DNA of 64,000 nucleotides from Vibrio navarrensis (GTDB lineage Bacteria; Pseudomonadota; Gammaproteobacteria; Enterobacterales; Vibrionaceae). The notes beneath the pieces are model-generated. The model ran no database searches and was not told the DNA's origin. It saw only the letters and a program-made list of their open reading frames with translations. Below are positions 1 to 64,000 of the stretch, in pieces. Every line of letters begins with the position of its first letter. Position 1 is the stretch's first letter. The translations under genes and the position numbers were made by a program. The stretch lies in contig NZ_CP065217.1 of NCBI RefSeq assembly GCF_015767675.1, forward strand, positions 186,001 through 250,000. The letters run 5' to 3'.

Positions 1-287
1 CGGTGCAGGCGTCGATTCTCGACTTGATGAATGAACTGCAACAAGAAACTGGCATGGCGATGATTTTCATCACGCACGATCTCGGCGTGGTTGCCGAAGT
101 GTGCGACGACGTGGCGGTGATGTATGGCGGCCGGATTGTAGAACAAGCGGAAATTTTCGAGCTGTTTGATAACCCGCAGCACCCGTATACCGAACGTTTG
201 ATGGGGCTGATGCCAAGTTTGGACAGCGAGCCCAAGCAGATGATTGATATCAAGCCGATTGACGCCAGCATGTTTGCCACCAACTAA
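1..287 (+). CDS. Peptide ABC transporter ATP-binding protein, OppD/DppD-like (3' end only)
   Basis: This is the C-terminal part of an ABC ATPase; the start lies before the window, and the reading frame is open from the first bases. The visible residues carry the end of the ATPase core: 'VQASILDLMNELQ' follows the usual Walker B/D-loop, and 'MIFITHDLGVVAEVCDDVAV' holds the H-loop histidine. The tail with 'NPQHPYTERLMGLMP' is typical of the oligopeptide/dipeptide importer ATPases (OppD/DppD type). Eleven bases separate it from a second ATPase, so the two probably form the heterodimeric motor of one peptide importer. The substrate cannot be told, because the binding protein and permeases are outside the window. 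Confidence 0.9.
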   Translation, partial: VQASILDLMNELQQETGMAMIFITHDLGVVAEVCDDVAVMYGGRIVEQAEIFELFDNPQHPYTERLMGLMPSLDSEPKQMIDIKPIDASMFATN

Positions 288-298
288 GGAAAGCAGGG

Positions 299-1147
299 AT
301 GAGTAAAGAAGTTCTCCGTATTGAAAACCTCAAGCAGCACTTTGTTTCCGGCAAAAAGCTGTTTAGTAAAGGCTACACGGTTAAAGCCGTCGATGGCGTC
401 TCGCTCTCGGTGTGTGAAGGCGAGACTTTGGGCTTGGTCGGTGAGTCGGGTTGCGGCAAAAGTACCCTTGGCCGGACGATTTTAAAGCTGTACGAGCCGA
501 CCGAAGGACAGATATTTTTTGCAGGGCGCGACATCACCAAGCTGTCGGCACGGGAGATGCGTCCGCTGCGCCGCGATATGCAGATTGTCTTTCAAGATCC
601 GATGGAATCACTCAACCAGCGCCATACGGTCGGGATGATTTTAGAAGAGCCGTATATCATTCACCGTATCGGCACACCCGCTGAGCGTAAAGAGTGGGTC
701 AAAGAGCTGCTGGTCAAAGTGGGCTTACCGGTTGAGGCGGTTAACCGTTATCCGCATGAGTTCTCTGGCGGACAGCGTCAGCGTATCGGTATCGCGCGCG
801 CGATTGCCCTGAAACCAAAACTGCTTATTTGTGATGAATCGGTCTCGGCGCTCGATGTGTCGGTGCAGGCGCAGATCCTCAACTTATTGCTGCAACTGCA
901 AAAAGAGATGAACTTAGCGATCATCTTCATCTCCCACGACCTCTCGGTGGTGAAACACGTTTCGGACAAAGTGGCGGTGATGTATTTTGGCAAAGTGGTG
1001 GAAGAGGGCAGCGCCAAAGAGGTGTACGCCAATCCACAAAACGACTACACCAAGACACTCCTTGCCGCGATTCCAATCACCCATCCAAAATATCGCAAAC
1101 GTAAGCGCCAAGCGGAACAAGCCACTCAAGCGCAGCGCAGCGCATAA
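299..1147 (+). CDS. Peptide ABC transporter ATP-binding protein, OppF/DppF-like
   Basis: A 282-residue ABC ATPase of normal family length. Walker A is 'GESGCGKST' near residue 49, the Q-loop is 'IVFQDPMESLNQR', the signature is 'FSGGQRQRIGIARAIA', Walker B is 'LLICDESVSALD', and the H-loop is 'IFISHDLSVV'. The segment after the H-loop ('NPQNDYTKTLLAAIP') is the oligopeptide-transporter C-terminal extension, so this is the OppF/DppF partner of the upstream ATPase. It acts at the cytoplasmic face of the inner membrane to power peptide import. It is the last gene of its operon: a strong terminator starts two bases after the stop codon. The C-terminal tail is basic and glutamine-rich ('KYRKRKRQAEQATQAQ'). 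Confidence 0.93.
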   Translation: MSKEVLRIENLKQHFVSGKKLFSKGYTVKAVDGVSLSVCEGETLGLVGESGCGKSTLGRTILKLYEPTEGQIFFAGRDITKLSAREMRPLRRDMQIVFQDPMESLNQRHTVGMILEEPYIIHRIGTPAERKEWVKELLVKVGLPVEAVNRYPHEFSGGQRQRIGIARAIALKPKLLICDESVSALDVSVQAQILNLLLQLQKEMNLAIIFISHDLSVVKHVSDKVAVMYFGKVVEEGSAKEVYANPQNDYTKTLLAAIPITHPKYRKRKRQAEQATQAQRSA

Positions 1148-1148
1148 G

Positions 1149-1179
1149 ACAAAACAGCAGCCTAAGGCTGCTGTTTTGT
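1149..1179. terminator. Bidirectional rho-independent terminator
   Basis: A perfect 14-bp inverted repeat (ACAAAACAGCAGCC / GGCTGCTGTTTTGT) is separated by TAA. The stem ends in A-runs and T-runs on opposite sides, so it can terminate both the ABC operon from the left and the convergent sulfatase gene from the right. Confidence 0.9.
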
Positions 1180-1186
1180 TATCCAC

Positions 1187-3076
1187 TCAATTCAGGCGAG
1201 CGCGATAATCGGCGCTGCGCCCTTTGAACAGCAAATATTGAGATATGCTGTTGTAATAACTCGCTTCCTCAAACAGGGCGTTGGCCCAAGGTTGATCGCA
1301 GGCAACGGTTTTTTTACTCACGGTATCAGCGCCAAGCTCGAAGCACTGGGCGAGCTCGCCCGTTTCGGCGTTAATGGCGATGCCGTGATCTTTGCTCATC
1401 CAGAAAAAGCCCGTGCCAAAAGCAAAACTGGCACGTCCGGCGTAGTGAGGATTCAGTAAGCTTTGGCCAGTAAACCACGGTGCGTAGCCGCCCAGCCAAT
1501 CGAGGGCGGTAGCACCGACGTCACGTTGTGAAGCGGTGATGGGCCGAGTTTGGTTTGGGACAGATTTATCTGAGGCGTACATCAAAAAAGGAATCGCATT
1601 TTTCACAAAGCCGCCCTTTACGGTCTTGGCTGTGTGATCCGCAAGTAAAATTACCAGTGTCGGCTTGTCTAGCTGAGCCAGTTTTGCATCAAGCTGCGGA
1701 ATAAATTGGCTGAGTGCTTGATCCGCATGGTGCATCACACTGCGTCTTTCATGGATTTGCGTCTCTCGACCAAACGTATAGCCATCTTGTTCAGGCAGAA
1801 AAGAGCCATGTGTTGTGCCCGTATTGATGGTAAGGAAAAAGGGCTGTTGAGATTGACTCAAGCGATCGATTTGTCCAAGCGAGAAGCGATAAATATCACC
1901 ATCCATATACCCCCACTCATTATGTACGCCTTCAAACGGGTAATCGTGCTTACCGAACGATTCTGCGAAGCCGAGCGTTTGCGCGAATGAGCCGACTTTG
2001 CCCTTGGCGCTCCCTTGTATAAACGTGGTTTGCCAGCCTTGTTGACGCAAGATATGCGGCAAGCAGACGTATTGCGCGTTTTGTAGCTGACTGGTTGAAA
2101 TAATGCCGCTGGTTGGATTGGGATACGAGCAGAACGTGGCGAACATTCCTTGTACGGTTCGATAGCCATCGGCGTAGCTTGAGAAGGTGGAGAATGAGCG
2201 CTGACGCAAGCTGTCAAAAAAAGGCGTTGCATCGACATCGCCCGCATAGCTGTGCATGTCATAAGCAGGCCAGCTTTCCAGCAAAATCATGACGATGTTA
2301 GCTTGTTTGAGCGCAGCCAGTTTCGCAGGTTGCGGTGCTTGGAAAGCTTGTTGCCACATGGCGATCTGTTCAGAACTAGGATCGCGGGTGATCTTTTTGA
2401 TCGCCGCACGGTCACCATTAGAGAGGTAGTAAGTGATGCTGTATGGCGCGCTCCAGGCAATAAAGGCTTGTTCACTATTACCAATATTGTAGGCGCGCAT
2501 CGGCGTTTGCGGTGCATCTCCCCAGCCGCCACGAACCAAGCTTACCGTGATAAACAGCCACAATATCGCAAACGCGGTGTTGTTGTACCAAGGCGTATCG
2601 CGTCGGTTAGAGAGAGTCAGGTATTTTCCCGCTATCACCATGCAAACGAGTAGCCAAATGGTGCCAATCAGCATCGTCGCCCAATAGCTTTTCAGTGCCG
2701 TGACCAACAGTTCGCTTTCCATTCCTTGCGCGGTAAACAGTTCGAACGTGACATGTTTGCTGGCGTCTTTCGCGTATATCGCATCAGAAAAACTGCTGCC
2801 CACAATCCAAGTAATCGCCAAACACAGTAACACGTGCAATAGCGGACGCAGATCGCGTTTAAGTGCCAGCAACACCAGGTTGGTAAGGAACATCGGCGCA
2901 CTCAGCATGGCCGCGATGGTCGCGTCAAAACGCAGACCATAGAGTAATGCTTCAACTCCTGCGCCAGAGAGGAGATCGACAGGAAGTTGAGAAAACGTCA
3001 TTAATGCCAAACACTTACTCGTGAGTGCGACGGCAAAGAGAACCAAAAACGAACAAAGTGTATTGCGAATTAACAT
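1187..3076 (-). CDS. LTA-synthase-family membrane sulfatase/phosphotransferase
   Basis: A 629-residue inner-membrane protein. About five hydrophobic segments occupy the first 190 residues, followed by a periplasmic alkaline-phosphatase-superfamily domain (Pfam Sulfatase). Visible metal and nucleophile motifs are 'NIVMILLESWP' (first metal Asp/Glu region), 'YRTVQGMFATFCSYP' (the Thr nucleophile), 'TGTTHGSFLP' and 'VILLADHTAK' (second metal site). Relatives transfer phosphoglycerol or phosphoethanolamine head groups from phospholipids to surface glycans or lipids. The actual acceptor here is unknown. It stands alone, convergent with the peptide importer. No good Shine-Dalgarno precedes the ATG, so the start is less certain than the body. 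A second member of the family lies at 18377. Confidence 0.85.
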   Translation of the reverse strand: MLIRNTLCSFLVLFAVALTSKCLALMTFSQLPVDLLSGAGVEALLYGLRFDATIAAMLSAPMFLTNLVLLALKRDLRPLLHVLLCLAITWIVGSSFSDAIYAKDASKHVTFELFTAQGMESELLVTALKSYWATMLIGTIWLLVCMVIAGKYLTLSNRRDTPWYNNTAFAILWLFITVSLVRGGWGDAPQTPMRAYNIGNSEQAFIAWSAPYSITYYLSNGDRAAIKKITRDPSSEQIAMWQQAFQAPQPAKLAALKQANIVMILLESWPAYDMHSYAGDVDATPFFDSLRQRSFSTFSSYADGYRTVQGMFATFCSYPNPTSGIISTSQLQNAQYVCLPHILRQQGWQTTFIQGSAKGKVGSFAQTLGFAESFGKHDYPFEGVHNEWGYMDGDIYRFSLGQIDRLSQSQQPFFLTINTGTTHGSFLPEQDGYTFGRETQIHERRSVMHHADQALSQFIPQLDAKLAQLDKPTLVILLADHTAKTVKGGFVKNAIPFLMYASDKSVPNQTRPITASQRDVGATALDWLGGYAPWFTGQSLLNPHYAGRASFAFGTGFFWMSKDHGIAINAETGELAQCFELGADTVSKKTVACDQPWANALFEEASYYNSISQYLLFKGRSADYRARLN

Positions 3077-3320
3077 GGAGAAATAGCGCAGGGTGATGAG
3101 TTTGATGGAAAGCGATAACTATACAGTAACCAAGGCTCAAGCCGCAGTATTATCTTGGCTTTCATTTTGGGAATCAGAGCTGGCTCAGAGATTGGTCACT
3201 ATCTCAAATCCGTATTTTCTAGCCAAGGGCATGAAATCGCCGGAAAACTCCTGCCCTTGGGATTGATCATGGCAGAAGTTTTCTGAGGCAAATGCCTAAT
3301 GGAATATCCCTGTTAAGCCA

Positions 3321-3572
3321 TCAAAGCAGGTCTAAGTGAAAGGTGGCATTTAACGCATAGCCATCTATTTCACCATCGTCGATATTGTCGCGCGTGTAAC
3401 TGGCTCCGATAGAGAAGTAGTCGCTGATGAAGTCGTCAAAGCCAACGCCAACGCCAAACATCGCATCGGTACCGTCTTCGCTAGAGGTTCGCCTCAGCCT
3501 ATTAGGCCCAATCCAGAAGGTAAGGCCGTCAGATTTAGAGCGAGTGATGTTCGTCGCTGGATGGCTGAGCTT
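3321..3572 (-). pseudogene. 3' remnant of an outer-membrane beta-barrel protein gene
   Basis: Reading the minus strand gives an open 83-codon frame with no start, ending in TGA at 3321. Its last 50 or so residues include 'MFGVGVGFDDFISDYFSIGA', 'SYTRDNIDDG' and the ending 'YALNATFHLDLL'. Alternating hydrophobic residues, a Gly-rich strand and an aromatic/leucine C-terminus are characteristic of small OmpA-like or porin-family barrels recognised by the BAM complex. The frame runs into a stop codon upstream and the N-terminal half is missing, so this is a truncated relic. The upstream junction, probably near 3490, reads as unrelated sequence ('GPNRLRRTS'). The identity within the barrel superfamily cannot be told. 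Confidence 0.6.
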
Positions 3573-3780
3573 TTATATCGTCAATATTTGGTGAAGCCGA
3601 TGGTAAGCTTCGGAATGTTTTTCTGGGTTCATTTTGGCCAGCTTTTGCATTTTCCACCGAACAGCAGGCAACTGGTTGATTCCTGAAAGAAAGCGCCAAA
3701 AGAGACCTGTCGGGGGGCACGATTTTTGAGAGACAGTAAAAATGATCGCTCTTTAGGCGTCAAAGACGAGTTTATCAGCC

Positions 3781-3987
3781 TTACCAGCTGTTCGTAAGTT
3801 GCCTAAAGTTCTGTTTGGGGAATGTCCTGATCGGGATCGCTCTGAGCTTAGTAAAGAACTCAACGACTTCGGTTCTGGTCATAGGATCGTTCGCAGCTTG
3901 TTCCTCCCCACCTGCATCTTTGGGTCGAAAAGGGCTTGCAGGGTTGAATTGAGTAACATCGAGCTTGATGCCATGATCAAAAATGCG
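3781..3987 (-). pseudogene. Possible decayed coding segment, unidentified
   Basis: A 68-codon minus-strand frame without a start codon, bounded by stops. The composition looks coding ('DHGIKLDVTQFNPASPF', 'RTEVVEFFTKLRAIPIRTF'), and it reads more like protein than the overlapping plus-strand open frame. I do not recognise the family. It may be a fragment left by the same decay that truncated the neighbouring barrel gene. Confidence 0.25.
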
Positions 3988-4334
3988 TTAGAGCATACGT
4001 ATTACATCGTTAGATATGATTTGTAATGGATGTTATGAGTGCTACTTTTTCATAACATAATGATTTTGTGTCCATGCGTGGCCACTGGTGAAGGTTACTC
4101 TATGTTTTGGAACTGCTCATTAAACAGTGGACTAGACCCTAGCAAACTCAACGAGTTATCTAAAATAAACCGCTCAAAGATGCCTGTTTGCCCACCACTT
4201 GCTTATGGCTTTTAATAAATCTTAGTGGTGCTTCTTGGCTATGACTACGGAAAAACAGTGCCGTTTTTATGCTGCTGTTAGGCTTTAAAAATAGCAGTTT
4301 AGAAAGGCTTTATCGAGTAATTTTTCAACATTTC

Positions 4335-4403
4335 ATCCAGAAATGGATACAATAATGTCCATTTTATGTTTTATTTCGCTATAATGGATATAACTGTATC
4401 CAT
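4335..4403 (+). promoter_or_regulatory. HipB-type operator palindromes over the hipBA promoter
   Basis: Three related palindromes sit directly before the antitoxin gene: ATCCA-GAAA-TGGAT at 4335-4348; ATGGATA-6-TGTCCAT at 4343-4362, with one mismatch; and ATGGATA-TAACTG-TATCCAT at 4384-4403, which is perfect. A consensus -10 hexamer, TATAAT, at 4380-4385 overlaps the third site, so a protein bound there would block transcription. Known HipB operators contain TATCC/GGATA half-sites, which these also show. I infer autoregulation by the HTH protein encoded next. Confidence 0.75.
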
Positions 4404-4416
4404 TTGGTCTTTGCGG

Positions 4417-4707
4417 ATGAATTTTACCTTACTTGATGATACCGATGTAAGCCAAGCCTATGCGTCTTATTTGCGTGAGTTACGAAAGCAGGCAAAGCTG
4501 TCACGCGCAGCACTGGCAGAGCGAAGCTGCGTACCTGCGGCCACCATTAAGAAATTTGAGCTGACCGGGCAAATTTCATTTCGCCAATTGTTGTTGCTTT
4601 GGCAGACCCTCGACTCACTTGAGCGGTTATACGAGCTCACGCAGCCTAACAAAGAGCGTGCCGCTCTGCCCACTAGCATTGATGAGGTGCTAAAAGATGA
4701 GTTTTAA
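4417..4707 (+). CDS. HipB-like XRE-family antitoxin/repressor
   Basis: A 96-residue protein with a helix-turn-helix of the XRE/Cro type at residues about 15-70 ('YLRELRKQAKLSRAALAERS', then 'VPAATIKKFELTGQISFRQL'). I chose the ATG at 4417 over an in-frame ATG at 4366 because the longer version would start upstream of the -10 box and the operator. Its last 11 bases overlap the start of the HipA-like gene, the usual translational coupling of hipBA. Family knowledge: HipB binds operator DNA and sequesters the HipA kinase. Both the operators and the order (antitoxin first) fit that role. Confidence 0.85.
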   Translation: MNFTLLDDTDVSQAYASYLRELRKQAKLSRAALAERSCVPAATIKKFELTGQISFRQLLLLWQTLDSLERLYELTQPNKERAALPTSIDEVLKDEF

Positions 4708-6046
4708 ACCCATTCAAAAACTCAGCGTAACCCGCACGTTAAGCTCAGGTGAGCAGGTTGCAGTTGGGGTCTTAGCGCAGAATCGGCAAGGTGTTTTTTT
4801 CCAGTATGCTGACGACTATTTGCAGCAGTTTGGCAATTTATCACCTTTTATCTTGCAAGCGAGCACACAAGTTCAAGCCGCACCTAAAGCGCCACATCAA
4901 GGTGTACATGGCGTATTTGTAGATTGTTTGCCCGATGGCTGGGGCATGCTGTTGCAAGATCGTATTTTCCGTCAAAAGGGCATTTTGCCAAATCAATTAA
5001 CGGCGATGGATAGACTGGCCTTTGTCGGTGATAAAGGCATGGGAGCGCTGTCTTTTTCTCCGGTGTCTGAGTTTTCAGCCACCACGCACGCTGACATTGA
5101 TTTAGCTATTTTAGGCTTAGAAGCGCAAACGCTGTTCGATTCTTCAATGTCAGATTATATGGATGATAATCACGATGAGTTAGATGGACATACTCAGCAG
5201 GTGTTGGCCGCATTAGTCGCCGGAGGTAGTTCGGGTGGGGCAAGGCCCAAGGCGCAGATTTATATGCCTGCGGGAGAAGCTCAGCATTGTCGAACCTTTG
5301 CTCAGCCTGGTGATGAAGCTTGGCTGATCAAGTTTACCTCGAAAAATCTCGCGCTCGGGCATGAAGAAGGTTTGTGTGAGGCAGTCTATTTACAAATGGC
5401 TGAGCAAGCCAAGTGCCAACCGCCCCACTGGCAACTCATTGAAGCCCGGCATACTAGCGGTGCGTCTGCCTGGTTGGCGCTTAAGCGTTTTGATTATGTC
5501 ACGGAGCAGACCAATTTAAGCGGCAATCGCAGTTCAGGTCGCCTGCATATGCACAGCGCTTGCGGGCTACTGGATAAAGACTTTCGAACGCCAAGTTTAG
5601 ATTACATTGATTTAATTAAAGCCAGCCGTCAGTTGTGTAAATCTCCAGCGGCTGGGCAGCTGCAATTTCGCCGAGCCATGTTTAACTTGCTATCGTCTAA
5701 CCAAGACGACCACAGTAAAAACTGGGCGTTTTTGCAAGCGGATGACGGTCAATGGGATCCTGCCCCTTTTTACGATGTTACCTACAGCCCACATCCATTT
5801 AACGAACACGCCACTGCGTTCGGCGGTTATGGCAAAGCGCCACCGCTTAAGGTGATGCAAAAACTAGCGACCAGCGCTGGCTATGGGAGTTGGCATGATG
5901 CAAAGCAAGTTATTGAAGAAGTCGCAGAAGCCATCAGCCAATTTACTCACCTTGCACGGCAGCAAGGGATCAGTAAAACAACAGTGTCTGCGATTGCTAA
6001 GACATTGGATCTGCGAAAACAGGAAAATGCAGCGCTGTTTCAATGA
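4697..6046 (+). CDS. HipA-like serine/threonine kinase toxin
   Basis: A 449-residue HipA-family protein of normal length. Visible landmarks are the N-subdomain 'VFVDCLPDGWGMLLQDR', 'FVGDKGMGALSFSP' (the first HipA core), a Gly-rich loop 'GGSSGGARPKAQI', the nucleotide-binding strand 'WLIKFTS', the catalytic loop 'SNQDDHSKNWAFL' (Asn335, Asp337/338) and the metal-binding 'PFYDVTYS' (Asp360). All kinase landmarks appear intact, so it should be active. E. coli HipA phosphorylates glutamyl-tRNA synthetase and causes growth arrest; the target here is unknown. It overlaps the HTH gene by 11 bp and is followed 48 bp later by a third gene on the same strand. Confidence 0.88.
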   Translation: MSFKPIQKLSVTRTLSSGEQVAVGVLAQNRQGVFFQYADDYLQQFGNLSPFILQASTQVQAAPKAPHQGVHGVFVDCLPDGWGMLLQDRIFRQKGILPNQLTAMDRLAFVGDKGMGALSFSPVSEFSATTHADIDLAILGLEAQTLFDSSMSDYMDDNHDELDGHTQQVLAALVAGGSSGGARPKAQIYMPAGEAQHCRTFAQPGDEAWLIKFTSKNLALGHEEGLCEAVYLQMAEQAKCQPPHWQLIEARHTSGASAWLALKRFDYVTEQTNLSGNRSSGRLHMHSACGLLDKDFRTPSLDYIDLIKASRQLCKSPAAGQLQFRRAMFNLLSSNQDDHSKNWAFLQADDGQWDPAPFYDVTYSPHPFNEHATAFGGYGKAPPLKVMQKLATSAGYGSWHDAKQVIEEVAEAISQFTHLARQQGISKTTVSAIAKTLDLRKQENAALFQ

Positions 6047-6094
6047 AACTAAAACAAGCTTTTCAATTCACAACAAATAAATAGCAAGGTCATC

Positions 6095-7213
6095 GTGAGC
6101 GAATATCAATACTATAAATTCGAGCGTCTGGACGGTTTTTTAGATGCCAAAGAGCGCCAAGCACTCAGAGCCATTTCAAGCCGTGCCGAGATCAGCGCTA
6201 CGTCCTTTCAGGTGTATTACACCTACAGTGACCTAAAGGCGGAGCCTTCTGAGCTGATGTTAAAATACTTCGATATCGGTTTTTACTATGCCGATTGGGG
6301 CTCAATTTATACTTACATCAAGCTACCAGCTGGAACGCTTCCAGATGCGTTACTTGGCTTTTCAAGCGATGGGCTTTATGTGCATCAAAGCGATGAGTGG
6401 CAGTTGCTGTTTTTTTCCATCGAGGAGTACTACGAATATTTTGATGATGAACATGCTGACGACTTTTTCCAGCATTTATCTGCTTTACGCAATGGGTTAA
6501 TGCAAGGGGATTGGCGCCTAGTTTACTTCATGTGGCTCAAAGCGTTTGATTGTAATGACGAAGTTGAACGAGTGCCGTTGATTCAATTCGATTTTGAGCA
6601 CCTCAGTGAAGAGGTGCAGGCGTTTGCTGCGCTGTATGATACTCCTTTAGCCTTGGTTAAGGCTCTCGCCATGGTGCTGAACGAACAACCCAGTCACCAA
6701 GCCAAACAAACCCAATTTCAGTTTGATACGTGGCTCCATAATCTCTCGCAAGTAGAGAAAGACACGCTTTTACGCACGCTGTTTGAGCAAGGCCAGCTAA
6801 CTCGTCACCAAGCCTTAGCGCTGACGCGAAAAGAACCTGCCGACACAGACGAGATCTATCAATACTGGTTAACCCCCGACCTGATTTCTCCTTTCCTTGA
6901 GCAAGCGCAAAGCCAATTACAGCGAGAGCAAGCCGCAGCGCTCGCAAAGAAAATAGCCCTCGAAAAAGCAGAAAAAGAAAAAGTATTGACGGATATTTAC
7001 AACCAGCGTGAGCACTACTGGCAGCAATCACAAGAGCAAGCGGATCGAACTTGCGCCAGTGGTTACGATGCGGCATCACGCTATCTGCATCAGCTGTTTG
7101 AGGCCTATCAGTTCAAAGCGGATGAAGCGGCGTTTGAACAACGCTTTCAGCGCTTTTTTGTGGCGAATAATAGCCGCAAAGCACTGTTAAATCGCTTGAG
7201 TGATTTGCTTTAA
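6095..7213 (+). CDS. Conserved hypothetical protein downstream of hipBA
   Basis: A 372-residue protein with a GTG start preceded by AAGG. The N-terminal half ('MSEYQYYKFERLDGFLDAKE', 'LMLKYFDIGFYYADWGS') resembles, from memory, a widespread uncharacterised family that starts 'EYQYYEF...LRALSTRA'. I cannot name a function. The C-terminal third is charged and alanine-rich with a likely coiled coil (about residues 265-320: 'LEQAQSQLQREQAAALAKK'). There is no signal peptide or transmembrane segment, so it is cytoplasmic. It follows the HipA-like gene by 48 bp with no visible terminator between them, which suggests co-transcription as a third member of the module. The next gene is convergent. Confidence 0.65.
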   Translation: MSEYQYYKFERLDGFLDAKERQALRAISSRAEISATSFQVYYTYSDLKAEPSELMLKYFDIGFYYADWGSIYTYIKLPAGTLPDALLGFSSDGLYVHQSDEWQLLFFSIEEYYEYFDDEHADDFFQHLSALRNGLMQGDWRLVYFMWLKAFDCNDEVERVPLIQFDFEHLSEEVQAFAALYDTPLALVKALAMVLNEQPSHQAKQTQFQFDTWLHNLSQVEKDTLLRTLFEQGQLTRHQALALTRKEPADTDEIYQYWLTPDLISPFLEQAQSQLQREQAAALAKKIALEKAEKEKVLTDIYNQREHYWQQSQEQADRTCASGYDAASRYLHQLFEAYQFKADEAAFEQRFQRFFVANNSRKALLNRLSDLL

Positions 7214-7343
7214 ACGATGGGGTTATAGACAGGTAAAATGCTGTGAGCAAAAAATATGATTAAGCATTTATTGGCTGAAAGGATGTATGCCCACCCCTTA
7301 AACAGCAACTGGTAACGGACATCTGCAAACCGATTTGGAAGGG

Positions 7344-7397
7344 AAAAATAAAAAAGCCCTGTATTTACAAGGCTCTTCAAAAAGTAATACAGGGCTT
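7344..7397 (-). terminator. Rho-independent terminator of yicC
   Basis: A perfect 12-bp inverted repeat (AAGCCCTGTATT / AATACAGGGCTT) with a 20-base loop. Read on the minus strand, it is followed by a T-rich run (TTTTATTTTT). It lies 40 bp after the yicC stop. Confidence 0.85.
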
Positions 7398-7437
7398 CTA
7401 AGACATTCTTAGACGGATAGCTTTCTACCCAAGAACC

Positions 7438-8304
7438 TTATTCGATGTTCTGGATCTGCTCGCGCATTTGCTCAATCAGAACCTTCAGCTCGACGCCAGA
7501 GGCGGTGATGTCGGTGGCGATCGATTTTGATGCCAGCGTGTTCGATTCGCGGTTAAACTCTTGCATCATGAAATCGAGTTTGCGGCCGCACGCTCCGCCT
7601 TTTTTCAGCACATTGCGTGCTTCTTTGACGTGGGAATCGAGGCGATCCAGCTCTTCCGCCACGTCCGATTTCTGTGCGAGGAGGATCAGCTCTTGCTCTA
7701 CGCGGGTCGCGTCCAGCTCGATCTTCGCTTCTTCAAACTTGCCCAGCAGACGCTCGCGTTGCCATTGCAAAATCTCTGGCATGCGCGCGCGCACCTTAAC
7801 CACTTCTGCGCTGATCGCTTCAAGACGTTGCTCAATCAGCGCTTTCATGTTGTCGCCTTCACGCCCGCGTGATTCGATAAACTCCGCCAGCGCCTCATCA
7901 AAGGCCGCGAGTAACGCTTTGTTGATGGTGTCCATATCTTGCTCTGGTGTCTCCATCACGCCGGGCCATTGCATCACTTGGAAAGGGTTGATGCGGCTTA
8001 ATTCTCCGGTCATGTGCATCACTTGCTCGGCGGCTTTGATCACTTGGTTGGCCAGCGCTTCATTGATCTTGAGCTCGCTTTTGGCCGCGGGATTGGCCTC
8101 AAAGCGCAAATTGCATTCTACTTTGCCGCGCGCTAAGCGCTGACGGAAGCGATCGCGCAGCAGCGGTTCTAAGCCACGAAATTGCTCTGGGAGACGAAAA
8201 TAGGTTTCCAAATAGCGTTGGTTGACGCTACGGATTTCCCACACGGCGGTGCCCCAGTCGCTTTTGACCTCTTTGCGGGCGTAGCCTGTCATACTGTAAA
8301 TCAT
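7438..8304 (-). CDS. yicC: YicC family endoribonuclease
   Basis: 288 residues, starting 'MIYSMTGYARKEV' as in the family. I placed the start there and rejected a 50-residue upstream extension, because the extension has no family similarity and the family begins with this motif. The body contains 'EIRSVNQRYLE', characteristic of the YicC-like N-terminal domain, and the DUF1732 C-terminal part 'LDFMMQEFNRESNTLASKS'. YicC-like proteins are endoribonucleases; the E. coli protein acts on RNA and influences small-RNA turnover. It is divergent from rph (RNase PH), a conserved arrangement in gammaproteobacteria. Confidence 0.93.
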   Translation of the reverse strand: MIYSMTGYARKEVKSDWGTAVWEIRSVNQRYLETYFRLPEQFRGLEPLLRDRFRQRLARGKVECNLRFEANPAAKSELKINEALANQVIKAAEQVMHMTGELSRINPFQVMQWPGVMETPEQDMDTINKALLAAFDEALAEFIESRGREGDNMKALIEQRLEAISAEVVKVRARMPEILQWQRERLLGKFEEAKIELDATRVEQELILLAQKSDVAEELDRLDSHVKEARNVLKKGGACGRKLDFMMQEFNRESNTLASKSIATDITASGVELKVLIEQMREQIQNIE

Positions 8305-8438
8305 CGAATTTTCCTGTTCTTTATCTGTGAAAATAACGCCCTGCAATAGTAACACACAATCGCCTGGCTCGTGGCTCACGATAGAGTGCGGCGTTCGAGA
8401 ACTCAGCGTTCTCCCTAGGATCTTGGCTGGCTTTCCGT

Positions 8439-8444
8439 TATAAT
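8439..8444 (+). promoter_or_regulatory. Probable -10 box of the rph promoter
   Basis: TATAAT lies 41 bp before the rph ATG in the yicC-rph divergent gap. I see no good -35 at 16-18 bp, so this is a weak call based on the hexamer and its position. Confidence 0.4.
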
Positions 8445-8485
8445 CCTGCCCCAATCTTACTCATCCCCCAGAAAAGGATTCATCC

Positions 8486-9202
8486 ATGCGTCCAAATGAT
8501 CGCGCGGCAGACCAGGTGCGCCCAATTAAAATCACTCGTCAATACACCGCCTATGCAGAAGGTTCTGTCTTGGTTGAGTTTGGTAATACCAAGGTGTTGT
8601 GCAATGCGACCGTGGAAGAATCGGTTCCTCGTTGGCTAAAAGGCCAGGGTAAAGGGTGGGTGACCGCGGAATATGGCATGTTGCCACGCGCGACGCATTC
8701 ACGTACTCGCCGTGAAGCGACCAACGGCAAGCAAGGCGGCCGTACTATGGAAATTCAACGTTTGATCGCCCGCAGCTTACGTGCGGTGGTGGATCTGGAA
8801 GTCATGGGCGAGTTTATGATCACGGTTGACTGTGATGTGATTCAGGCCGATGGCGGCACGCGCACGGCGTCGATTTCTGGCGCGAGCGTGGCACTGGCCG
8901 ATGCGTTCCAACATCTGCTGGACAGCGGCAAGCTGAAAAAGAACCCGATGAAAGGCCATGTGGCAGCCGTTTCGGTCGGTATTCTCGGTGACGACGTGCT
9001 TTGCGATCTCGAATATGTCGAAGACTCAGCCGCCGACACTGACATGAACGTGGTGATGACCGAAGAAGGCAAGATGATTGAAATTCAAGGCACAGCAGAA
9101 GGCGAACCGTTTAGCCATGAACAGTTGCTGGCGCTACTGGAGTCGGCCAAAAAAGGCATCAGTGAGATCGTCGCCGCACAGAAAGCCGCATTAGCGGAAT
9201 GA
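8486..9202 (+). CDS. rph: Ribonuclease PH
   Basis: 238 residues, full length. RNase PH trims the 3' ends of tRNA precursors by phosphorolysis as a hexameric ring. Recognisable segments are '[16 protein letters not shown]', '[20 protein letters not shown]', '[19 protein letters not shown]' and the phosphate-binding/active-site region '[19 protein letters not shown]'. The C-terminus is intact ('[15 protein letters not shown]'), unlike the frameshifted rph of E. coli K-12. It lies upstream of pyrE, as is usual, but the two are separated here by a terminator and a heptamer-repeat array. Confidence 0.97.
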
Positions 9203-9210
9203 TTTAGTCA

Positions 9211-9240
9211 GTAGCTCCCATTAAGGGGGCTATTTTTTTA
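9211..9240 (+). terminator. Rho-independent terminator of rph
   Basis: The stem TAGCTCCC / GGGGGCTA (one G-T pair) with a short ATTAA loop is followed by seven T's. It sits 9 bp after the rph stop. Confidence 0.85.
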
Positions 9241-9247
9241 TCTGGGA

Positions 9248-9404
9248 AAAGCAGGAGCAAGGACCTAGGTACTAGGAAGAGCAGGCTCTAGGTCCTAGGG
9301 AAGAGCAGATCCTAGGAAGAGCTAAGAACTAGCACCTAATAACCTAGTCCCTAGCAACCTAGAACCTAGTAACCTAGCAACCTATTAACCTATTAACCTA
9401 TTAA
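9248..9404. repeat. Heptamer repeat array between rph and pyrE
   Basis: The left part contains purine-rich units such as 'CTAGGAAGAGCAG' and 'CTAGGGAAGAGCAG'. The right part is a run of 7-bp units (CCTAGTC, CCTAGCA, CCTAGAA, CCTAGTA, then CCTATTA several times). TTCTAGG-type units on the left are complementary to CCTAGAA-type units on the right, so the array can fold on itself. It ends just before the pyrE ribosome-binding site. Confidence 0.9.
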
Positions 9405-9421
9405 ACATCGAGAGAGTATTC

Positions 9422-10063
9422 ATGAAAGCATACCAGCGTGAGTTTATTGAATTTGCCCTAGAGAAACAGGTCCTTAAGTTTGGTGAGTTTACCTTAAAAT
9501 CAGGTCGTAAAAGTCCTTACTTTTTTAACGCTGGTCTTTTCAATACTGGCCGTGATTTGGCGCGACTAGGCCGTTTTTATGCCGCTGCACTGGCAGATTC
9601 TGGTATTGAGTTTGATGTGCTATTTGGCCCTGCTTACAAAGGCATTCCTATCGCCACCACGACCGCAGTGGCCTTGGCAGATCACCACGATATCGATACG
9701 CCTTACTGCTTTAACCGCAAAGAAGCCAAAGATCACGGCGAAGGCGGCAACTTAGTCGGCTCCGCGCTGGAAGGGCGCATTATGCTGGTGGATGATGTGA
9801 TTACCGCAGGCACGGCGATTCGCGAGTCGATGGAAATTATTCAGGCCAACGGCGCCGATTTGGCTGGGGTGTTGGTGGCGATTGACCGTCAGGAAAAGGG
9901 CAAAGGCGAACTCTCTGCGATTCAAGAAGTGGAGCGTGATTTCGGCTGCGCGGTGATCTCGATTGTCAGCCTGTCGGATTTGATCACTTACCTAGAAGAG
10001 AAAGGTGATGCGACTGAGCACCTCGCCGCGGTTAAAGCGTACCGTGAGCAGTTTGGTGTTTAA
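9422..10063 (+). CDS. pyrE: Orotate phosphoribosyltransferase
   Basis: 213 residues, the normal length. It converts orotate and PRPP to orotidine-5'-phosphate, step five of de novo pyrimidine synthesis. '[16 protein letters not shown]' is the conserved N-terminal segment, '[11 protein letters not shown]' is the substrate loop, '[15 protein letters not shown]' is the flexible catalytic loop with its lysine, and '[14 protein letters not shown]' is the PRPP-binding motif. The leader has been occupied by a heptamer array. I do not see the classical UTP-sensing attenuator known from the E. coli rph-pyrE junction, though the rph terminator is intact. Confidence 0.97.
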
Positions 10064-10067
10064 GAGT

Positions 10068-10262
10068 AGGGACTAGGGAAGAGCAGGTTCTAGGGAAGAG
10101 CAGGGACTAGGTACGAGGAAGGGCAGGTTCTAGGGAAGAGCAGGGACTAGGTACGAGGAAGGGCAGGCTCTAGGAAAAGCAAAACCTAGAAACCTAGAAC
10201 CTAGAACCTAGAACCTAGAACCTAGAAACCTAGAACCTAGCCCCCTAGTCCCTAACCCCTAA
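10068..10262. repeat. Heptamer repeat array between pyrE and lpxL
   Basis: The left half holds purine-rich units 'GGTTCTAGGGAAGAGCAG' and 'GGGACTAGGTACGAGG' in alternation, including a duplicated 51-bp block. The right half is a run of CCTAGAA heptamers with occasional extra A (CCTAGAAA). The halves are complementary through TTCTAGG/CCTAGAA, giving an imperfect dyad of about 195 bp that fills the gap between convergent genes. Confidence 0.9.
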
Positions 10263-10266
10263 CTAT

Positions 10267-11205
10267 CTATTTATAACGAATGCCGCGTGGCTGGCTTGGG
10301 TCAGTCATGCTCTTATAGCGTTTGTGCAGCCACATCCATTGATCTAATCCACGCAAGATCACTTTTTCAATCGCCTGATTCATCACTGTCGCGGCACCAA
10401 CGGCGTCTTTGCGCGGGAACTGGGCACTGATGTCTTCATCCACTTCTAACGTGTAGGTTTCCCCTTGGCGAAAACTGGAAGCGGTGATCACGGCGCATTT
10501 ACTCGCATCCACCAGCACACCAGTTCCGGCCGTGGTGCAGGCGTCTGGCACGGCGAAAAAGGGCACAAACACCGCATTGTTGTTGCCATAATCGTGATCG
10601 GGCAAATACCACAAGCGGCCACCAGAACGCAGAATTTTCAGCATCCCCTTCACGTCTTTTCTATCGACCATCTGGTTGCCAAAACGTGTGCGTCCCCAAG
10701 TCTGTATAAAGTCATAGGCGGGGTTGTCATGAGGACGATAAACGCCATAACCCGGCGCGAACAGAGCAAAGGCACGCGCGGTGATCTCAAGGTTGAGCGC
10801 GTGCGTGCAGACCAGCAGCACCCCTTTTTTTTGCTCCTCGAGTGCGAGTAAGTGCTCAATGTTCCGAAAGGCAATGTGACGTTTGATACGCCAATTGGGC
10901 CAAAACCAAGCGATGCCCGTTTCAAACAGCGCCAAACCGACATTTTTGAAGTTCTCAACCACGATCTGCTCTCTTTGCTGAGCGTCCATCTGCGGGAAAG
11001 CTAGTTCGAGATTGCGCTTGGCCACATGCACGCGGCTTTTGGCAAAGCGCATGGCAAAGCGTCCGAGCGCTCGCCCTAAGCGCAGTTGCACTTTGTAAGG
11101 AACAATGGTGACGACGAGCGCCAGCGCAGCGCAGCCAAACCACACCGGCCAATATTTGGGGTGCAGCAGTGAAAGTGAGAAGGTTGGAGGGGTTTGTAGT
11201 GCCAT
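10267..11205 (-). CDS. lpxL: Lipid A late acyltransferase, LpxL-like
   Basis: 312 residues of the LpxL/LpxM/HtrB family. There is one hydrophobic N-terminal segment ('YWPVWFGCAALALVVTIVP'), then the acyltransferase domain with the catalytic motif 'CTHALNLEITA' (HX4E) and 'WYLPDHDYGNNNAVFVPFF' further on. The enzyme adds a secondary acyl chain to Kdo2-lipid IVA at the inner membrane. The HX4E form is that of LpxL; a second family member at 45135 has HX4D. It starts 3 bp after the slmA stop on the same strand, so the two are probably one transcript. In V. cholerae the same spot carries late acyltransferases. Confidence 0.88.
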   Translation of the reverse strand: MALQTPPTFSLSLLHPKYWPVWFGCAALALVVTIVPYKVQLRLGRALGRFAMRFAKSRVHVAKRNLELAFPQMDAQQREQIVVENFKNVGLALFETGIAWFWPNWRIKRHIAFRNIEHLLALEEQKKGVLLVCTHALNLEITARAFALFAPGYGVYRPHDNPAYDFIQTWGRTRFGNQMVDRKDVKGMLKILRSGGRLWYLPDHDYGNNNAVFVPFFAVPDACTTAGTGVLVDASKCAVITASSFRQGETYTLEVDEDISAQFPRKDAVGAATVMNQAIEKVILRGLDQWMWLHKRYKSMTDPSQPRGIRYK

Positions 11206-11208
11206 AAC

Positions 11209-11799
11209 TTATTGTATTTGTGCACTGAGCAGTGCCCAGTATTCTTCAAAATTTTCAGTGGGTTGATAGCGAAAGTCGGAGCGAACAAAGCGGTTCAAAC
11301 TGCCTTCCACCTGGCCCAGTAATTGCGCCGCCAAGATTTTTTCTTCAACCGGGAAGGATTTGCCTTCGCGCAATTTACGCTCACGTAGAATCTGACGCAG
11401 TTGGGTTTCGATACGTTCAAACAGTTGGTTGATGCGATCGCGTAAGCGCTCGTTTTCAAACATCAGTGCATGGCCGGAGAGAATGCGAGTCAATCCTGGG
11501 TTACGCTCAGAAAAAGCCAAGATGAGATGAATCACCAAGCGAATGCGCTCCAGCGTATCTTTTTCCTCATCCAAAATTCGGTTGATGCGTGACATCAGCG
11601 CCTCTTCAATGAACTCGATCAAACCTTCGAACATGCGGGCTTTACTGGGGAAATGGCGATAAAGCGCGGCTTCTGAAACGCCGACCTGCTGCGCCAGTTT
11701 CGCCGTGGTAATGCGTGAAGCGCCCTCCGTGGACTCCAGCATCTGAGCCAGCGCCTGGAGGATCTCTTCGCGGCGGTTTGATTTTTTACTGCCAGCCAT
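11209..11799 (-). CDS. slmA: Nucleoid occlusion factor SlmA
   Basis: 196 residues of the TetR family. The N-terminal HTH ('[14 protein letters not shown]' to '[20 protein letters not shown]') is followed by the SlmA-type ligand domain and the ending '[15 protein letters not shown]'. SlmA binds SBS sites over the chromosome and blocks FtsZ assembly there. It lies between coaBC and lpxL, the conserved gammaproteobacterial position. The start '[12 protein letters not shown]' matches the family. Confidence 0.96.
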
Positions 11800-11940
11800 T
11801 GATTAACTTCCTTTTGAATAGACTTTTTCGTCAGCGAGTATATCAGTATGCCAAGTACAAGACAGTAGTTATTGAGCAGGTTTTGTGAGACATAAAGGCA
11901 AAAAGCTGTACGCGCGCGCCTGCTCAACCACTGTCATACA

Positions 11941-13146
11941 CTATTTATCCATCAGCAGACGGATTTGATCGAGGATCTCGACGCTCAGCGACGCTTTGCT
12001 GCTCAGTGGCAAGGCTCTCTCGCCCTCTGGCCAGTAGAGTGTGATGGCGTTGTTGCTGCTGTTGAAACCTTGGCCTTCGACCGAAACGTCATTGGCGCAC
12101 AACATGTCGAGCTTTTTCTTTTCTAGCTTACGCCGTGCATAGGTCTCCACATCGTGGGTTTCTGCCGCAAAGCCCACGGTGAAGGGGCGGTTTTCTACCA
12201 TCGCCGAGACGCAGGCAACGATGTCGGGGTTTTTCACCATGGTAATGGTCATTTCGTCGCTGTCGTCGGTTTTCTTCAACTTCTGCTCAGCCACGCTGGC
12301 TGGACGATAGTCGGCCACCGCCGCGCAGCTAATAAAAATGTCATGGCTGGCCGCTTGAGCCATCACCACGTCATACATCTCTTGCGCACTGTCGACATGG
12401 ATACGGTTGACGTTGACTGGCGTGGAGAGCGAAACCGGCCCGCTGACGAGGGTCACGTTTGCCCCCAGTTGCATGGCCGCTTGCGCCAAAGCAAAGCCCA
12501 TTTTGCCTGAGCTGTGGTTGGTGATATAGCGCACCGGGTCAATCGCTTCGCGGGTTGGGCCGGCGGTGATCAAAATCGACGTGTCTTGCAAAGGTTTGGG
12601 CTGGAAAAACTGCTCGCAAAGTTCCACCAGTTGCATCGGCTCCAGCATACGGCCTGGGCCTACATCGCCACAGGCTTGTTCGCCTGCCGCAGGGCCCCAA
12701 ATGTGCATGCCACGGCGCAGCAGCGTCGCCATGTTCTCTTGCGTGGCGACATTGCGATACATCTGTTGGTTCATAGCGGGAGAAACCGCCACTGGTGCGT
12801 CGGTGGCCAGCACCAGCGTGGTGAGCAGGTCGTTACCCATGCCAGCGGCTATGCGGGCGATCAAATCGGCGGTGGCTGGCGCAAGTAGCACCAGATCGGC
12901 CCATTTTGCCAGCTCGATATGACCCATGGACGCTTCTGCCGCCGGGTCGAGTAAGCTGTCAGAGACCGGGCGACCAGAGACGGCTTGCATGGTGAGCGGC
13001 GTGATAAACTCTTTGGCCGCTTTGGTCATCACCACCTGTACTTCAGCGCCTCGCTCTTTGAGGCGACGTGTTAAATCCGCGCATTTATAGGCGGCAATTC
13101 CACCACTGATGCCCAGTAGTATTTTTTTTCCTGCCAATGTTTGCAT
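11941..13146 (-). CDS. coaBC: Bifunctional phosphopantothenoylcysteine decarboxylase / phosphopantothenate-cysteine ligase
   Basis: 401 residues from the ATG at 13146. I rejected an upstream 33-residue extension because this ATG has a strong GGGAG Shine-Dalgarno and the family starts '[15 protein letters not shown]'. The N-terminal flavoprotein CoaC domain (to about residue 190) has the catalytic His in '[13 protein letters not shown]', 'PAMNQQMY' and '[13 protein letters not shown]'. The C-terminal CoaB domain has '[20 protein letters not shown]', 'GKMGFALA' and '[12 protein letters not shown]'. It makes 4'-phosphopantetheine from phosphopantothenate, CTP and cysteine. coaD, the next enzyme of the CoA pathway, is encoded 7 kb away at 20414. 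Confidence 0.96.
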
Positions 13147-13384
13147 CTTGTTGTTCTCCCAAAATTCTGCCGCCGATAGTAACACAACTTGCCGCGGCTC
13201 GTTACTGGATGAGCTGGTTTGCGCCGAAGGTGCGCGAGTGGGCAATCACAGAAGTGAAGCTGTATCAAAAGGCCAGTCAATAATGAGGGCGGATTAGGCA
13301 AATTTATGCGCAGCTCACAGACAAGGCATTTTTTCTCTGCAAGATATGGCAAAAATAAAAACCATAACAATCATTGGGATACTT

Positions 13385-15064
13385 ATGTCACTAGCTATGA
13401 AAAGTCGCAATAAACTGCTATTGCTCACCTTAATACCTTTGGTACTCATCTCGGCCATGATCACCGCCGTCTTTTATATTAACAACCAACAAAGCCTTGA
13501 AGTTGAGCTGAAAAACTACCGAAACGAGCTGATTGAGACGCGAAAAAGCGAGTTAAAAGCCTATTTGATGATGGGGATGACGGCCATCAAACCGCTGTAT
13601 GACAGTGATGTGGATGGCAGCCACCAACAGCAGGCAAAGCAGATCCTCAAAGCGATGCGCTTTGACAGCGATGGCTACTTCTTTGCCTACGATTCCAAAG
13701 GGGTGAATACCTTACATGCGATCAAACCGGATCTGGAGGGGAAAAATCTCTACGGGATGAAAGACCAAAATGGCGTGGCGGTGATTGCTGGCCTGATTGA
13801 CGCCGCAAAAAAGGGCGATGGCTTTCTCTATTTCTCTTGGCACAAACCGACCATTAACGCCCAAGCGCCCAAGCTCGGTTATGCGGAATATCTGCCGAAA
13901 TGGGATTGGGTGCTGGGTACTGGGATCTACATCGACGATATTGACCGACAAGTGAATCAATACCGCGAGCAGAGCATTGCCAAGCTCAAGGCGCATACGC
14001 TGTCGGCGGTCGGTTTCTCTCTGATTGGCTTATTGCTCGCCTGTGTGGCGATCAGCGTGCTGGTGACACGTGGCATTCAACCTTTGTTGCACATTAGCCA
14101 ATCCTTAAAAGCGGTGGCCGCTGGTGGCGGCGATCTCACCGCGCGTTTGCAAGTCGAGAGCCAAGATGAAGTGGGCGAAGTGGCGCACGCGTTTAATCAG
14201 TTTATGGACAAGCTGCATCCGATGATGGTCGAGATCCGTGCTAGCGCTCAAGTGGTGCAGGAAGCCGCCAGTGGTCTGGATGCACACACAGCAACGGCGA
14301 GTTCGCAGATGCAAAGCCACTGCAGCGAAACCGACAAGGTGGTGACCGCGGTGACGGAGATGAGCGCCACCGCCAAAGAAGTGGCGAGCAACACCCATGC
14401 GACGGCGCAGGCGATTGATTCGGCCAACGTGCAAATTTCCGAGGCACAGCTGGAAGTCAACCATGCCATTGAGGGGATTGGCAAACTGGTGGATGAGGTG
14501 AACACCACCTCAGAGGCCATTTCTCAATTGAGCAAACAGACCGATCAGATCACCAAAGTGCTGCAAGTGATTGGCGAGATTGCCGAGCAGACCAACCTTC
14601 TGGCGCTGAACGCGGCGATTGAAGCGGCGCGCGCTGGAGAGCAAGGGCGTGGCTTTGCTGTGGTGGCGGATGAGGTTCGCTCGCTGGCCAGTCGCACGCA
14701 AAACAGCACGCTGGAAATTGGTGACATGCTGAAACAGCTGCAAAGTGGCGTGGCCCGTGCGGTAAGCACCATGTCGGTCAGCCAAGAGCGAGGTGAGCAG
14801 ACGGCGCTTGAATCGGTGCAAATCAAAAATTCGCTGGCGGGCATCCAAACTGCGGTGGGGACGATCCGCGATATGGGTATTCAAACCGCCTCAGCGGCCG
14901 AGCAGCAAAGCGCGGTTGCAGAAGAGATCAATCAAAATCTGGTGGCGATTGCGCAAATCGTCAACGATCTCAATCGCAACTTGCAAGAGTCGGAGACGAT
15001 CAGTACCCAGCTCAGCAGTTCCGGGCGCGAGATGCATGCTCTGGTCGGACACTTTAAGCTCTGA
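13385..15064 (+). CDS. Methyl-accepting chemotaxis protein with single Cache sensor
   Basis: 559 residues from the ATG at 13385, which has GGGA seven bases upstream. Two membrane segments (about residues 9-30 and 204-225) bracket a periplasmic sCache_2-type domain ('[20 protein letters not shown]', '[15 protein letters not shown]'). A HAMP domain follows ('[20 protein letters not shown]'). The cytoplasmic signalling hairpin includes '[20 protein letters not shown]' and '[15 protein letters not shown]', the CheA/CheW contact tip. sCache_2 receptors typically sense small organic acids, but the ligand here is unknown. It is a single gene, divergent from coaBC. Confidence 0.93.
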
Positions 15065-15068
15065 TAAA

Positions 15069-15097
15069 CCGCTCAGTTACATAAAGTTATTGAGCGG
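15069..15097 (+). terminator. Hairpin after the chemoreceptor gene
   Basis: The inverted repeat CCGCTCA / TGAGCGG has a 15-base loop and lies 5 bp after the MCP stop. It lacks a clear T-run, so it may be a weak terminator or a 3'-stabilising hairpin. Confidence 0.4.
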
Positions 15098-15177
15098 ATA
15101 GAAAAGCGCCATCAAGCATCTAGACATACGTCGCGCTCTCAGGTCAATTGGCTTATCTCTCCCAAACGAGCGCCTTG

Positions 15178-15852
15178 ATGAGTCTGAAAAACCTACCGAG
15201 TGAATCCATGCCCCGGGAGAAGCTGCTCTCCCGTGGCCCGCAATCCTTATCTGATGCCGAGCTGTTGGCGATCTTCCTGCGCACTGGCACGCAAGGGATG
15301 AACGTGATTGAACTGGCCGATTTCCTACTGCGTGATTTTGGGTCGCTGCGCAAGCTCTTTTCAGCGAACCAGCAAGAGTTTTGTCGCCACAAAGGGCTGG
15401 GGGAAGCCAAGTATGTGCAGCTACAGGCGGTGATTGAGATGACGCAGCGCTACTTAGCCGAAACCTTGCAACGCGGCGAAGCGCTAACCAGCCCCCATCA
15501 CACCAAACTCTATCTTTCCTCAATATTACGTGACCGACAGCGCGAAGCTTTTTACTTGCTGTTTCTCGACAACCAACATCGGGTAATTAAAGACGAGGTG
15601 ATGTTTGAAGGCACCATTGATTCTGCGTCTGTCTATCCGCGTGAAGTGGTCAAACGTGCCCTTTACCACAATGCCGCAGCGGTGATTTTGGCGCACAACC
15701 ACCCATCCGGTGTGGCCGAGCCAAGCCAAGCGGACCGACGGATAACCCAGCGCCTGAGTGATGCCTTGGCACTGGTGGATATTCGTGTGCTGGATCACTT
15801 TGTGGTGGGGGATGGCGAGGTGGTTTCATTTGCCGAACGAGGGTGGCTATGA
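15178..15852 (+). CDS. radC: RadC family JAB-domain protein
   Basis: 224 residues from the ATG at 15178, chosen because relatives start 'MSLK.LP.ES.PREKLL'. The N-terminal helix-hairpin-helix-like UPF0758 region is '[20 protein letters not shown]'. The C-terminal RadC/JAB metalloprotease-fold domain has the zinc motif '[19 protein letters not shown]' (HxHx...D). Despite its name, its role in DNA repair is doubtful and the substrate is unknown. It is encoded upstream of rpmB-rpmG, the usual gammaproteobacterial order. Confidence 0.95.
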
Positions 15853-15891
15853 GTGTGAATTTTATCCCGTATTGACAGGCAAACTTTTTTG

Positions 15892-15919
15892 TTGTTCATA
15901 AGTGAGTTTCTGCTACAAT
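15892..15919 (+). promoter_or_regulatory. Candidate promoter upstream of rpmB
   Basis: TTGTTC and TACAAT are separated by 16 bp, about 245 bp before rpmB. It is plausible but weaker than the promoter at 16022. Confidence 0.4.
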
Positions 15920-16021
15920 CCACGCCACTAAAATTTTTAACTTACATTCAGCTTGGACTACTTGAAAGCGTGCTGTCTAAAAAAAGATCACGAAAACCTG
16001 TAAAAAGGATCTGTTCGGGTC

Positions 16022-16050
16022 TTGAGCAATGCATGGCAAGTTAGTATAAT
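16022..16050 (+). promoter_or_regulatory. Probable main promoter of rpmB-rpmG
   Basis: TTGAGC, a 17-bp spacer and a perfect TATAAT, followed by the GC-rich 'GCGCGACC' typical of growth-regulated ribosomal promoters. The leader to rpmB would be about 107 nt. The rest of the 15853-16163 gap holds no gene. Confidence 0.75.
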
Positions 16051-16163
16051 GCGCGACCTTTGATAGCCTTGTATGGATATGCCATAACGGTTTTTAACCT
16101 CTAATTGATGAGGTTCGGCCACCAAGGTTGATATCGAGCTGAAACGATTTGGAGAAGACATTC

Positions 16164-16400
16164 ATGTCCCGAGTATGCCAAGTAACTGGTAAGCGTCCTG
16201 CAGTTGGTAACAACCGCTCACACGCACGAAATGCTACTAAGCGTCGTTTTCTGCCGAACCTACAAACTCATCGTTTCTGGGTAGAGAGCGAAAAACGTTT
16301 TGTTAAACTACGTCTGACCGCAAAAGGTATGCGCATCATCGATAAGAAAGGTATCGATGTTGTACTAACTGAGATGCGTGCACGCGGCGAAAACGTTTAA
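16164..16400 (+). CDS. rpmB: 50S ribosomal protein L28
   Basis: 78 residues, '[20 protein letters not shown]' and so on: the standard proteobacterial L28. I used the ATG at 16164, after a GGAG 13 bases upstream, and not an in-frame ATG five codons earlier, because L28 starts with MSR. A structural component of the large subunit, it forms an operon with rpmG 15 bp downstream. Confidence 0.98.
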
Positions 16401-16415
16401 TAAGAGGAATTAGCA

Positions 16416-16586
16416 ATGGCTAAGAAAGGCATTCGTGAGAAAATTCGTCTAGTATCAACTGCAGATACTGGTCACTTCTACACAACTGACAAAAACAAGC
16501 GCAACATGCCAGGCAAATTCGAGATCAAAAAATTTGATCCAGTAGTTCGCAAGCACGTTGTATACAAAGAAGCGAAAATCAAGTAA
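16416..16586 (+). CDS. rpmG: 50S ribosomal protein L33
   Basis: 56 codons: '[20 protein letters not shown]', then '[20 protein letters not shown]' and '[16 protein letters not shown]'. This is the cysteine-free (zinc-independent) form of L33. It is preceded by AAGAGGAAT as ribosome-binding site and follows rpmB by 15 bp. A strong terminator comes 27 bp later. Confidence 0.98.
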
Positions 16587-16613
16587 TTGGTTTCATCTCT
16601 TTGAAGATTATAG

Positions 16614-16643
16614 AAAACCCAGCTTTTTAGCTGGGTTTTTTAT
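16614..16643 (+). terminator. Rho-independent terminator of rpmB-rpmG
   Basis: AAAACCCAGCT / AGCTGGGTTTTT stem, TTT loop and a T-run. A textbook terminator. Confidence 0.95.
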
Positions 16644-16654
16644 TGTTATTTTTT

Positions 16655-16719
16655 AGAACCCAGAACCCAGAACCCAGAACCCAGAACCCAGAACCCAGAA
16701 CCCAGAACCCAGAAACCAG
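16655..16719. repeat. CCCAGAA heptamer array
   Basis: Eight near-perfect tandem copies of the 7-bp unit CCCAGAA, directly after the rpmG terminator. It differs from the CCTAGNN arrays by one base (C for T), and there are no purine-rich units on its left. Confidence 0.95.
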
Positions 16720-16777
16720 TACCTCGCTTTTCCCTTGGTTGGTATACTTTGCACAGTTATCACTCAGGACTCAAATC

Positions 16778-17260
16778 ATGCGCGTATCCCCCTCACGTCG
16801 TCGTCGCTGGAATAATATTCTGATCGCCGGGATCACCTTTTTCATTGTGATCATTAATGCGCCTGCCTTGATCAAAACCTATCTGCTGGATGATCCCGTG
16901 GCCCAGAGTCAATACCCGAGCTTGCTCAATCCAAATGAAACCTTGGTGGCCTTCTATCTCTCTGATTGGGCTTTAGAGCAACACGGGGACGATTGGCAGT
17001 CGAATCAAACCTTATCCGTCGAAGCCGCTGCACTGGTCAATCGCTGGCGCGATTTAAAAGGCACACGTCTTGATGACGCGACGGTCGATAAACTGTCTGC
17101 CCAGCTACGCAGCCCTGAAACTATCGAAGTATGGTACCAAGACCAAGAAGAGCCGCAGCGCATCACCTTCTACCGTTTAAGCGATTTCTGGCTGTTTAAA
17201 AACTGGCAGGATCAATGGATTGCCATCTCAGTCTCTCCCGAGTACCTGATGCCGCAATAA
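16778..17260 (+). CDS. Small membrane-anchored hypothetical protein
   Basis: 160 residues from the ATG at 16778 (AGGAC upstream). A longer frame running back through the heptamer array is an artefact of the repeat being open. Basic N-terminus 'MRVSPSRRRRW', then one transmembrane segment 'NILIAGITFFIVIINAPALI', then a soluble, probably periplasmic domain ('FYRLSDFWLFKNWQDQWIAI'). I do not recognise a named domain. The gene is conserved in position between rpmG and mutM in vibrios, as far as I recall. Confidence 0.8.
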   Translation: MRVSPSRRRRWNNILIAGITFFIVIINAPALIKTYLLDDPVAQSQYPSLLNPNETLVAFYLSDWALEQHGDDWQSNQTLSVEAAALVNRWRDLKGTRLDDATVDKLSAQLRSPETIEVWYQDQEEPQRITFYRLSDFWLFKNWQDQWIAISVSPEYLMPQ

Positions 17261-17367
17261 CATTCGGTTGAAGAGCCAGCGACGAGTTGGCTCGCTCTTT
17301 AGGTTTATTTCTTTACCTCGTAACCTCGTGCCTCGTTTTTGCCTTTACCTCATCTCCGCTTTTCCTT

Positions 17368-17432
17368 AACCTAGCACCTAGCACCTAGCACCTAGCACCT
17401 AGCACCTAGCACCTAGCACCTAGCACCTAGCA
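17368..17432. repeat. CCTAGCA heptamer array before mutM
   Basis: Nine tandem copies of CCTAGCA ending 24 bp before the mutM ATG. The preceding 70 bp ('ACCTCGTAACCTCGTGCCTC', then 'TTTTTGCCTTTACC') look like degenerate relatives. Confidence 0.95.
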
Positions 17433-17455
17433 ACCGCCCTTATCTTGGAGCCACC

Positions 17456-18265
17456 ATGCCTGAACTACCTGAAGTTGAAGTCAGCAGAATGGGGATTACC
17501 CCGCATTTAAATCAGCAAACCATTCGCCGTTTCACTTTTCGTACCGCCAAATTGCGTTGGGACATTCCACTAGAATTAAAGCGGCTGGAAGGGCAAGTGA
17601 TTGACGCCATTAAGCGCCGTGCCAAATACCTGCTGATTGAGACCGCAGCAGGCACAGCGATTGTCCATTTAGGCATGTCGGGTTCACTGCGCGTTTTGGA
17701 TGCAGAACTCCCCGCGGGCAAACACGATCACGTCGATCTGCTACTGACAAATGGCAAAGTGCTGCGCTACAACGATCCGCGGCGCTTCGGCGCTTGGCTG
17801 TATGTCGAGCCGGGTCAGTCACATGAGGTTTTAGATAAGTTGGGGCCAGAACCGCTCACCGATGATTTTCACGCCGAGTATATGCAGCAAAAGGCGCTAG
17901 GTAAGCGCGTGGCGGTGAAGCAGTTTATTATGGACAATAAAATCGTGGTGGGCGTGGGGAACATTTACGCCAGTGAATCACTGTTTCATTCACGGATCCT
18001 GCCAACGCGGGCGGCGATGTCGCTCTCCGCAGATGAGTGGCAACGCTTGGTCGTTCATATTAAGCAGACCTTAACCACAGCGATTGGCCAAGGTGGCACA
18101 ACACTCAAAGATTTTGCCCAAGCCGATGGTAAACCGGGTTACTTTGCCCAAGAGTTGCAAGTGTATGGCAAAGCAGGGGAAGCGTGTCCAGTGTGCGGGG
18201 AAGCGATTCAAGAACAGAAAATCGGCCAGCGCAATACTTTTTTCTGCAATCAGTGCCAACAATAG
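17456..18265 (+). CDS. mutM: Formamidopyrimidine-DNA glycosylase
   Basis: 269 residues, the normal length. It excises 8-oxoguanine and formamidopyrimidines. '[14 protein letters not shown]' holds the catalytic Pro2 and Glu3. The segments '[14 protein letters not shown]' (Lys), '[10 protein letters not shown]', the helix-two-turn-helix around '[12 protein letters not shown]' and the C-terminal zinc finger 'CPVCGE...FFCNQCQQ' with four cysteines are all present. The gene order mutM-(sulfatase)-coaD resembles the usual mutM-coaD pairing, with an extra gene between. Confidence 0.97.
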
Positions 18266-18376
18266 CCTGCGATGGCAATCGCCGCTCTCTAGTGAGATAA
18301 GGATTTTTTCGAACGGAGTTTAGCGCATCGTGCTATCATTCCGCGCAGTTTTTATCATCAGCGGATCTCTTGGAAT

Positions 18377-20353
18377 ATGGGCTTTCAACAGCAGTTTCGA
18401 CAGCTACTGCGAATTTTATTGATTGTGTTTTTGGCCGCGTTAATGCTGATGAGCATCTCGCGTGGCTGTTTTCTTTTACTCGCGGCGGATTTGGCCCGTT
18501 TGCCTGCTCTCAGCCAAGATGTGTGGCGCGCTTTTTATGTTGGCCTGCGTTTTGATGCCAAGGTGATTGCTTTAGCGTTCGCTCCGCTACTTTTGTCTGG
18601 ACTCGTGATGGCGGCATCACACCGCCTCTTCTGCTGGTGGCGTAAGCTTTTGCCAAGTTATGTTGGGCTCATTTTCTTCCTCCTTACCGCCTTTTCGATA
18701 GGTAACTATTACTACTACGTTACTTATGGCAACTACATTGATGTGTTTGCCTTTGGCTTGTTTGACGATGACACTCACGCCGTATTGGTGAATGCTTGGC
18801 AAGATTATCCGATTTTACGCTCTTTCTTTATCTCAGTTGCGCTGGCATGGTTGGCCTATCAGGGCGCAGCTTGGTTGGCGGCGCGCGCCAAGCAGTGGTG
18901 TGGCTCTGCTCGGCATTGGAGCGTGGCGACACTTTCTGTCTTCGCGACCATCCTAGTATACGTGATCGTTGCGCGCGGTTCGCTCGGTACCTTACCGCTA
19001 AAGCGTTATCACGCCAATGTGTCGGAATACAAGGTGCTTAATATCATCACGCCGAACGCCTTTATGGCACTCGATTGGGCCAAAAGCGATTATAAAAAAC
19101 AGTCGAAATTCGAGCCGATTTCAGTCGAAGAGTTGCAAGCGCAAATGTTGAAAGTGCTCGGTCAACCGACCCCAGAGTATCGCACTCCAGAGAACCGTTA
19201 TTTAGCAGAAAATCCGCCGCATGTGGTGATGGCGTTGATGGAAGGCATGGGCAGCAACGTGCTGATTGAAGACGATGCACAAAACAACGATTTGCTTGGC
19301 GCGTTGCGTGAAGGTTTTGCGCAAGATTTTGTCTTCAAGCGTTTTATGGCAGGGACATCGGCGACCATTGACAGCATAGTGATGATGTTGCTGCACAGCG
19401 ATGTGCCGACCATCAGCCACTCCAGCGCGCAAAAAGTGGCTTTGCCCTCTTCAGCGGTGCTGCCTTACAAACGTGCAGGTTATCGTGTGGTGTTTATCTA
19501 TGGTGGCAACAGCATGTGGCGCAACTTATCTAATTACCTGCCAGTGCAGGGGTTTGATCAAGTTTACGATGAAAATAGCATTAAAAATGTCTTTCCAGAG
19601 GCAGGTAAATACGCCGATACGTGGGGCGTGCCGGATGAATTCACTTTTAAGTTCGCCCGTAAGTTGTTAGATGAAGCGACACAGCCGACGCTGATCTACA
19701 TTATGACGGTAACCAATCATTCGCCGTTTCGTGCGCCCGACTATTATCAGCCTAAACCAGTTCACGTTAGTGAACGGTTAGCTGCGCTGCTTGGCCCAAT
19801 GGCGGATCAAGGTGAAAAGCTGTTACAAGCATACCAATATGCCAACGATGCATTAGGGCAATTTGTCCAAGGGATCAAGGCTTCTCCCCTTGCTGATAAG
19901 ACCATCATCGCCGCCTCGGGTGATCATCGAGTACGCTATTTATCCACAGAACGTGAAGATGAGTTTGGCTTAACCTTTGGTGTGCCGTTTTATCTCTATG
20001 CTCCGCAATCGATCTTAACTCAGGTCGATTTCCACTACGATGCGAGTCGAATGGGTTCACACCGTGATATTTTCCCAACGCTTTACAGCTTAAGCCTTTC
20101 TGGGCAGAGCTATATTTCTTTGGGAGGCGAGAATCTGCTCTCCAGCCAGGAGGTGAGTAACATTGGCTTTAACGCATCGCGAGTGATCACTTCGCAAGGT
20201 GCGTACAGCACTGGTCAGCCAGACGTGTTGTATCCGTGGGCGGATGGTTTGCTGTCGCAGACAGAAACCCGTGTTAACCCAGATCCAGAATGGGCCAAAG
20301 AGTATCGTCAGTTGATGAATGCGTATTTGCGCTATCAGGTGACGCAAAAGTAG
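18377..20353 (+). CDS. LTA-synthase-family membrane sulfatase/phosphotransferase (second copy)
   Basis: 658 residues with about five membrane helices in the first 215 residues, then a periplasmic alkaline-phosphatase-fold domain. Motifs are 'HVVMALMEGMGSNVL' (metal), 'AGTSATIDSIVMMLLHS' (Thr nucleophile region), 'IMTVTNHSPFRAPD' and 'IIAASGDHRVRYL' (second metal pair). It belongs to the same superfamily as the gene at 1187 but differs considerably in sequence. Expected activity is transfer of a phosphoglycerol or phosphoethanolamine group from phospholipid to a surface acceptor. It is inserted between mutM and coaD, at the edge of the LPS region, so an LPS-modifying role is a reasonable inference. 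Confidence 0.85.
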   Translation: MGFQQQFRQLLRILLIVFLAALMLMSISRGCFLLLAADLARLPALSQDVWRAFYVGLRFDAKVIALAFAPLLLSGLVMAASHRLFCWWRKLLPSYVGLIFFLLTAFSIGNYYYYVTYGNYIDVFAFGLFDDDTHAVLVNAWQDYPILRSFFISVALAWLAYQGAAWLAARAKQWCGSARHWSVATLSVFATILVYVIVARGSLGTLPLKRYHANVSEYKVLNIITPNAFMALDWAKSDYKKQSKFEPISVEELQAQMLKVLGQPTPEYRTPENRYLAENPPHVVMALMEGMGSNVLIEDDAQNNDLLGALREGFAQDFVFKRFMAGTSATIDSIVMMLLHSDVPTISHSSAQKVALPSSAVLPYKRAGYRVVFIYGGNSMWRNLSNYLPVQGFDQVYDENSIKNVFPEAGKYADTWGVPDEFTFKFARKLLDEATQPTLIYIMTVTNHSPFRAPDYYQPKPVHVSERLAALLGPMADQGEKLLQAYQYANDALGQFVQGIKASPLADKTIIAASGDHRVRYLSTEREDEFGLTFGVPFYLYAPQSILTQVDFHYDASRMGSHRDIFPTLYSLSLSGQSYISLGGENLLSSQEVSNIGFNASRVITSQGAYSTGQPDVLYPWADGLLSQTETRVNPDPEWAKEYRQLMNAYLRYQVTQK

Positions 20354-20361
20354 TGATGACG

Positions 20362-20390
20362 CCCATTGTGTTAAGCAATGGGATATTTTA
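20362..20390 (+). terminator. Hairpin between convergent sulfatase gene and coaD
   Basis: CCCATTG / CAATGGG with a 7-base loop, followed by ATATTTTA. A moderate terminator for the sulfatase gene. Confidence 0.55.
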
Positions 20391-20413
20391 CTCGTTGACA
20401 GCGCTTGCGTTAT

Positions 20414-20908
20414 TCAGACTTTCTTTTTCTGATGCAGTGCTTTTGCAACAATCTCAGGCACGAACTGAGTCACATCGCCGCCATGGATCGCCACTTCTCG
20501 CACGATAGTCGAGGAGATAAAGGCGTGCTCTTCCGAAGGGGTGAGAAACACGCTTTCTAGGCCGGGTAACAGACGACGGTACATATTGGTCAGGCCAAAT
20601 TCATACTCGAAATCGACCGTAGTGCGCAAACCGCGGATGAGCACGTTGGCGTCGACGTCACGAGCAAAGTCGACCATCAGACCAGTAAATCCCTGTGTGG
20701 TGACATTGTCGAGATGGCTTGTGACCTGACGGGCAAAGTCCACTCGCTCGTCTAAGGTAAACATGGTGTTTTTACTTGGGCTGGCGGCCACCGCGATGAT
20801 CACTTCGTCAAACATTTTTGCCGCCCGTTCCACCAGATCCAAATGGCCATTGGTGATAGGGTCAAATGTGCCTGGATAGATAACTCGAGAAATGCGTTTG
20901 AGATTCAT
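20414..20908 (-). CDS. coaD: Phosphopantetheine adenylyltransferase
   Basis: 164 residues. It transfers AMP from ATP to 4'-phosphopantetheine, the penultimate step of CoA synthesis. '[20 protein letters not shown]' contains the nucleotidyltransferase (T/H)xGH motif, and '[20 protein letters not shown]' contains the ISSTxxR motif. All catalytic landmarks are present. In vibrios this gene marks the left border of the LPS core/O-antigen locus. Confidence 0.97.
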
Positions 20909-21131
20909 AGTATGGCATCCGTTTGTTTTTATCCTCGCATAGTAGTCAAAAACTATTGCAAAACCAATGAAAATTACGTTAAGAGATCGAATGTAATATT
21001 TATTCTCCGTATTTGAAAGAGAGCGTAAAAGATATTTTGAGTTTTTTAATTATAGCGATAGCTTTTAAGTAGCCGCTGTTCCATCAGATCGTGTATAGTC
21101 TTTATGTTTATCATTGGTTAAGGTTTTTGTT

Positions 21132-22148
21132 ATGTCTGAATCTATCATTATTCATATAAATATGGCTTCTGGTTTTGGTGGTGGTGAAGTACAAACTCTT
21201 AACCTGATTAAGAATGCCATAAATTATCGCCACTATGTATTTGCAAAGAAAGGTAAGCCATTTTATAACGAAATTAAAAAGTGTGGCTTATCAATTGTAA
21301 AATTTTTTGAAATGTTAAATATTGCTTTTAAGAATGATAAAGTAATATTGCATGCGCATGATGGTAGAGGTGTGCACATTGCTCGTTTGGTGTCAGCGTT
21401 AACCGGAAAGAAATATATAGTAACAAGAAGGGTAGATAAAAAAGTAAAAGGCTCTTTTTCTCTTTCTAGCTATCGTAAAGCCTCTGCGATTGTCGGTATT
21501 AGTCAAAAAGTTCTTAGTAATATTTGGGATTTAAATCTCAATCGATTTGTTATCCATGACAGTTTTTCAAGCTTCCCATGTTCAATTGAGGAAGAAGAGC
21601 AAATTAAGCGATTACCAGGCGATTTTTTAGTGGCACAAGTCGGCAGCCTGATCAAACTGAAAAATGTAGAGGCGACGATTGAAGCGGCTAAGATCGTCTC
21701 TTTGGTAAATCCTGATATTCACTTTGTGATAGTGGGTTCAGGGCCGGAACATCAAAATCTACTCGAGTCTGCAAAGGGGTTAGATAACATCACTTTTTGG
21801 GGATTTACACCCAATATGGCCTCCATTTTCAAGCAAACAGATGTTCTGATTCATCCATCACGCAGTGAAGGATTAGGCTCGTCGATTTTAGAGGCCTATC
21901 AATTTGACATTCCAGTGATCACAAGTGATGCCGGAGGCATTCCGGAAATTGTGGTGGATGGAGAAACCGGCTATATCATTCCCAATGCCGAACCTAAAAT
22001 AATGGCGCACCAGCTACTCCATCTTTATCGAAACAGAGATACATTCTGGCAAATGAAGAAAAACGTATCTCACTATAAAATGGACTTCTCAGTTGAAAAA
22101 ATGGCTGAGCAATATGAAGCGCTCTATTCTCGGGAGCTGGACCGCTGA
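21132..22148 (+). CDS. Glycosyltransferase family 4
   Basis: 338 residues. I chose the ATG at 21132, preceded by AAGG, over a TTG six codons upstream. The GT-B fold is visible: the N-terminal 'NMASGFGGGEVQTLNLI' donor/acceptor loop, 'FLVAQVGSLIKLKNVEATIE' at the domain junction, and the donor-binding 'HPSRSEGLGSSILEAYQFDI' with the EX7E motif, then 'VITSDAGGIPEIVVDG'. The first half is clearly AT-rich compared with the flanking housekeeping genes, suggesting acquisition. Probably a cytoplasmic LPS core glycosyltransferase using a nucleotide sugar. Its 3' end overlaps the convergent next gene by 25 bp. Confidence 0.88.
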   Translation: MSESIIIHINMASGFGGGEVQTLNLIKNAINYRHYVFAKKGKPFYNEIKKCGLSIVKFFEMLNIAFKNDKVILHAHDGRGVHIARLVSALTGKKYIVTRRVDKKVKGSFSLSSYRKASAIVGISQKVLSNIWDLNLNRFVIHDSFSSFPCSIEEEEQIKRLPGDFLVAQVGSLIKLKNVEATIEAAKIVSLVNPDIHFVIVGSGPEHQNLLESAKGLDNITFWGFTPNMASIFKQTDVLIHPSRSEGLGSSILEAYQFDIPVITSDAGGIPEIVVDGETGYIIPNAEPKIMAHQLLHLYRNRDTFWQMKKNVSHYKMDFSVEKMAEQYEALYSRELDR

Positions 22149-22924
22149 TGTTCAAATAAGTACAAATATTTTACCAGTACCGAGTAGGAGGAGAGGAGGG
22201 ACAAAATCAGTCCTTCTTTTCCATCCAGAAAACCACGCTTTACGACATACATTTTAATAAAGGCACTAAGTGAGTGCGTGATCGCTTTGCCAACCGATGA
22301 ACGCTTGCCTTTCAACGCTTTTTCTTCGCTCCAAATTTCACCATAAGAAGAAGACTTCGCTAGATAATGTTTGATGTTCTTATAAGGGTAATGGATAAGA
22401 TCGCCTTTTAAAGAGGCGATGTGTGAATCTTGAGGAATAACGATCTTCTCATGCACGAGATTGTCGTTGTATGTAGTGAATTGAGTATGATGCATGCGCA
22501 CCACGTACTCAGGATACCAGCCGCAATGACGGATCGCTTTGCCGAGAAAGTAATTGAGTCTGACCAGTTTGAATACGGAGTTTTGCTGAGCGGTCTGCAG
22601 AACCAGCAGAATACTTGCCTTTAGTTCTGGCGTGACGCGCTCATCGGCATCCAGCCAAAGCACGTAATCTGATTCAACGTACTCCTGCGCCAAGCGACGT
22701 TGTGGGCCAAAACCTGGCCACGCTGTGTTGACGAAGAATTTATCGGTGTACTTTCTGGCAATCGCTTCGGTTTCGTCGCTGCTGCCTGAATCGAGAATGA
22801 CAATTTCATCCACCCAGCCTTCGACGGTTTTTAAGCAGGCATCCAGATTAGACGCTTCGTTTTTGACGATCAGCGCAACGGCCAACGTCGGTTTGCTTGT
22901 GGCCTTGGCCGGAAAATCAGACAT
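22124..22924 (-). CDS. Glycosyltransferase family 2, WaaE/KdtX-like
   Basis: 266 residues with a GT-A fold: 'LAVALIVKNEASNLDACLKT', 'EIVILDSGSSDETEAIARKY' and the DxD motif in 'DYVLWLDADERVTPELK'. The short C-terminal region ('GYPEYVVRMHH'-type pocket, then a hydrophobic helix) and the length match WaaE/KdtX enzymes that add glucose to heptose I of the LPS inner core. It overlaps the upstream GT9 gene by 8 bp (same strand, translational coupling). Assignment to WaaE is from general similarity of this length class, so the exact linkage is uncertain. Confidence 0.85.
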   Translation of the reverse strand: MSDFPAKATSKPTLAVALIVKNEASNLDACLKTVEGWVDEIVILDSGSSDETEAIARKYTDKFFVNTAWPGFGPQRRLAQEYVESDYVLWLDADERVTPELKASILLVLQTAQQNSVFKLVRLNYFLGKAIRHCGWYPEYVVRMHHTQFTTYNDNLVHEKIVIPQDSHIASLKGDLIHYPYKNIKHYLAKSSSYGEIWSEEKALKGKRSSVGKAITHSLSAFIKMYVVKRGFLDGKEGLILSLLSSYSVLVKYLYLFEHQRSSSRE

Positions 22925-23984
22925 CTTGCCTACCTTTGGGATTGTAATCTTGAATGAGCCTATCGAATGCGGTTTTCACGGCATCCAAGGTGATTTGTTG
23001 CATTATGTGCTTACCTTTCACGCGGGTACTCCACGCCAGTTGCGCCGCAGGTTTGCCGTATTGTTGCTCGGCGAAAGATTCATACACGCTGACCACCTGC
23101 GCTAAATTGTTGTAAGGGCCAGTTCGCTTGGGGTTGCTGTGGCCATAAAGGCCAATCACTGGCGTGCCTTGAGTGGTGGCGATATGCGCTGGGCCGGAAT
23201 CGGGGGCCACCACCAAGCTTGCTTTGGCTAACAGTGCGGTGAGCTGTTTTAAGTTGGTTTGACCAACCAAGTTGAGCGCAGGGTGCGACATTTGACGAAT
23301 AATCTCATCTGCGAGGCGTTTTTCACGTTCTGCTGGAGAGCCACAAATCGCCACTTGATAACCGCGCGTATAGGCGTAGTCGGCGAGAGCGGCGTATCGT
23401 TCACTCAACCAGTTGCGCTCATCTTTACTCGCGGCTGGCGAGATAACCAAGGTCGGTTTATCGCCCAGCGCGTCGCTGGCAAACTGATGATCCGCGGCGC
23501 TAATCGGCAGATTCCACTGAGGAAGTGAGCGCGGAACGCCCAAATACTCAATAAACGAGTAGAAGCTATCCAACACGTGGGCGGAATCGGTGTCGGCAAT
23601 CTTACGATTAGTAAACAACCACTGGCCTTCTTTAGCGCGTTTCAAGTGAAACCCTACTTTATAGCGCGCCTTAATGCCCAAGGTTAACAGGCTAGCGCGC
23701 AAGGCGAGCTGCATATGGACCAGCGCATCGAAACGGCGCCCTTGCAATTGCGCCCACACCGCCTGCATCCCTTTAAGGCCTTGCTTTTTGTCAAACACAA
23801 TCAGCTCAACGCCTTCAAGTCCTTGCAAAAGCTGCGCTTCGACTTTGCCGATAATCCAAGTCACTTTGGTTTCTGGCCAGTGACGCTGCAAGGCTTGTAC
23901 GGCAGCCACCGCATGACAAACATCGCCGATAGCGGATAATCTTAGGAAACAAACAGAATCTGGGGCTTGGCTAAACAGCGGCAT
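22917..23984 (-). CDS. Glycosyltransferase family 9 (heptosyltransferase-like)
   Basis: 355 residues; the ATG at 23984 is preferred to a TTG two codons upstream. Family landmarks are 'CFLRLSAIGDVCHAVAAVQA' (N-terminal G-D loop), 'LVISPAASKDERNWLSERYA' (ADP-heptose-binding strand) and 'LVVAPDSGPAHIATTQGTPV', 'IGLYGHSNPKRTGPY'. It resembles inner-core heptosyltransferases (WaaC/WaaQ class); which heptose it adds cannot be decided. It is the first gene of a two-gene minus-strand unit with the WaaE-like gene and is divergent from dgkA. Confidence 0.88.
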   Translation of the reverse strand: MPLFSQAPDSVCFLRLSAIGDVCHAVAAVQALQRHWPETKVTWIIGKVEAQLLQGLEGVELIVFDKKQGLKGMQAVWAQLQGRRFDALVHMQLALRASLLTLGIKARYKVGFHLKRAKEGQWLFTNRKIADTDSAHVLDSFYSFIEYLGVPRSLPQWNLPISAADHQFASDALGDKPTLVISPAASKDERNWLSERYAALADYAYTRGYQVAICGSPAEREKRLADEIIRQMSHPALNLVGQTNLKQLTALLAKASLVVAPDSGPAHIATTQGTPVIGLYGHSNPKRTGPYNNLAQVVSVYESFAEQQYGKPAAQLAWSTRVKGKHIMQQITLDAVKTAFDRLIQDYNPKGRQDV

Positions 23985-24088
23985 AATCAAAGCTCACAAA
24001 AAAATCTGGCTAAATTATGCAGATACCCGAGATAAATGTAAAATAAGCCTCTTTTAAAAGCGCAAATAGATTATAAGGCTGCACCTTT

Positions 24089-24478
24089 ATGACTCAGGAA
24101 AATCTCGGCAAACCGGGAAATACGGGGCTAAAACGCATTATTAAAGCGACAGGCTATTCGATTCAAGGATTGAAAGCAGCGTTTAAACACGAAGCGGCGG
24201 TACGTCAAGAATCGGCCTTGCTACTGGCGGCAATTGTGTTGGTTTGCTGGCTGGATGTCACTATGCTTGAGCGCATTACCATGCTGGCAGTAGTAGTGCT
24301 GGTATTAATTGTTGAGCTGCTGAATTCCGCTGTTGAAGCTGTCGTTGACCGCATAGGTGTGGAACATCATGAACTAAGTGGCCGGGCAAAAGATATCGGC
24401 TCGGCGGCCGTTTTAGTCGCGCTGACGTTTGCCGGATTCACTTGGTTGTACATCATCGGCAGTTACCACTGGTGGTGA
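24089..24478 (+). CDS. dgkA: Diacylglycerol kinase
   Basis: 129 residues, a small trimeric inner-membrane kinase with three transmembrane helices. The conserved block 'VELLNSAVEAVVDRIGVEHH' and 'KDIGSAAVLVAL' identify it, along with the amphipathic N-terminus 'GLKAAFKHEAAVRQESAL'. It phosphorylates diacylglycerol to phosphatidic acid so that lipid can be recycled. Diacylglycerol is the by-product of phosphoglycerol/phosphoethanolamine transfer, which fits its place near a sulfatase-fold gene. Two bases separate it from kdkA. Confidence 0.95.
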   Translation: MTQENLGKPGNTGLKRIIKATGYSIQGLKAAFKHEAAVRQESALLLAAIVLVCWLDVTMLERITMLAVVVLVLIVELLNSAVEAVVDRIGVEHHELSGRAKDIGSAAVLVALTFAGFTWLYIIGSYHWW

Positions 24479-24480
24479 GC

Positions 24481-25191
24481 ATGATACAACGCAAGCAAAT
24501 TGGCGATGCCTATCTCTGTTATGACGCAGAGATGGTCGCCGACCCGACTCTACCACTATTTGATGCAGACTATTGGCAGCAAAACAACCTTGTACTGGGG
24601 AGCGCTTTTGGCCGCGGCACCACGTGGTTTGTGCAGCTAGATGATAGACAGGCCGCACTGCGCCATTACCGCCGTGGTGGCCTATTTGGTAAGTTGGTTA
24701 AAGATCGCTACTGGTTCACGGGTTGGGATAAGACTCGCAGTGTGGCCGAGTTTGAGCTTCTGAGCCAACTGCGCACGGCGGGCGTCAATGTTCCTCGGCC
24801 GATTGCCGCTCGCGCGGTAAAAAAAGGGCCGTTTTATCAAGCGGATTTGCTTAGTGAACGAATTGCTAACGCGCAAGACTTAGTTGCAGTTTTACACTCT
24901 TCTCACTTGAGTGCGGAGCTTTATCATCAAATTGGGATCGAAATTGCCAAGATGCACCAAGTGGGCGTCAATCATACCGATCTGAACATCCATAATATTC
25001 TGTTGGATGATCAGCAAAAGGTATGGATTATCGATTTTGATAAGTGCTTTTCACAGCCGGGAGAAGCGTGGAAACAAGCGAATTTAGCGCGCTTACTACG
25101 CTCATTTAACAAAGAGTTAGTGAAACGAAACATTCACTGGCACGGTGATGACTTTCAAGCTTTGCTACAAGGCTATCAAAGCATCCAATAA
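24481..25191 (+). CDS. kdkA: 3-deoxy-D-manno-octulosonic acid kinase
   Basis: 236 residues starting at the ATG right after the dgkA stop; a 13-codon upstream extension lies inside dgkA and is rejected. It is a kinase-fold protein with 'FGRGTTWFVQLDDRQAALRH' (nucleotide loop), 'HYRRGGLFGKLVKDRYWFTG', the catalytic loop 'VGVNHTDLNIHNILLDD' (HxDLNxxN) and 'WIIDFDKCFSQPGEAW' (DFD for DFG). KdkA phosphorylates position 4 of the single Kdo in Haemophilus and Vibrio inner core, as known for those genera. It sits in the core operon and fits with a monofunctional-type Kdo transferase (waaA at 41997). Confidence 0.92.
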   Translation: MIQRKQIGDAYLCYDAEMVADPTLPLFDADYWQQNNLVLGSAFGRGTTWFVQLDDRQAALRHYRRGGLFGKLVKDRYWFTGWDKTRSVAEFELLSQLRTAGVNVPRPIAARAVKKGPFYQADLLSERIANAQDLVAVLHSSHLSAELYHQIGIEIAKMHQVGVNHTDLNIHNILLDDQQKVWIIDFDKCFSQPGEAWKQANLARLLRSFNKELVKRNIHWHGDDFQALLQGYQSIQ

Positions 25192-25219
25192 CTTATTATT
25201 ACGTTTCAGGAAATAGTCA

Positions 25220-27055
25220 ATGTCCTTCAAACAAAAGCTGCATGCTCACGGCTGGTTTATTCTGATTAACGCCCTAGTGCTCATGCTCATCGCCAGCCGT
25301 TTCTTCGCGTTTTTACCTGAGTTTCCGGGCGATCCGTTAGGCATCACTTTTATTCTCGCGGGCACTTGGGGGCAAATGACACTGCTTGCCGCGTTGATTG
25401 GTCTGCTTGCCATTCCAGCGCTGCTACTACCTCAATCACTGCGCAATGGTACTCAAGCTTTGATTGCCTCACTCGGCGTCGCGACGCTGTTTATTGATAC
25501 CATCGTCTTTGCGCAATACCGATTCCATATCAATGCCGTGGTGCTTGAACTGGTGATGTCAGGGCAGATTGTCAGTTTTCCATTGAGCACTTGGCTGATG
25601 GTGATAGGTGGTGTCGTAATTCTGCTAGCGGCGCAGTGGTGGTTAATTCGCTGGCTAGAAGCTGGCGCGCCAGTGCGCAAGCTGAAGTTAGGGCGTAAGT
25701 TCGCGCTTTTGACCTTCGTGGCATTACTTGCCACCAATGCTATTCATATTTGGGCGGCCGCGCATGCCTACCAGCCTGTGACGACAGTCAAACGCTACCT
25801 GCCGCTGTTCTATCCTGCCACGGCGGATAAATTTATGCGTAAACGTGGCTGGGTGGATGAAGAAGCGTTGGAAAGGCAGAAGGCATTGGCTTTTAAGCGT
25901 AAAAATGATCTCAACTATCCTTTAGCACCGCTGCAAACTCAGCCAGTCGAAAAGCCAGTTAACATCATGCTGCTGGTGGTCGATTCATGGCGTGCAGACA
26001 CCTTTAACGCGGAAAACACCCCTAATATGTGGAAATATGCTCAAGCGGGTGTGGTGTTCAATAACCATATCTCCACGGGGAATGCGACCCGTACGGGGAT
26101 TTTTGGGCTATTTTACGGAGTGCCGGGAACGTACTGGCATGGCTTTTTAGCCAACCAGCAAAGTCCGGTTCTAATTGACCGTCTGCAAGCGATGGATTAT
26201 CAGCTTGGTATCTTTACTGCCGCGCAGCTGCGTACACCAGAGTTCAATCAAACGGTTTTTACCAAAGTGGAAAACCTGCGTATTGGCTCAAAAGGCAACC
26301 GTCCATCCGAGTTAGATGCCGACTTAACCCAAGATTGGTTAGCTTGGTATGATCAACGTGATAAATCTAAGCCAACGTTCTCTTTCCTGTTTTACGATGC
26401 GCCACATGGCTATGATTTCCCGCCCAATTTCGAACCGAAATATGAGCCGATGCTGAAAGAGGTTAACTACCTCAAGCTAAATAACGACACGGATCCTGCA
26501 CCTTTCTTCAATCGTTATAAAACCAGCGTTCGTTATGTCGATTCAATGGCGGCCAAAGTGCTCGATAAACTCAAAGAGAGTGGCGATCTGGACAATACGC
26601 TCGTGATCATTACTGGTGACCACGGACAAGAGATGAACGACAACAAGCTCAACTTCTGGGGCCACAACAGTAACTTCACCGATGCACAGGTCAACGTGCC
26701 GTTTGCGATATTTGGCCCCGGTGTTGATGCTGAAAACATGCAGTGGAGCTCCGAGGCGCTAACCAGTCACCAAGATGTAGTGCCTACCTTGATGAAGCAC
26801 TATCTCGGCGTTACCAACGACGTTAAAGATTACTCAGTCGGCGAAGATTTGTTGGGCAAAGCGGTAAAACGTGATTGGATCATTTCCTCTAACTACAGTG
26901 GCTATGCCATCATTACCAATGACAACATTCTCGAAGTGGGTGGCGGTGGCCAATACCAATTTATGGACAAAACCAACCGCCAATTGAAAGATCAACAACC
27001 TAACTTTACTTATCTGCAGCAAGCGCTAGAGCAGATTAGTCGGTTTAGTAAGTAA
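25220..27055 (+). CDS. DUF3413 sulfatase, PbgA/YejM/LapC-like inner-membrane protein
   Basis: 611 residues. Five N-terminal membrane helices ('HGWFILINALVLMLIASRFF', 'TLFIDTIVFAQYRFHINAVV') match the DUF3413 region of E. coli YejM/PbgA/LapC. A periplasmic sulfatase-fold domain follows: 'NIMLLVVDSWRADTFNAENT', 'STGNATRTGIFGLFYGVPGT', 'SFLFYDAPHGYDFP', 'VIITGDHGQEMNDN'. Unlike E. coli PbgA, metal-site residues look present (Asp in VVDSWR, Thr in GNATRTG, DHGQE), so it may be catalytic. PbgA/LapC senses lipid A and controls LpxC turnover; whether this one regulates or modifies LPS is open. It sits within the core operon after kdkA (28-bp gap). Confidence 0.88.
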   Translation: MSFKQKLHAHGWFILINALVLMLIASRFFAFLPEFPGDPLGITFILAGTWGQMTLLAALIGLLAIPALLLPQSLRNGTQALIASLGVATLFIDTIVFAQYRFHINAVVLELVMSGQIVSFPLSTWLMVIGGVVILLAAQWWLIRWLEAGAPVRKLKLGRKFALLTFVALLATNAIHIWAAAHAYQPVTTVKRYLPLFYPATADKFMRKRGWVDEEALERQKALAFKRKNDLNYPLAPLQTQPVEKPVNIMLLVVDSWRADTFNAENTPNMWKYAQAGVVFNNHISTGNATRTGIFGLFYGVPGTYWHGFLANQQSPVLIDRLQAMDYQLGIFTAAQLRTPEFNQTVFTKVENLRIGSKGNRPSELDADLTQDWLAWYDQRDKSKPTFSFLFYDAPHGYDFPPNFEPKYEPMLKEVNYLKLNNDTDPAPFFNRYKTSVRYVDSMAAKVLDKLKESGDLDNTLVIITGDHGQEMNDNKLNFWGHNSNFTDAQVNVPFAIFGPGVDAENMQWSSEALTSHQDVVPTLMKHYLGVTNDVKDYSVGEDLLGKAVKRDWIISSNYSGYAIITNDNILEVGGGGQYQFMDKTNRQLKDQQPNFTYLQQALEQISRFSK

Positions 27056-27065
27056 AAGATAAGTT

Positions 27066-27929
27066 ATGACCATTAAAGCCTCGCTAATAATCGCCTTTTA
27101 TAATAACACTCAGGCGCTTGGTTTGATCTTGAAGGCACTCTCGGCTCAATCGTGTATGGATTTTGAGGTGGTGATTGCCGATGATGGATCCAAACAGGAT
27201 GCCGTTGATTGGATTGAAGAAAAAAAGAGCCAACTTCCTTTCCCGCTTAAAACAGTCTGGCACGAAGATAAAGGCTTTCGGAAAAACCGCATATTAAATC
27301 ACGCGGTGCTCGCGGCGGAGTCTGAGTACTTAATCTTTATTGATGGTGACTGCATTCCGCAAAAGCACTTCATTGAAGATCATGTCAATCATGCACAGCG
27401 AGGCCGTGTCCTTAGTGGTCGCCGGGTCGAACTGCCGGAGCCGTTTACCCCCTTAATGCAGGGCAGTGCAAGCCCAGAAACGTTTTTCAGCCAGTATAAA
27501 TGGCAAATATTCCGTCAGTACTTGTTTACCTCACCTGATGCTGCCACAAAAGGGCGTAGCAATAGAGGGCGTCATGTTGAGAAAGGGATCCGGTTACCCT
27601 ATGCTTGGCAACAGAAGTTGATTGGCGGTTTCAAGCCAGCGGGCATTTTAGGTTGTAACTTTTCGCTGTATAAAAACGATTTAATCAAAGTCAATGGCTT
27701 TGATATGCGTTATGAAGCACCAGCCGTTGGCGAGGATACCGATCTTGATTACCGATTAGGCTTGGTCGGTATCAGCACAAGAGTATTGAAAGGGCTGGCC
27801 ATTCAGCTGCACATTTATCACCCTTGGCTCAGCCGTACATCGCCAAATTATGAGTTATTCCTCGATACCATGGAGCATAAACGCTCATGGGCTGAGCAAG
27901 GTATTGATACGTTAAAGGAACATCAATGA
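27066..27929 (+). CDS. Glycosyltransferase family 2
   Basis: 287 residues, GT-A fold: '[20 protein letters not shown]', '[18 protein letters not shown]', the DxD in '[20 protein letters not shown]', and a later '[20 protein letters not shown]', '[14 protein letters not shown]' acceptor/metal segment (ED motif) typical of galactosyl/chondroitin-like GT2 enzymes. The stop overlaps the start of rmlB (ATGA). It probably adds a sugar to LPS core or O-polysaccharide; donor unknown. Confidence 0.85.
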
Positions 27930-28987
27930 AAATATTAGTCACAGGTGGCGCAGGTTTTATCGGCTCTGCGGTCGTTAGGCATATTATTAATCACACGCAA
28001 GATAGCGTAATTAATTTAGACAAACTGACCTATGCGGGCAATCTTGAATCGCTCGCCGACGTAGTTGACAATCCACGTTATACCTTTGAAAAGGTGGATA
28101 TTTGTGACGGTGCGGAGCTGGAACGCGTCTTCGCTCATCACGCGCCTGATGCCGTGATGCATCTGGCGGCGGAATCGCACGTTGACCGCTCAATTGATGG
28201 CCCCGCGGCTTTTATCCAAACCAATATTGTGGGTACCTACAATCTTTTGGAAGCAGCACGTGCGTATTGGCTGACTTTAGAAGAAAGCGCTAAAGCGCGC
28301 TTTCGTTTCCATCATATCTCAACCGATGAAGTGTACGGCGATCTGGAAGGCACTGATGATCTGTTCACTGAAACCACCGCTTATACGCCGAGTAGCCCTT
28401 ATTCTGCGTCGAAAGCTTCTAGTGATCACTTAGTAAGAGCTTGGCAACGCACCTATGGTTTACCCACGATAGTGACCAACTGCTCCAACAACTATGGCCC
28501 GTACCACTTCCCAGAGAAACTCATCCCGCTAATGATTTTGAATGCGCTCGATGGCAAACCATTACCTGTTTACGGGGATGGTATGCAAATTCGCGACTGG
28601 CTGTTTGTTGAGGATCATGCACGCGCACTTTACAAAGTGGTGACTGAAGGCGATGTAGGTGAGACGTACAATATCGGCGGTCACAACGAAAAAGCAAATA
28701 TCGAAGTGGTGAAAACCATTTGCGCGTTACTTGAAGGGTACCGCCCCGAGAAACCTGCTGGCGTTACGTCTTACGACTCTCTTATCACTTACGTTAAAGA
28801 TCGCCCAGGTCATGATGTGCGCTACGCGATTGACGCAAGTAAAATTGAACGTGAACTTGGTTGGAAACCAGCAGAGACCTTTGAATCCGGTATTCGTAAA
28901 ACCGTTGAATGGTATCTAAACAATCAAGCATGGTGGTCTCGAGTATTAGACAGTTCCTATTCTCGTGAACGTCTTGGCACAAACTAA
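27926..28987 (+). CDS. rmlB: dTDP-glucose 4,6-dehydratase
   Basis: 353 residues, an extended SDR. '[20 protein letters not shown]' is the NAD-binding motif, '[14 protein letters not shown]' and '[15 protein letters not shown]' (YxxxK) hold the catalytic Thr-Asp-Glu and Tyr-Lys, and '[20 protein letters not shown]' is typical of RmlB. It converts dTDP-glucose to dTDP-4-keto-6-deoxyglucose. That intermediate feeds both rhamnose (rmlC, rmlD) and the 3-amino sugar branch (31509-33472) in this cluster. A short heptamer array separates it from rmlA. Confidence 0.96.
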
Positions 28988-29027
28988 CTTGGATATTTAA
29001 ATTGCAGGTTCTATGCCCTTGCTCTTG

Positions 29028-29060
29028 TCTAGGGCCTAGGACCTAGAAATCTAGGACCTA
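29028..29060. repeat. Short heptamer-type repeat between rmlB and rmlA
   Basis: 'TCTAGGGCCTAGGACCTAG' followed by 'AAATCTAGGACCTA': four or so CTAGG/CCTAG units. It is preceded by 'GCAGGTTCTATGCCCTTGCT', which resembles the larger arrays' linker. It lies inside an operon. Confidence 0.75.
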
Positions 29061-29066
29061 TTTTCA

Positions 29067-29954
29067 ATGAAAGGTATTATTCTTGCTGGTGGCTCTGGTA
29101 CTCGTTTGTACCCGATTACGCGCGGCGTCTCTAAGCAGTTGTTACCCGTTTACGATAAACCAATGATTTACTACCCGTTGTCGGTGCTGATGCTAGCGGG
29201 TATTCGCGAGATCCTTGTCATCACCACTCCCGAAGATCAAGCGAGTTTTCAGCGCCTGCTTGGCGATGGCTCTGATTTTGGCATCACACTGCACTATGCG
29301 GTACAACCTTCTCCCGATGGTTTAGCGCAAGCCTTTATCATTGGTGAAGAGTTTATCGGCTCAGATTCTGTGTGTTTAGTGCTAGGAGACAATATTTTCT
29401 ACGGACAAGGTTTTACGCCTAAACTCAAGCATGCGGTAGAAAGAGCGGAAAATGGCCAAGGTGCGACGGTGTTTGGTTATCAGGTCAAAGATCCAGAGCG
29501 TTTCGGCGTGGTGGCGTTTGATGCTAATATGCAGGCGATTTCAATAGAAGAAAAGCCCAAAGAGCCCAAATCAAACTACGCAGTGACTGGACTCTATTTC
29601 TATGACAACCAAGTAATTGAAATGGCCAAGCAGGTGAAACCCTCTGCGCGTGGAGAACTAGAAATCACGACCTTGAATCAGATGTATCTTGAGCAAAAGA
29701 ACTTAAATGTCGAGCTGCTAGGGCGAGGTTTTGCTTGGCTTGATACAGGCACGCATGCCAGTTTGCACGAAGCTTCTTCTTTTGTTGAAACGATAGAAAA
29801 TGTTCAGGGTCTGAAGGTCGCTTGTTTAGAAGAGATTGCCTGGCGAAGAGGTTGGCTGAGTGACAAAGAGTTGGTTGCTTTAGCTAAAGTGATGCTAAAA
29901 AACGATTATGGTCAGTATCTTCTCGCGCTTATTAAAGAGAGAGCCTCAGTATGA
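29067..29954 (+). CDS. rmlA: Glucose-1-phosphate thymidylyltransferase
   Basis: 295 residues. '[20 protein letters not shown]' is the signature nucleotidyltransferase motif (GxGxRLxPxT), with '[20 protein letters not shown]', '[13 protein letters not shown]' (metal Asp), '[20 protein letters not shown]' and '[17 protein letters not shown]'. It makes dTDP-glucose, the entry to both dTDP-sugar branches. It overlaps rmlD by 4 bp (ATGA). Confidence 0.97.
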
Positions 29955-30829
29955 GAGTCGTGATTACTGGATCTGATGGGCAACTAGGTCAATGCTTGGT
30001 TAGGCAGCTCAATGGGAGGACTGAGGTTTTCCCACTCAATCGCGAACAGCTTGATATTTGTGATGGACGAAGTGTTGAAGAGATCTTTTCCTCACTCAAG
30101 CCTGATATTGTTATCAATACGGCAGCCTACACTGCCGTGGATAAAGCAGAAAGTGATCCAAAAGTTGCATATTTGGCCAATGAACAAGGGCCGAAGCTGC
30201 TAGCCAAAGCCTGTCATAAATATGGTAGCACCTTGATACATATATCAACCGATTATGTTTTTAATGGCAATAAACAAACCTCCTACGTTGAGCAGGATCG
30301 CCCTGACCCATGCAATGTATATGGAATGAGCAAGTTAGCGGGTGAAAAAGCAGTACAAAGTTGTTGTTCTCAATACTACATCCTCCGTACATCATGGGTA
30401 TTTTCAGAGTTTGGAAGTAATTTTGTTAAAACGATGTTGAAGCTTGGAAGAGAGCGAGAGCAGTTAGGAGTTGTGGCAGATCAATTTGGAGGGCCAACCT
30501 ATGCTGGTGATATCTCCTTAGTGATCTCACAACTTATAGAACATTTGGAGCGCAATGACGTTTTGGATTATGGCATCTACCACTTTTCTGGTGAGCCTTA
30601 TGTAAGCTGGTTTGAGTTTGCTCAAGAGATATTTTCACTCGCTTATAAACAAGGGGTGATAAAGAAAGAGGTACTATTAAAACCATTAAGCACGTTTGAA
30701 TACCCAACTGCAGCGAAAAGGCCGAACAATTCTAGGCTGAGTAACCGAAAAATCGAGACGCATTTGAAATTAGGGCCTAAAAGTTGGAAAAGTGTTTTAA
30801 AACAACTCGATATCTATATGGAACAATAA
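29951..30829 (+). CDS. rmlD: dTDP-4-dehydrorhamnose reductase
   Basis: 292 residues, reductive SDR: '[20 protein letters not shown]' (nucleotide-binding), '[19 protein letters not shown]', '[18 protein letters not shown]' and '[13 protein letters not shown]' (YxxxK), then '[20 protein letters not shown]'. It performs the last step to dTDP-L-rhamnose. It lies in the rml operon order B-A-D-C, with 1 bp to rmlC. Confidence 0.95.
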
Positions 30830-30830
30830 T

Positions 30831-31388
30831 ATGAAAGTGGTTGATACTAAGATCCCTGAAGTGAAAATTATTGAGCCTTCTGTTTTTGGTGATGAGCGTG
30901 GTTTTTTCATGGAAACGTGGAATCAGAAGCAATTTGAAGAGCTTGTAACAGGAAAAAACACCCGATTTGTACAAGATAATCACTCAAAGTCAAAAAAAGG
31001 CATTCTGCGAGGTCTGCATTATCAGACGCAAAACACCCAGGGCAAACTAGTGCGTGTGGTTTCTGGTGAAGTGTTTGATGTAGCGGTGGATATTCGGATA
31101 AACTCACCAACATTTGGTCAGTGGGTAGGAACTTACCTCTCTGCAGAAAACAAACGTCAACTTTGGATCCCAGAGGGCTTTGCCCACGGTTTTTATGTAA
31201 CCAGCGATGAAGCTGAATTTGTGTATAAATGCACCGACTACTACAATCCTCAGGCAGAACAGTGCATCTCATGGAATGATCCGGATATCGGCATCGATTG
31301 GCCATTAGAACACGCAGGAGAGCCAGTATTGTCTGGTAAAGATGCCTCTGCTAGCTTTTTTCCCCAAGCGATATTGTTATCAATCTAG
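30831..31388 (+). CDS. rmlC: dTDP-4-dehydrorhamnose 3,5-epimerase
   Basis: 185 residues, cupin fold. 'SVFGDERGFFMETWNQKQFE', 'QDNHSKSKKGILRGLHYQ' (catalytic His), 'GEVFDVAVDIRINSPTFGQW', 'LWIPEGFAHGFYVTSDEAEF' and 'KCTDYYNPQAEQCISWND' are all conserved. It epimerises C3 and C5 before RmlD. The following 120 bp to the next gene show no clear terminator. Confidence 0.96.
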   Translation: MKVVDTKIPEVKIIEPSVFGDERGFFMETWNQKQFEELVTGKNTRFVQDNHSKSKKGILRGLHYQTQNTQGKLVRVVSGEVFDVAVDIRINSPTFGQWVGTYLSAENKRQLWIPEGFAHGFYVTSDEAEFVYKCTDYYNPQAEQCISWNDPDIGIDWPLEHAGEPVLSGKDASASFFPQAILLSI

Positions 31389-31508
31389 CCTTACGATGGT
31401 TTGAATAATTAATTATCTTTATATGGTTGATAGATTGAGTTTGCCTGTGGTTTCCGTTGGCATTTTATGACTTAGCGGTAATGAACAGAGTAATGGATAA
31501 ACATTAAA

Positions 31509-31928
31509 ATGAAAAATATATCAGTGCTTAATTTTCCTATCAAAGGTGATGAAAGAGGTTCCTTGATTGCTTTAGAGCAAGGGGTAGATGTTCCTTTTGA
31601 TATCAAGCGTATTTACTATATTTTTGGTACTAAACTAGGCGTTTCTCGTGGTTACCATGCGCATTACAACCTTGAACAGATGGTAATTTGCCTTAAAGGT
31701 AGCGTGACATTTCGACTCGACAATGGTGTTAAACAAGAGACGAAAACCTTATCTTCACCAGATGAAGGTCTGCATATGAAAGGTCTGATATGGCGTGAAA
31801 TGCATAATTTTTCAGAAGATTGTGTGCTGATGGTTATAGCGAGTGAGCTTTACGATGAAGCGGATTATATCCGTGATTATGAAATGTTTAAGCAGGAGGC
31901 GAATCGTGCTAATTCATCCTCTCAGTGA
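31509..31928 (+). CDS. dTDP-4-oxo-6-deoxyglucose 3,4-ketoisomerase (FdtA/QdtA type)
   Basis: 139 residues, a small cupin of the WxcM-like/FdtA family: '[17 protein letters not shown]', '[20 protein letters not shown]' (active-site His pair), '[15 protein letters not shown]' and '[20 protein letters not shown]'. It isomerises the RmlB product to the 3-keto sugar. FdtA and QdtA differ in C4 stereochemistry of the product (D-fucose versus D-quinovose series), which I cannot decide by eye. It overlaps the acetyltransferase gene by 23 bp. Confidence 0.9.
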
Positions 31929-32376
31929 TGTTGCCTCTTCTAATATAGGAGAGGGGACGTCCATATGGCAATTCGCGGTCGTGCTAGCTGGTGCAAAAAT
32001 TGGTCGAGACTGTAATATTTGTGCGCACACGTTTATCGAAAATGACGTAGTACTGGGCGATCGAGTTACAGTGAAATGCGGAGTTTATCTTTGGGATGGG
32101 ATTGAAATAGAAAATGATGTATTTATTGGTCCCTCTGCCGTATTCACTAATGACAAATTTCCTCGCTCAAAAGAATGGGTTAGTGAATACCCTAAAACAA
32201 AAATAATGTCAGGCGCTTCAATTGGAGCGAATGCGACAATCCTACCAGGTCTTACGATTGGCAAATATGCCATGATCGGAGCGGGCAGTATCGTGACTCA
32301 CTCCGTTCCCGATCGTGCAGTGGTTATGGGCAGTCCGGCAAAAATAGTTCGTTACATAGAGAAAAAGAATGATTAA
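31906..32376 (+). CDS. dTDP-3-amino-3,6-dideoxyhexose N-acetyltransferase (FdtC/QdtC type)
   Basis: 156 residues. I place the start at the GTG at 31906 because an AGGAGG Shine-Dalgarno lies six bases upstream and relatives begin '(M)LIHPLSDV'. It is a left-handed beta-helix hexapeptide-repeat acetyltransferase ('[20 protein letters not shown]', '[20 protein letters not shown]', '[20 protein letters not shown]', '[12 protein letters not shown]'). It is expected to N-acetylate the 3-amino group made by the following aminotransferase. Overlaps on both sides show a tight three-gene unit. Confidence 0.88.
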
Positions 32377-33472
32377 TTTTTTAGAGCTAAGACGCTTAAA
32401 CGCTCAGTACGAAGAGCAATTAAAGCAGGCATGCGTGCGAGTTATTGAGTCGGGTTGGTATATTCTCGGCAAAGAAACCGCACAATTTGAACAGGAATTT
32501 GCGGACTATTGTGGTGTGAAGCATTGTATTGGTGTTGCTAACGGCCTAGATGCACTAACACTCACTTTAAAAGCATGGCGAGAGCTAGGTAAAGTCTGCA
32601 AGGGCGATGAAGTCATTGTTCCGGGGAACACTTACATTGCTTCGGTGTTAGCGATTACTGAGGCAGAACTAACGCCAGTATTTGTCGAACCCGATGCACA
32701 GACTTATAACCTTTGTCCAAAAGCCATTGAAGCGGCCATTACTGAAAAAACCAAAGTTATTTTGCCCGTGCATTTGTATGGTCAGCTCACTGATATGCCA
32801 GCAGTTATGGATCTGGCCGCTAGATACGATTTACTTGTGCTTGAGGATAGCGCTCAATCACATGGTGCGATCTTAGCCGGCAAAAAGTCAGGGGCTTGGG
32901 GAGATGCCTCTGGTTTTAGCTTCTACCCAGGTAAAAACTTAGGAGCTTTAGGTGACGGTGGTGCAATTACCACGAATGATGACGAGTTAGCCGTAACGCT
33001 GCGTGCATTACGTAATTACGGTTCACATGTTAAATACCAAAACTTATACCAAGGTTTAAATAGTCGACTTGATGAAATGCAATCGGCGCTGCTCTCCGTC
33101 AAATTGCGCTATTTACCGGAGCAAACAAAGGCGCGTCAAGAATTGGCCGATTACTACTTGAGAGAGATCTCCAATCCATTAATCGGACTGCCTTGTGTTG
33201 CTAACAAAGAAGCTCATGTTTGGCATCTGTTTGTCGTTCGTTGTAAGCACCGAGACGCGCTGGCTAAGCACCTCTCTGACCAAGGTATTCAGACTCAAGT
33301 TCATTATCCGATAGCGCCCCATAAGCAGCAAGCGTACAGCGAGTTTAACCACCTCAGTTTGCCTCTCACGGAACAGCTGCAGAATGAAGTCTTGTCATTG
33401 CCAATGTCTCCGTATTTAAATGAGAATGAACGCGCACATGTCGTCAATGCCGTCAACTCTTTTAAGGTCTAA
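32369..33472 (+). CDS. dTDP-3-oxo-sugar aminotransferase (FdtB/QdtB type, DegT/DnrJ/EryC1/StrS)
   Basis: 367 residues, PLP-dependent. '[20 protein letters not shown]' and '[20 protein letters not shown]' are the cofactor-phosphate region, '[20 protein letters not shown]' holds the PLP-contacting Asp, and '[20 protein letters not shown]' holds the Schiff-base Lys. It transfers an amino group from glutamate to C3 of the keto sugar. With the isomerase and acetyltransferase and shared RmlA/RmlB, this completes a path to dTDP-Fuc3NAc or dTDP-Qui3NAc. The enzyme choice of C4 epimer is unresolved. Confidence 0.92.
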
Positions 33473-33477
33473 GAATA

Positions 33478-34407
33478 ATGCAAAATAATGTTAAAGTATT
33501 AGAAGACGTCGTTTACGTCTTCTTTTGCTACAAACAATCAATTTATTTAGATCAAACATTACCCTCCGCGTTGAACCAAACGGTATGGCCAAGTCAGTTA
33601 TTGATTTTGGATGACTGCTCGCCAGATGATAGCCACGAGAAGATTTTAGGCATCTTAGAATCTGCCCCCAAGGGGTTAAAAATTGACTACCGTCATAATG
33701 AAAAAAATATTGGTTTAGTCAGTCAAATCAATTCATTACGTGGTCGATACAAGAGTAAGTTGCTCATTGTACAGGCGGGAGATGATATTGCCTTGCCATA
33801 CCGGATTGAAGAAACCTATGAAGCTTGGATTAAAAATGGCAAACCGAGTTTGATCATAGGAAGTTATGATGTCATTTCAGAACAGGGTGAAATTGTCACT
33901 CCCTTTGAGTTGATTAATCCTAATAGAAAACCTTACACATTAAAGAATATCATCAATAGAAAATGTATTGTTGATGGGTGTTGTGCTGCTTTCACGTCAG
34001 ATGTCATTGATGAATTTGAGCCTTATCGTAAAGACATAATCAATGAAGACAGGATTAATGTACTGCGCGCTTTTTTACTCAATGGCATCCATTACGAACA
34101 TAAAAAGTGGATCCAATATCGGCTTGGTGGTATTTCAACTTTTGCGACCGAAACGCGAGAGCAAAAATATCAAAACACCGTGATTAATGCGCAGCGTGAA
34201 CGACAAGACCTGAGCATGAACCTACTCGATGCTCAAAGAAAAAATGCTAATGATGTTGTAGCGGCTATTAAAAAAAGAATATTAGCTGCTGAATTTATGG
34301 CTAATGTTCCTTTTACGCATTCTAAATTGTATTTATCGATATTCGGCTATTTAGTAAAGACGGGTAACTACAAAGTGGCATTAAAAGTACTTAGACGTCT
34401 AAAGTGA
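33478..34407 (+). CDS. Glycosyltransferase family 2
   Basis: 309 residues, GT-A fold: 'VYVFFCYKQSIYLDQTLPSA', 'PSQLLILDDCSPDDSHEKIL', then 'SKLLIVQAGDDIALPYRIEE' in place of the usual DxD segment. 'DIINEDRINVLRAFLLNGIH' likely contains the catalytic ED. It directly follows the 3-acetamido-sugar genes by 5 bp, so it may transfer that sugar. It marks the start of the clearly AT-rich part of the locus. Confidence 0.82.
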   Translation: MQNNVKVLEDVVYVFFCYKQSIYLDQTLPSALNQTVWPSQLLILDDCSPDDSHEKILGILESAPKGLKIDYRHNEKNIGLVSQINSLRGRYKSKLLIVQAGDDIALPYRIEETYEAWIKNGKPSLIIGSYDVISEQGEIVTPFELINPNRKPYTLKNIINRKCIVDGCCAAFTSDVIDEFEPYRKDIINEDRINVLRAFLLNGIHYEHKKWIQYRLGGISTFATETREQKYQNTVINAQRERQDLSMNLLDAQRKNANDVVAAIKKRILAAEFMANVPFTHSKLYLSIFGYLVKTGNYKVALKVLRRLK

Positions 34408-34455
34408 ACTTTAGTATATTTCTGGAAAAGTAAAATTAATATTATTTGGTGCCTT

Positions 34456-35628
34456 TTGAAAAAAATAAGCTTGATGGAAATTATAGATTTTTTAAGCATA
34501 TATAAAAAATACATATTTGGTATTTATAAGTATGATCTTTACAAGATAAATCTATTTTATGAAATCGATTCAAATGTTAGAAAAAACATACAGATCGCTA
34601 ATAGAAAAAAAGTGAGTGTCTATTCTCCTGGAATGCAAGTTCCGCTTACTGTTGAGGCTCCGGCTGTTACTCTTTCAGAGTGGAGAAATGTTGAGATCTT
34701 TGCATCAAGTAATGCAATAATTGAAAATGGAATGGTTTATATACAAAAATTCTCGAATTTGGCGCAGGATTATGAAGATTACACTACAGGATTGATCAAA
34801 GCCCACAGTCAAAGTCTTGCTATAATCAAGAAAACCCAAAAGACAAAAGAAATTGATATTGCATTAAGTCTCTTATCAAATGGAGACTTTAATTATTATC
34901 ATTTTATTATAGAAGTCTTACCCAAGTTATATGAGTTTATAGATAATCAAAGATATTTAACAAATAATATAATAATAAGTAGATGCTGTTTCGATTCATC
35001 ATCAATAAGAGAGTTACTACTCTCAATTAGCAGAAAGCATAGTTTAAATCTCATTCCTGTTGAAAGTAATGAAAGAATTAAAGTATCTAAACTGTACTCA
35101 ATTTCAAACATTAACTGCACACTATATAATAGAAAGAAAGGAGTGATGGATACATCTGACTGCTATATAAGGAACAACACTATAGAAAGACTAGTGAATT
35201 CTATTCTATCGGTTGATAAAAATCGCCAAAGCAATCGTCGTAAAATATTCTTGGCAAGATCCGAATCTAGAGTAAGAAAGTATAACCAAAAAGAAGTAAT
35301 AAATTTGGTTGAAAAATACGGATTTGAAGTCGTTTATCCTGAGAATTTAACTATATATAAGCAGGCTGAGTTATTCAATAGTGCTCTAGTGATACTAGGC
35401 GCTTCTGGAGCAGCATGGACGAATGTGATTTTCTGTCGTCCGGGTACAAAATTGATATCTTGGCTGCCTTTCGGATTTGAGAATTTTCCAACATTCTCTA
35501 CATTAGCCAGATTCGCTGGCAATACCCTAGAATTAATTCCTATTAAGTCTGTCACTTGCTCTGATATACATAGTGACTATATTATCGATATCGACATTCT
35601 CGATAAGTGCCTTTCATTAATAGAGTAA
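34456..35628 (+). CDS. Glycosyltransferase family 61 protein
   Basis: 390 residues, very AT-rich. The C-terminal half has the GT61 (DUF563) pattern 'RKIFLARSESRVRKYNQKEV', 'YGFEVVYPENLTIYKQAELF', 'ALVILGASGAAWTNVIFCRP' (the G-xx-GAA-x-TN core) and 'LISWLPFGFENFPTFSTLAR'. GT61 includes xylosyl- and GlcNAc-transferases and bacterial capsule enzymes; the donor here is unknown. The TTG at 34456 is the longest start, ATG at 34474 is an alternative, and neither has a good ribosome-binding site. It converges with the minus-strand gene at 35637, 8 bp away. Confidence 0.8.
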   Translation: MKKISLMEIIDFLSIYKKYIFGIYKYDLYKINLFYEIDSNVRKNIQIANRKKVSVYSPGMQVPLTVEAPAVTLSEWRNVEIFASSNAIIENGMVYIQKFSNLAQDYEDYTTGLIKAHSQSLAIIKKTQKTKEIDIALSLLSNGDFNYYHFIIEVLPKLYEFIDNQRYLTNNIIISRCCFDSSSIRELLLSISRKHSLNLIPVESNERIKVSKLYSISNINCTLYNRKKGVMDTSDCYIRNNTIERLVNSILSVDKNRQSNRRKIFLARSESRVRKYNQKEVINLVEKYGFEVVYPENLTIYKQAELFNSALVILGASGAAWTNVIFCRPGTKLISWLPFGFENFPTFSTLARFAGNTLELIPIKSVTCSDIHSDYIIDIDILDKCLSLIE

Positions 35629-35636
35629 GGGTAGGG

Positions 35637-36605
35637 TTATTTAAAAGAGTGAAGTTGTCTAGTGCGCTTTTTTATAGAAAGGATTAATGAGCAAAGTAAT
35701 CCTAAAATTAAAGCTGGTAAAAGCGTAAAAGCTCTACTACCAATCGATAGCAAGATAGCGTCCTTTTCTGAAACGCCTAACTGTGTTAAAAGAAACAAGA
35801 TACCAAGCTCAGTTGCACCAATACCTGATGGCATTAAAGATAAAGCACCAATGATTAAGCCAGAGCAATAAATACTTATCAGCATTGTACTAGATATATC
35901 TACCTCTAAATAATTTGCAAAAACAACCAACACCAATCCCTGAAATATCCATGCCGTTGCTGTTAAATATAAAGGAGTGAATAGTTTTTTTACTTTTAAG
36001 TTATCCTTTATGTTCTGAAATAAAACCCGTAGATTGTTTTTTGATTTAAAGAATGGAATTCTTTCCACATTATAGATACTAATATAAAAAAAAGATAGTA
36101 TGATAATAAAAAATAAGGGGAGAGCTTGCATATCTAAACTGAATAATACTAAGCTAGCTAATAATCCGACTACAAATAAATCACAGGTTCTTTCTGAAAT
36201 AAAGCAGGCTGTAGTATATGTCAATGGTATGCCTAGAGGTTTTAAATAAATACCTCTGACTAGTTCTCCGGTTTTACCTGGAGTTATTGTAAACGCAAAG
36301 CCAGATAAATAAACTAAAGAGTGGAAGTATTTTGATTGATATTCCTGTTTATACCGTAAAATAAAATATAGCCATCGTATCGTTCTAAGTAAATAACTTG
36401 AAAGTGAAAGTGCTACTGCCAAGAAAAATTCAAGGTAAGACGTAAAAAAAATATTCTCGATTGAAAATGACGCAGAGTCCTCAAGAACGGTATTAAAACC
36501 ATAAATAACAAATACAATAGCCAGTAATAAATAGATTCTCTTGATGTGAGCGGCATAAGATTTTGGAAACATAAAAATCATGTCCAAAGGAGTGTTATGG
36601 ACCAA
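35637..36605 (-). CDS. UPF0104/LPG_synthase_TM membrane protein
   Basis: 322 residues with about eight transmembrane helices ('IYLLLAIVFVIYGFNTVLED', 'LEFFLAVALSLSSYLLRTIR'). 'AFTITPGKTGELVRGIYLKP' and 'LSLMPSGIGATELGILFLLT' are the two signature segments of the flippase-like LPG_synthase_TM (PF03706) family, related to the membrane half of MprF. Members are proposed to move lipids or lipid-linked sugars. It overlaps the PAP2-like gene by 28 bp, so it is co-translated with the phosphatase and the phosphoribosyltransferase upstream. A role in flipping or handling the polyprenyl-phosphate sugar is an inference from this context. Confidence 0.82.
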   Translation of the reverse strand: MVHNTPLDMIFMFPKSYAAHIKRIYLLLAIVFVIYGFNTVLEDSASFSIENIFFTSYLEFFLAVALSLSSYLLRTIRWLYFILRYKQEYQSKYFHSLVYLSGFAFTITPGKTGELVRGIYLKPLGIPLTYTTACFISERTCDLFVVGLLASLVLFSLDMQALPLFFIIILSFFYISIYNVERIPFFKSKNNLRVLFQNIKDNLKVKKLFTPLYLTATAWIFQGLVLVVFANYLEVDISSTMLISIYCSGLIIGALSLMPSGIGATELGILFLLTQLGVSEKDAILLSIGSRAFTLLPALILGLLCSLILSIKKRTRQLHSFK

Positions 36606-36994
36606 GCTGAGAAAATTCCGACTAAAATACCAGAAAAGATCTCAATTCGTGTATGTCCCATTTTTTCTCTTAATCGTATGTGTGCGTGGTTGTCTTGATT
36701 TAATTTGTTGATCGCTTGAGCATGCAGCCCTACTTTCTGTCTCAAGCTATTTGCATCTAGAGTGACAATAAAGGCAAGGGCTATAGCAACAACTAATGCA
36801 GGGTTATGAAAACCTTCTTTAAATGCGATAATAGCTGCAGCGCTGGTGACAATACTGGTATGATTACTCGGTAGACCACCATAGCCTATTAAATCGAATG
36901 CTAAACGCTTTTCTTTAGCTGAATTTATGACAAATTTTGTACAACCAGCGAGAAGCCATGCCCAAAACGGTGTAATAAGATAGCTTAGATCCAT
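36578..36994 (-). CDS. Divergent PAP2-family phosphatase (DUF212)
   Basis: 138 residues, hydrophobic. 'IGYGGLPSNHTSIVTSAAAI' (PSxHT, like the PAP2 PSGH motif) and 'REKMGHTRIEIFSGILVGIF' (GHTxxEVxxG) identify the divergent PAP2/DUF212 family. In mycobacteria a PAP2-type gene next to the UbiA-type phosphoribosyltransferase is the proposed phosphatase for decaprenyl-phosphoryl-ribose-5-phosphate. This gene sits in the same position relative to its UbiA partner (17-bp gap), which supports the same role by inference. Confidence 0.85.
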   Translation of the reverse strand: MDLSYLITPFWAWLLAGCTKFVINSAKEKRLAFDLIGYGGLPSNHTSIVTSAAAIIAFKEGFHNPALVVAIALAFIVTLDANSLRQKVGLHAQAINKLNQDNHAHIRLREKMGHTRIEIFSGILVGIFSAWSITLLWT

Positions 36995-37011
36995 AGTTAA
37001 TTACTCTCAAA

Positions 37012-37863
37012 CTAAATCATTGTATACGCACAGGCGATAATCCAACCACATATTGTAAGCTGTAATTGATTATCTGAAAATAAGGCATCGGTAGGAGATT
37101 CACCTTCGTCTTTTGACTCAACCACAAACCAGTAACGATAGATGCCAAAGATGACAAAGGGGATAGTGAAAACAAGTTGGGGTTTATCGGATAATATATA
37201 AAGGCTATAGAAAAGCAGAGCACAAGTCGCTGACATCTCGGCGTATTTATCTATAAGAGCAAGAGAGTACTGTTTCAATACATTTCTAGCACTATCACCG
37301 CTTTTAACTAGTTCTTGTCTTCTTTTTATTGCCGCTAGATAAAGTGCGAGCGACAAAGTCGTAATAAACATCCATGAAGAAAGAGGTACATCAATAGCGA
37401 TAGCGCCTGCATAAACGCGAAATACAAACCCCAAAGCAATAGTAAAAATATCTAACACAGGTTGATGTTTCAGATAAAACGTATAAGCGATATTGAGTAG
37501 TAAGTAAGCAAAAATGATTGTCAATAATTGAAAATTGACAAATCCAGACATAAATACAGAGGTGTACAATAGTACCATCAAAATAAGTGCTTGCGTCTTA
37601 GTCACTTCACCACAAGCCAATGGTCGCTGGAAACGCTTGACCGGATGGCGTCGATCGCTTTCAATATCGTTGTAATCGTTTAAGACATAAGTCGCTGATG
37701 AAGCAAGAGAAAAAAAAGTAAACGCAAGTAAGGCATCTACCACTGATGTAATGGAATTGAAAGTTCCTGAGAAAACAAGAGGAGCAAGAACGAATGTGTT
37801 CTTCACCCACTGTTTAGGACGCATCAATCTAATGATAGCGAGGATAGAGATTTTTGGTTTCAT
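37012..37863 (-). CDS. UbiA-type polyprenyl-phosphate phosphoribosyltransferase (DPPR-synthase-like)
   Basis: 283 residues with about eight membrane helices. 'LMRPKQWVKNTFVLAPLVFS' and 'YVLNDYNDIESDRRHPVKRF', 'RPLACGEV' match the decaprenyl-phosphate 5-phosphoribosyltransferase subgroup of the UbiA superfamily (mycobacterial Rv3806c). The NDxxDxxxD motif is the Mg-PRPP site. It would join PRPP to a polyprenyl phosphate at the inner membrane. It is the first gene of a three-gene minus-strand unit and is divergent, 46 bp, from GtrA-DprE1-DprE2-GT-C genes, so the two arms very likely share one regulatory gap and one pathway. Confidence 0.9.
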   Translation of the reverse strand: MKPKISILAIIRLMRPKQWVKNTFVLAPLVFSGTFNSITSVVDALLAFTFFSLASSATYVLNDYNDIESDRRHPVKRFQRPLACGEVTKTQALILMVLLYTSVFMSGFVNFQLLTIIFAYLLLNIAYTFYLKHQPVLDIFTIALGFVFRVYAGAIAIDVPLSSWMFITTLSLALYLAAIKRRQELVKSGDSARNVLKQYSLALIDKYAEMSATCALLFYSLYILSDKPQLVFTIPFVIFGIYRYWFVVESKDEGESPTDALFSDNQLQLTICGWIIACAYTMI

Positions 37864-37909
37864 TTTAGCTATGATCAGTGACTGTAAAATTTATTGGGAA
37901 TACGTGTGA

Positions 37910-38323
37910 ATGAAGATTCTTGTACTTTATATTATTTTTGCCTGCTTGGCGACATTTGCCAACCTTTTAGCACAAGAAATATCATATCAGCTGTATCATG
38001 GAATTTATCGGCTTGCACACAGTATGTTCTGGGGTACGCTAGTAGGATTAGTCATTAAATATGCTCTTGATAAAAAGTACATATTCAATTTTAAAGTTGA
38101 TAGTCATGCTCAAGACGCAAAAATGTTCATGTTATACAGTACGATGGGTGTTTTGACAACGTTGATTTTTTGGCTAGCTGAATGGGCATTTTATCATTGG
38201 TTTGAAACCAAAGAGATGCGCTACTTAGGGGCTGTTCTCGGCTTGTCCATTGGATACATGACTAAATATTACTTAGACAAAAAATTCGTTTTTGTAAGGT
38301 ATCAAAATGAAACAACTAACTAG
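37910..38323 (+). CDS. GtrA family membrane protein
   Basis: 137 residues with four transmembrane helices ('LVLYIIFACLATFANLLAQE', 'HSMFWGTLVGLVIKYALDKK', 'MLYSTMGVLTTLIFWLAEWA', 'GAVLGLSIGYMTKYYLDKKF'). The repeated 'K-Y-x-LDKKxxF' ends are typical of GtrA proteins, thought to help move polyprenyl-phosphate-linked sugars across the membrane or to anchor the transferases. Mycobacterial Rv3789, next to dprE1, is also a GtrA protein. It overlaps the DprE1-like gene by 17 bp. Confidence 0.88.
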   Translation: MKILVLYIIFACLATFANLLAQEISYQLYHGIYRLAHSMFWGTLVGLVIKYALDKKYIFNFKVDSHAQDAKMFMLYSTMGVLTTLIFWLAEWAFYHWFETKEMRYLGAVLGLSIGYMTKYYLDKKFVFVRYQNETTN

Positions 38324-39590
38324 TTGGGGTAATTACCCAAAGATTAATGCTTGCAGTCATTACATTGAAAGACTCCAAACATGTGTGGATGCATCTCCTC
38401 TTATAGCAAGAGGTTTGGGGCGTAGTTATGGCGATAGTGCTTTAGGCGATAACGTAGTACTTACTGAAAGGCTAAACAGATTTTCTTCATTTTCCGATGA
38501 TGGGATTTTGACATGTGATGCAGGTGTAACATTAGCTGAGATACTAGAAGTTTTCGTGCCCAAAGGCTGGTTCCTGCCGGTTACTCCCGGAACTAAATTT
38601 GTTACAGTCGGTGGTGCAATAGCAAGTGATGTTCATGGAAAAAATCACCACACTGAGGGAAGTTTTTCTGATCATGTCGAGTCAATATTATTATCTATAG
38701 GCGATGAATTGATTTATTGTGATAAATACTCACATGCAGACCTTTTTCACGCCACCTGCGGTGGGATGGGTTTAACTGGAATTATTATTGAAGCATCATT
38801 TAAGCTTAAAAAAATAGAAAGTGCATATATTGAACAAAAAATAATTAGAGCGGAGAATCTACGCACTATATTGAGTTTGTTCGAAGAACATCAAGATGCA
38901 ACATATTCAGTTGCTTGGATAGATTGTTTAGCAACGGGGAAATCATTAGGCCGCTCGATACTTATGCTCGGTGAACATGCTTCAAAAGGGAACTTGTCTG
39001 TTCATTCTCAGAGTCCATTAACAATACCATTTAATTTTCCATCTTTTTCGCTCAATAAGTATTCTATTCAAGCGTTTAATTTCGTTTATTACCATAGGCT
39101 TCTTAAAAATGAAGTGGAAAATACTATTCACTATGATCCATTTTTCTATCCCTTAGATGGTATTAATAATTGGAATCGGATGTATGGAAAAAGAGGCTTT
39201 ACGCAATACCAATTTGTTATCCCATATAGTGCAGGTTTAGAAGGTCTAACTAGTATTTTAAAAAAAATAGCAGAATCGAAACAAGGATCCTTCCTAGCTG
39301 TGTTGAAAGTTTTTGGTGATGGAAATAAAAACCCACTTTCATTTCCAATGAAAGGATACACTCTAGCCTTAGATTTTAAAATAGATGATAACATTTTCTC
39401 CATACTCGATGAGTTTGATATTATTGTACGAGAGTTTGGAGGTAGATTGTATCTTTCAAAAGATGTTCGCATGAGCGAAGAGATGTTTAAGTCTAGTTAT
39501 CCTCGTTGGGAAGAGTTTCAATCAGTCAGAGAAAAATATAATTGTAAAAATAATTATATTTCACTTCAATCAATAAGAATTGGGTTATAA
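38307..39590 (+). CDS. FAD-dependent decaprenylphosphoryl-ribose 2'-oxidase, DprE1-like
   Basis: 427 residues. The N-terminal FAD-binding domain contains 'ARGLGRSYGDSALGDNVVLT', 'FLPVTPGTKFVTVGGAIASD' and 'VHGKNHHTEGSFSDHVESIL', almost word for word the DprE1 pattern. The C-terminal domain has 'KRGFTQYQFVIPYSAGLEGL' and 'EFGGRLYLSKDVRMSEEMF', with the active-site Lys of DprE1 (Lys418 in M. tuberculosis). The cysteine attacked by benzothiazinones (Cys387) aligns to Ala in 'GYTLALDFKI'. It would oxidise the 2'-OH of polyprenyl-P-ribose to a keto intermediate, which the next gene's product reduces. Four bases separate the two. Confidence 0.93.
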   Translation: MKQLTSWGNYPKINACSHYIERLQTCVDASPLIARGLGRSYGDSALGDNVVLTERLNRFSSFSDDGILTCDAGVTLAEILEVFVPKGWFLPVTPGTKFVTVGGAIASDVHGKNHHTEGSFSDHVESILLSIGDELIYCDKYSHADLFHATCGGMGLTGIIIEASFKLKKIESAYIEQKIIRAENLRTILSLFEEHQDATYSVAWIDCLATGKSLGRSILMLGEHASKGNLSVHSQSPLTIPFNFPSFSLNKYSIQAFNFVYYHRLLKNEVENTIHYDPFFYPLDGINNWNRMYGKRGFTQYQFVIPYSAGLEGLTSILKKIAESKQGSFLAVLKVFGDGNKNPLSFPMKGYTLALDFKIDDNIFSILDEFDIIVREFGGRLYLSKDVRMSEEMFKSSYPRWEEFQSVREKYNCKNNYISLQSIRIGL

Positions 39591-39593
39591 ATA

Positions 39594-40328
39594 ATGAATG
39601 TAGTCATTTTTGGTGCGACATCTGCTATTGCAGAAGAAATTGCAAAGTGTTATGTCTCAAAAGCAGAACATATTATATTGCTCGCGAGAAATGAAGATAA
39701 GCTTGAAATGATAGCCAATGATCTTAAGGTTAGAGGAGCAAATGCGGTTAGTACATTATATTTCTCTGCATTAGAATACACTCAACATATTGAATTGGTA
39801 AATGAAGTATTTAGCATGGCTGATAAAATAGATGTTTGTGTGATCGCACATGGTAGTCTACCTAGCCAAGAAGCTTGTCAAAATGATGTTGAAATAACTT
39901 TAAAGGAAATTGCAATTAATGGAACGAGTGTCATTTCGTTGCTAACGCTTTTAGCGAATAGGTTTGAAAAGCAAGGTTCCGGAAGTATTGTCGTGATATC
40001 TAGTGTTGCAGGTGACAGGGGGCGTCAATCGAATTATGTGTATGGTGCTGCAAAAGGAATGGTATCTACATTTCTTCAGGGGTTGGCTCAGCGTTTGAGT
40101 AAAAATGATGTACATATACTTGATATTAAACCTGGTTTTGTTGATACGCCTATGACGGAATTATTCGTAAAAGGTATATTGTGGTCCAAACCAAGTCAAG
40201 TTGCTAAAACTATCGTCAAACGTATAGATTGTCGTTCTAGACGAAACTATGTTCCTGGTTTTTGGCAACTAATTATGTTTGTTATTAAAGTCATCCCACA
40301 GAGTATTTTTAATAAGATTAAATTATGA
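39594..40328 (+). CDS. Decaprenylphosphoryl-2-keto-ribose reductase, DprE2-like SDR
   Basis: 244 residues, short-chain dehydrogenase. 'MNVVIFGATSAIAEEIAKCY' is the nucleotide-binding site, 'SIVVISSVAGDRGRQSNYVY' and 'GAAKGMVSTFLQGLAQRL' give the Ser and YxxxK catalytic residues in the same wording as DprE2, and 'HILDIKPGFVDTPMTELFVK' follows. With DprE1 it completes epimerisation of polyprenyl-P-ribose to polyprenyl-P-D-arabinofuranose. It overlaps the GT-C gene by 4 bp (ATGA). Confidence 0.92.
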   Translation: MNVVIFGATSAIAEEIAKCYVSKAEHIILLARNEDKLEMIANDLKVRGANAVSTLYFSALEYTQHIELVNEVFSMADKIDVCVIAHGSLPSQEACQNDVEITLKEIAINGTSVISLLTLLANRFEKQGSGSIVVISSVAGDRGRQSNYVYGAAKGMVSTFLQGLAQRLSKNDVHILDIKPGFVDTPMTELFVKGILWSKPSQVAKTIVKRIDCRSRRNYVPGFWQLIMFVIKVIPQSIFNKIKL

Positions 40329-41947
40329 TACATAAGAACTTAACTAAGTATTTTTTCTACTTTTTACCAATTTTTCTTTTGATTAGTTTTGGCCGATATG
40401 GTTTTGAAGATGCGGATACCGGTTTCTTAATGGGCTTAGGCTGGCGTTTTGCGAATGGTGAAATACCCTATGTCGATTTTTCATATGTTCGGCCATTTAT
40501 GTCGATTGTGCATGCCGCTTTGATAGTGAAAGTTTTTCCAGATTTTTCTCAGTTGTTTACGTTGAAAATAGTACCTTTACTACAATTATTTTTTTCTGTT
40601 TGGTTAACTCTTCTTGCCTTAGAGAAAAAATATCTTTTAAATGTTACTGATATACTTAAATATAGAGTGGCTATAGCCGGATATATAATTGCAACGTCAT
40701 CTTTAAGTTATTATATGATTTGGCATACGATAGATGGAATTTTCTATCAATCGATTGGTTTGTATTTCATTTCTCAAATACGTAGTAATCAAGAAATTTG
40801 CTCTTTATTTTTTGCATCTTTCTTCCTTTTCCTCGGAGTTTTATGTAAACAAAACTTCTTGGCAACTTTTTTTCTTTCATTCTTATTTGTTTTTATTGTT
40901 CATGGTCTAAAAACTACAGCAAAATACATTGGATTAAATCTGTTCATCATTTCTTCTGCCTTTTTGTTTATAAAATTTCTAGGTTTCGGTGATGTTTACT
41001 TCGATGCTATTTCGTCAAAGACAAGCATTTCCGACATATATTCATCAAGTATTTACCCATATATAAAGTCAGCGTCATCGGATAATGCGATTATTTTTAT
41101 ATCATTGTCATTGTTGCTTTTTTTTGTAGATAAGAAGTTTGGCCTAAGAATTTTTTATATTTCATTCTTTATTGTTCCTGTGTTTATGCTTTTAGAGCTG
41201 TATAAAGATCTTTCGTTTAGCCAAAGTATAAATTTTCGCAGTACGAAATTAGATTGGATTATTCCATTTTATGCATTTCTTTACATAATTTACGATTCTT
41301 TTTTAAGAAAGAAATTAAAAGATAATGCATTGCTTATATTATTTTTTTCTCTTTCATGGTCTTCTAGTGTAAGTTGGGGTGCTAATACACCTACACTTTA
41401 TTTTACTCCTATTTTGGTCTCCCTAGTGTACTTTTATAGCACAAAGAGTGGGAAATTTAATAAACATTTAATTGCCGCAATCCAGATTAGTGCTTTTATT
41501 TTTATGCTACAAATGTTGTCACCATATAGAGACTCTTTTGTTTCTAAGCTTAATTATAATATGGGTGATATTTACCCAAAGGCACAGTATATTAAAACGG
41601 ATTTTGAAACATATGAGAAACATAAAGAATATGTATCATTACTTAAAGTATATGATGTGAGTCAGTTAACAGTTTTACCATCAATGCCTTTATCTCATTA
41701 CCTTGTCGATGCTAAGAATCCATATATTATTGACTGGGCAATGGATGTTGAATCAACTATGCCACCTATTGAAATGATTGAAGAGCTTAAAAGTCGAGTG
41801 CAGTATGTTTTTATTGAAACTCGATCTATCGGTAATCCAATAGGTGAGCCAGGAAGCAAGTTTTATTCAACGGTGAGTGATTATGTAATTAATCACTACG
41901 AGCCAGTTGAAAAGAAAAATTATTTCCATGTCTATAAATTAAATTAA
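40325..41947 (+). CDS. GT-C membrane glycosyltransferase, putative arabinofuranosyltransferase
   Basis: 540 residues with about eleven hydrophobic segments, very AT-rich. 'GRYGFEDADTGFLMGLGWRF', then 'ANGEIPYVDFSYVRPFMSIV' place an acidic pair (EDAD) in the first periplasmic loop, as in GT39/ArnT-like enzymes that use polyprenyl-phosphate sugars as donors. The C-terminal 100 residues look soluble and periplasmic ('LSHYLVDAKNPYIIDWAMDV', 'YVFIETRSIGNPIGEPGSKF'). It is translationally coupled to DprE2, so polyprenyl-P-arabinose is the most economical donor. The acceptor (O-polysaccharide, core or protein) is unknown. An AAATT pentamer repeat overlaps the stop codon. Confidence 0.75.
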   Translation: MIHKNLTKYFFYFLPIFLLISFGRYGFEDADTGFLMGLGWRFANGEIPYVDFSYVRPFMSIVHAALIVKVFPDFSQLFTLKIVPLLQLFFSVWLTLLALEKKYLLNVTDILKYRVAIAGYIIATSSLSYYMIWHTIDGIFYQSIGLYFISQIRSNQEICSLFFASFFLFLGVLCKQNFLATFFLSFLFVFIVHGLKTTAKYIGLNLFIISSAFLFIKFLGFGDVYFDAISSKTSISDIYSSSIYPYIKSASSDNAIIFISLSLLLFFVDKKFGLRIFYISFFIVPVFMLLELYKDLSFSQSINFRSTKLDWIIPFYAFLYIIYDSFLRKKLKDNALLILFFSLSWSSSVSWGANTPTLYFTPILVSLVYFYSTKSGKFNKHLIAAIQISAFIFMLQMLSPYRDSFVSKLNYNMGDIYPKAQYIKTDFETYEKHKEYVSLLKVYDVSQLTVLPSMPLSHYLVDAKNPYIIDWAMDVESTMPPIEMIEELKSRVQYVFIETRSIGNPIGEPGSKFYSTVSDYVINHYEPVEKKNYFHVYKLN

Positions 41948-41996
41948 ATTAAATTAAATGGTAGGCATAGCTCTAAGGAAATATAGGTCTACCATT

Positions 41997-43256
41997 TTAT
42001 AATTCGTGTAGAGTACGAACTATTGCTCCATAATTTTTCATCATGAATATTTTAACTCGATTAGCTATTTCAGCTTTCACATTGGTGTTTCTAATTGTAA
42101 TAAGAATTGCTTTTCCAAGCTCGTTCTGATTTCCAATCTTTTCTATAGCCTCAATTTTCATTAAGCTTTCGGTTACTTCCTTAAAATTAAAGAAACTCGG
42201 CCCGGTAATGACTGGCACTCCCAACGCTGCTGGCTCTAACACATTATGCCCGCCGACTTTGTTGCCAACTAGGCTTCCGCCCATAAAACAGACGTCAGCT
42301 GCGCCTAGCAAGACCAACATCTCTCCCATGGTGTCGCCTAGGTAAACTTGAGTCGAGTCGGTAACGTTTTGCTGTTGCGTGCGCCTTATCGTTTCAAACC
42401 CTTGTGCTTGGCACAATTCGAACACCGAATCGAAACGCTCAGGGTGGCGGGGAACTAATATCAAGAGTGCATTGGGATGCGTTTCTAACACTTGTCTATG
42501 AGCATCTAGCACTTGTTCATCTTCACCTTTATGGGTGCTCGCGGCTATCCAGATAGGTCTGTCTTGGCCAAGCTGAGCGCGCAATTCAGCGCCTTTACGT
42601 TTGATCTCATCAGAGATATGGATATCGAATTTTATCGAACCCGTGACGCTGAGCTTCTCTGTCGCGACCCCAAGCTTGGCGAAACGATCCGCGTCTGCTT
42701 GGGATTGGCAAAGGACTTTACTCAAACATGGATGGAGCAGGTTAAATAGCGGCTGCACTTTGGCGTAATTTCGCTGAGATTTTTCTGATAAACGAGCATT
42801 GACCACGATAATCGGAATATTGGCTTTATGCACGGTGGCTAAGGTGTTGGGCCACAGCTCGGTTTCGATGATCAGCATCTTGGCGGGATTGACCGCTTTA
42901 AGAAAACCGCGCACTGCAAAGGCAAAATCGATCGGCATATAGCGATGTTCGACCAAATCACCCAGTTTTGCGATTTGTTCTGCGCCGGTACTGGTTGTGG
43001 TGGTCACGACAATCCGTTGCTCTGGGGTTTGCGCTTTGATGGCTTTGATGAGCGGAATCGCCGCGAGGCTTTCACCGACAGAGACGGCATGGATCCACAG
43101 TGGTCTCGTTTGCCCATCAAGTTTAGGCGTGATACCGAAATGCTCTTTCCAGCGCGCCCCAAACTTTGGTTTATTCGCTTTGCTGCGATACAAGCCGAAC
43201 AGTAGCAAAGGTGCGGCTAGAGCCAGAATCAGCGTATAGAGCAGCCGCACTAACAT
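41997..43256 (-). CDS. waaA: 3-deoxy-D-manno-octulosonic acid transferase
   Basis: 419 residues. There is one N-terminal hydrophobic segment, then the KdtA pattern: 'LWIHAVSVGESLAAIPLIKA' with the catalytic Glu, 'RYMPIDFAFAVRGFLKAVNP', 'LIIETELWPNTLATVHKANI', 'NARLSEKSQRNYAKV', 'AASTHKGEDEQVLDAHRQVL' and 'FMGGSLVGNKVGGHNVLEPA' (CMP-Kdo site). It attaches Kdo to lipid IVA at the inner membrane. It is the last gene of lpxM-GT25-waaF-waaA on the minus strand and overlaps waaF by 7 bp. The kdkA kinase in this window would phosphorylate its product. Confidence 0.96.
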   Translation of the reverse strand: MLVRLLYTLILALAAPLLLFGLYRSKANKPKFGARWKEHFGITPKLDGQTRPLWIHAVSVGESLAAIPLIKAIKAQTPEQRIVVTTTTSTGAEQIAKLGDLVEHRYMPIDFAFAVRGFLKAVNPAKMLIIETELWPNTLATVHKANIPIIVVNARLSEKSQRNYAKVQPLFNLLHPCLSKVLCQSQADADRFAKLGVATEKLSVTGSIKFDIHISDEIKRKGAELRAQLGQDRPIWIAASTHKGEDEQVLDAHRQVLETHPNALLILVPRHPERFDSVFELCQAQGFETIRRTQQQNVTDSTQVYLGDTMGEMLVLLGAADVCFMGGSLVGNKVGGHNVLEPAALGVPVITGPSFFNFKEVTESLMKIEAIEKIGNQNELGKAILITIRNTNVKAEIANRVKIFMMKNYGAIVRTLHEL

Positions 43257-44305
43257 TCGCTCACCGCAATGGCATCCAATTTACGAATGCTGTCTAACAC
43301 TTGCTTGGGTGTCAGTTCCGACAAACATTTGAGATGCTGATACTGGCACTCACGTTTAAAGCAGGGGCGACATTCAATGTCGGTATGCACAATCTCGACC
43401 TTTTCGGCCAGCGGTGGAGTGTATTTCGGCGAGGTCGAGCCATACACCGCCACGACATTACAACCAACCGCCGCGGCGACGTGCATCAGGCCTGAATCGT
43501 TACTCACTACCGTGTGACAAGCCGCCAGCAGATCCACCGCTTCGATAAGGCTGGTTTGCCCGGCTAACACTTGGATTTGAGCATGATACTCGCTCGGCAC
43601 ACGCTGTTTAATGCTTTTACATGTGTCGAGATCTTTTTGCGAGCCAAACAGCCATACTTGATGGCCTTGCTGGCACATGACATGAGCGACTTCAGCATAA
43701 TGGTTTTCTGGCCATTTTTTGGCCGGGCCAAACTCCGCCCCAGGACACAGGCCAATTACTTTGCTTTGGGTCGAAAGCGCAAACTTCGCCAGCGTTTGTT
43801 GCTGCGCATCGACATCGATGGACAGCTTAGGACGAGGCAGCGTTTCCAGGCCGCCGAGCGAGGCGGAATCGACCATTTGCGCTCGCGGATGAGCCAGCGC
43901 CACGTAGCGCTCGACCATATACTGGAAGGCTTTTTTATTAGGGCGTAAATCATTGAGCAGGCCATAACGCAGCTCACCGCGCCAGCCCGTGCGCAGAGGA
44001 ATATTGGCAAACCAAGGAATGAGCGCCGATTTGGCCGAGTTAGGCAAAACGTAGGCGTGATCGTACTTAAACTCGCGTAGCGACTTACCGATTTCACGAC
44101 GGCCCAGCAAGTTAAACTCCCCGTGGCCAAGCGGCATTTCAATTGCTCGGTTCACTTCGGGCATGCGTTCTAAGATAGGTTTACACCAGCCTGGCGCCAT
44201 CACATCAATCAGCGCATCAGGGTGTTGCTGCTTAAGTGTCGTGTAAAGTGACTGCGACATCACCATATCGCCCACCCATGAAGGGCCAATAACTAAGATC
44301 TTCAT
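43250..44305 (-). CDS. waaF: ADP-heptose:LPS heptosyltransferase II
   Basis: 351 residues, GT9. 'MKILVIGPSWVGDMVMSQSL' is the WaaF start, with 'HAYVLPNSAKSALIPWFANI', 'TGWRGELRYGLLNDLRPNKK', 'VIGLCPGAEFGPAKKWPENH' and 'HTVVSNDSGLMHVAAAVGCN', 'VVAVYGSTSPKYTPPLAEK'. It adds the second heptose of the inner core from ADP-heptose, made by HldD (46377). Its ATG overlaps the stop of the GT25 gene. Confidence 0.96.
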   Translation of the reverse strand: MKILVIGPSWVGDMVMSQSLYTTLKQQHPDALIDVMAPGWCKPILERMPEVNRAIEMPLGHGEFNLLGRREIGKSLREFKYDHAYVLPNSAKSALIPWFANIPLRTGWRGELRYGLLNDLRPNKKAFQYMVERYVALAHPRAQMVDSASLGGLETLPRPKLSIDVDAQQQTLAKFALSTQSKVIGLCPGAEFGPAKKWPENHYAEVAHVMCQQGHQVWLFGSQKDLDTCKSIKQRVPSEYHAQIQVLAGQTSLIEAVDLLAACHTVVSNDSGLMHVAAAVGCNVVAVYGSTSPKYTPPLAEKVEIVHTDIECRPCFKRECQYQHLKCLSELTPKQVLDSIRKLDAIAVSEC

Positions 44306-45024
44306 GATTTGTTTTTCCAGGATATGAACCGCAAAATCGATTCGTAAGTTCTAAAAAACTCCGCATAGATTTTATTGAACAATGTCATTTGGGATTTATC
44401 CTTTCTTTTACTACCTATAGTTGACATCACTTTCGCTCGAGAAAAGAGATCAGGATAAACGCTATAGACTTGCACGCCGTGTCTCCATGGTTTTTCCATG
44501 TAATCATCTACGGGTTCAAGAAAAGTTTGGGCGTTTTTCACGAAGAGCTCTGCGGTAGAGGGAGATATTATATAGGCAGTGGTACCACAAGTTCCAGATG
44601 AATAGCCTCCGAGATCATAACCATTGACCAAAGAAATTATCTTATGGAAGGTCTGTTTTATTGTGGCAGAAAGTTTTATATAACCATAGTAATTTATCTG
44701 AGCAAATGCGGATGTAAGAACTTCTTTTATTGGCCCTACAGGGTCAACGTTATCCTCAAGAACAATAATGGCTTCATTGAGTTTGATGCAGTGTTGCCAA
44801 ACTTCATAATGACTAGCAAAACAAGCTAGTTCGTTTTCATGCATCTGATAACCTTTGCGAGCTCGAGTGATCCTCTCTCTGCTTTTTTCTGAGTGAGTAA
44901 AATTAGGTAAAGAGCCATCGACTGCATCAAAAAACTCAAAATCGACGCCTTCTTGATCAAGTAACCTTTGAACTCTTTCTCTACGCTCAATTGAGCGAGT
45001 GAGGCTTACAACGAATACTTTCAC
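44302..45024 (-). CDS. Glycosyltransferase family 25
   Basis: 240 residues from a GTG at 45024 with GGAAC seven bases upstream; an in-frame TTG four codons earlier lacks a ribosome-binding site. The GT25 pattern is 'VKVFVVSLTRSIERRERVQR', 'QEGVDFEFFDAVDG', 'ELACFASHYEVWQHCIKLNE', 'AIIVLEDNVDPVG' (the ED/DxD site) and 'GTTAYIISPSTAELFVKNAQ'. Family members are beta-1,4-galactosyltransferases of LOS (LgtB/LpsA type). It lies inside the waaF-waaA operon, so it probably extends the core. Confidence 0.9.
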   Translation of the reverse strand: MKVFVVSLTRSIERRERVQRLLDQEGVDFEFFDAVDGSLPNFTHSEKSRERITRARKGYQMHENELACFASHYEVWQHCIKLNEAIIVLEDNVDPVGPIKEVLTSAFAQINYYGYIKLSATIKQTFHKIISLVNGYDLGGYSSGTCGTTAYIISPSTAELFVKNAQTFLEPVDDYMEKPWRHGVQVYSVYPDLFSRAKVMSTIGSKRKDKSQMTLFNKIYAEFFRTYESILRFISWKNKS

Positions 45025-45134
45025 TAGTTGTTCCAATTTTAGTTAACACCTCTTTGAAAATTAATAGCTTATAAAAATAAAAAAGGTGTAAATTTGATTA
45101 TGTTATACAAGGTATTTGCACAAATTCTAGAGAT

Positions 45135-46130
45135 TCATTTGTGAAAACAATCTGGTTTCTTTAAATCTTCATTGTAGTAAGGGCTTGGCTCGTTGGGATC
45201 GGGCCGCGTACGCAGAAGTTGGAACGTCCACATGTACTGTTCTGGATAACGAGAGACTTGCTGTTCGATAAAGACGTTCATGGCTCTGGCATCTGCGTGT
45301 TCATCGCCACTTGGGAAGCCCTCCCACTCGGGAGAAATCGTGATTTCATATTTGCCAGTTTCGGTATTGAGGCGAGTAAAGGCAGCCAGTACCTTGGCTT
45401 TACTCACTTTAGCCAGTTTGCCTAAACCCGGTAAGGTGGCTTTTTGCGTAGCAAAAAAGTCGACGAACAGGCTCTGTTCACGGCCATGATCTTGGTCAGG
45501 AAGATAATAGCCGATATACCCCTCGCGCACCGATTTCATGTAAGGTTTTATTCCGGCGCTGCGCTCGTAAATGCGTCCACCAAATTGCATCCGTTGCCTG
45601 TGCATCAGCCAATCACCAACCGGGTTTTTTTGCTCTTTGACCATAGCCACCACGGGGCTGCCTTTTGAGGCGAGCAGTACTGGCAAAACATCAATCGCCC
45701 AAGTATGTGGCGTGAGTAAAATGACGTTGTGGCCCTGTTCTCGGACCGTTTGTAAATGCTCTAGACCGTTTATTGAACAGCTCTTTTCTAAATAGCGTTT
45801 GCCAAAGAGGGTGATGAGCGGAAAGTTGAGTAGAAAGACCCCTGCGGTGGTTAGGCACTCCAACAAGATGGTTTCTTTCTCATTATCGCTTTTGTCCGGA
45901 AAGCATAAGGTTAAGTTGGCCCAGATGTTGTGCACAGTACGCGGTGGGTTACTGGCAAGCTTTTTAGCGATTTTACTGGCAATCCAATATTGTAAACGGA
46001 TGGGCAGCAAAGCAATCGGCAACCCCACAATCAGGCCAAGCCATATTCCCCAATATTTAGGCGCAAGAAAACCCCACTGAAAGGTGGGGTTGTGCGCTTT
46101 AGGGTCAAAGTCGTTTCGTTCAGTTGTCAT
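45135..46130 (-). CDS. lpxM: Lipid A late acyltransferase, LpxM-like
   Basis: 331 residues. One N-terminal hydrophobic helix ('YWGIWLGLIVGLPIALLPIR'), then 'NVILLTPHTWAIDVLPVLLA' with the HX4D catalytic motif that is typical of LpxM/MsbB, and 'GYYLPDQDHGREQSLFVDFF'. It adds the last secondary acyl chain to lipid A. In V. cholerae an LpxM-related enzyme (LpxN) transfers a hydroxylated chain, so chain type is open. It is the first gene of the lpxM-GT25-waaF-waaA strand group, separated from hldD by a heptamer array. Confidence 0.87.
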   Translation of the reverse strand: MTTERNDFDPKAHNPTFQWGFLAPKYWGIWLGLIVGLPIALLPIRLQYWIASKIAKKLASNPPRTVHNIWANLTLCFPDKSDNEKETILLECLTTAGVFLLNFPLITLFGKRYLEKSCSINGLEHLQTVREQGHNVILLTPHTWAIDVLPVLLASKGSPVVAMVKEQKNPVGDWLMHRQRMQFGGRIYERSAGIKPYMKSVREGYIGYYLPDQDHGREQSLFVDFFATQKATLPGLGKLAKVSKAKVLAAFTRLNTETGKYEITISPEWEGFPSGDEHADARAMNVFIEQQVSRYPEQYMWTFQLLRTRPDPNEPSPYYNEDLKKPDCFHK

Positions 46131-46145
46131 ACTAATTTTTTAGAG

Positions 46146-46383
46146 CAGGTGATAGGAAAAGCAGGTTTCTAGGAAGAGCAGGTTCTAGGAAGAGCAGGTT
46201 CTAGGAAGAGCAGGTCCTAGGCCCTAGGAAGAGCAAAACCCAGAACCTAGAACCCAGTACCCAGTACCCAGTACCTAGAACCTAGTACCTATCAACCTAG
46301 TACCCAGAACCCAGTCCCTAGAACCTAGTCCCTAGAAACCTAGAACCTATTAACCTAGTCCCTCGCAACCTAGCCCCTAGCCC
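46146..46383. repeat. Heptamer repeat array between lpxM and hldD
   Basis: The left third repeats 'AGGTTCTAGGAAGAGC' (16-bp purine-rich unit, about four copies). The right two thirds are about 24 heptamers mixing CCTAGAA, CCCAGTA, CCTAGTC, CCTAGTA and CCCAGAA. The array runs into the 3' end of hldD: the hldD stop codon TAG (minus strand) is inside a CCTAG unit. Complementary units on the two sides could pair. Confidence 0.93.
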
Positions 46384-47318
46384 CTTAAAGCCGCCATATA
46401 CTCCGCTACCCCTTCGGCGACAGTCTTAAACTCGACATCACAGCCAGCAGCGCGCAGTTTGGTTAGGTCGGCTTGGGTAAATTCTTGGTAAGCGCCTTTT
46501 AGATGCTCAGGGAACGGGATAGTTTCGATCTCGCCTTTGCCATGATGTTTGATCACCGCCTTGGCCACTTCTTCGAAGGACTCTGCATTGCCCGTGCCGC
46601 AGTTAAAGATGCCAGAGACACCGTTTTGCATAAACCACAAGTTCACCTTACACACATCGCCAACGTAGATGAAATCGCGCTTGAACTGCTCGCTACCTGC
46701 AAACAGCTTGGGATTTTCACCGGCAAGAATTTGATTATTGAGGTGGAACGCCACCGAGGCCATGCTGCCTTTATGCTGCTCACGCGGGCCGTAAACATTA
46801 AAGTAACGGAAGCCCGTGATCTGCGACAGTTTTTCACCGTGTTCTTCGGCATCTTGCCACAGACGACGCACGTAGTTATCAAACTGCTGTTTTGAGTAAC
46901 CGTAGACATTCAGTGCGCCTTCGTATTCCTGCTCCTCTTTAAATACCGAGGTTTCGCCGTAGGTCGCCGCAGAAGAGGCGTATAGAAATGGGATCTCGCG
47001 ATCCAAACAGTAGTGCAACAACTCTTTTGAATACTCGTAGTTGTTGAGCATCATGTACTTGCCGTCCCACTCGGTCGTCGCCGAACAAGCACCTTGGTGG
47101 AACACCGCTTCGATCGGGCCGAAATTGTCGCCCGCCATAATTTGGGTCAGAAAGTCATCTCTGTCCATGTAATCGGTGATGTCGAGGTCAACCAGGTTTT
47201 TGAACTTTCTACCATTTTTTAGATTGTCTACCACCAAAATATCATTGATGCCAATCTCGTTGAGAGCCTTAACAATATTGCTGCCAATCATGCCAGCACC
47301 ACCAGTTACGATGATCAT
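46377..47318 (-). CDS. hldD: ADP-L-glycero-D-manno-heptose 6-epimerase
   Basis: 313 residues, extended SDR. '[20 protein letters not shown]' (NADP site), '[20 protein letters not shown]', '[20 protein letters not shown]', '[20 protein letters not shown]' (YxxxK) and '[20 protein letters not shown]' are all typical of HldD/RfaD. It makes the ADP-heptose used by WaaF and the GT9 enzyme. The final residues (LRG-stop) are encoded by sequence continuous with the heptamer array, with the stop in a CCTAG unit. It marks the right border of the core locus in vibrios. Confidence 0.97.
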
Positions 47319-47590
47319 AAATCTTCCGCCATAGGTTAAAAATGCGTTCCGAGTTTAGCAGAAAAAGCGCAGACGAGGAAACAGGGCAAATCCGTGATGA
47401 AATAGGGCAGCCACACAGGTGAACTGAGCGTTACTTTTGATAGTCGCAGCAAAGTTATCCCAACCTCACATTTTTTTACGCAATATTCATGAAATAGTCT
47501 TTCTGTCTAATAATTAATCCATTCAGCAAATATATCGTCTACATTCATTCTAGTTGCAAATTCATCAATACAGTCATTGGTAGGATTAAT

Positions 47591-50500
47591 ATGACAATCT
47601 TTAGTCGCACCGTAATAAGCACTCTTATCGCGGCGGCACTTTCAGCCTGTGGCGGCGGGGATGGCGGCGGCAGTAGCCCAGACCCAGTCGACCCAGTTAC
47701 CCAAGTGCGTGCCATCAGTACTCAAATCGTCTCCGGTCAAGTGACATCAAGCAGTGGACAACCCGTCGCCAAATCGAGCGTTGCGCTTCAGTTCCAAAGC
47801 AGTGATGGTCAGTCATTGGTTGAACTGAGTACCGAAAGTGATGACAGTGGTTTCTATTCAATCTCCGTTCCTGAAATCAAAGCTGATGCTCACAAAGCCA
47901 GCCGCTTGGTCGTTTCAGTGGCGAAATCAGGGTTTGTTGAAAACGAAAAAAGCATCGACGTTAACGATCAATCCAATCGAATCTCGGTCAATGTGCTCTT
48001 GGCTACCGCTCTGGTCAACACGGTCAAACGTTCCGATCTCGGTTCTGTCGTGGTACCGGCCAATGGCGTGCCGAGCTTGCGCTTTTCTCTGGTGAAAAAT
48101 AGCCAAGGACAGCAGCGGGTTGTGGTCGGAGAGGTTTCCCCTGCCGCCGATGAAGATGTGCAGCTTGCGCTTAATCTTCCAGTGGCCAATATCGACCCGA
48201 ATGTTGATGTAATCAACAGTGAAGTGGCTTACTTCGATTCGAGTAATGCTAATGATATCCAAAGCTTCCCAGGCGAGTTTGAAGGGCAGGGGGAAACGGA
48301 TAATCAAGGGCAAGGGGTCAATTTTGATAACCAAAACAGCGATGAAAGCTATCGCCTGATCTCCAGCACCTTCAGCCAAATTCGTTTAACTGATGAAAAT
48401 CAGCAGCCATTACCACTGACCAATGTTCAGCCATCGGCCGGTGAAAGCCCATCCATTGTGATGATGGTGCCGAAAGGCTCTTACCCAACTATTCAGCGCG
48501 ATTTTGATTTAACCACAGACTCTATTCAGATCCCGATTTACGTCTATCGCAGTGGACAAGGTTGGCAATATGTCGGTAACGGCATATTGACCAATGATTC
48601 TGCTGGCGAGCAGGCCACGAGCACGACGGACATTCCGATTGACGATCAGGGCGTCATTAGCCTAACGGGCCAAGAAGCGTTGCAACTGTACGTTAAGGTG
48701 GAGATCAGCCAAGCCAACCAGTGGATTCAGTGGATCAACTTGGACTGGCCGATCAAAGCGGGCGTTAATACCAATATCTGTCTGCAAGGTAAAGTCAGTT
48801 ACCAAAACGGTGAAAAATTCTACGGGCAGATCAGCGTTCGCCTGCCTGATGGAGGAACCGAATGGCACTATATCGAAGATGGCGCATACAAAATTAACAC
48901 ACTGGTATCAGGCACTTCAGCCGAACCGACCAATGGAGCCTTGTGGTCCCTGCCAGTCTACAACCAAAAAACTTGGCAGACAGAATATGTGCAGATGCCA
49001 GCCACTCTCACCGTCGGTGGGTGTAATGATTTGCCCGAACTGGTGTTGGTCAACCCTTATGCGTGTACGTTAGAAGGACACACCTTTGAGTCGAATGGCA
49101 GCACGCCAGTGGCGAGTCAATACGTACGCATCAGCCACGCGCGTGGCCAAGATTACGCCTTCACCGATGCCAACGGTTATTACAGCCAAAGCGTGTTGTG
49201 TGACAGTGAGCTGGCGGTCAGCGCCCTTGGGCAGAACAAACCCGCGACGGTGACGAGCGTCGAAGAAAAAGCGACGTTGGATTTCACCAAAACCAACCAA
49301 CCGCCGCTACTTGGGGCGTTGCTGCGCACGCCATCGCAAATGAAGATCGATGAAAGCGCCGATCTGCGTTGGTCGGTTTCTGACCCAGATGGGGATGCTG
49401 TGACGGTCAATATCGAGTGCGAAGGCGATGACAACTGCACCATTGAGCGCAGTGGCACGCGAGCGACCATCACGTTCAGTTCGATTGGCGAGAAAACGCT
49501 GGTGATCAGTGCGGATGATGGACAAACCCGGGCCGATGGCAGTGCTAATCCAGTACGCCGCTTCCCGATTACCGTGCGTGACAGCGACAACATCGCGCCG
49601 CAAATCATCGGTTTTGATTACGGCAACACCCGCTACTCTGCTGGAGAAACGATTAAAGTCCAGCAAGGTAACCAGGGCATAGTCACCGCCATTGCCCGTG
49701 ATGGCAACGGCGACACGCTCAGCTATCAATGGAGTGGGAAATGCAGTGGCACCACGGATAAGTGCGATCTCGCGGCGGTCGAAGTTGGCGAACATACCGC
49801 CACACTGACCATCACTGACGATCACAACACGCCGCTCTCTAGCTCGGCCAACATCAAGTTCAACGTGGTGGCGGATCAAGCGCCAGTGATTGAGGTGCTC
49901 AGTGCTAACCCAAGCTCTGTCGGCAGTAACGGGCAGAACAACGTGACACTGATTACGCTGGCGGCGTTAGTGAGTGATGACTTTACCGCGCGTGATCAAC
50001 TGCAACTGAGCTGGCGCCTAGTCAACAGCGACGAGCAAGATGTCACCTCTTTGCTGGGCGAGGCGTCTGGGCAAACCATTCGCTTAGCGGCCAACACCAT
50101 CCCCGTTGGCAGTTATCAGGCGACGTTAAGCGTGACCGATACGGCAGCCACGCCAAACGTGAGCAGCAAATCGGTGGCGTTTACTGTGCTGGTGAATCAA
50201 CCACCGTCAGTGGCGCTCAGCAGTAGCGTCACCAACATCACGGTTTTGCAAGGGCAGACGAACAGTGAAGCGGTGATTGTCACGGCGACAGTGTCGGATG
50301 ACGATGGTAACTCAGGCCTAACGTTGGATTGGACCATGGCGAAAGGCGGTCAAGACATGAGCAGTGCACTGGCGTTGTCCGCTGACAAGCGGCAAGCCAC
50401 CATCGCGGCGAACAGTTTGAGCGCAGGCAACTATGTGATCACGCTAAAAGCGACCGATGCGGTTGGTTTGAGCAGTGAATCTCAGCTGACTGTGAGTGTG

Positions 50501-50830
50501 GTCGAAGACAAAGCGCCGCAAATTCTTTCGTTGACAGCAACGCCAAGAATTCAGCAAGCGAATGAGTCGGGCACCAACCCGGATGCAATTAACTTCAGTG
50601 TCAGCGTGAGTGACGATAACGACGACGCTCCAACAGTGGCGTGGACGTTTAGCTCGGGCGTATCGGCCACGGTCAATGGCAACAGTGCCAGCATTGCAGC
50701 CGAAAGCTTAGCGGTTGGCGAATATCAAGCCAGCGTCACAGTCACGGATAACCAAGGTCAGGCGACAACGCAAAACCTCGCCTTCTCGGTACTCGAATTT
50801 TCAGGAAACATCGGAATTATTGTCGAATAA
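47591..50830 (+). CDS. Large lipoprotein with Ig-like/cadherin-like repeats
   Basis: 1079 residues. Signal peptide and lipobox 'STLIAAALSAC' place Cys20 as the lipidated residue, followed by a Gly-rich linker 'GGGDGGGSSPDPVDP'. Residues about 45-140 look like a carboxypeptidase-regulatory/Ig-like domain ('GQVTSSSGQPVAKSSVALQF', 'DSGFYSISVPEIKA'). From about residue 570 onward there are four or five PKD/cadherin-like repeats of about 100 residues, each with 'VSDDDG' or 'VTDNQGQ' turns and '...YQASVTVTDN' strands. The C-terminus is 'FSGNIGIIVE'. Likely a surface or periplasmic extended protein. The next gene's product ends in a similar 'GVIVE'. The function is unknown. AGGA precedes the ATG. 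Confidence 0.82.
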   Translation: MTIFSRTVISTLIAAALSACGGGDGGGSSPDPVDPVTQVRAISTQIVSGQVTSSSGQPVAKSSVALQFQSSDGQSLVELSTESDDSGFYSISVPEIKADAHKASRLVVSVAKSGFVENEKSIDVNDQSNRISVNVLLATALVNTVKRSDLGSVVVPANGVPSLRFSLVKNSQGQQRVVVGEVSPAADEDVQLALNLPVANIDPNVDVINSEVAYFDSSNANDIQSFPGEFEGQGETDNQGQGVNFDNQNSDESYRLISSTFSQIRLTDENQQPLPLTNVQPSAGESPSIVMMVPKGSYPTIQRDFDLTTDSIQIPIYVYRSGQGWQYVGNGILTNDSAGEQATSTTDIPIDDQGVISLTGQEALQLYVKVEISQANQWIQWINLDWPIKAGVNTNICLQGKVSYQNGEKFYGQISVRLPDGGTEWHYIEDGAYKINTLVSGTSAEPTNGALWSLPVYNQKTWQTEYVQMPATLTVGGCNDLPELVLVNPYACTLEGHTFESNGSTPVASQYVRISHARGQDYAFTDANGYYSQSVLCDSELAVSALGQNKPATVTSVEEKATLDFTKTNQPPLLGALLRTPSQMKIDESADLRWSVSDPDGDAVTVNIECEGDDNCTIERSGTRATITFSSIGEKTLVISADDGQTRADGSANPVRRFPITVRDSDNIAPQIIGFDYGNTRYSAGETIKVQQGNQGIVTAIARDGNGDTLSYQWSGKCSGTTDKCDLAAVEVGEHTATLTITDDHNTPLSSSANIKFNVVADQAPVIEVLSANPSSVGSNGQNNVTLITLAALVSDDFTARDQLQLSWRLVNSDEQDVTSLLGEASGQTIRLAANTIPVGSYQATLSVTDTAATPNVSSKSVAFTVLVNQPPSVALSSSVTNITVLQGQTNSEAVIVTATVSDDDGNSGLTLDWTMAKGGQDMSSALALSADKRQATIAANSLSAGNYVITLKATDAVGLSSESQLTVSVVEDKAPQILSLTATPRIQQANESGTNPDAINFSVSVSDDNDDAPTVAWTFSSGVSATVNGNSASIAAESLAVGEYQASVTVTDNQGQATTQNLAFSVLEFSGNIGIIVE

Positions 50831-50847
50831 TTGGCAGGGACAGAACT

Positions 50848-52917
50848 ATGAAAACTCTATTCACACTTAAACCATTGGCAGTGGTTGTCGCTGCTGCAAT
50901 CGGCTTGGTTGGCTGTAACGGCGAGAGCCAAGTGGCGTCGTCCCCCGATGCCACTCAAGATCAGAAAAGCGCTTCGGTAAAACTGGCGGCCAAGTTCCCC
51001 GCGCCCGAAGCGGGTGCTTCCTGGATTGGTAGCGCGAGTGAAATTGAAATCGATTTTTATCGTAACCAGTATGTGGGCAGCCTCTCGGAAGCAGAAGAGA
51101 TACTCGAAGCTTACCGTTTTTGCCAACAAGACTCAGAAAAGCCGACCAACCAGAATCAGGCGGTGATGGTTGGCGACGAAGAGATGGAATGTTATGAGTT
51201 GCCAAACAACGGCATGAAAGAGCGCTTTGCGGTGGCGGCCTCACTCACCTCCACATCACCGACAGCATCAGTGAATCTCATGCCTGGCAAATACCGCGTA
51301 GAAGCCCACTTCTACGATGCGCAAGGTACTTTACGTGAAACCAGTGTCAGCTATGTCACCTTCACTGAGGGTGAGCATCAAGTCGCGCTCAAAGGGGTCT
51401 CTGCCACTTGGACTGCACAAACGCCTATCGCGCTCTCGTTGCTCAATAAAGCCCATGAGAAAGATTGGGATCCAGAAACCGAAGGCGTGCAAACGCCAGC
51501 CGAAGCACTGGGGCTAACGGGGAACATCCTGGGTTTGCATTTGCCAAGCTTGTATGGTTACTCGGGTAACTTGGGTAACAAGTTGAAATTGGAAGATGGT
51601 GAAGTGGAAGTGTTAACGGGCAATATGACCAACGGCAAAGCCTCTGCGGCGCTGTTAGCTCCCGTATGGCGAATTCAAGATGGCACCGGTGAGGCCGATC
51701 TACACCCCCAATCTAACCAAGATGGCCATGACACGGGTGATATGGTTGAGCCAGAAGAAATGGTGGAGTGGATGTCTCGCCACGATACGATTGCTGGGCT
51801 CTACCAGCAGTACGCGGCGGGGGAAAACAATGCGTTCATTGAACTCGGCAGCAAAGAGATATCAATCTCCTCTTTCGACTGGACTGATAAAGAGCAGGAT
51901 AAGCCGACGAACACCTTCTGGAGCGCCTCTGTATTAATGGGTGTTGCGCATGTCAGTGGTGATGACGAAGACGATGTGGAACGTAGTGGCTGGAATATGG
52001 GCAACATCACCTATTGGGATCCAAGCCGCAATCAGAATGTCGATTCCGGCATCAAGGTGTTAAATGTTCACACCTGGCAGGAGCAAAACAACTACGAAAA
52101 AACCTTCTTGGATGTCTTGCAAGGCAGCGCGAACGCGTTTGTTGGTGGCAATACCATTAATGGCTTCTTCATCGAAGTGGTTGAAAAGGGAACGGAATCA
52201 GATGGTGCCGAAATACCGGCTCAGTACCTCGATGCCTCACTCAATGAGGTGGCTGTGCAAGCGGGCTTGTTGGTTAAAGCCAGCGAAAGCTGTCATGAGC
52301 TAACAAATCAGGAGGTGAGCTTCAGTAACCAGTACCGTTGGGATGAAGAAAATAGCCGCTGGGTCGCAGGGACAACCAACGAGCTGTTGCGAAACGCTTA
52401 CAGTAATCTCTACCCAACCTTCAATAGCTATCGTAGTGGGCATCAAAGCCAGATTGATACCAACAATCTGAATATCAGTAATTATCAGGCTGAAATTGAC
52501 ACCGCTTTGGCCAATGGTGCTAGCGAGGCGGATGTTCAATGGATGAGAGATTCAATTACCAATTGGCAAAACAGAAACACTTTAGAGCTTGCGGCCATTG
52601 ACGATCTCAATACTCTGGAAGCCGAGTTTAATGCAAATGTTGATCTCAATGGGGATGGTACGCCAGAGCTGTTTGAAGATGGTGTGTTCTACGCAGAGGG
52701 CTATTCATCGGGTTACTGCAACATCGATACGCAGTGGGATTCAGAGCAGCAGATCAATACCTACTCACTAAACTGTGAAGGGGTATCGGAAGCTGTGACC
52801 GAAGTGATGGCTTACACCACCACCACCACGGCAACCATGTGCGTGCAACCGTTTACGCTCAGCGCCTCTGAACTGGCGATTGATTACGGCACCGATGGTG
52901 GCGTGATCGTCGAATAA
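50848..52917 (+). CDS. Lipoprotein of unknown function with C-terminal GVIVE tail
   Basis: 689 residues. Signal peptide 'LAVVVAAAIGLVGCNGES' with lipobox LVGC (Cys23). No family recognised. Residues around 75-180 form a beta-rich domain ('YRVEAHFYDAQGTLRETSVS'). The middle has acidic stretches ('SGDDEDDVER'), and around residue 600 there is a calcium-type 'DLNGDGTPELFEDG' loop. It contains several cysteines, probably disulfide-bonded. It ends 'IDYGTDGGVIVE', close to the ending of the upstream lipoprotein, 17 bp away in the same operon. A strong terminator follows. The pair probably works together at the cell surface. Confidence 0.78.
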   Translation: MKTLFTLKPLAVVVAAAIGLVGCNGESQVASSPDATQDQKSASVKLAAKFPAPEAGASWIGSASEIEIDFYRNQYVGSLSEAEEILEAYRFCQQDSEKPTNQNQAVMVGDEEMECYELPNNGMKERFAVAASLTSTSPTASVNLMPGKYRVEAHFYDAQGTLRETSVSYVTFTEGEHQVALKGVSATWTAQTPIALSLLNKAHEKDWDPETEGVQTPAEALGLTGNILGLHLPSLYGYSGNLGNKLKLEDGEVEVLTGNMTNGKASAALLAPVWRIQDGTGEADLHPQSNQDGHDTGDMVEPEEMVEWMSRHDTIAGLYQQYAAGENNAFIELGSKEISISSFDWTDKEQDKPTNTFWSASVLMGVAHVSGDDEDDVERSGWNMGNITYWDPSRNQNVDSGIKVLNVHTWQEQNNYEKTFLDVLQGSANAFVGGNTINGFFIEVVEKGTESDGAEIPAQYLDASLNEVAVQAGLLVKASESCHELTNQEVSFSNQYRWDEENSRWVAGTTNELLRNAYSNLYPTFNSYRSGHQSQIDTNNLNISNYQAEIDTALANGASEADVQWMRDSITNWQNRNTLELAAIDDLNTLEAEFNANVDLNGDGTPELFEDGVFYAEGYSSGYCNIDTQWDSEQQINTYSLNCEGVSEAVTEVMAYTTTTTATMCVQPFTLSASELAIDYGTDGGVIVE

Positions 52918-52949
52918 GGCCAATATCGAGTTAATCGTGTCATCGCTTT

Positions 52950-52990
52950 CATCACACCATGCTGCGACGTAGCATGGTGTGATGTTTTTT
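52950..52990 (+). terminator. Rho-independent terminator after the lipoprotein pair
   Basis: A perfect 14-bp stem CATCACACCATGCT / AGCATGGTGTGATG with a 7-base loop and six T's. Confidence 0.95.
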
Positions 52991-53125
52991 ATAGCGCAGA
53001 TAAATACGCTGGTTCACATTGGCTTTTATTGAACTGTTTGCGTGATACCGCTTGGCTTTTATCCATCAAGCAGATAAAAATTGAGTATCAATAGAAAGGA
53101 TATCTTCACTACAGGAATTGCACGG

Positions 53126-55699
53126 ATGCCGTACTTTCTTCGCCGTTTTCTTATGGTTTTCACTCTGCTTGGCTCAGCGTTACTGGCTAGCCATCCTGCG
53201 TTAGCGCAGAGCTGGTTAATTCGCATCAGTGACACCGGGTATAGCGAACGTTTTTCGCACCTAACGCCGCTGTATACTTTTACTGATCGAGACCGCCTGC
53301 TCAGTGTCAAACAAGCCGACCTCCTGCCTTTTTTCGCCGATAGCCAAGTGCGTTATATCGAGCCTGATGCGCTCTTGAAATTGCAAGAACCAATGCAATT
53401 AGAAGACCCAGTGCAACTTGAGGAGCCGTTGCAACCAGATGAACCACAGCCATTAAGCGATTTGCAGCAAAAGAGCGGTTTTTTGCGCGCCGCTCAGGCC
53501 GCCACTGAAGTGCAAGATGGCTTAGCGATTGCGGGCTTCTCGCAGCTCAGCGCAAGCGAGCGACAGTGCGATGCCATGCGTGTCGCGGTGCTGGATTCCG
53601 GTGTTGATATCAGCCATGCAGCGCTCAGCCATGTGCTTTTCTCTGCGCCTTTTGATGTGATCAACCCAAGCGCCAGCATGAGCGATCCGTTTGGTCACGG
53701 CACGCATGTAACGGGGATTCTAGCGGCTAAACCAAGCGAAAACAGCAGCGCTCAAGGGGCATGCAGCAGCGCACAAGTGATGCCAATCCGCTTTTTAGGC
53801 GACACAGGCGGCGGGAAAATCGCCGATGCAGTGACGGGCATTCGCTGGGCGATAGACCACCAAGCCAACATCATCAACCACTCTTGGACGGTGACCCAAT
53901 ACTCGCAAGCGCTGTGGGATGTAATGAAGGAAGCCGACCAACTCGGCATCATTCAAATTGTCGCCGCAGGTAACTCGGGTCTCGATCTAGAACGCGACGA
54001 CTTTGATGTCTATCCAGCCGAGTTTGCCGCCAAACTGCCCGCGATGTTAGCGGTCGCTAACTGGGACAACGCAAACCAACGGCTCAACAGCACCAGCAAT
54101 TTCAACTGGGCCAAGGCCGACTTAGCCGCGCCTGGCACCCATATTCTCAGCTTAGCGCCGAATAACGCCACTAAAACAGAAAGCGGCACGTCGATGGCGG
54201 CGCCATTTGTCACGGCGGCCAGCGCCATGCTTTGGCAACAAAACCCCAATTGGTCGGCGGGAGAGGTCGTCAGCGCCTTAGTGCAGCAGAGCCAAACTAG
54301 CGCGTCACTGGTTAGCCGGGTGAGGCAAGGACGCATGCTCAGTGTGGCCAATTTTGCCGATATCACGGCAACTGACCCGCAAGTGCTGTCGATTGAGCGA
54401 AGCTCTGGTCAGTTTCGTCTCGCCGGGCATCGCTTAGACGAAGTCAGCGCTTGGCGCTATCGCAGCGCTGCGCAAAACAGTACTTTGGCAGAACGTGAGC
54501 GATCACTCACACCGTTGCAATCCAGTGAGAGCTTGGTCTCTTTTAGTGATTGGGATATGCCAGCTGGCTGGCTGGAGTGGCAAAGCGCGGGCGGAGAGTG
54601 GAAGCAACTTGAGTATCTGCCTGATGTTCCTGCGCCCATCAATCTCTATCAACAAAGCATGGAGCGTGGTCAGCTGCTGACTTGGCAGGGCAGCGATTAT
54701 GCCAGCGAGTACCAAATTTACCGTACCAGTAACAAGAGCTACAAACAGAAGATTGCTAGCGTGAGTGGCATAACCAATCAGTATCTCGATAGCGAAGGCA
54801 GCAGTGACGCTAGCTATCAGGTGCGCTTGGTGTATCGCATCGAGGTGGGCGGCCGTGAGTTTGAACTAACTTCTCCGCTGAGTGAAAGCTCATCAGATTC
54901 CGTCGGCGAGGTCATCCAAGTGGGCCCGGTGCCGATGCAGCAAGAGGCGTGGGTGAGCTTTTTTGTTGACGAAACGAACGTGGACTTAGCCATCATCGAA
55001 GACACGCAAAATTTAGTGCACGAGGTGGTGGGCAACCGAGTTCGCCTTGCAACCGATGTGGCGCAAACCGGGCAAATCACGGTAAAAAACCGCCTCACCG
55101 AAGCGCGGCAAATGGCTTTGATTACCATAGCGGAAGCAGAAAACTGGGGCGTTTCGCTATCAGGGCAGTCGCTACGGCTGGATTTGACCTCTGCACAACT
55201 TTCTGGCGCGCAGCAAATTGCCGATGGACGCATACTGCTCTCAGGCCAATGGCTCGCTGCGCAAGGCGGCATTTTGATCCGCCCTGAGCAAGCAAACTAT
55301 CAGTTTACCCAAGCCAAAGTGATCGGTAGCAGCGGAGAGAGAGCGGTTATGTTAACTAACCGTGGGCAAAGTCTCGCCATCAGCACGGGTGCCATCGCCA
55401 ATGCGCAAAGCGCCGCAGAGCAAAGCGATACTTTTCAAATTCTGCTCGAAATGAGTGTCAGCCCTCTTGCGGTCGCTGGAGAGAAACGCAGCGACAGTCG
55501 CTGCTTTCTCGCCACGTCTCTGTTTGCCGACCAACCACAAACGCTGGCCTATTACCGCCACTTTCGCGACGAGGTATTACTTAATCTCCCCGGCGGCGAC
55601 TGGCTGGTGGCGCAGTATTATCACTGGTCCCCACGCCTCGTCGTCTGGGCAGAAGAGCACCCTTGGTTTAAAGCCGTAATGCGGTGGGTGTTGGGGTAA
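53126..55699 (+). CDS. Secreted S8 (subtilisin-like) serine protease with CFI-box-type C-terminus
   Basis: 857 residues from the ATG at 53126 (AGGA upstream); a TTG 15 codons earlier would spoil the signal peptide. The signal peptide ends 'ASHPALA'. A propeptide-like region is followed by a repetitive acidic linker ('LQEPMQLEDPVQLEEPLQPD'). The catalytic triad is Asp157 ('VAVLDSGVD'), His191 ('GHGTHVTGI') and Ser356 ('SGTSMAAPF'). After about residue 430 come beta-rich domains, including a fibronectin-like one ('YQIYRTSNKSYKQKI'). The C-terminus 'CFLATSLFADQPQTLAYYRH', then 'FRDEVLLNLPGGDWLVAQYY', 'SPRLVVW' matches the 'CFI-box' sorting-type tail. Probably exported to the cell surface or medium. 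Its target is unknown. Confidence 0.9.
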   Translation: MPYFLRRFLMVFTLLGSALLASHPALAQSWLIRISDTGYSERFSHLTPLYTFTDRDRLLSVKQADLLPFFADSQVRYIEPDALLKLQEPMQLEDPVQLEEPLQPDEPQPLSDLQQKSGFLRAAQAATEVQDGLAIAGFSQLSASERQCDAMRVAVLDSGVDISHAALSHVLFSAPFDVINPSASMSDPFGHGTHVTGILAAKPSENSSAQGACSSAQVMPIRFLGDTGGGKIADAVTGIRWAIDHQANIINHSWTVTQYSQALWDVMKEADQLGIIQIVAAGNSGLDLERDDFDVYPAEFAAKLPAMLAVANWDNANQRLNSTSNFNWAKADLAAPGTHILSLAPNNATKTESGTSMAAPFVTAASAMLWQQNPNWSAGEVVSALVQQSQTSASLVSRVRQGRMLSVANFADITATDPQVLSIERSSGQFRLAGHRLDEVSAWRYRSAAQNSTLAERERSLTPLQSSESLVSFSDWDMPAGWLEWQSAGGEWKQLEYLPDVPAPINLYQQSMERGQLLTWQGSDYASEYQIYRTSNKSYKQKIASVSGITNQYLDSEGSSDASYQVRLVYRIEVGGREFELTSPLSESSSDSVGEVIQVGPVPMQQEAWVSFFVDETNVDLAIIEDTQNLVHEVVGNRVRLATDVAQTGQITVKNRLTEARQMALITIAEAENWGVSLSGQSLRLDLTSAQLSGAQQIADGRILLSGQWLAAQGGILIRPEQANYQFTQAKVIGSSGERAVMLTNRGQSLAISTGAIANAQSAAEQSDTFQILLEMSVSPLAVAGEKRSDSRCFLATSLFADQPQTLAYYRHFRDEVLLNLPGGDWLVAQYYHWSPRLVVWAEEHPWFKAVMRWVLG

Positions 55700-55714
55700 A
55701 AGGCGAAAAGCGGG

Positions 55715-56140
55715 GAAAGAAGGTTGCTAGGAAAAGCGGGAAAAGCGGTCCTGGTTCCTAGGTTGCTAGGTTCTAGGAAGAGCGGGGAAGAGCGCTTTTT
55801 CTTCCGCTTTTGCATTTCCCAGGACCCAGGACCCAGAACCTAGAACCCTCTCTTCCTCTGTTGCTTTCCCTAGTAATCTAGTCCCTAGTAATCTCGCTTT
55901 TTCTTCCGCTCTTGCTTTCCTAGAACCAAGGGCCCAGAACCCAGGACCATTTTTCCGCTCTTGCTCTTCCGCTTTCGCTTTCCTAGAACCAAGGGCCCAG
56001 AACCCAGGACCATTTTTCCGCTCTTGCTCTTCCGCTTTCGCTTTCCTAGAACCAAGGGCCCAGAACCCAGGACCATTTTTCCGCTCTTGCTCTTCCGCTT
56101 TCGCTTTCCTAGAACCAAGGGCCCAGAACCCTCTTTTCCG
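55715..56140. repeat. Compound heptamer/purine-pyrimidine repeat array
   Basis: The left 80 bp are purine-rich ('GCTAGGAAAAGCGGGAAAAG', 'GGTTCTAGGAAGAGC'). The remainder is pyrimidine-rich, with CCCAGGA/CCCAGAA/CCTAGAA heptamers linked by 'TTTTCCGCTCTTGCTTTCC'. The two halves are roughly complementary. No gene: the apparent open frame inside it encodes only the repeat ('GKRKRKSKSGKMVLGSGPLV'). Confidence 0.92.
55911..56130. repeat. 63-bp tandem repeat inside the array
   Basis: The segment beginning TAGAACCAAGGGCCCAGAAC recurs at 55921, 55984, 56047 and 56110, an exact 63-bp period with three full, essentially identical copies and a partial fourth. Each unit contains the linker 'CCGCTCTTGCTCTTCCGC' and three heptamer-type words. 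Confidence 0.97.
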
Positions 56141-56143
56141 CTC

Positions 56144-58216
56144 TTAATCCCTATCCAAATACCTCAAATACGCATTTCTTAAACGCACTTGTTGGTTTTC
56201 GAGGTAGCCAGCGCCATAGCGACCACGGTTGTGGTATTGACGTTCCAAGCTGTGTTGGAAGTTGACTGCGCCGCCAAGGCCGTTATTGATGTAGTTGTGC
56301 TTCTCATGAATGCGGGTTTGCAGTGAGAAATCAAACTGGTCGATGCCGCGAACTTGCAAGTAACCCGGTTTCATGCCGCGCCAAACATCAATCGGGAAGG
56401 CGACACCAAGCGTTAAGAACTGCTCTTTGTCTTTGCCTTCGAACTGGCTATTAAGGTAACGAGCGAAAACGTTGAAATCGCCAAACCAATGATTGGTGGT
56501 GATCTCATAGCCTTTGTCGCTGTTCCAAAACTCACCGCCGACAATATCCAATTGCCAATCCCACTCGGGGCGTGAGTAGTGGTAACCCGCCAAGCTGACT
56601 GACTTTTCCTGACCTTTGATATCGCGATGCTCATAATCACTGTACTGGTAAGAAAGCGAATGGTGACCTTGCGGAGAGTGCCAAGCGAGATCATGGGTAT
56701 AACCTTCATAATCAGTACGAATGCGGCCAAGAGACAATTGATAAGCAAAGCCATAAGGTAGGGAGAAGGCTTGGTGCGCCACCACGCGATCCACCCCGCG
56801 CTCAAAGGCCGAATTTTGCCAGTAGCCACCTTCTTCGTAGTCATCACTGTTGGCCACGGGTGTCACATGGCGAATATCCAGTGCGGCGCCTTTCCATAAG
56901 GGAGCGTAAATATTGCTGGCTAAAGCTAAGCTGTAATCCCACACCCCGTACTCGGTCGCCACGCCATAGCGCAGTGTTGGCGACAAACTCAGTTGCACGC
57001 GGCCAAAACCGGACGCTTGTTGCTCGCCCTGCCAATCGGCGGCGTCGAGCACTTCACCTGGGTTGCTGGTGTCAAAGGCGAGATCGCGACAGGCGATGTT
57101 GTCGCGCAGAAAATCGCGATAACACTGCGCCGAGCTACTCACTTTGCTGGTCGCAATACCATTGGTCAGGGCGATCACTTGGAACTTGTCGCTGGTGAGT
57201 TCGAGCTCTGCCGCCGCGCTTTGCCCGTAGTAGCTAGACACTATCCCCAATGCCACACCAAGGCCATCAACTTGGTTCTGGTTATAACGGCGGTTTTCCA
57301 GTGTGACAATCAACTGCCCATCGTGGCGGCCAAGGCGCACATTCAAAAAGCCCTCGTCCAGCAGCGCTTGTTTTAGTGCTTGTAGCGAAGCGCTTTGCGC
57401 ATGTTGTTGCGCGATGGTCAGTTTGTCTTGCAGGGTGAGGCGGTCACTGATTTTGGTGGGTTCGGTGATAAATTTGCTCGCCAGCGGCACACTCACTTGG
57501 GTTTGCCATAGTGGCTGTTCACTCTTTTCATGGCTGGTGTAAAGCTGATAACCGAGCGAGGCTTTCACGCCGTAAGGGAGGAAATCCTCGGGCGTCATCA
57601 CTTTGACCATCGCATTGTAGGCCACGCTGTCGTATTCGCCGAGCAACTGAACGAAATCGAAAGGTTGATACTCAATGCCACCAAACGCGCCGTTCATCAC
57701 TTGCGGGTTTAAGGTGGAAGAACCATAGCCAAGGCTGGCACGCACAGGCAGCGCATCAAAGGTGTAGTCGGCAACCACATATTTGGTTTCAAAATTGTTG
57801 GCCGCACCGCCCCAATCTTGCATACCAAAGGCCAGCTTGAGATTGTCATGGTGGTAGAAGTTGGGGATCTGATATTTAAACGAAGCGGAGAGGTCGCGAA
57901 TCCCACCCGTTTTAGGGTTCTCATACAAATTGGTATCGTAGGTTTTCGTTACAATCCGCCCATGGGCTTCTAGCCCTTGGAATAAGCCCAAGGAGAATTT
58001 CAGCACATCCAGCTCAGCGATCTCGCCGCGAAAGGGTACGCCTTGGGCGAAGGTGTAACTAAAATCGCCGCTTTGCATCACTTGCGCGTTGGGGGTTAGA
58101 ACAAGGCCAGAAAAGGCCTGATTGGCTGAGGTGACAGATAAAGGCGCACAAAGAGCGGCGCTGCTTAAAGGTAAACCACCCAGCAGCATCGCCAAGCGAA
58201 TAGGATTAAGCTTCAT
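56144..58216 (-). CDS. YjbH/GfcD-like outer-membrane exopolysaccharide protein
   Basis: 690 residues from the ATG at 58216, which has AGGA nine bases upstream; an earlier in-frame start overlaps a terminator. The signal peptide ends 'LSSAALCA'. The YjbH pattern is 'LTPNAQVMQSGDFSYTFAQG', 'KYQIPNFYHHDNLKLAFGMQ', 'RASLGYGSSTLNPQVMNGAF', 'GGIEYQPFDFVQLLGEYDS', and a C-terminal barrel ending 'NAYLRYLDRD'. YjbH/GfcD proteins are predicted outer-membrane beta-barrels of exopolysaccharide or group 4 capsule systems (wbfB in V. cholerae O139 nomenclature, as I recall). It lies beside the capsule locus that starts with wza, downstream of the lipoprotein gene at 58308. Confidence 0.88.
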   Translation of the reverse strand: MKLNPIRLAMLLGGLPLSSAALCAPLSVTSANQAFSGLVLTPNAQVMQSGDFSYTFAQGVPFRGEIAELDVLKFSLGLFQGLEAHGRIVTKTYDTNLYENPKTGGIRDLSASFKYQIPNFYHHDNLKLAFGMQDWGGAANNFETKYVVADYTFDALPVRASLGYGSSTLNPQVMNGAFGGIEYQPFDFVQLLGEYDSVAYNAMVKVMTPEDFLPYGVKASLGYQLYTSHEKSEQPLWQTQVSVPLASKFITEPTKISDRLTLQDKLTIAQQHAQSASLQALKQALLDEGFLNVRLGRHDGQLIVTLENRRYNQNQVDGLGVALGIVSSYYGQSAAAELELTSDKFQVIALTNGIATSKVSSSAQCYRDFLRDNIACRDLAFDTSNPGEVLDAADWQGEQQASGFGRVQLSLSPTLRYGVATEYGVWDYSLALASNIYAPLWKGAALDIRHVTPVANSDDYEEGGYWQNSAFERGVDRVVAHQAFSLPYGFAYQLSLGRIRTDYEGYTHDLAWHSPQGHHSLSYQYSDYEHRDIKGQEKSVSLAGYHYSRPEWDWQLDIVGGEFWNSDKGYEITTNHWFGDFNVFARYLNSQFEGKDKEQFLTLGVAFPIDVWRGMKPGYLQVRGIDQFDFSLQTRIHEKHNYINNGLGGAVNFQHSLERQYHNRGRYGAGYLENQQVRLRNAYLRYLDRD

Positions 58217-58251
58217 CGGGTATCCTAAGAAAAAAGAGTCCATTTGATAAC

Positions 58252-58278
58252 AAAAAGGCACTCACAAAGAGTGCCTTT
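58252..58278 (-). terminator. Terminator between the lipoprotein gene and yjbH-like gene
   Basis: On the minus strand AAAGGCACTC / GAGTGCCTTTTT with a short TTTGT loop. It would stop or attenuate transcripts from the lipoprotein gene before the YjbH-like gene. Confidence 0.85.
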
Positions 58279-58307
58279 AGCTAGCAGCTAGCGTGTTTCA
58301 GCCGAAA

Positions 58308-59249
58308 TTAATCGCCAGTGCTACCGCCGTTACCGCCAGTACCAGTACCAGTACCTGTTGGTGGCTGGGTTGGGTCAACTGGTTTTGGTGGCACAACTGC
58401 ATCATCCACTTTGGTTTCATCGACAGTTACGTCAGGAACAACGCCGTCATCGCCAGTACTGTCAATGCTGGTTTTGATGTCATTAACGAGGTTAATAACA
58501 ACTTCTTTAGTGCCATCTTTAGACTTTGGATAGTCAGGGAACTCAGTAGTTACCGCTGTCACAGTCTTGCTTACTGAAGCCGCTAGAGAGTCGGCAGTAA
58601 TTTCTTTAGTTGCAGACTCTTTTGCCACTAGAGTGTCAGAAAGTACGTGAGTTGTTGCCACAATTTTAGAGTACGTGTCAGCAACCGTTGGGTTTGCTTT
58701 CAATGTTTCGATAGCAGTAGAAGTATCTGAAAGAAGCTGCTCTAGGGTGACACCAGTGTCATTTGTTAGAGCATCAGTATCGATGCCTAGTTTTGCTAGT
58801 GACGCTTTTGCTTTCTCTGGAGTGTAAGGTTCGTTGCCCAGTTCTAGAGCAATAAAGGTTGTGAGCGGAGAAGCAGTCACTTTAGTGCCTGCAGTCGCAA
58901 AACCACGTGGTACCGAGTAAGAAACATTTTTCATGTTTTTACCGTTGGAGGTGTCTGTTACAACGAAACTAGGGTCTGCTTTCTGCGCGTCAGTTAAGCC
59001 GAAAGAGAAAGTACATTGAGCTGGGTCGCTGATCACTTGGGAATCAACGGCACCTGGAATATTGGCAAAGCCATCGTAGTTTGTACGTGGAATTGGGCCA
59101 GAAGTACCATCTGCACAAGAGTAAGTGCCTGGAATCCCCCAGATAGCACCATCGTAAGCCTGTACTTGCTTAACAGGATCTTTGCCATCACTGCCGCAAC
59201 CTGCAAGCAAAGCTGCAGCCACACACGCTGTTAGTAGTTTAGTTTTCAA
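58308..59249 (-). CDS. Hypothetical lipoprotein
   Basis: 313 residues. Signal peptide with lipobox 'VAAALLAGCGSDG' (Cys18). The body has 'YDGAIWGIPGTYSCADGTSG' near the N-terminus, with a probable disulfide pair, and 'TKVTASPLTTFIALELGNEP', 'YTPEKAKASLAKLGIDTDAL', an alpha-helical region resembling the start of many Vibrio surface lipoproteins. It ends in a low-complexity tail 'TGTGTGGNGGSTGD'. No named domain recognised. Being directly upstream of the YjbH-like gene on the same strand suggests a role in surface polysaccharide assembly, but that is inference. Confidence 0.8.
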   Translation of the reverse strand: MKTKLLTACVAAALLAGCGSDGKDPVKQVQAYDGAIWGIPGTYSCADGTSGPIPRTNYDGFANIPGAVDSQVISDPAQCTFSFGLTDAQKADPSFVVTDTSNGKNMKNVSYSVPRGFATAGTKVTASPLTTFIALELGNEPYTPEKAKASLAKLGIDTDALTNDTGVTLEQLLSDTSTAIETLKANPTVADTYSKIVATTHVLSDTLVAKESATKEITADSLAASVSKTVTAVTTEFPDYPKSKDGTKEVVINLVNDIKTSIDSTGDDGVVPDVTVDETKVDDAVVPPKPVDPTQPPTGTGTGTGGNGGSTGD

Positions 59250-59379
59250 AATTAAGCTCCGGTTGTTTTAATTGGATCCAAACGCAACCTCAAGCATAGC
59301 GTTATATTAACAATGTGTAAATACTGAGCAAATTCTACGTCAAGAAAAATTCATAGAAAAGGGGGGGGAGGAAAGGGAA

Positions 59380-59909
59380 AGGAAAGGTACTAGGTGCTAG
59401 GAAGAGCGGGGAAGAGCGAGAAAAGCGGGTAAGAGCGGTCCTGGGAAGGGCGAGGGCGGCCCTGGTTCCTGGGAGAAAAGCGGGGAAAAGAAGGTTGCTA
59501 GGAACTAGGAAGAGCAGGGAAGAGCAGGGAAGAGCGAGAAAAGCGGGTAAGAGCGGTCCTGGGAAGGGCGAGGGCGGCCCTGGTTCCTGGGAGAAAAGCG
59601 GGGAAAAGAAGGTTGCTAGGAACTAGGAAGAGCAGGGAAGAGCAGGGAAGAGCAGGAAGAGCGGTCCTGCTTTTCCGCTTTTGCTTGCCCTCGTAACCTA
59701 GCTTCTAGAAAACTCGTTTCCTGCTTTACCTGCTTTTGCTCTTCCCAGAACCCAGTGCCCAGAACCCAGGACCTTCTTTTCCCTCTCTTCCGCTCTTGCT
59801 TTCCCAGGACCCAGGGCCCAGAACCTAGAACCTTCTTTTCCCTCTCTTCCGCTATTGCTTTCCCAGGACCTTCTCTTCCGCCCTTGCTCTTCCTAGTCCC
59901 TAGTCCCTA
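59380..59909. repeat. Large purine/pyrimidine repeat array, with 118-bp direct repeat
   Basis: No gene. The left half (to about 59665) is strongly purine-rich on the plus strand ('GGAAGAGCAGGGAAGAGC', 'GAGAAAAGCGGGTAAGAGC') and contains two near-identical tandem copies of a 118-bp block (starting about 59416 and 59534). The right half is pyrimidine-rich with CCCAGAA/CCCAGGA/CCTAGAA heptamers and 'CTCTTCCGCTCTTGCTTTCC' linkers. The halves are complementary in motif, so the whole is a giant imperfect dyad. The 130 bp before it (59250-59379) is the upstream region of the lipoprotein gene. Confidence 0.92.
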
Positions 59910-61593
59910 GAGCACCATATAGTTTGAATTTTAAGCAGCTAAACCCATCGCTATATGCAAGTTGGTAATGGCTGCCGTTCTGTTTAAATCATATTCATTT
60001 AGCCGCAAGCCTCGGTACCTTGCTCTAGGACCTTTGCGGTTGCAGATTGATGCTAGAGAGTGCTCTACTTTGACCCGCTCTCTAGCATCAGCCCGACCTT
60101 GAGACGTACTTACGTACTTCTGAAGTTTTTGCAGCATCGCTTCCTGCTCGTGTATTTTAATTTTTCGACCTTTCTCTGATGTCGTACAATCTGCTTTCTT
60201 CGGACAAGCGTTGCATTCCGTTGATTTAAAACGGGCTTGCGCTACTTTTCCAGACTTTATCATGGCAACTTTCCCTGCCTGCCGGGCACATGACACAACC
60301 TTCAACCAAGTCAATTTGGAAGGCGTTTTTACTCAGTGCTCTCTTGGACGGCGGTGTCCATGGTTTTGCAACGACCTCTTTCCCAGCTTCGTACAGCTCC
60401 GTTGTCCAGTGAGCAGCTAAATAACCCCTATCTATTTGAATTTGTTTAACTTCACCGTAAGCATTGACTTTGGGTTTTAAGTACTCCGACGCCTTGTGCT
60501 CCGGTTCGTTGGCAGGACGGACACAGGTCGCTAATATTAGCTTGTTGTCTAAGTCGACAGCAATATGTTGCTTAAACCCGCTAATCGTCCTTGAGCTTGA
60601 TTTTCGCCCATGGCGCATTGTTGAGTCTGAGATAGAGATTTGCCTATCCGGCACCGAACCCTCTTTTACTTTAGGTCCATTTCCGTCCGGGTCGGGGTCA
60701 ATATTCTGCTCCAAAACCTTTTCAAGTAAAGTGAGGCTCTCTTCCAGCCCTTTATGTTTAATAAAGGCGGAGGGTTGTTTTTCTAACCAATGCTTCAGAG
60801 CGTCAACATCATTTTGCAAGGTTTCAACGGCTTGATGCTTCTCGTTTTTATCTGACCAATCAATGTCTAACGCCGCTTTGACACTGCTTTTTCCTACCAG
60901 TTGTAGACCACATTCTTCGATAAGTTCTTCTTCTGAGATCATCTTGATTTGTGCAGCACAATTGACGACTAATTCAAGAGCATGTCCCACTAAATTGAAC
61001 GTGTCTTCAACTCGCCCAGCGCCCTGTAGTGGGGCTGAGTCTAGGGCCACTCTGAGCTGAACATGACTAAAACCTCCCACTTCACGAGCGACATTTACGG
61101 TATGTTCAAGTAAAACTACATCCATATCGTTCGCAATTAAACGATGACGAAAATCACATAAGGTACCTTGTGAAAATGGCGATTCCTCGCTGCCTAGGCA
61201 GTCCAATACCATTTGCCAACGTTGGTCAAACATCGCTTCTAATGTCGCTCCCGCATCCGATTTTTGCTCGTATGCTTGGAGAATCGTTGCCATAGCTAAA
61301 AGAGCGGCCGGAACAGCAGGCTTTCCTCGTGGGTGGTCAGCATACATCGCCATAAGCTTATGATTAATCTCTTCATTAATGATGAGATGACGATTGGTGC
61401 GTAAGAACACAAACAGTTTTCCGGTCTGTTTTAACTTTTTGCAAATAAACTGCTCTTTTTTGGAAAGAGCAGTAGGTGGTTCCCAGTTTCTAGAATTAGA
61501 CATAATCCATCAGTTGATAAGTTAATAATACTGTGTATTTGATCATGTTTTGGGTCTAAAGTCACTGTGTGATTTTTAAACTGATCGGTGCTC
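59910..61593 (-). mobile_element. IS1182-like insertion sequence, copy 1 (transposase frameshifted)
   Basis: 1684 bp, bounded by imperfect inverted repeats GAGCACCATATAGTTT (left) and AAACTGATCGGTGCTC (right). Flanks are CTA on the left and TAG on the right, so insertion was into a CTAG of a CTAGTCC heptamer; a 4-bp CTAG duplication is possible if the ends are taken as AGCACC. It is 4 bp longer than copy 2 because of a 4-bp duplication in the transposase gene. Confidence 0.9.
59931..61503 (-). pseudogene. IS1182-family transposase, frameshifted
   Basis: Two overlapping frames together equal the 522-residue transposase of copy 2: codons 1 to about 409 from 61503 down to about 60280, then the last 110 or so residues in another frame down to 59931. 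The break coincides with a tandem CTGC duplication at 60275-60278/60279-60282, absent from copy 2. The frame shifts after 'VEGCVMCPAG' and the protein would end after an unrelated 'RESCHDKVWKSSASPF'. The N-terminal DUF772-type region and the acidic residues of the central DDE domain are intact, but the C-terminus ('RVKVEHSLASICNRKGPRAR') is lost from the frame. Confidence 0.92.
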
Positions 61594-61651
61594 TAGTCCC
61601 TAGTCCCTAGTCCCTAGTCCCTAGTCCCTAGTCCCTAGTCCCTAGTCCCTA
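61594..61651. repeat. CTAGTCC heptamer array between the two IS copies
   Basis: Eight perfect copies of CTAGTCC separate the right end of copy 1 from the left end of copy 2. The same unit flanks the outer ends of both elements. Confidence 0.97.
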
Positions 61652-63331
61652 GAGCACCATATAGTTTAAATTTTAAGCAGCTAAACCCATCGCTATATGC
61701 AAGTTGGTAATGACTGCCGTTCTGTTTAAATCATATTCATTTAGCCGCAAGCCTCGGTACCTTGCTCTAGGACCTTTGCGGTTGCAGATTGATGCTAGAG
61801 AGTGCTCTACTTTGACCCGCTCTCTAGCATCAGCCCGACCTTGAGAAGTACTTACGTACTTCTGAAGTTTTTGCAGCATCACTTCCTGCTCGTGTATTTT
61901 AATTTTTCGACCTTTCTCTGATGTCGTACAATCTGATTTCTTCGGACAAGCTTTGCATTCCGTTGATTTAAAACGGGCTTGCGTTACTTTTCCAGACTTT
62001 ATCATGGCCACTTTCCCTGCAGGACATGTGACACAACCTTCAACCAAGTCTATTTGGAAGGCGTTTTTAGTCAGTACTTTTTTGGACGGCGGTGTCCATG
62101 GTTTTGCAACGACCTCTTTCCCAGCTTCGTACAGCTCCGTTGTCCAGTGAGCAGCTAAATAACCCCTATCTATTTGAATTTGTTTAACTTCACCGTAAAC
62201 ATTGACTTTGGGTTTTAAGTACTCCGACGCCTTGTGCTCCGGTTCGTTGGCAGGACGGACACAGGTCGCTAATATTAGCTTGTTGTCTAAGTCGACAGCA
62301 ATATGTTGCTTAAACCCGCTAATCGTCCTTGAGCTTGATTTTCGCCCATGGCGCATTGTTGAGTCTGAGATAGAGATTTGCCTATCCGGCACCGAACCCT
62401 CTTTTACTTTAGGTCCATTTCCGTCCGGGTCGGGGTCAATATTCTGCTCCAAAACCTTTTCAAGTAAAGTGAGGCTCTCTTCCAGCCCTTTATGTTTAAT
62501 AAAGGCGGAGGGTTGTTTTTCTAACCAATGCTTCAGAGCGTCAACATCATTTTGCAAGGTTTCAACGGCTTGATGCTTCTCGTTTTTATCTGACCAATCA
62601 ATGTCTAACGCCGCTTTGACACTGCTTTTTCCTACCAGTTGTAGACCACATTCTTCGATAAGTTCTTCTTCTGAGATCATCTTGATTTGTGCAGCACAAT
62701 TGACGACTAATTCAAGAGCATGACCGACTAAGTTGAATGTATCTTCAACTCGACCTGCGCCCTGTAATGGCGCTGAGTCTAGGGCCACTCTAAGCTGAAC
62801 ATGGCTGAAGCCTCCCACTTCACGAGCGACATTTACGGTATGTTCAAGTAAAACCACGTCCATATCGTTCGCAATTAAACGATGACGAAAATCACATAAG
62901 GTTCCTTGTGAAAATGGCGATTCCTCGCTACCTAGACAGTCCAGTACCATTTGCCAACGTTGGTCAAACATGGCTTCTAACGTCGCTCCGGCATCCGACT
63001 TTTGCTCGTATGCTTGGAGAATCGTTGCCATAGCTAAAAGAGCGGCCGGAACAGCAGGCTTTCCTCTTGGGTGGTCAGCATACATTGACATAAGCTTCTG
63101 ATTAATCTCATCATTAATAATGAGATGACGATTGGTTCGCAAGAACACAAATAGCTTGCCAGTCTGCTTTAACTTTTGGCAAATAAACTGCTCTTTTTTT
63201 GAAAGAGCAGTAGGTGGTGCCCAGTTTCTAGAATTAGACATAATCAATCAGTTCATGAGTTAACAATACTGTGTATTTGATCATGTTTTGGGGCTAAAGT
63301 CACTGTATGTTTTTTAAACTGATCGGTGCTC
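61652..63331 (-). mobile_element. IS1182-like insertion sequence, copy 2 (intact)
   Basis: 1680 bp with the same inverted ends (GAGCACC.../...GGTGCTC) and orientation as copy 1, again inserted at a CTAG of a heptamer array (CTA on the left, TAG on the right). It encodes an uninterrupted transposase. Confidence 0.93.
61673..63241 (-). CDS. IS1182-family transposase
   Basis: 522 residues from the ATG at 63241; a TTG two codons upstream is unlikely. The N-terminal DUF772-type domain is 'MYADHPRGKPAVPAALLAMA', 'FDQRWQMVLDCLGSEESPFS', 'QGTLCDFRHRLIANDMD'. The central DDE part includes 'QLRVALDSAPLQGAGRVEDT' (first Asp), 'ISISDSTMRHGRKSSSRTIS', 'GFKQHIAVDLDNKLILATCV' and 'IQIDRGYLAAHWTTELYEAG' (second Asp). 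Then comes a Cys-rich zinc-ribbon-like segment ('VTCPAG', 'CKACPKKSDCTT') and 'RERVKVEHSLASICNRKGPR' with the catalytic Glu. The element looks transposition-competent. Confidence 0.93.
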   Translation of the reverse strand: MSNSRNWAPPTALSKKEQFICQKLKQTGKLFVFLRTNRHLIINDEINQKLMSMYADHPRGKPAVPAALLAMATILQAYEQKSDAGATLEAMFDQRWQMVLDCLGSEESPFSQGTLCDFRHRLIANDMDVVLLEHTVNVAREVGGFSHVQLRVALDSAPLQGAGRVEDTFNLVGHALELVVNCAAQIKMISEEELIEECGLQLVGKSSVKAALDIDWSDKNEKHQAVETLQNDVDALKHWLEKQPSAFIKHKGLEESLTLLEKVLEQNIDPDPDGNGPKVKEGSVPDRQISISDSTMRHGRKSSSRTISGFKQHIAVDLDNKLILATCVRPANEPEHKASEYLKPKVNVYGEVKQIQIDRGYLAAHWTTELYEAGKEVVAKPWTPPSKKVLTKNAFQIDLVEGCVTCPAGKVAMIKSGKVTQARFKSTECKACPKKSDCTTSEKGRKIKIHEQEVMLQKLQKYVSTSQGRADARERVKVEHSLASICNRKGPRARYRGLRLNEYDLNRTAVITNLHIAMGLAA

Positions 63332-63366
63332 TAGTCCCTAGTCCCTAGTCCCTAGTCCCTAGTCCC
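63332..63366. repeat. CTAGTCC heptamer array right of IS copy 2
   Basis: About five copies of CTAGTCC following the IS right end, then 'CTGCTCTCCCCCCTTCC', probably the degenerate end of the array. Confidence 0.95.
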
Positions 63367-63446
63367 TGCTCTCCCCCCTTCCCCAAAAAAACAATTTGTG
63401 CTGTACGCCACAATATGGATAATAAGCCGCCATAAATATTATTAAT

Positions 63447-63473
63447 CATGACAGAATCCTAACAACTGTCATG
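63447..63473. promoter_or_regulatory. Inverted repeat upstream of the capsule leader
   Basis: A perfect 8-bp dyad CATGACAG / CTGTCATG separated by 11 bp, about 80 bp before the ops element. It has the size and spacing of a dimeric regulator site, but could equally be a hairpin. I could not pick a convincing -35/-10 pair in this area. Confidence 0.45.
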
Positions 63474-63554
63474 AAACGTCAGTAATTTGTCGTTTGGTTT
63501 CTTATCCGGCGGCAAATTCATCATGCGCTGTGTGGTTGTGCGTATACACCAACG

Positions 63555-63566
63555 GGCGGTAGCGTG
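63555..63566 (+). promoter_or_regulatory. ops element / JUMPstart core
   Basis: GGCGGTAGCGTG matches the operon polarity suppressor (ops) consensus GGCGGTAG followed by the JUMPstart ending CGTG. When transcribed it pauses RNA polymerase and recruits RfaH, which prevents early termination across long polysaccharide operons. It lies 348 bp before wza, as in other Wza-led capsule loci. Confidence 0.92.
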
Positions 63567-63913
63567 CCTAAACTGTGATGCTCTGATTAAATAGATGTTT
63601 AATTTCAAAGCGTTAACAATGAACTTGTCTTGGTGTGTACAAACAACTGACGCTGTTTTCAATCCCTGATTAGGCATTAGACAGCGTAAATAACAGAATG
63701 AAAAATAACGGAATATCGGGTTTTAAAACCGGGGCTGTGTAAACAGACTATAAAATCAGACTATGAAATATAGTTAAGTGCGATCATGGAAGCGTGTTTA
63801 ACTATATTGAATACCTGAGCCTAGCAAAGGCTAGCTACTCCGGAAATCAAAACCACTTTGTGTTCACCCAAGAGTGCGGTTAATCACTCTGGCATTATGA
63901 TGATTTGGCTTAC
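63567..63913 (+). promoter_or_regulatory. Structured 5' leader of the wza operon
   Basis: About 347 bp with no gene. Hairpin-forming repeats include TATAGTTAA / TTAACTATA (63769-63806, 9-bp perfect stem), AGCCT / AGGCT (63818-63832), AGAGTG / CACTCT near 63870-63895, and a CGGGTTTTAAAACCGG palindrome near 63718-63733. This is the leader expected between JUMPstart and wza; whether any of it is a riboswitch is unknown. Confidence 0.6.
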
Positions 63914-64000
63914 ATGGAACTAAAAAGAAAACTTCTGTTAGCAACCTTGCTACCTGTCTTGCTTGCTGGATGTACCGTACCCGGCTCTCACCTCCCCATC
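63914..64000 (+). CDS. wza: Wza-like capsule export lipoprotein (5' end only)
   Basis: The first 29 codons read 'MELKRKLLLATLLPVLLAGC' then 'TVPGSHLPI', a lipoprotein signal with lipobox LAGC (Cys20). The residues after the cysteine ('CTVPGSHL') match the start of Wza ('CTVLPGSNM' in E. coli). Wza forms the octameric outer-membrane channel that exports group 1 capsule. The rest is beyond the window. The ops/JUMPstart leader upstream supports the assignment. Only a weak Shine-Dalgarno is visible. Confidence 0.82.
   Translation, partial: MELKRKLLLATLLPVLLAGCTVPGSHLPI

Follow-up and report, generated by a model that had tools for sequence, protein, structure and literature searches.

D-Arabinofuranose (D-Araf) is best known from mycobacteria. 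The mycobacterial DPA pathway comprises Rv3806c, Rv3807c, DprE1, DprE2 and Rv3789, with Rv3807c belonging to the PAP2 (PF01569) family and Rv3789 to the GtrA family. Gram-negative pentofuranose systems have also been described, and candidate Araf-glycan systems carry DprE1/DprE2 homologues, according to Kelly et al. 2024 (PMC11127046). The three-component systems of Citrobacter youngae O1/O2 treated there contain a UbiA-type polyprenyl phosphoribose synthase, a phosphatase, an exporter and a GT-C transferase, with the pentose determined by the epimerase; the phosphatase is a HAD-type PRP domain and the transporter a small protein, ORF14. In Pseudomonas paraeruginosa, a pilin D-Araf gene set (PSPA7_6245-6251) accompanies TfpW, which is encoded at the pilin gene, as stated in PMC12369383.

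The cassette analyzed here, from Vibrio navarrensis, shares its D-Araf donor genes with the P. paraeruginosa system and the synthase, phosphatase and GT-C component types, as predicted, with the C. youngae systems. It differs from the latter in that the predicted phosphatase is a DUF212 protein, the candidate exporters are GtrA and UPF0104 proteins, and the cassette lies beside waaA in a locus without a recognized Wzx, Wzy or ligase. Unlike tfpW, the Vibrio GT-C gene is found inside the cassette, in an O-locus. Relative to the mycobacterial set, the order of reactions is predicted to be equal and the GtrA family is likewise represented, whereas UPF0104 is an addition and the lipid is presumed to be undecaprenyl. 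A locus of Pseudomonas indica carries five of the seven cassette gene types (UbiA, DUF212, GtrA, DprE1 and DprE2). The gene set is of a published kind that recurs in other bacteria; its location in an O-locus and its putative phosphatase are new leads.

Organization of the cassette and its host locus

The window, a 64,000-nucleotide stretch of V. navarrensis contig NZ_CP065217.1, was read for open reading frames. The seven-gene block reported by the first-pass annotation was confirmed in its coordinates (35637-41947), intact reading frames, divergent 46-bp gap between the UbiA (37863) and GtrA (37910) starts, 4-bp overlap between the end of DprE2 (40328) and the start of the GT-C gene (40325), and AT-richness, its GC content being 34.2% vs 50.2% in window positions 1-20000 and 51.4% in 47000-60000. 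The features are as follows.

24089-47318, no strand: dgkA-to-gmhD O-locus enclosing the cassette, with a Kdo/WaaP-type kinase, rml genes, 3-amino-sugar genes, glycosyltransferases (GTs), waaA and lpxM
24089-24478: dgkA-type gene
35637-36605, minus strand: UPF0104/LPG_synthase_TM flippase-like protein; candidate polyprenyl-phosphate(-sugar) flippase (PF03706, TIGR00374)
36578-36994, minus strand: membrane protein of the DUF212 (divergent PAP2) family, PF02681; predicted to remove the 5-phosphate of polyprenyl-P-ribose
37012-37863, minus strand: UbiA-family polyprenyl-phosphate phosphoribosyltransferase, DPPR-synthase type (NF008978, PDB match, tree, motif)
37864-37909, no strand: divergent intergenic region, 46 bp
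37910-38323, plus strand: small membrane protein of the GtrA family, given an Rv3789-like role by analogy (NF037976, PF04138)
38307-39590, plus strand: DprE1-like FAD oxidase (FAD_binding_4); predicted 2'-oxidation of polyprenyl-P-ribose (NF053785, PDB match, invariant residues)
39594-40328, plus strand: DprE2-like SDR keto-reductase (NF053786, NF005489, Y150xxxK)
40325-41947, plus strand: GT-C-fold integral membrane transferase, putative D-arabinofuranosyltransferase (AlphaFold2 model, structural matches)
46377-47318: gmhD-type epimerase

An alternative UPF0104 start at 36581 (314 aa) would give a 4-bp overlap with the DUF212 gene. The cassette lies between dgkA and gmhD, the boundaries that define the O-locus of V. 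parahaemolyticus in PMC10272883. On its left are rmlB, rmlA, rmlD, rmlC, FdtA, an acetyltransferase and an aminotransferase, followed by GT2 and GT61 genes, and on its right waaA, GT9, GT25, lpxM and gmhD; as a correction to the placement given by the first-pass annotation, GT2 and GT61 separate the sugar genes from the cassette. No Wzx, Wzy or O-antigen ligase (WaaL) was recognized among the Pfam-scanned O-locus genes. In the whole genome, searched with one Pfam family for each function, no protein exceeded the Polysacc_synt (Wzx) cut-off, and the sole Wzy_C match was a PglL-type protein ligase, with no WaaL-type ligase found. A divergent Wzx may nonetheless be encoded in a capsule-type locus past the window's end, because a protein there matches Polysacc_synt weakly, at 21 bits against a cut-off of 28.2.

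The predicted phosphoribosyltransferase, epimerase and exporter components

The UbiA protein passed the equivalog cut-off of NF008978 (212.7 bits, cut-off 207), fell short of NF008977 (217.6 vs 234) and NF008976 (166.3 vs 474), and had the DPPR synthase 8j8j as its best PDB match (E 3.9e-40), in agreement with the proposed DPPR-synthase identity. A UbiA tree of 44 rows was built from 40 cassette sequences (the window and 39 of the 75 UbiA-bearing loci described below), the mycobacterial enzyme and three UbiA-family paralogues of the same strain. The paralogues split from the cassette and mycobacterial enzymes with an SH-aLRT of 90, and the NDxxDxxxDxxH motif was present in all 40 cassette rows and the mycobacterial row and in none of the three paralogues. 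The paralogue outgroup has very long branches and joins near the window's own group, where an 11-row set contains eight cassette rows and the three paralogues, so that the rooting is unsure. A grouping of UbiA with unrelated prenyltransferases, named beforehand as contrary evidence, did not appear in this long-branched tree. The NCBIfam score, the PDB match and the tree led us to reject UbiA as a prenyltransferase of housekeeping ubiquinone, menaquinone or heme synthesis. Family, nearest structure and tree together indicate that the synthase component of a three-component pentofuranose system is probably present.

The DprE1-like protein had DprE1 (4aut) as its best PDB match (E 2e-78), so that mycobacterial enzymes are the nearest solved structures for both it and UbiA. 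It scored 398.5 bits against NF053785 (cut-off 500) over residues 21-425 of 427, and is regarded as a DprE1-like homologue rather than an equivalog member. Columns H110, H114, Y382 and K385 were invariant in 90/90 aligned sequences; alanine occupies the position of the benzothiazinone cysteine. The DprE2-like SDR, which bears a Y150xxxK motif, reached 191.6 bits against NF053786, under the cut-off of 250, and 290.1 against NF005489, above 267. The resemblance to mycobacterial DprE1 and DprE2 noted earlier holds, although the NF053785 and NF053786 scores fall under these strict NCBIfam cut-offs. By family, the candidate lipid-sugar exporters are GtrA (NF037976, 165.8 vs 50; PF04138, 30.7 vs 26.1) and UPF0104 (PF03706, 109.2 bits; TIGR00374, 53.8 vs 43.2).

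DUF212 as the predicted phosphatase

The protein first described as a PAP2-like, mycobacterial-type phosphatase proved to be DUF212: it scored 105.5 bits against PF02681 (cut-off 26.5) and 18.4 against PF01569 (PAP2), under the cut-off of 27.2, in contrast to the PAP2 phosphatase of the mycobacterial set. PSNH and other residues were invariant across six aligned cassette DUF212 proteins; the predicted structure was too weak a model for a fold call. In Pfam, DUF212 is a family without known function, and no link to this pathway was found in the open-licence literature, among the matches listed.

To compare cassettes, 89 mutually related loci were assembled, 80 kept from one scan (among the matches listed) and nine from Vibrio; excluding 14 without a UbiA match left 75. 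Their candidate phosphatase types were DUF212 in 12, fused HAD in 14, separate HAD in 36 and none in 13. A further scan moved two loci, L108 and L109, from none to HAD, giving 12, 14, 38 and 11, while eight other proteins scanned left the slot unfilled. The slot was thus filled in 62/75 loci, or 64/75 after the further scan, and two types never occurred together (0/75). The Fisher value for DUF212/HAD exclusion was 2e-7 (table 0/12/50/13, before the further scan), which, the loci being related, is no true probability; with fused HAD considered alone, p was 0.11. These classes include one DUF212 assignment made through an oversized reading frame (L045) and fused HAD assignments made by ORF length, for which the ten of 14 checked with Pfam all gave a HAD match, that of L110 below cut-off; all nine of the 36 separate HAD proteins checked were HAD. 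A protein of locus L083, scanned beside the separate-HAD set, lies outside that class and is not HAD. On a quick DprE1 tree, the distribution of DUF212 vs HAD required five changes, of which strongly supported branches compel just one for DUF212.

DUF212 adjoins a cassette-type UbiA in 10/10 DUF212-bearing Vibrio genomes, a count that includes two with a broken DUF212 gene (G087 and G094) and three without DprE1. In a class-level survey DUF212 occurred in 6/369 genomes, with UbiA alongside in five of the six (our own included); in the sixth, G351, it has an internal stop and no UbiA within 20 kb. The family must have further uses, since matches occurred outside the cassette setting in 6/14 control genomes, such as Bacillus subtilis. 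From comparative genomics, DUF212 is the likely phosphatase of the cassette, apparently a new proposal.

The putative GT-C-fold transferase

Neither Pfam nor NCBIfam yielded a match to the GT-C gene product at E values up to 0.1, and its family profile gave no match at E 10 to PDB sequences. Its AlphaFold2 model (mean pLDDT 70.9, pTM 0.75) returned 50 listed structural matches, all of which read as GT-C-type, including ArnT, AftB, EmbA-EmbB, EmbC, AftA and AftD; the top-ranked were protein glycosyltransferases (AglB, OST and PMT). The first loop, bearing the invariant Asp31, was modeled with low confidence. The model thus supports the proposed GT-C fold, and with it the predicted presence of the transferase component of a three-component pentofuranose system.

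Distribution in Vibrio

Confinement of the cassette to the source strain was ruled out by DprE1, found at 44-100% identity in 10/227 genus genomes (our own included); 23 further genomes with weaker matches (E <= 0.001; the best, G117, 37% over residues 25-205) were left uncounted. The GT-C gene occurred in our own genome alone (1/227). V. parahaemolyticus has homologues of three cassette genes, and its UPF0104 homologue shows 48% identity. As the 20-kb stretches at the 9/9 other DprE1-bearing Vibrio loci lack waaA, dgkA, lpxM and gmhD, the cassette by itself is untied to LPS. Its recurrence next to unrelated membrane proteins suggests that the transferase may be swappable between cassettes.

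Public annotation already names relatives of the cassette UbiA in many Vibrio species decaprenyl-phosphate phosphoribosyltransferase. Together with the Gram-negative kin in PMC11127046 and PMC12369383, this makes the novelty first claimed for the locus overstated. As far as our searches show, what appears new is DUF212 as likely phosphatase, the recurrence beside unrelated membrane proteins, and the O-locus without recognized Wzx/Wzy/WaaL.

Proposed pathway and acceptor

Families, nearest structures and the UbiA tree support the pathway reading, in which PRPP would be converted to polyprenyl-P-ribose and then to polyprenyl-P-D-arabinofuranose. DUF212 would remove the 5-phosphate, DprE1 and DprE2 would invert C2 to give D-Araf (predicted from homology and the DprE1 residues), GtrA and/or UPF0104 may carry the lipid-sugar to the outer leaflet, and the GT-C enzyme, whose fold is modeled, would transfer D-Araf. 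Formation of this predicted donor and its periplasmic transfer are well supported. The acceptor is the least certain step: lipid A-core is favored because the cassette sits inside the O-locus and no Wzx, Wzy or WaaL is recognized in that locus. Overall, the cassette probably makes polyprenyl-phosphate-linked D-Araf and, at the periplasmic face of the inner membrane, adds it to lipid A-core (lipo-oligosaccharide).

More tentatively, and with somewhat greater doubt than confidence, we propose jointly that DUF212 is a polyprenyl-phosphoribose 5-phosphatase, an independent solution besides HAD and PAP2, and that a new GT-C family adds D-Araf directly to lipid A-core here and, perhaps, in an O group of V. 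parahaemolyticus as well, as a periplasmic core decoration comparable to that of ArnT on lipid A and unlike O-chain or pilin glycosylation. No D-Araf from Vibrio was found in the open-licence literature, among the matches listed, or by term searches of three reviews. One review passage mentions a D-arabinose-containing polysaccharide, its source organism unstated there.

The same donor could instead serve a GT-C enzyme that arabinosylates protein, its target being type IV pilin, as with TfpW of P. paraeruginosa, or else a PglL-type glycan. This reading is favored by the precedent for such a donor in PMC12369383 and PMC11841053, a PglL in the genome and the high rank of AglB, OST and PMT; we consider it unlikely, given that the gene sits by waaA in the O-locus and not next to a pilin gene, and that ArnT and mycobacterial glycan arabinosyltransferases match as well, which leaves the fold undecisive. 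Placement of D-Araf on a polysaccharide chain, be it the capsule or a long O chain made by genes at another site, would resemble the periplasmic addition to O polysaccharide in Kelly et al. 2024 (PMC11127046) and could involve the capsule-type locus with its weak Wzx-like match, but that locus is separate from the cassette and the one-family searches yielded neither a Wzx above its cut-off nor a ligase of WaaL type, making this reading improbable too. Inactivity of the cassette, or production of a different pentofuranose (for example by DprE1/DprE2 acting on another lipid-sugar), is very unlikely in view of the seven intact frames and invariant DprE1 columns, despite the sub-cut-off DprE1 and DprE2 scores, the broken or fragmented copies in G087, G094 and G190, and two related Vibrio loci (G007 and G094) that pair UbiA-DUF212 with an SMR/EamA-type protein, plus an NAD-epimerase in G007, and lack DprE1.

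The cassette supplies a testable function for DUF212 and suggests that some Vibrio display D-Araf as a surface antigen. A donor cassette recurring next to different membrane proteins would be a plain route to altered surface sugars, and if the V. parahaemolyticus homologues sit in its O-locus, D-Araf could account for an O serogroup.

The putative arabinose cassette and its surroundings

The first-pass annotation described seven genes as a mycobacterial-type D-arabinose pathway within a Vibrio LPS locus, and rechecking their coordinates in the window found all seven as described. They occupy the following setting:

24089-47318, O-locus from dgkA to gmhD, with waaA inside it
35637-41947, cassette: UPF0104, DUF212 and UbiA genes, divergent from GtrA, DprE1-like, DprE2-like and GT-C genes
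47591-55699, beside gmhD, three large ORFs: a PKD-domain protein of 1079 aa, one of 689 aa (no Pfam match at E 0.001) and a subtilase of 872 aa
56144-58261, YjbH-type gene following these three ORFs
60226-61503 and 61673-63247 (-), two neighbouring, similar transposase ORFs (DUF772/DDE_Tnp_1) with almost identical starting residues

The cassette lies between the sugar genes and waaA as noted, with GT2 and GT61 genes intervening on the sugar-gene side. The block has a GC content of 34.2%, against 50-51% in its flanks, which is in keeping with horizontal acquisition. The Gram-negative pathway is laid out by Kelly et al. 2024 (PMC11127046), who report DprE1/E2 in candidate Araf systems, and P. 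paraeruginosa PSPA7_6245-6251 with TfpW is known for pilin D-arabinofuranose (D-Araf) (PMC12369383, PMC11841053). Among the matches listed from the open-licence literature, we found no report of D-Araf or the seven-gene set in a Vibrio O-locus, nor of a link between DUF212 and such a pathway.

Enzymes of the predicted donor pathway

The UbiA protein, a predicted DPPR-synthase-type enzyme, scores above the cut-off of one NCBIfam model for DPPR synthase (212.7 vs 207) but not above those of two others (217.6 vs 234; 166.3 vs 474). Among solved structures it is closest to 8j8j, a DPPR synthase (E 3.9e-40). Rather than grouping with unrelated prenyltransferases, it is separated, together with other cassette and mycobacterial enzymes, from the strain's three other UbiA-family proteins in a 44-row tree (SH-aLRT 90), in which the root and the placement of the mycobacterial row are unsure because those three outgroup proteins have very long branches attaching near the window's group. 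The motif NDxxDxxxDxxH is present in the mycobacterial row and in 40/40 cassette rows (the window and 39 of 75 UbiA-bearing loci), and in 0/3 of the other family members.

The closest solved structure to the cassette DprE1 is the mycobacterial enzyme (E 2e-78), and neither DprE1 nor DprE2 reaches the strict NCBIfam cut-offs. Residues H110, H114, Y382 and K385, which we take from the structure-match alignment and the mycobacterial numbering to be equivalent to active-site residues of mycobacterial DprE1, are unchanged in 90/90 aligned sequences. At the column presumed to hold the cysteine attacked by benzothiazinones, alanine (84/90, including the window), threonine (5/90) and serine (1/90) occur, with cysteine in 0/90; cysteine-bonding inhibitors should thus not bond the window's DprE1.

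DUF212 as the putative phosphatase

The phosphatase had been called PAP2-like; no PAP2 match exceeded the Pfam cut-off, and the candidate is instead the DUF212 protein, a predicted polyprenyl-P-ribose 5-phosphatase. Our locus set (n=89) comprised 80 named records, among the matches listed, and 9 from Vibrio. UbiA occurs in 75, of which 12 carry DUF212, 14 a UbiA of fused-HAD length (a class set by length; 10 of the 14 were Pfam-checked and all 10 gave a HAD match, one of them below cut-off), 36 a separate HAD gene (Pfam-confirmed in a checked subset of 9) and 13 none; a further scan changed the last two counts to 38 and 11. No locus among these 75 combines two of these candidate phosphatase types.

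DUF212 was found in 10/227 Vibrio genomes, with a same-type UbiA adjoining in 10/10, and at class level in 6/369, with UbiA adjoining in 5/6 (own included). Kinship among the loci limits the statistics. DprE1 accompanies it in seven of the ten Vibrio genomes, the window's included, and is absent from three (G007, G094 and G190). DUF212 would therefore track the first step rather than epimerisation, as a 5-phosphatase should. It also occurs in 6/14 control genomes, where it may have another role.

In G007 (loci L122/L123), UbiA and DUF212 lie beside a small SMR/EamA-type protein and an NAD-epimerase; in G094 (L125), DUF212 is broken and the SMR/EamA-type neighbour scores below Pfam cut-offs. 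These gene sets recall the Ribf/Xylf systems described by Kelly et al. (PMC11127046), and are perhaps a ribo- or xylofuranose version. The G190 locus (L124), with UbiA-DUF212, a GtrA protein, a flippase in three pieces and short membrane-protein ORFs, is on its gene content a decaying cassette.

Acceptor and transferase

The cassette sits inside the dgkA-gmhD interval, and these two genes mark the limits of the V. parahaemolyticus O-locus (PMC10272883). No Wzx, Wzy or ligase was recognised among the Pfam-scanned genes of the window O-locus. Genome-wide, no Wzx exceeded the cut-off of the one Pfam family searched; one weak match lies past the window end in a locus that we read, from sequence starts, as capsule type, and the one Wzy_C protein is a PglL. 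The O-locus position and the lack of recognised Wzx, Wzy or ligase favour lipid A-core as the D-Araf acceptor over the rival acceptors, a polysaccharide or a protein.

Among the best 120 of 4319 UbiA relatives, those from many Vibrio species (65-83% identity) are annotated as DPPR synthase. DprE1 occurs at 44-100% identity in 10/227 Vibrio genomes, own included, and the GT-C gene, a putative D-arabinofuranosyltransferase, in 1/227. Loci in Glaciecola, a Pseudomonas, Thiothrix and Kangiella show the same divergent arrangement of UbiA and GtrA-DprE1-DprE2. The window GT-C profile matched none of 15 proteins at 12 such loci (best E 0.14), chosen for many membrane helices or closeness to the cassette and so not necessarily all transferases. 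We read this pattern as a constant donor cassette paired with exchangeable transferases.
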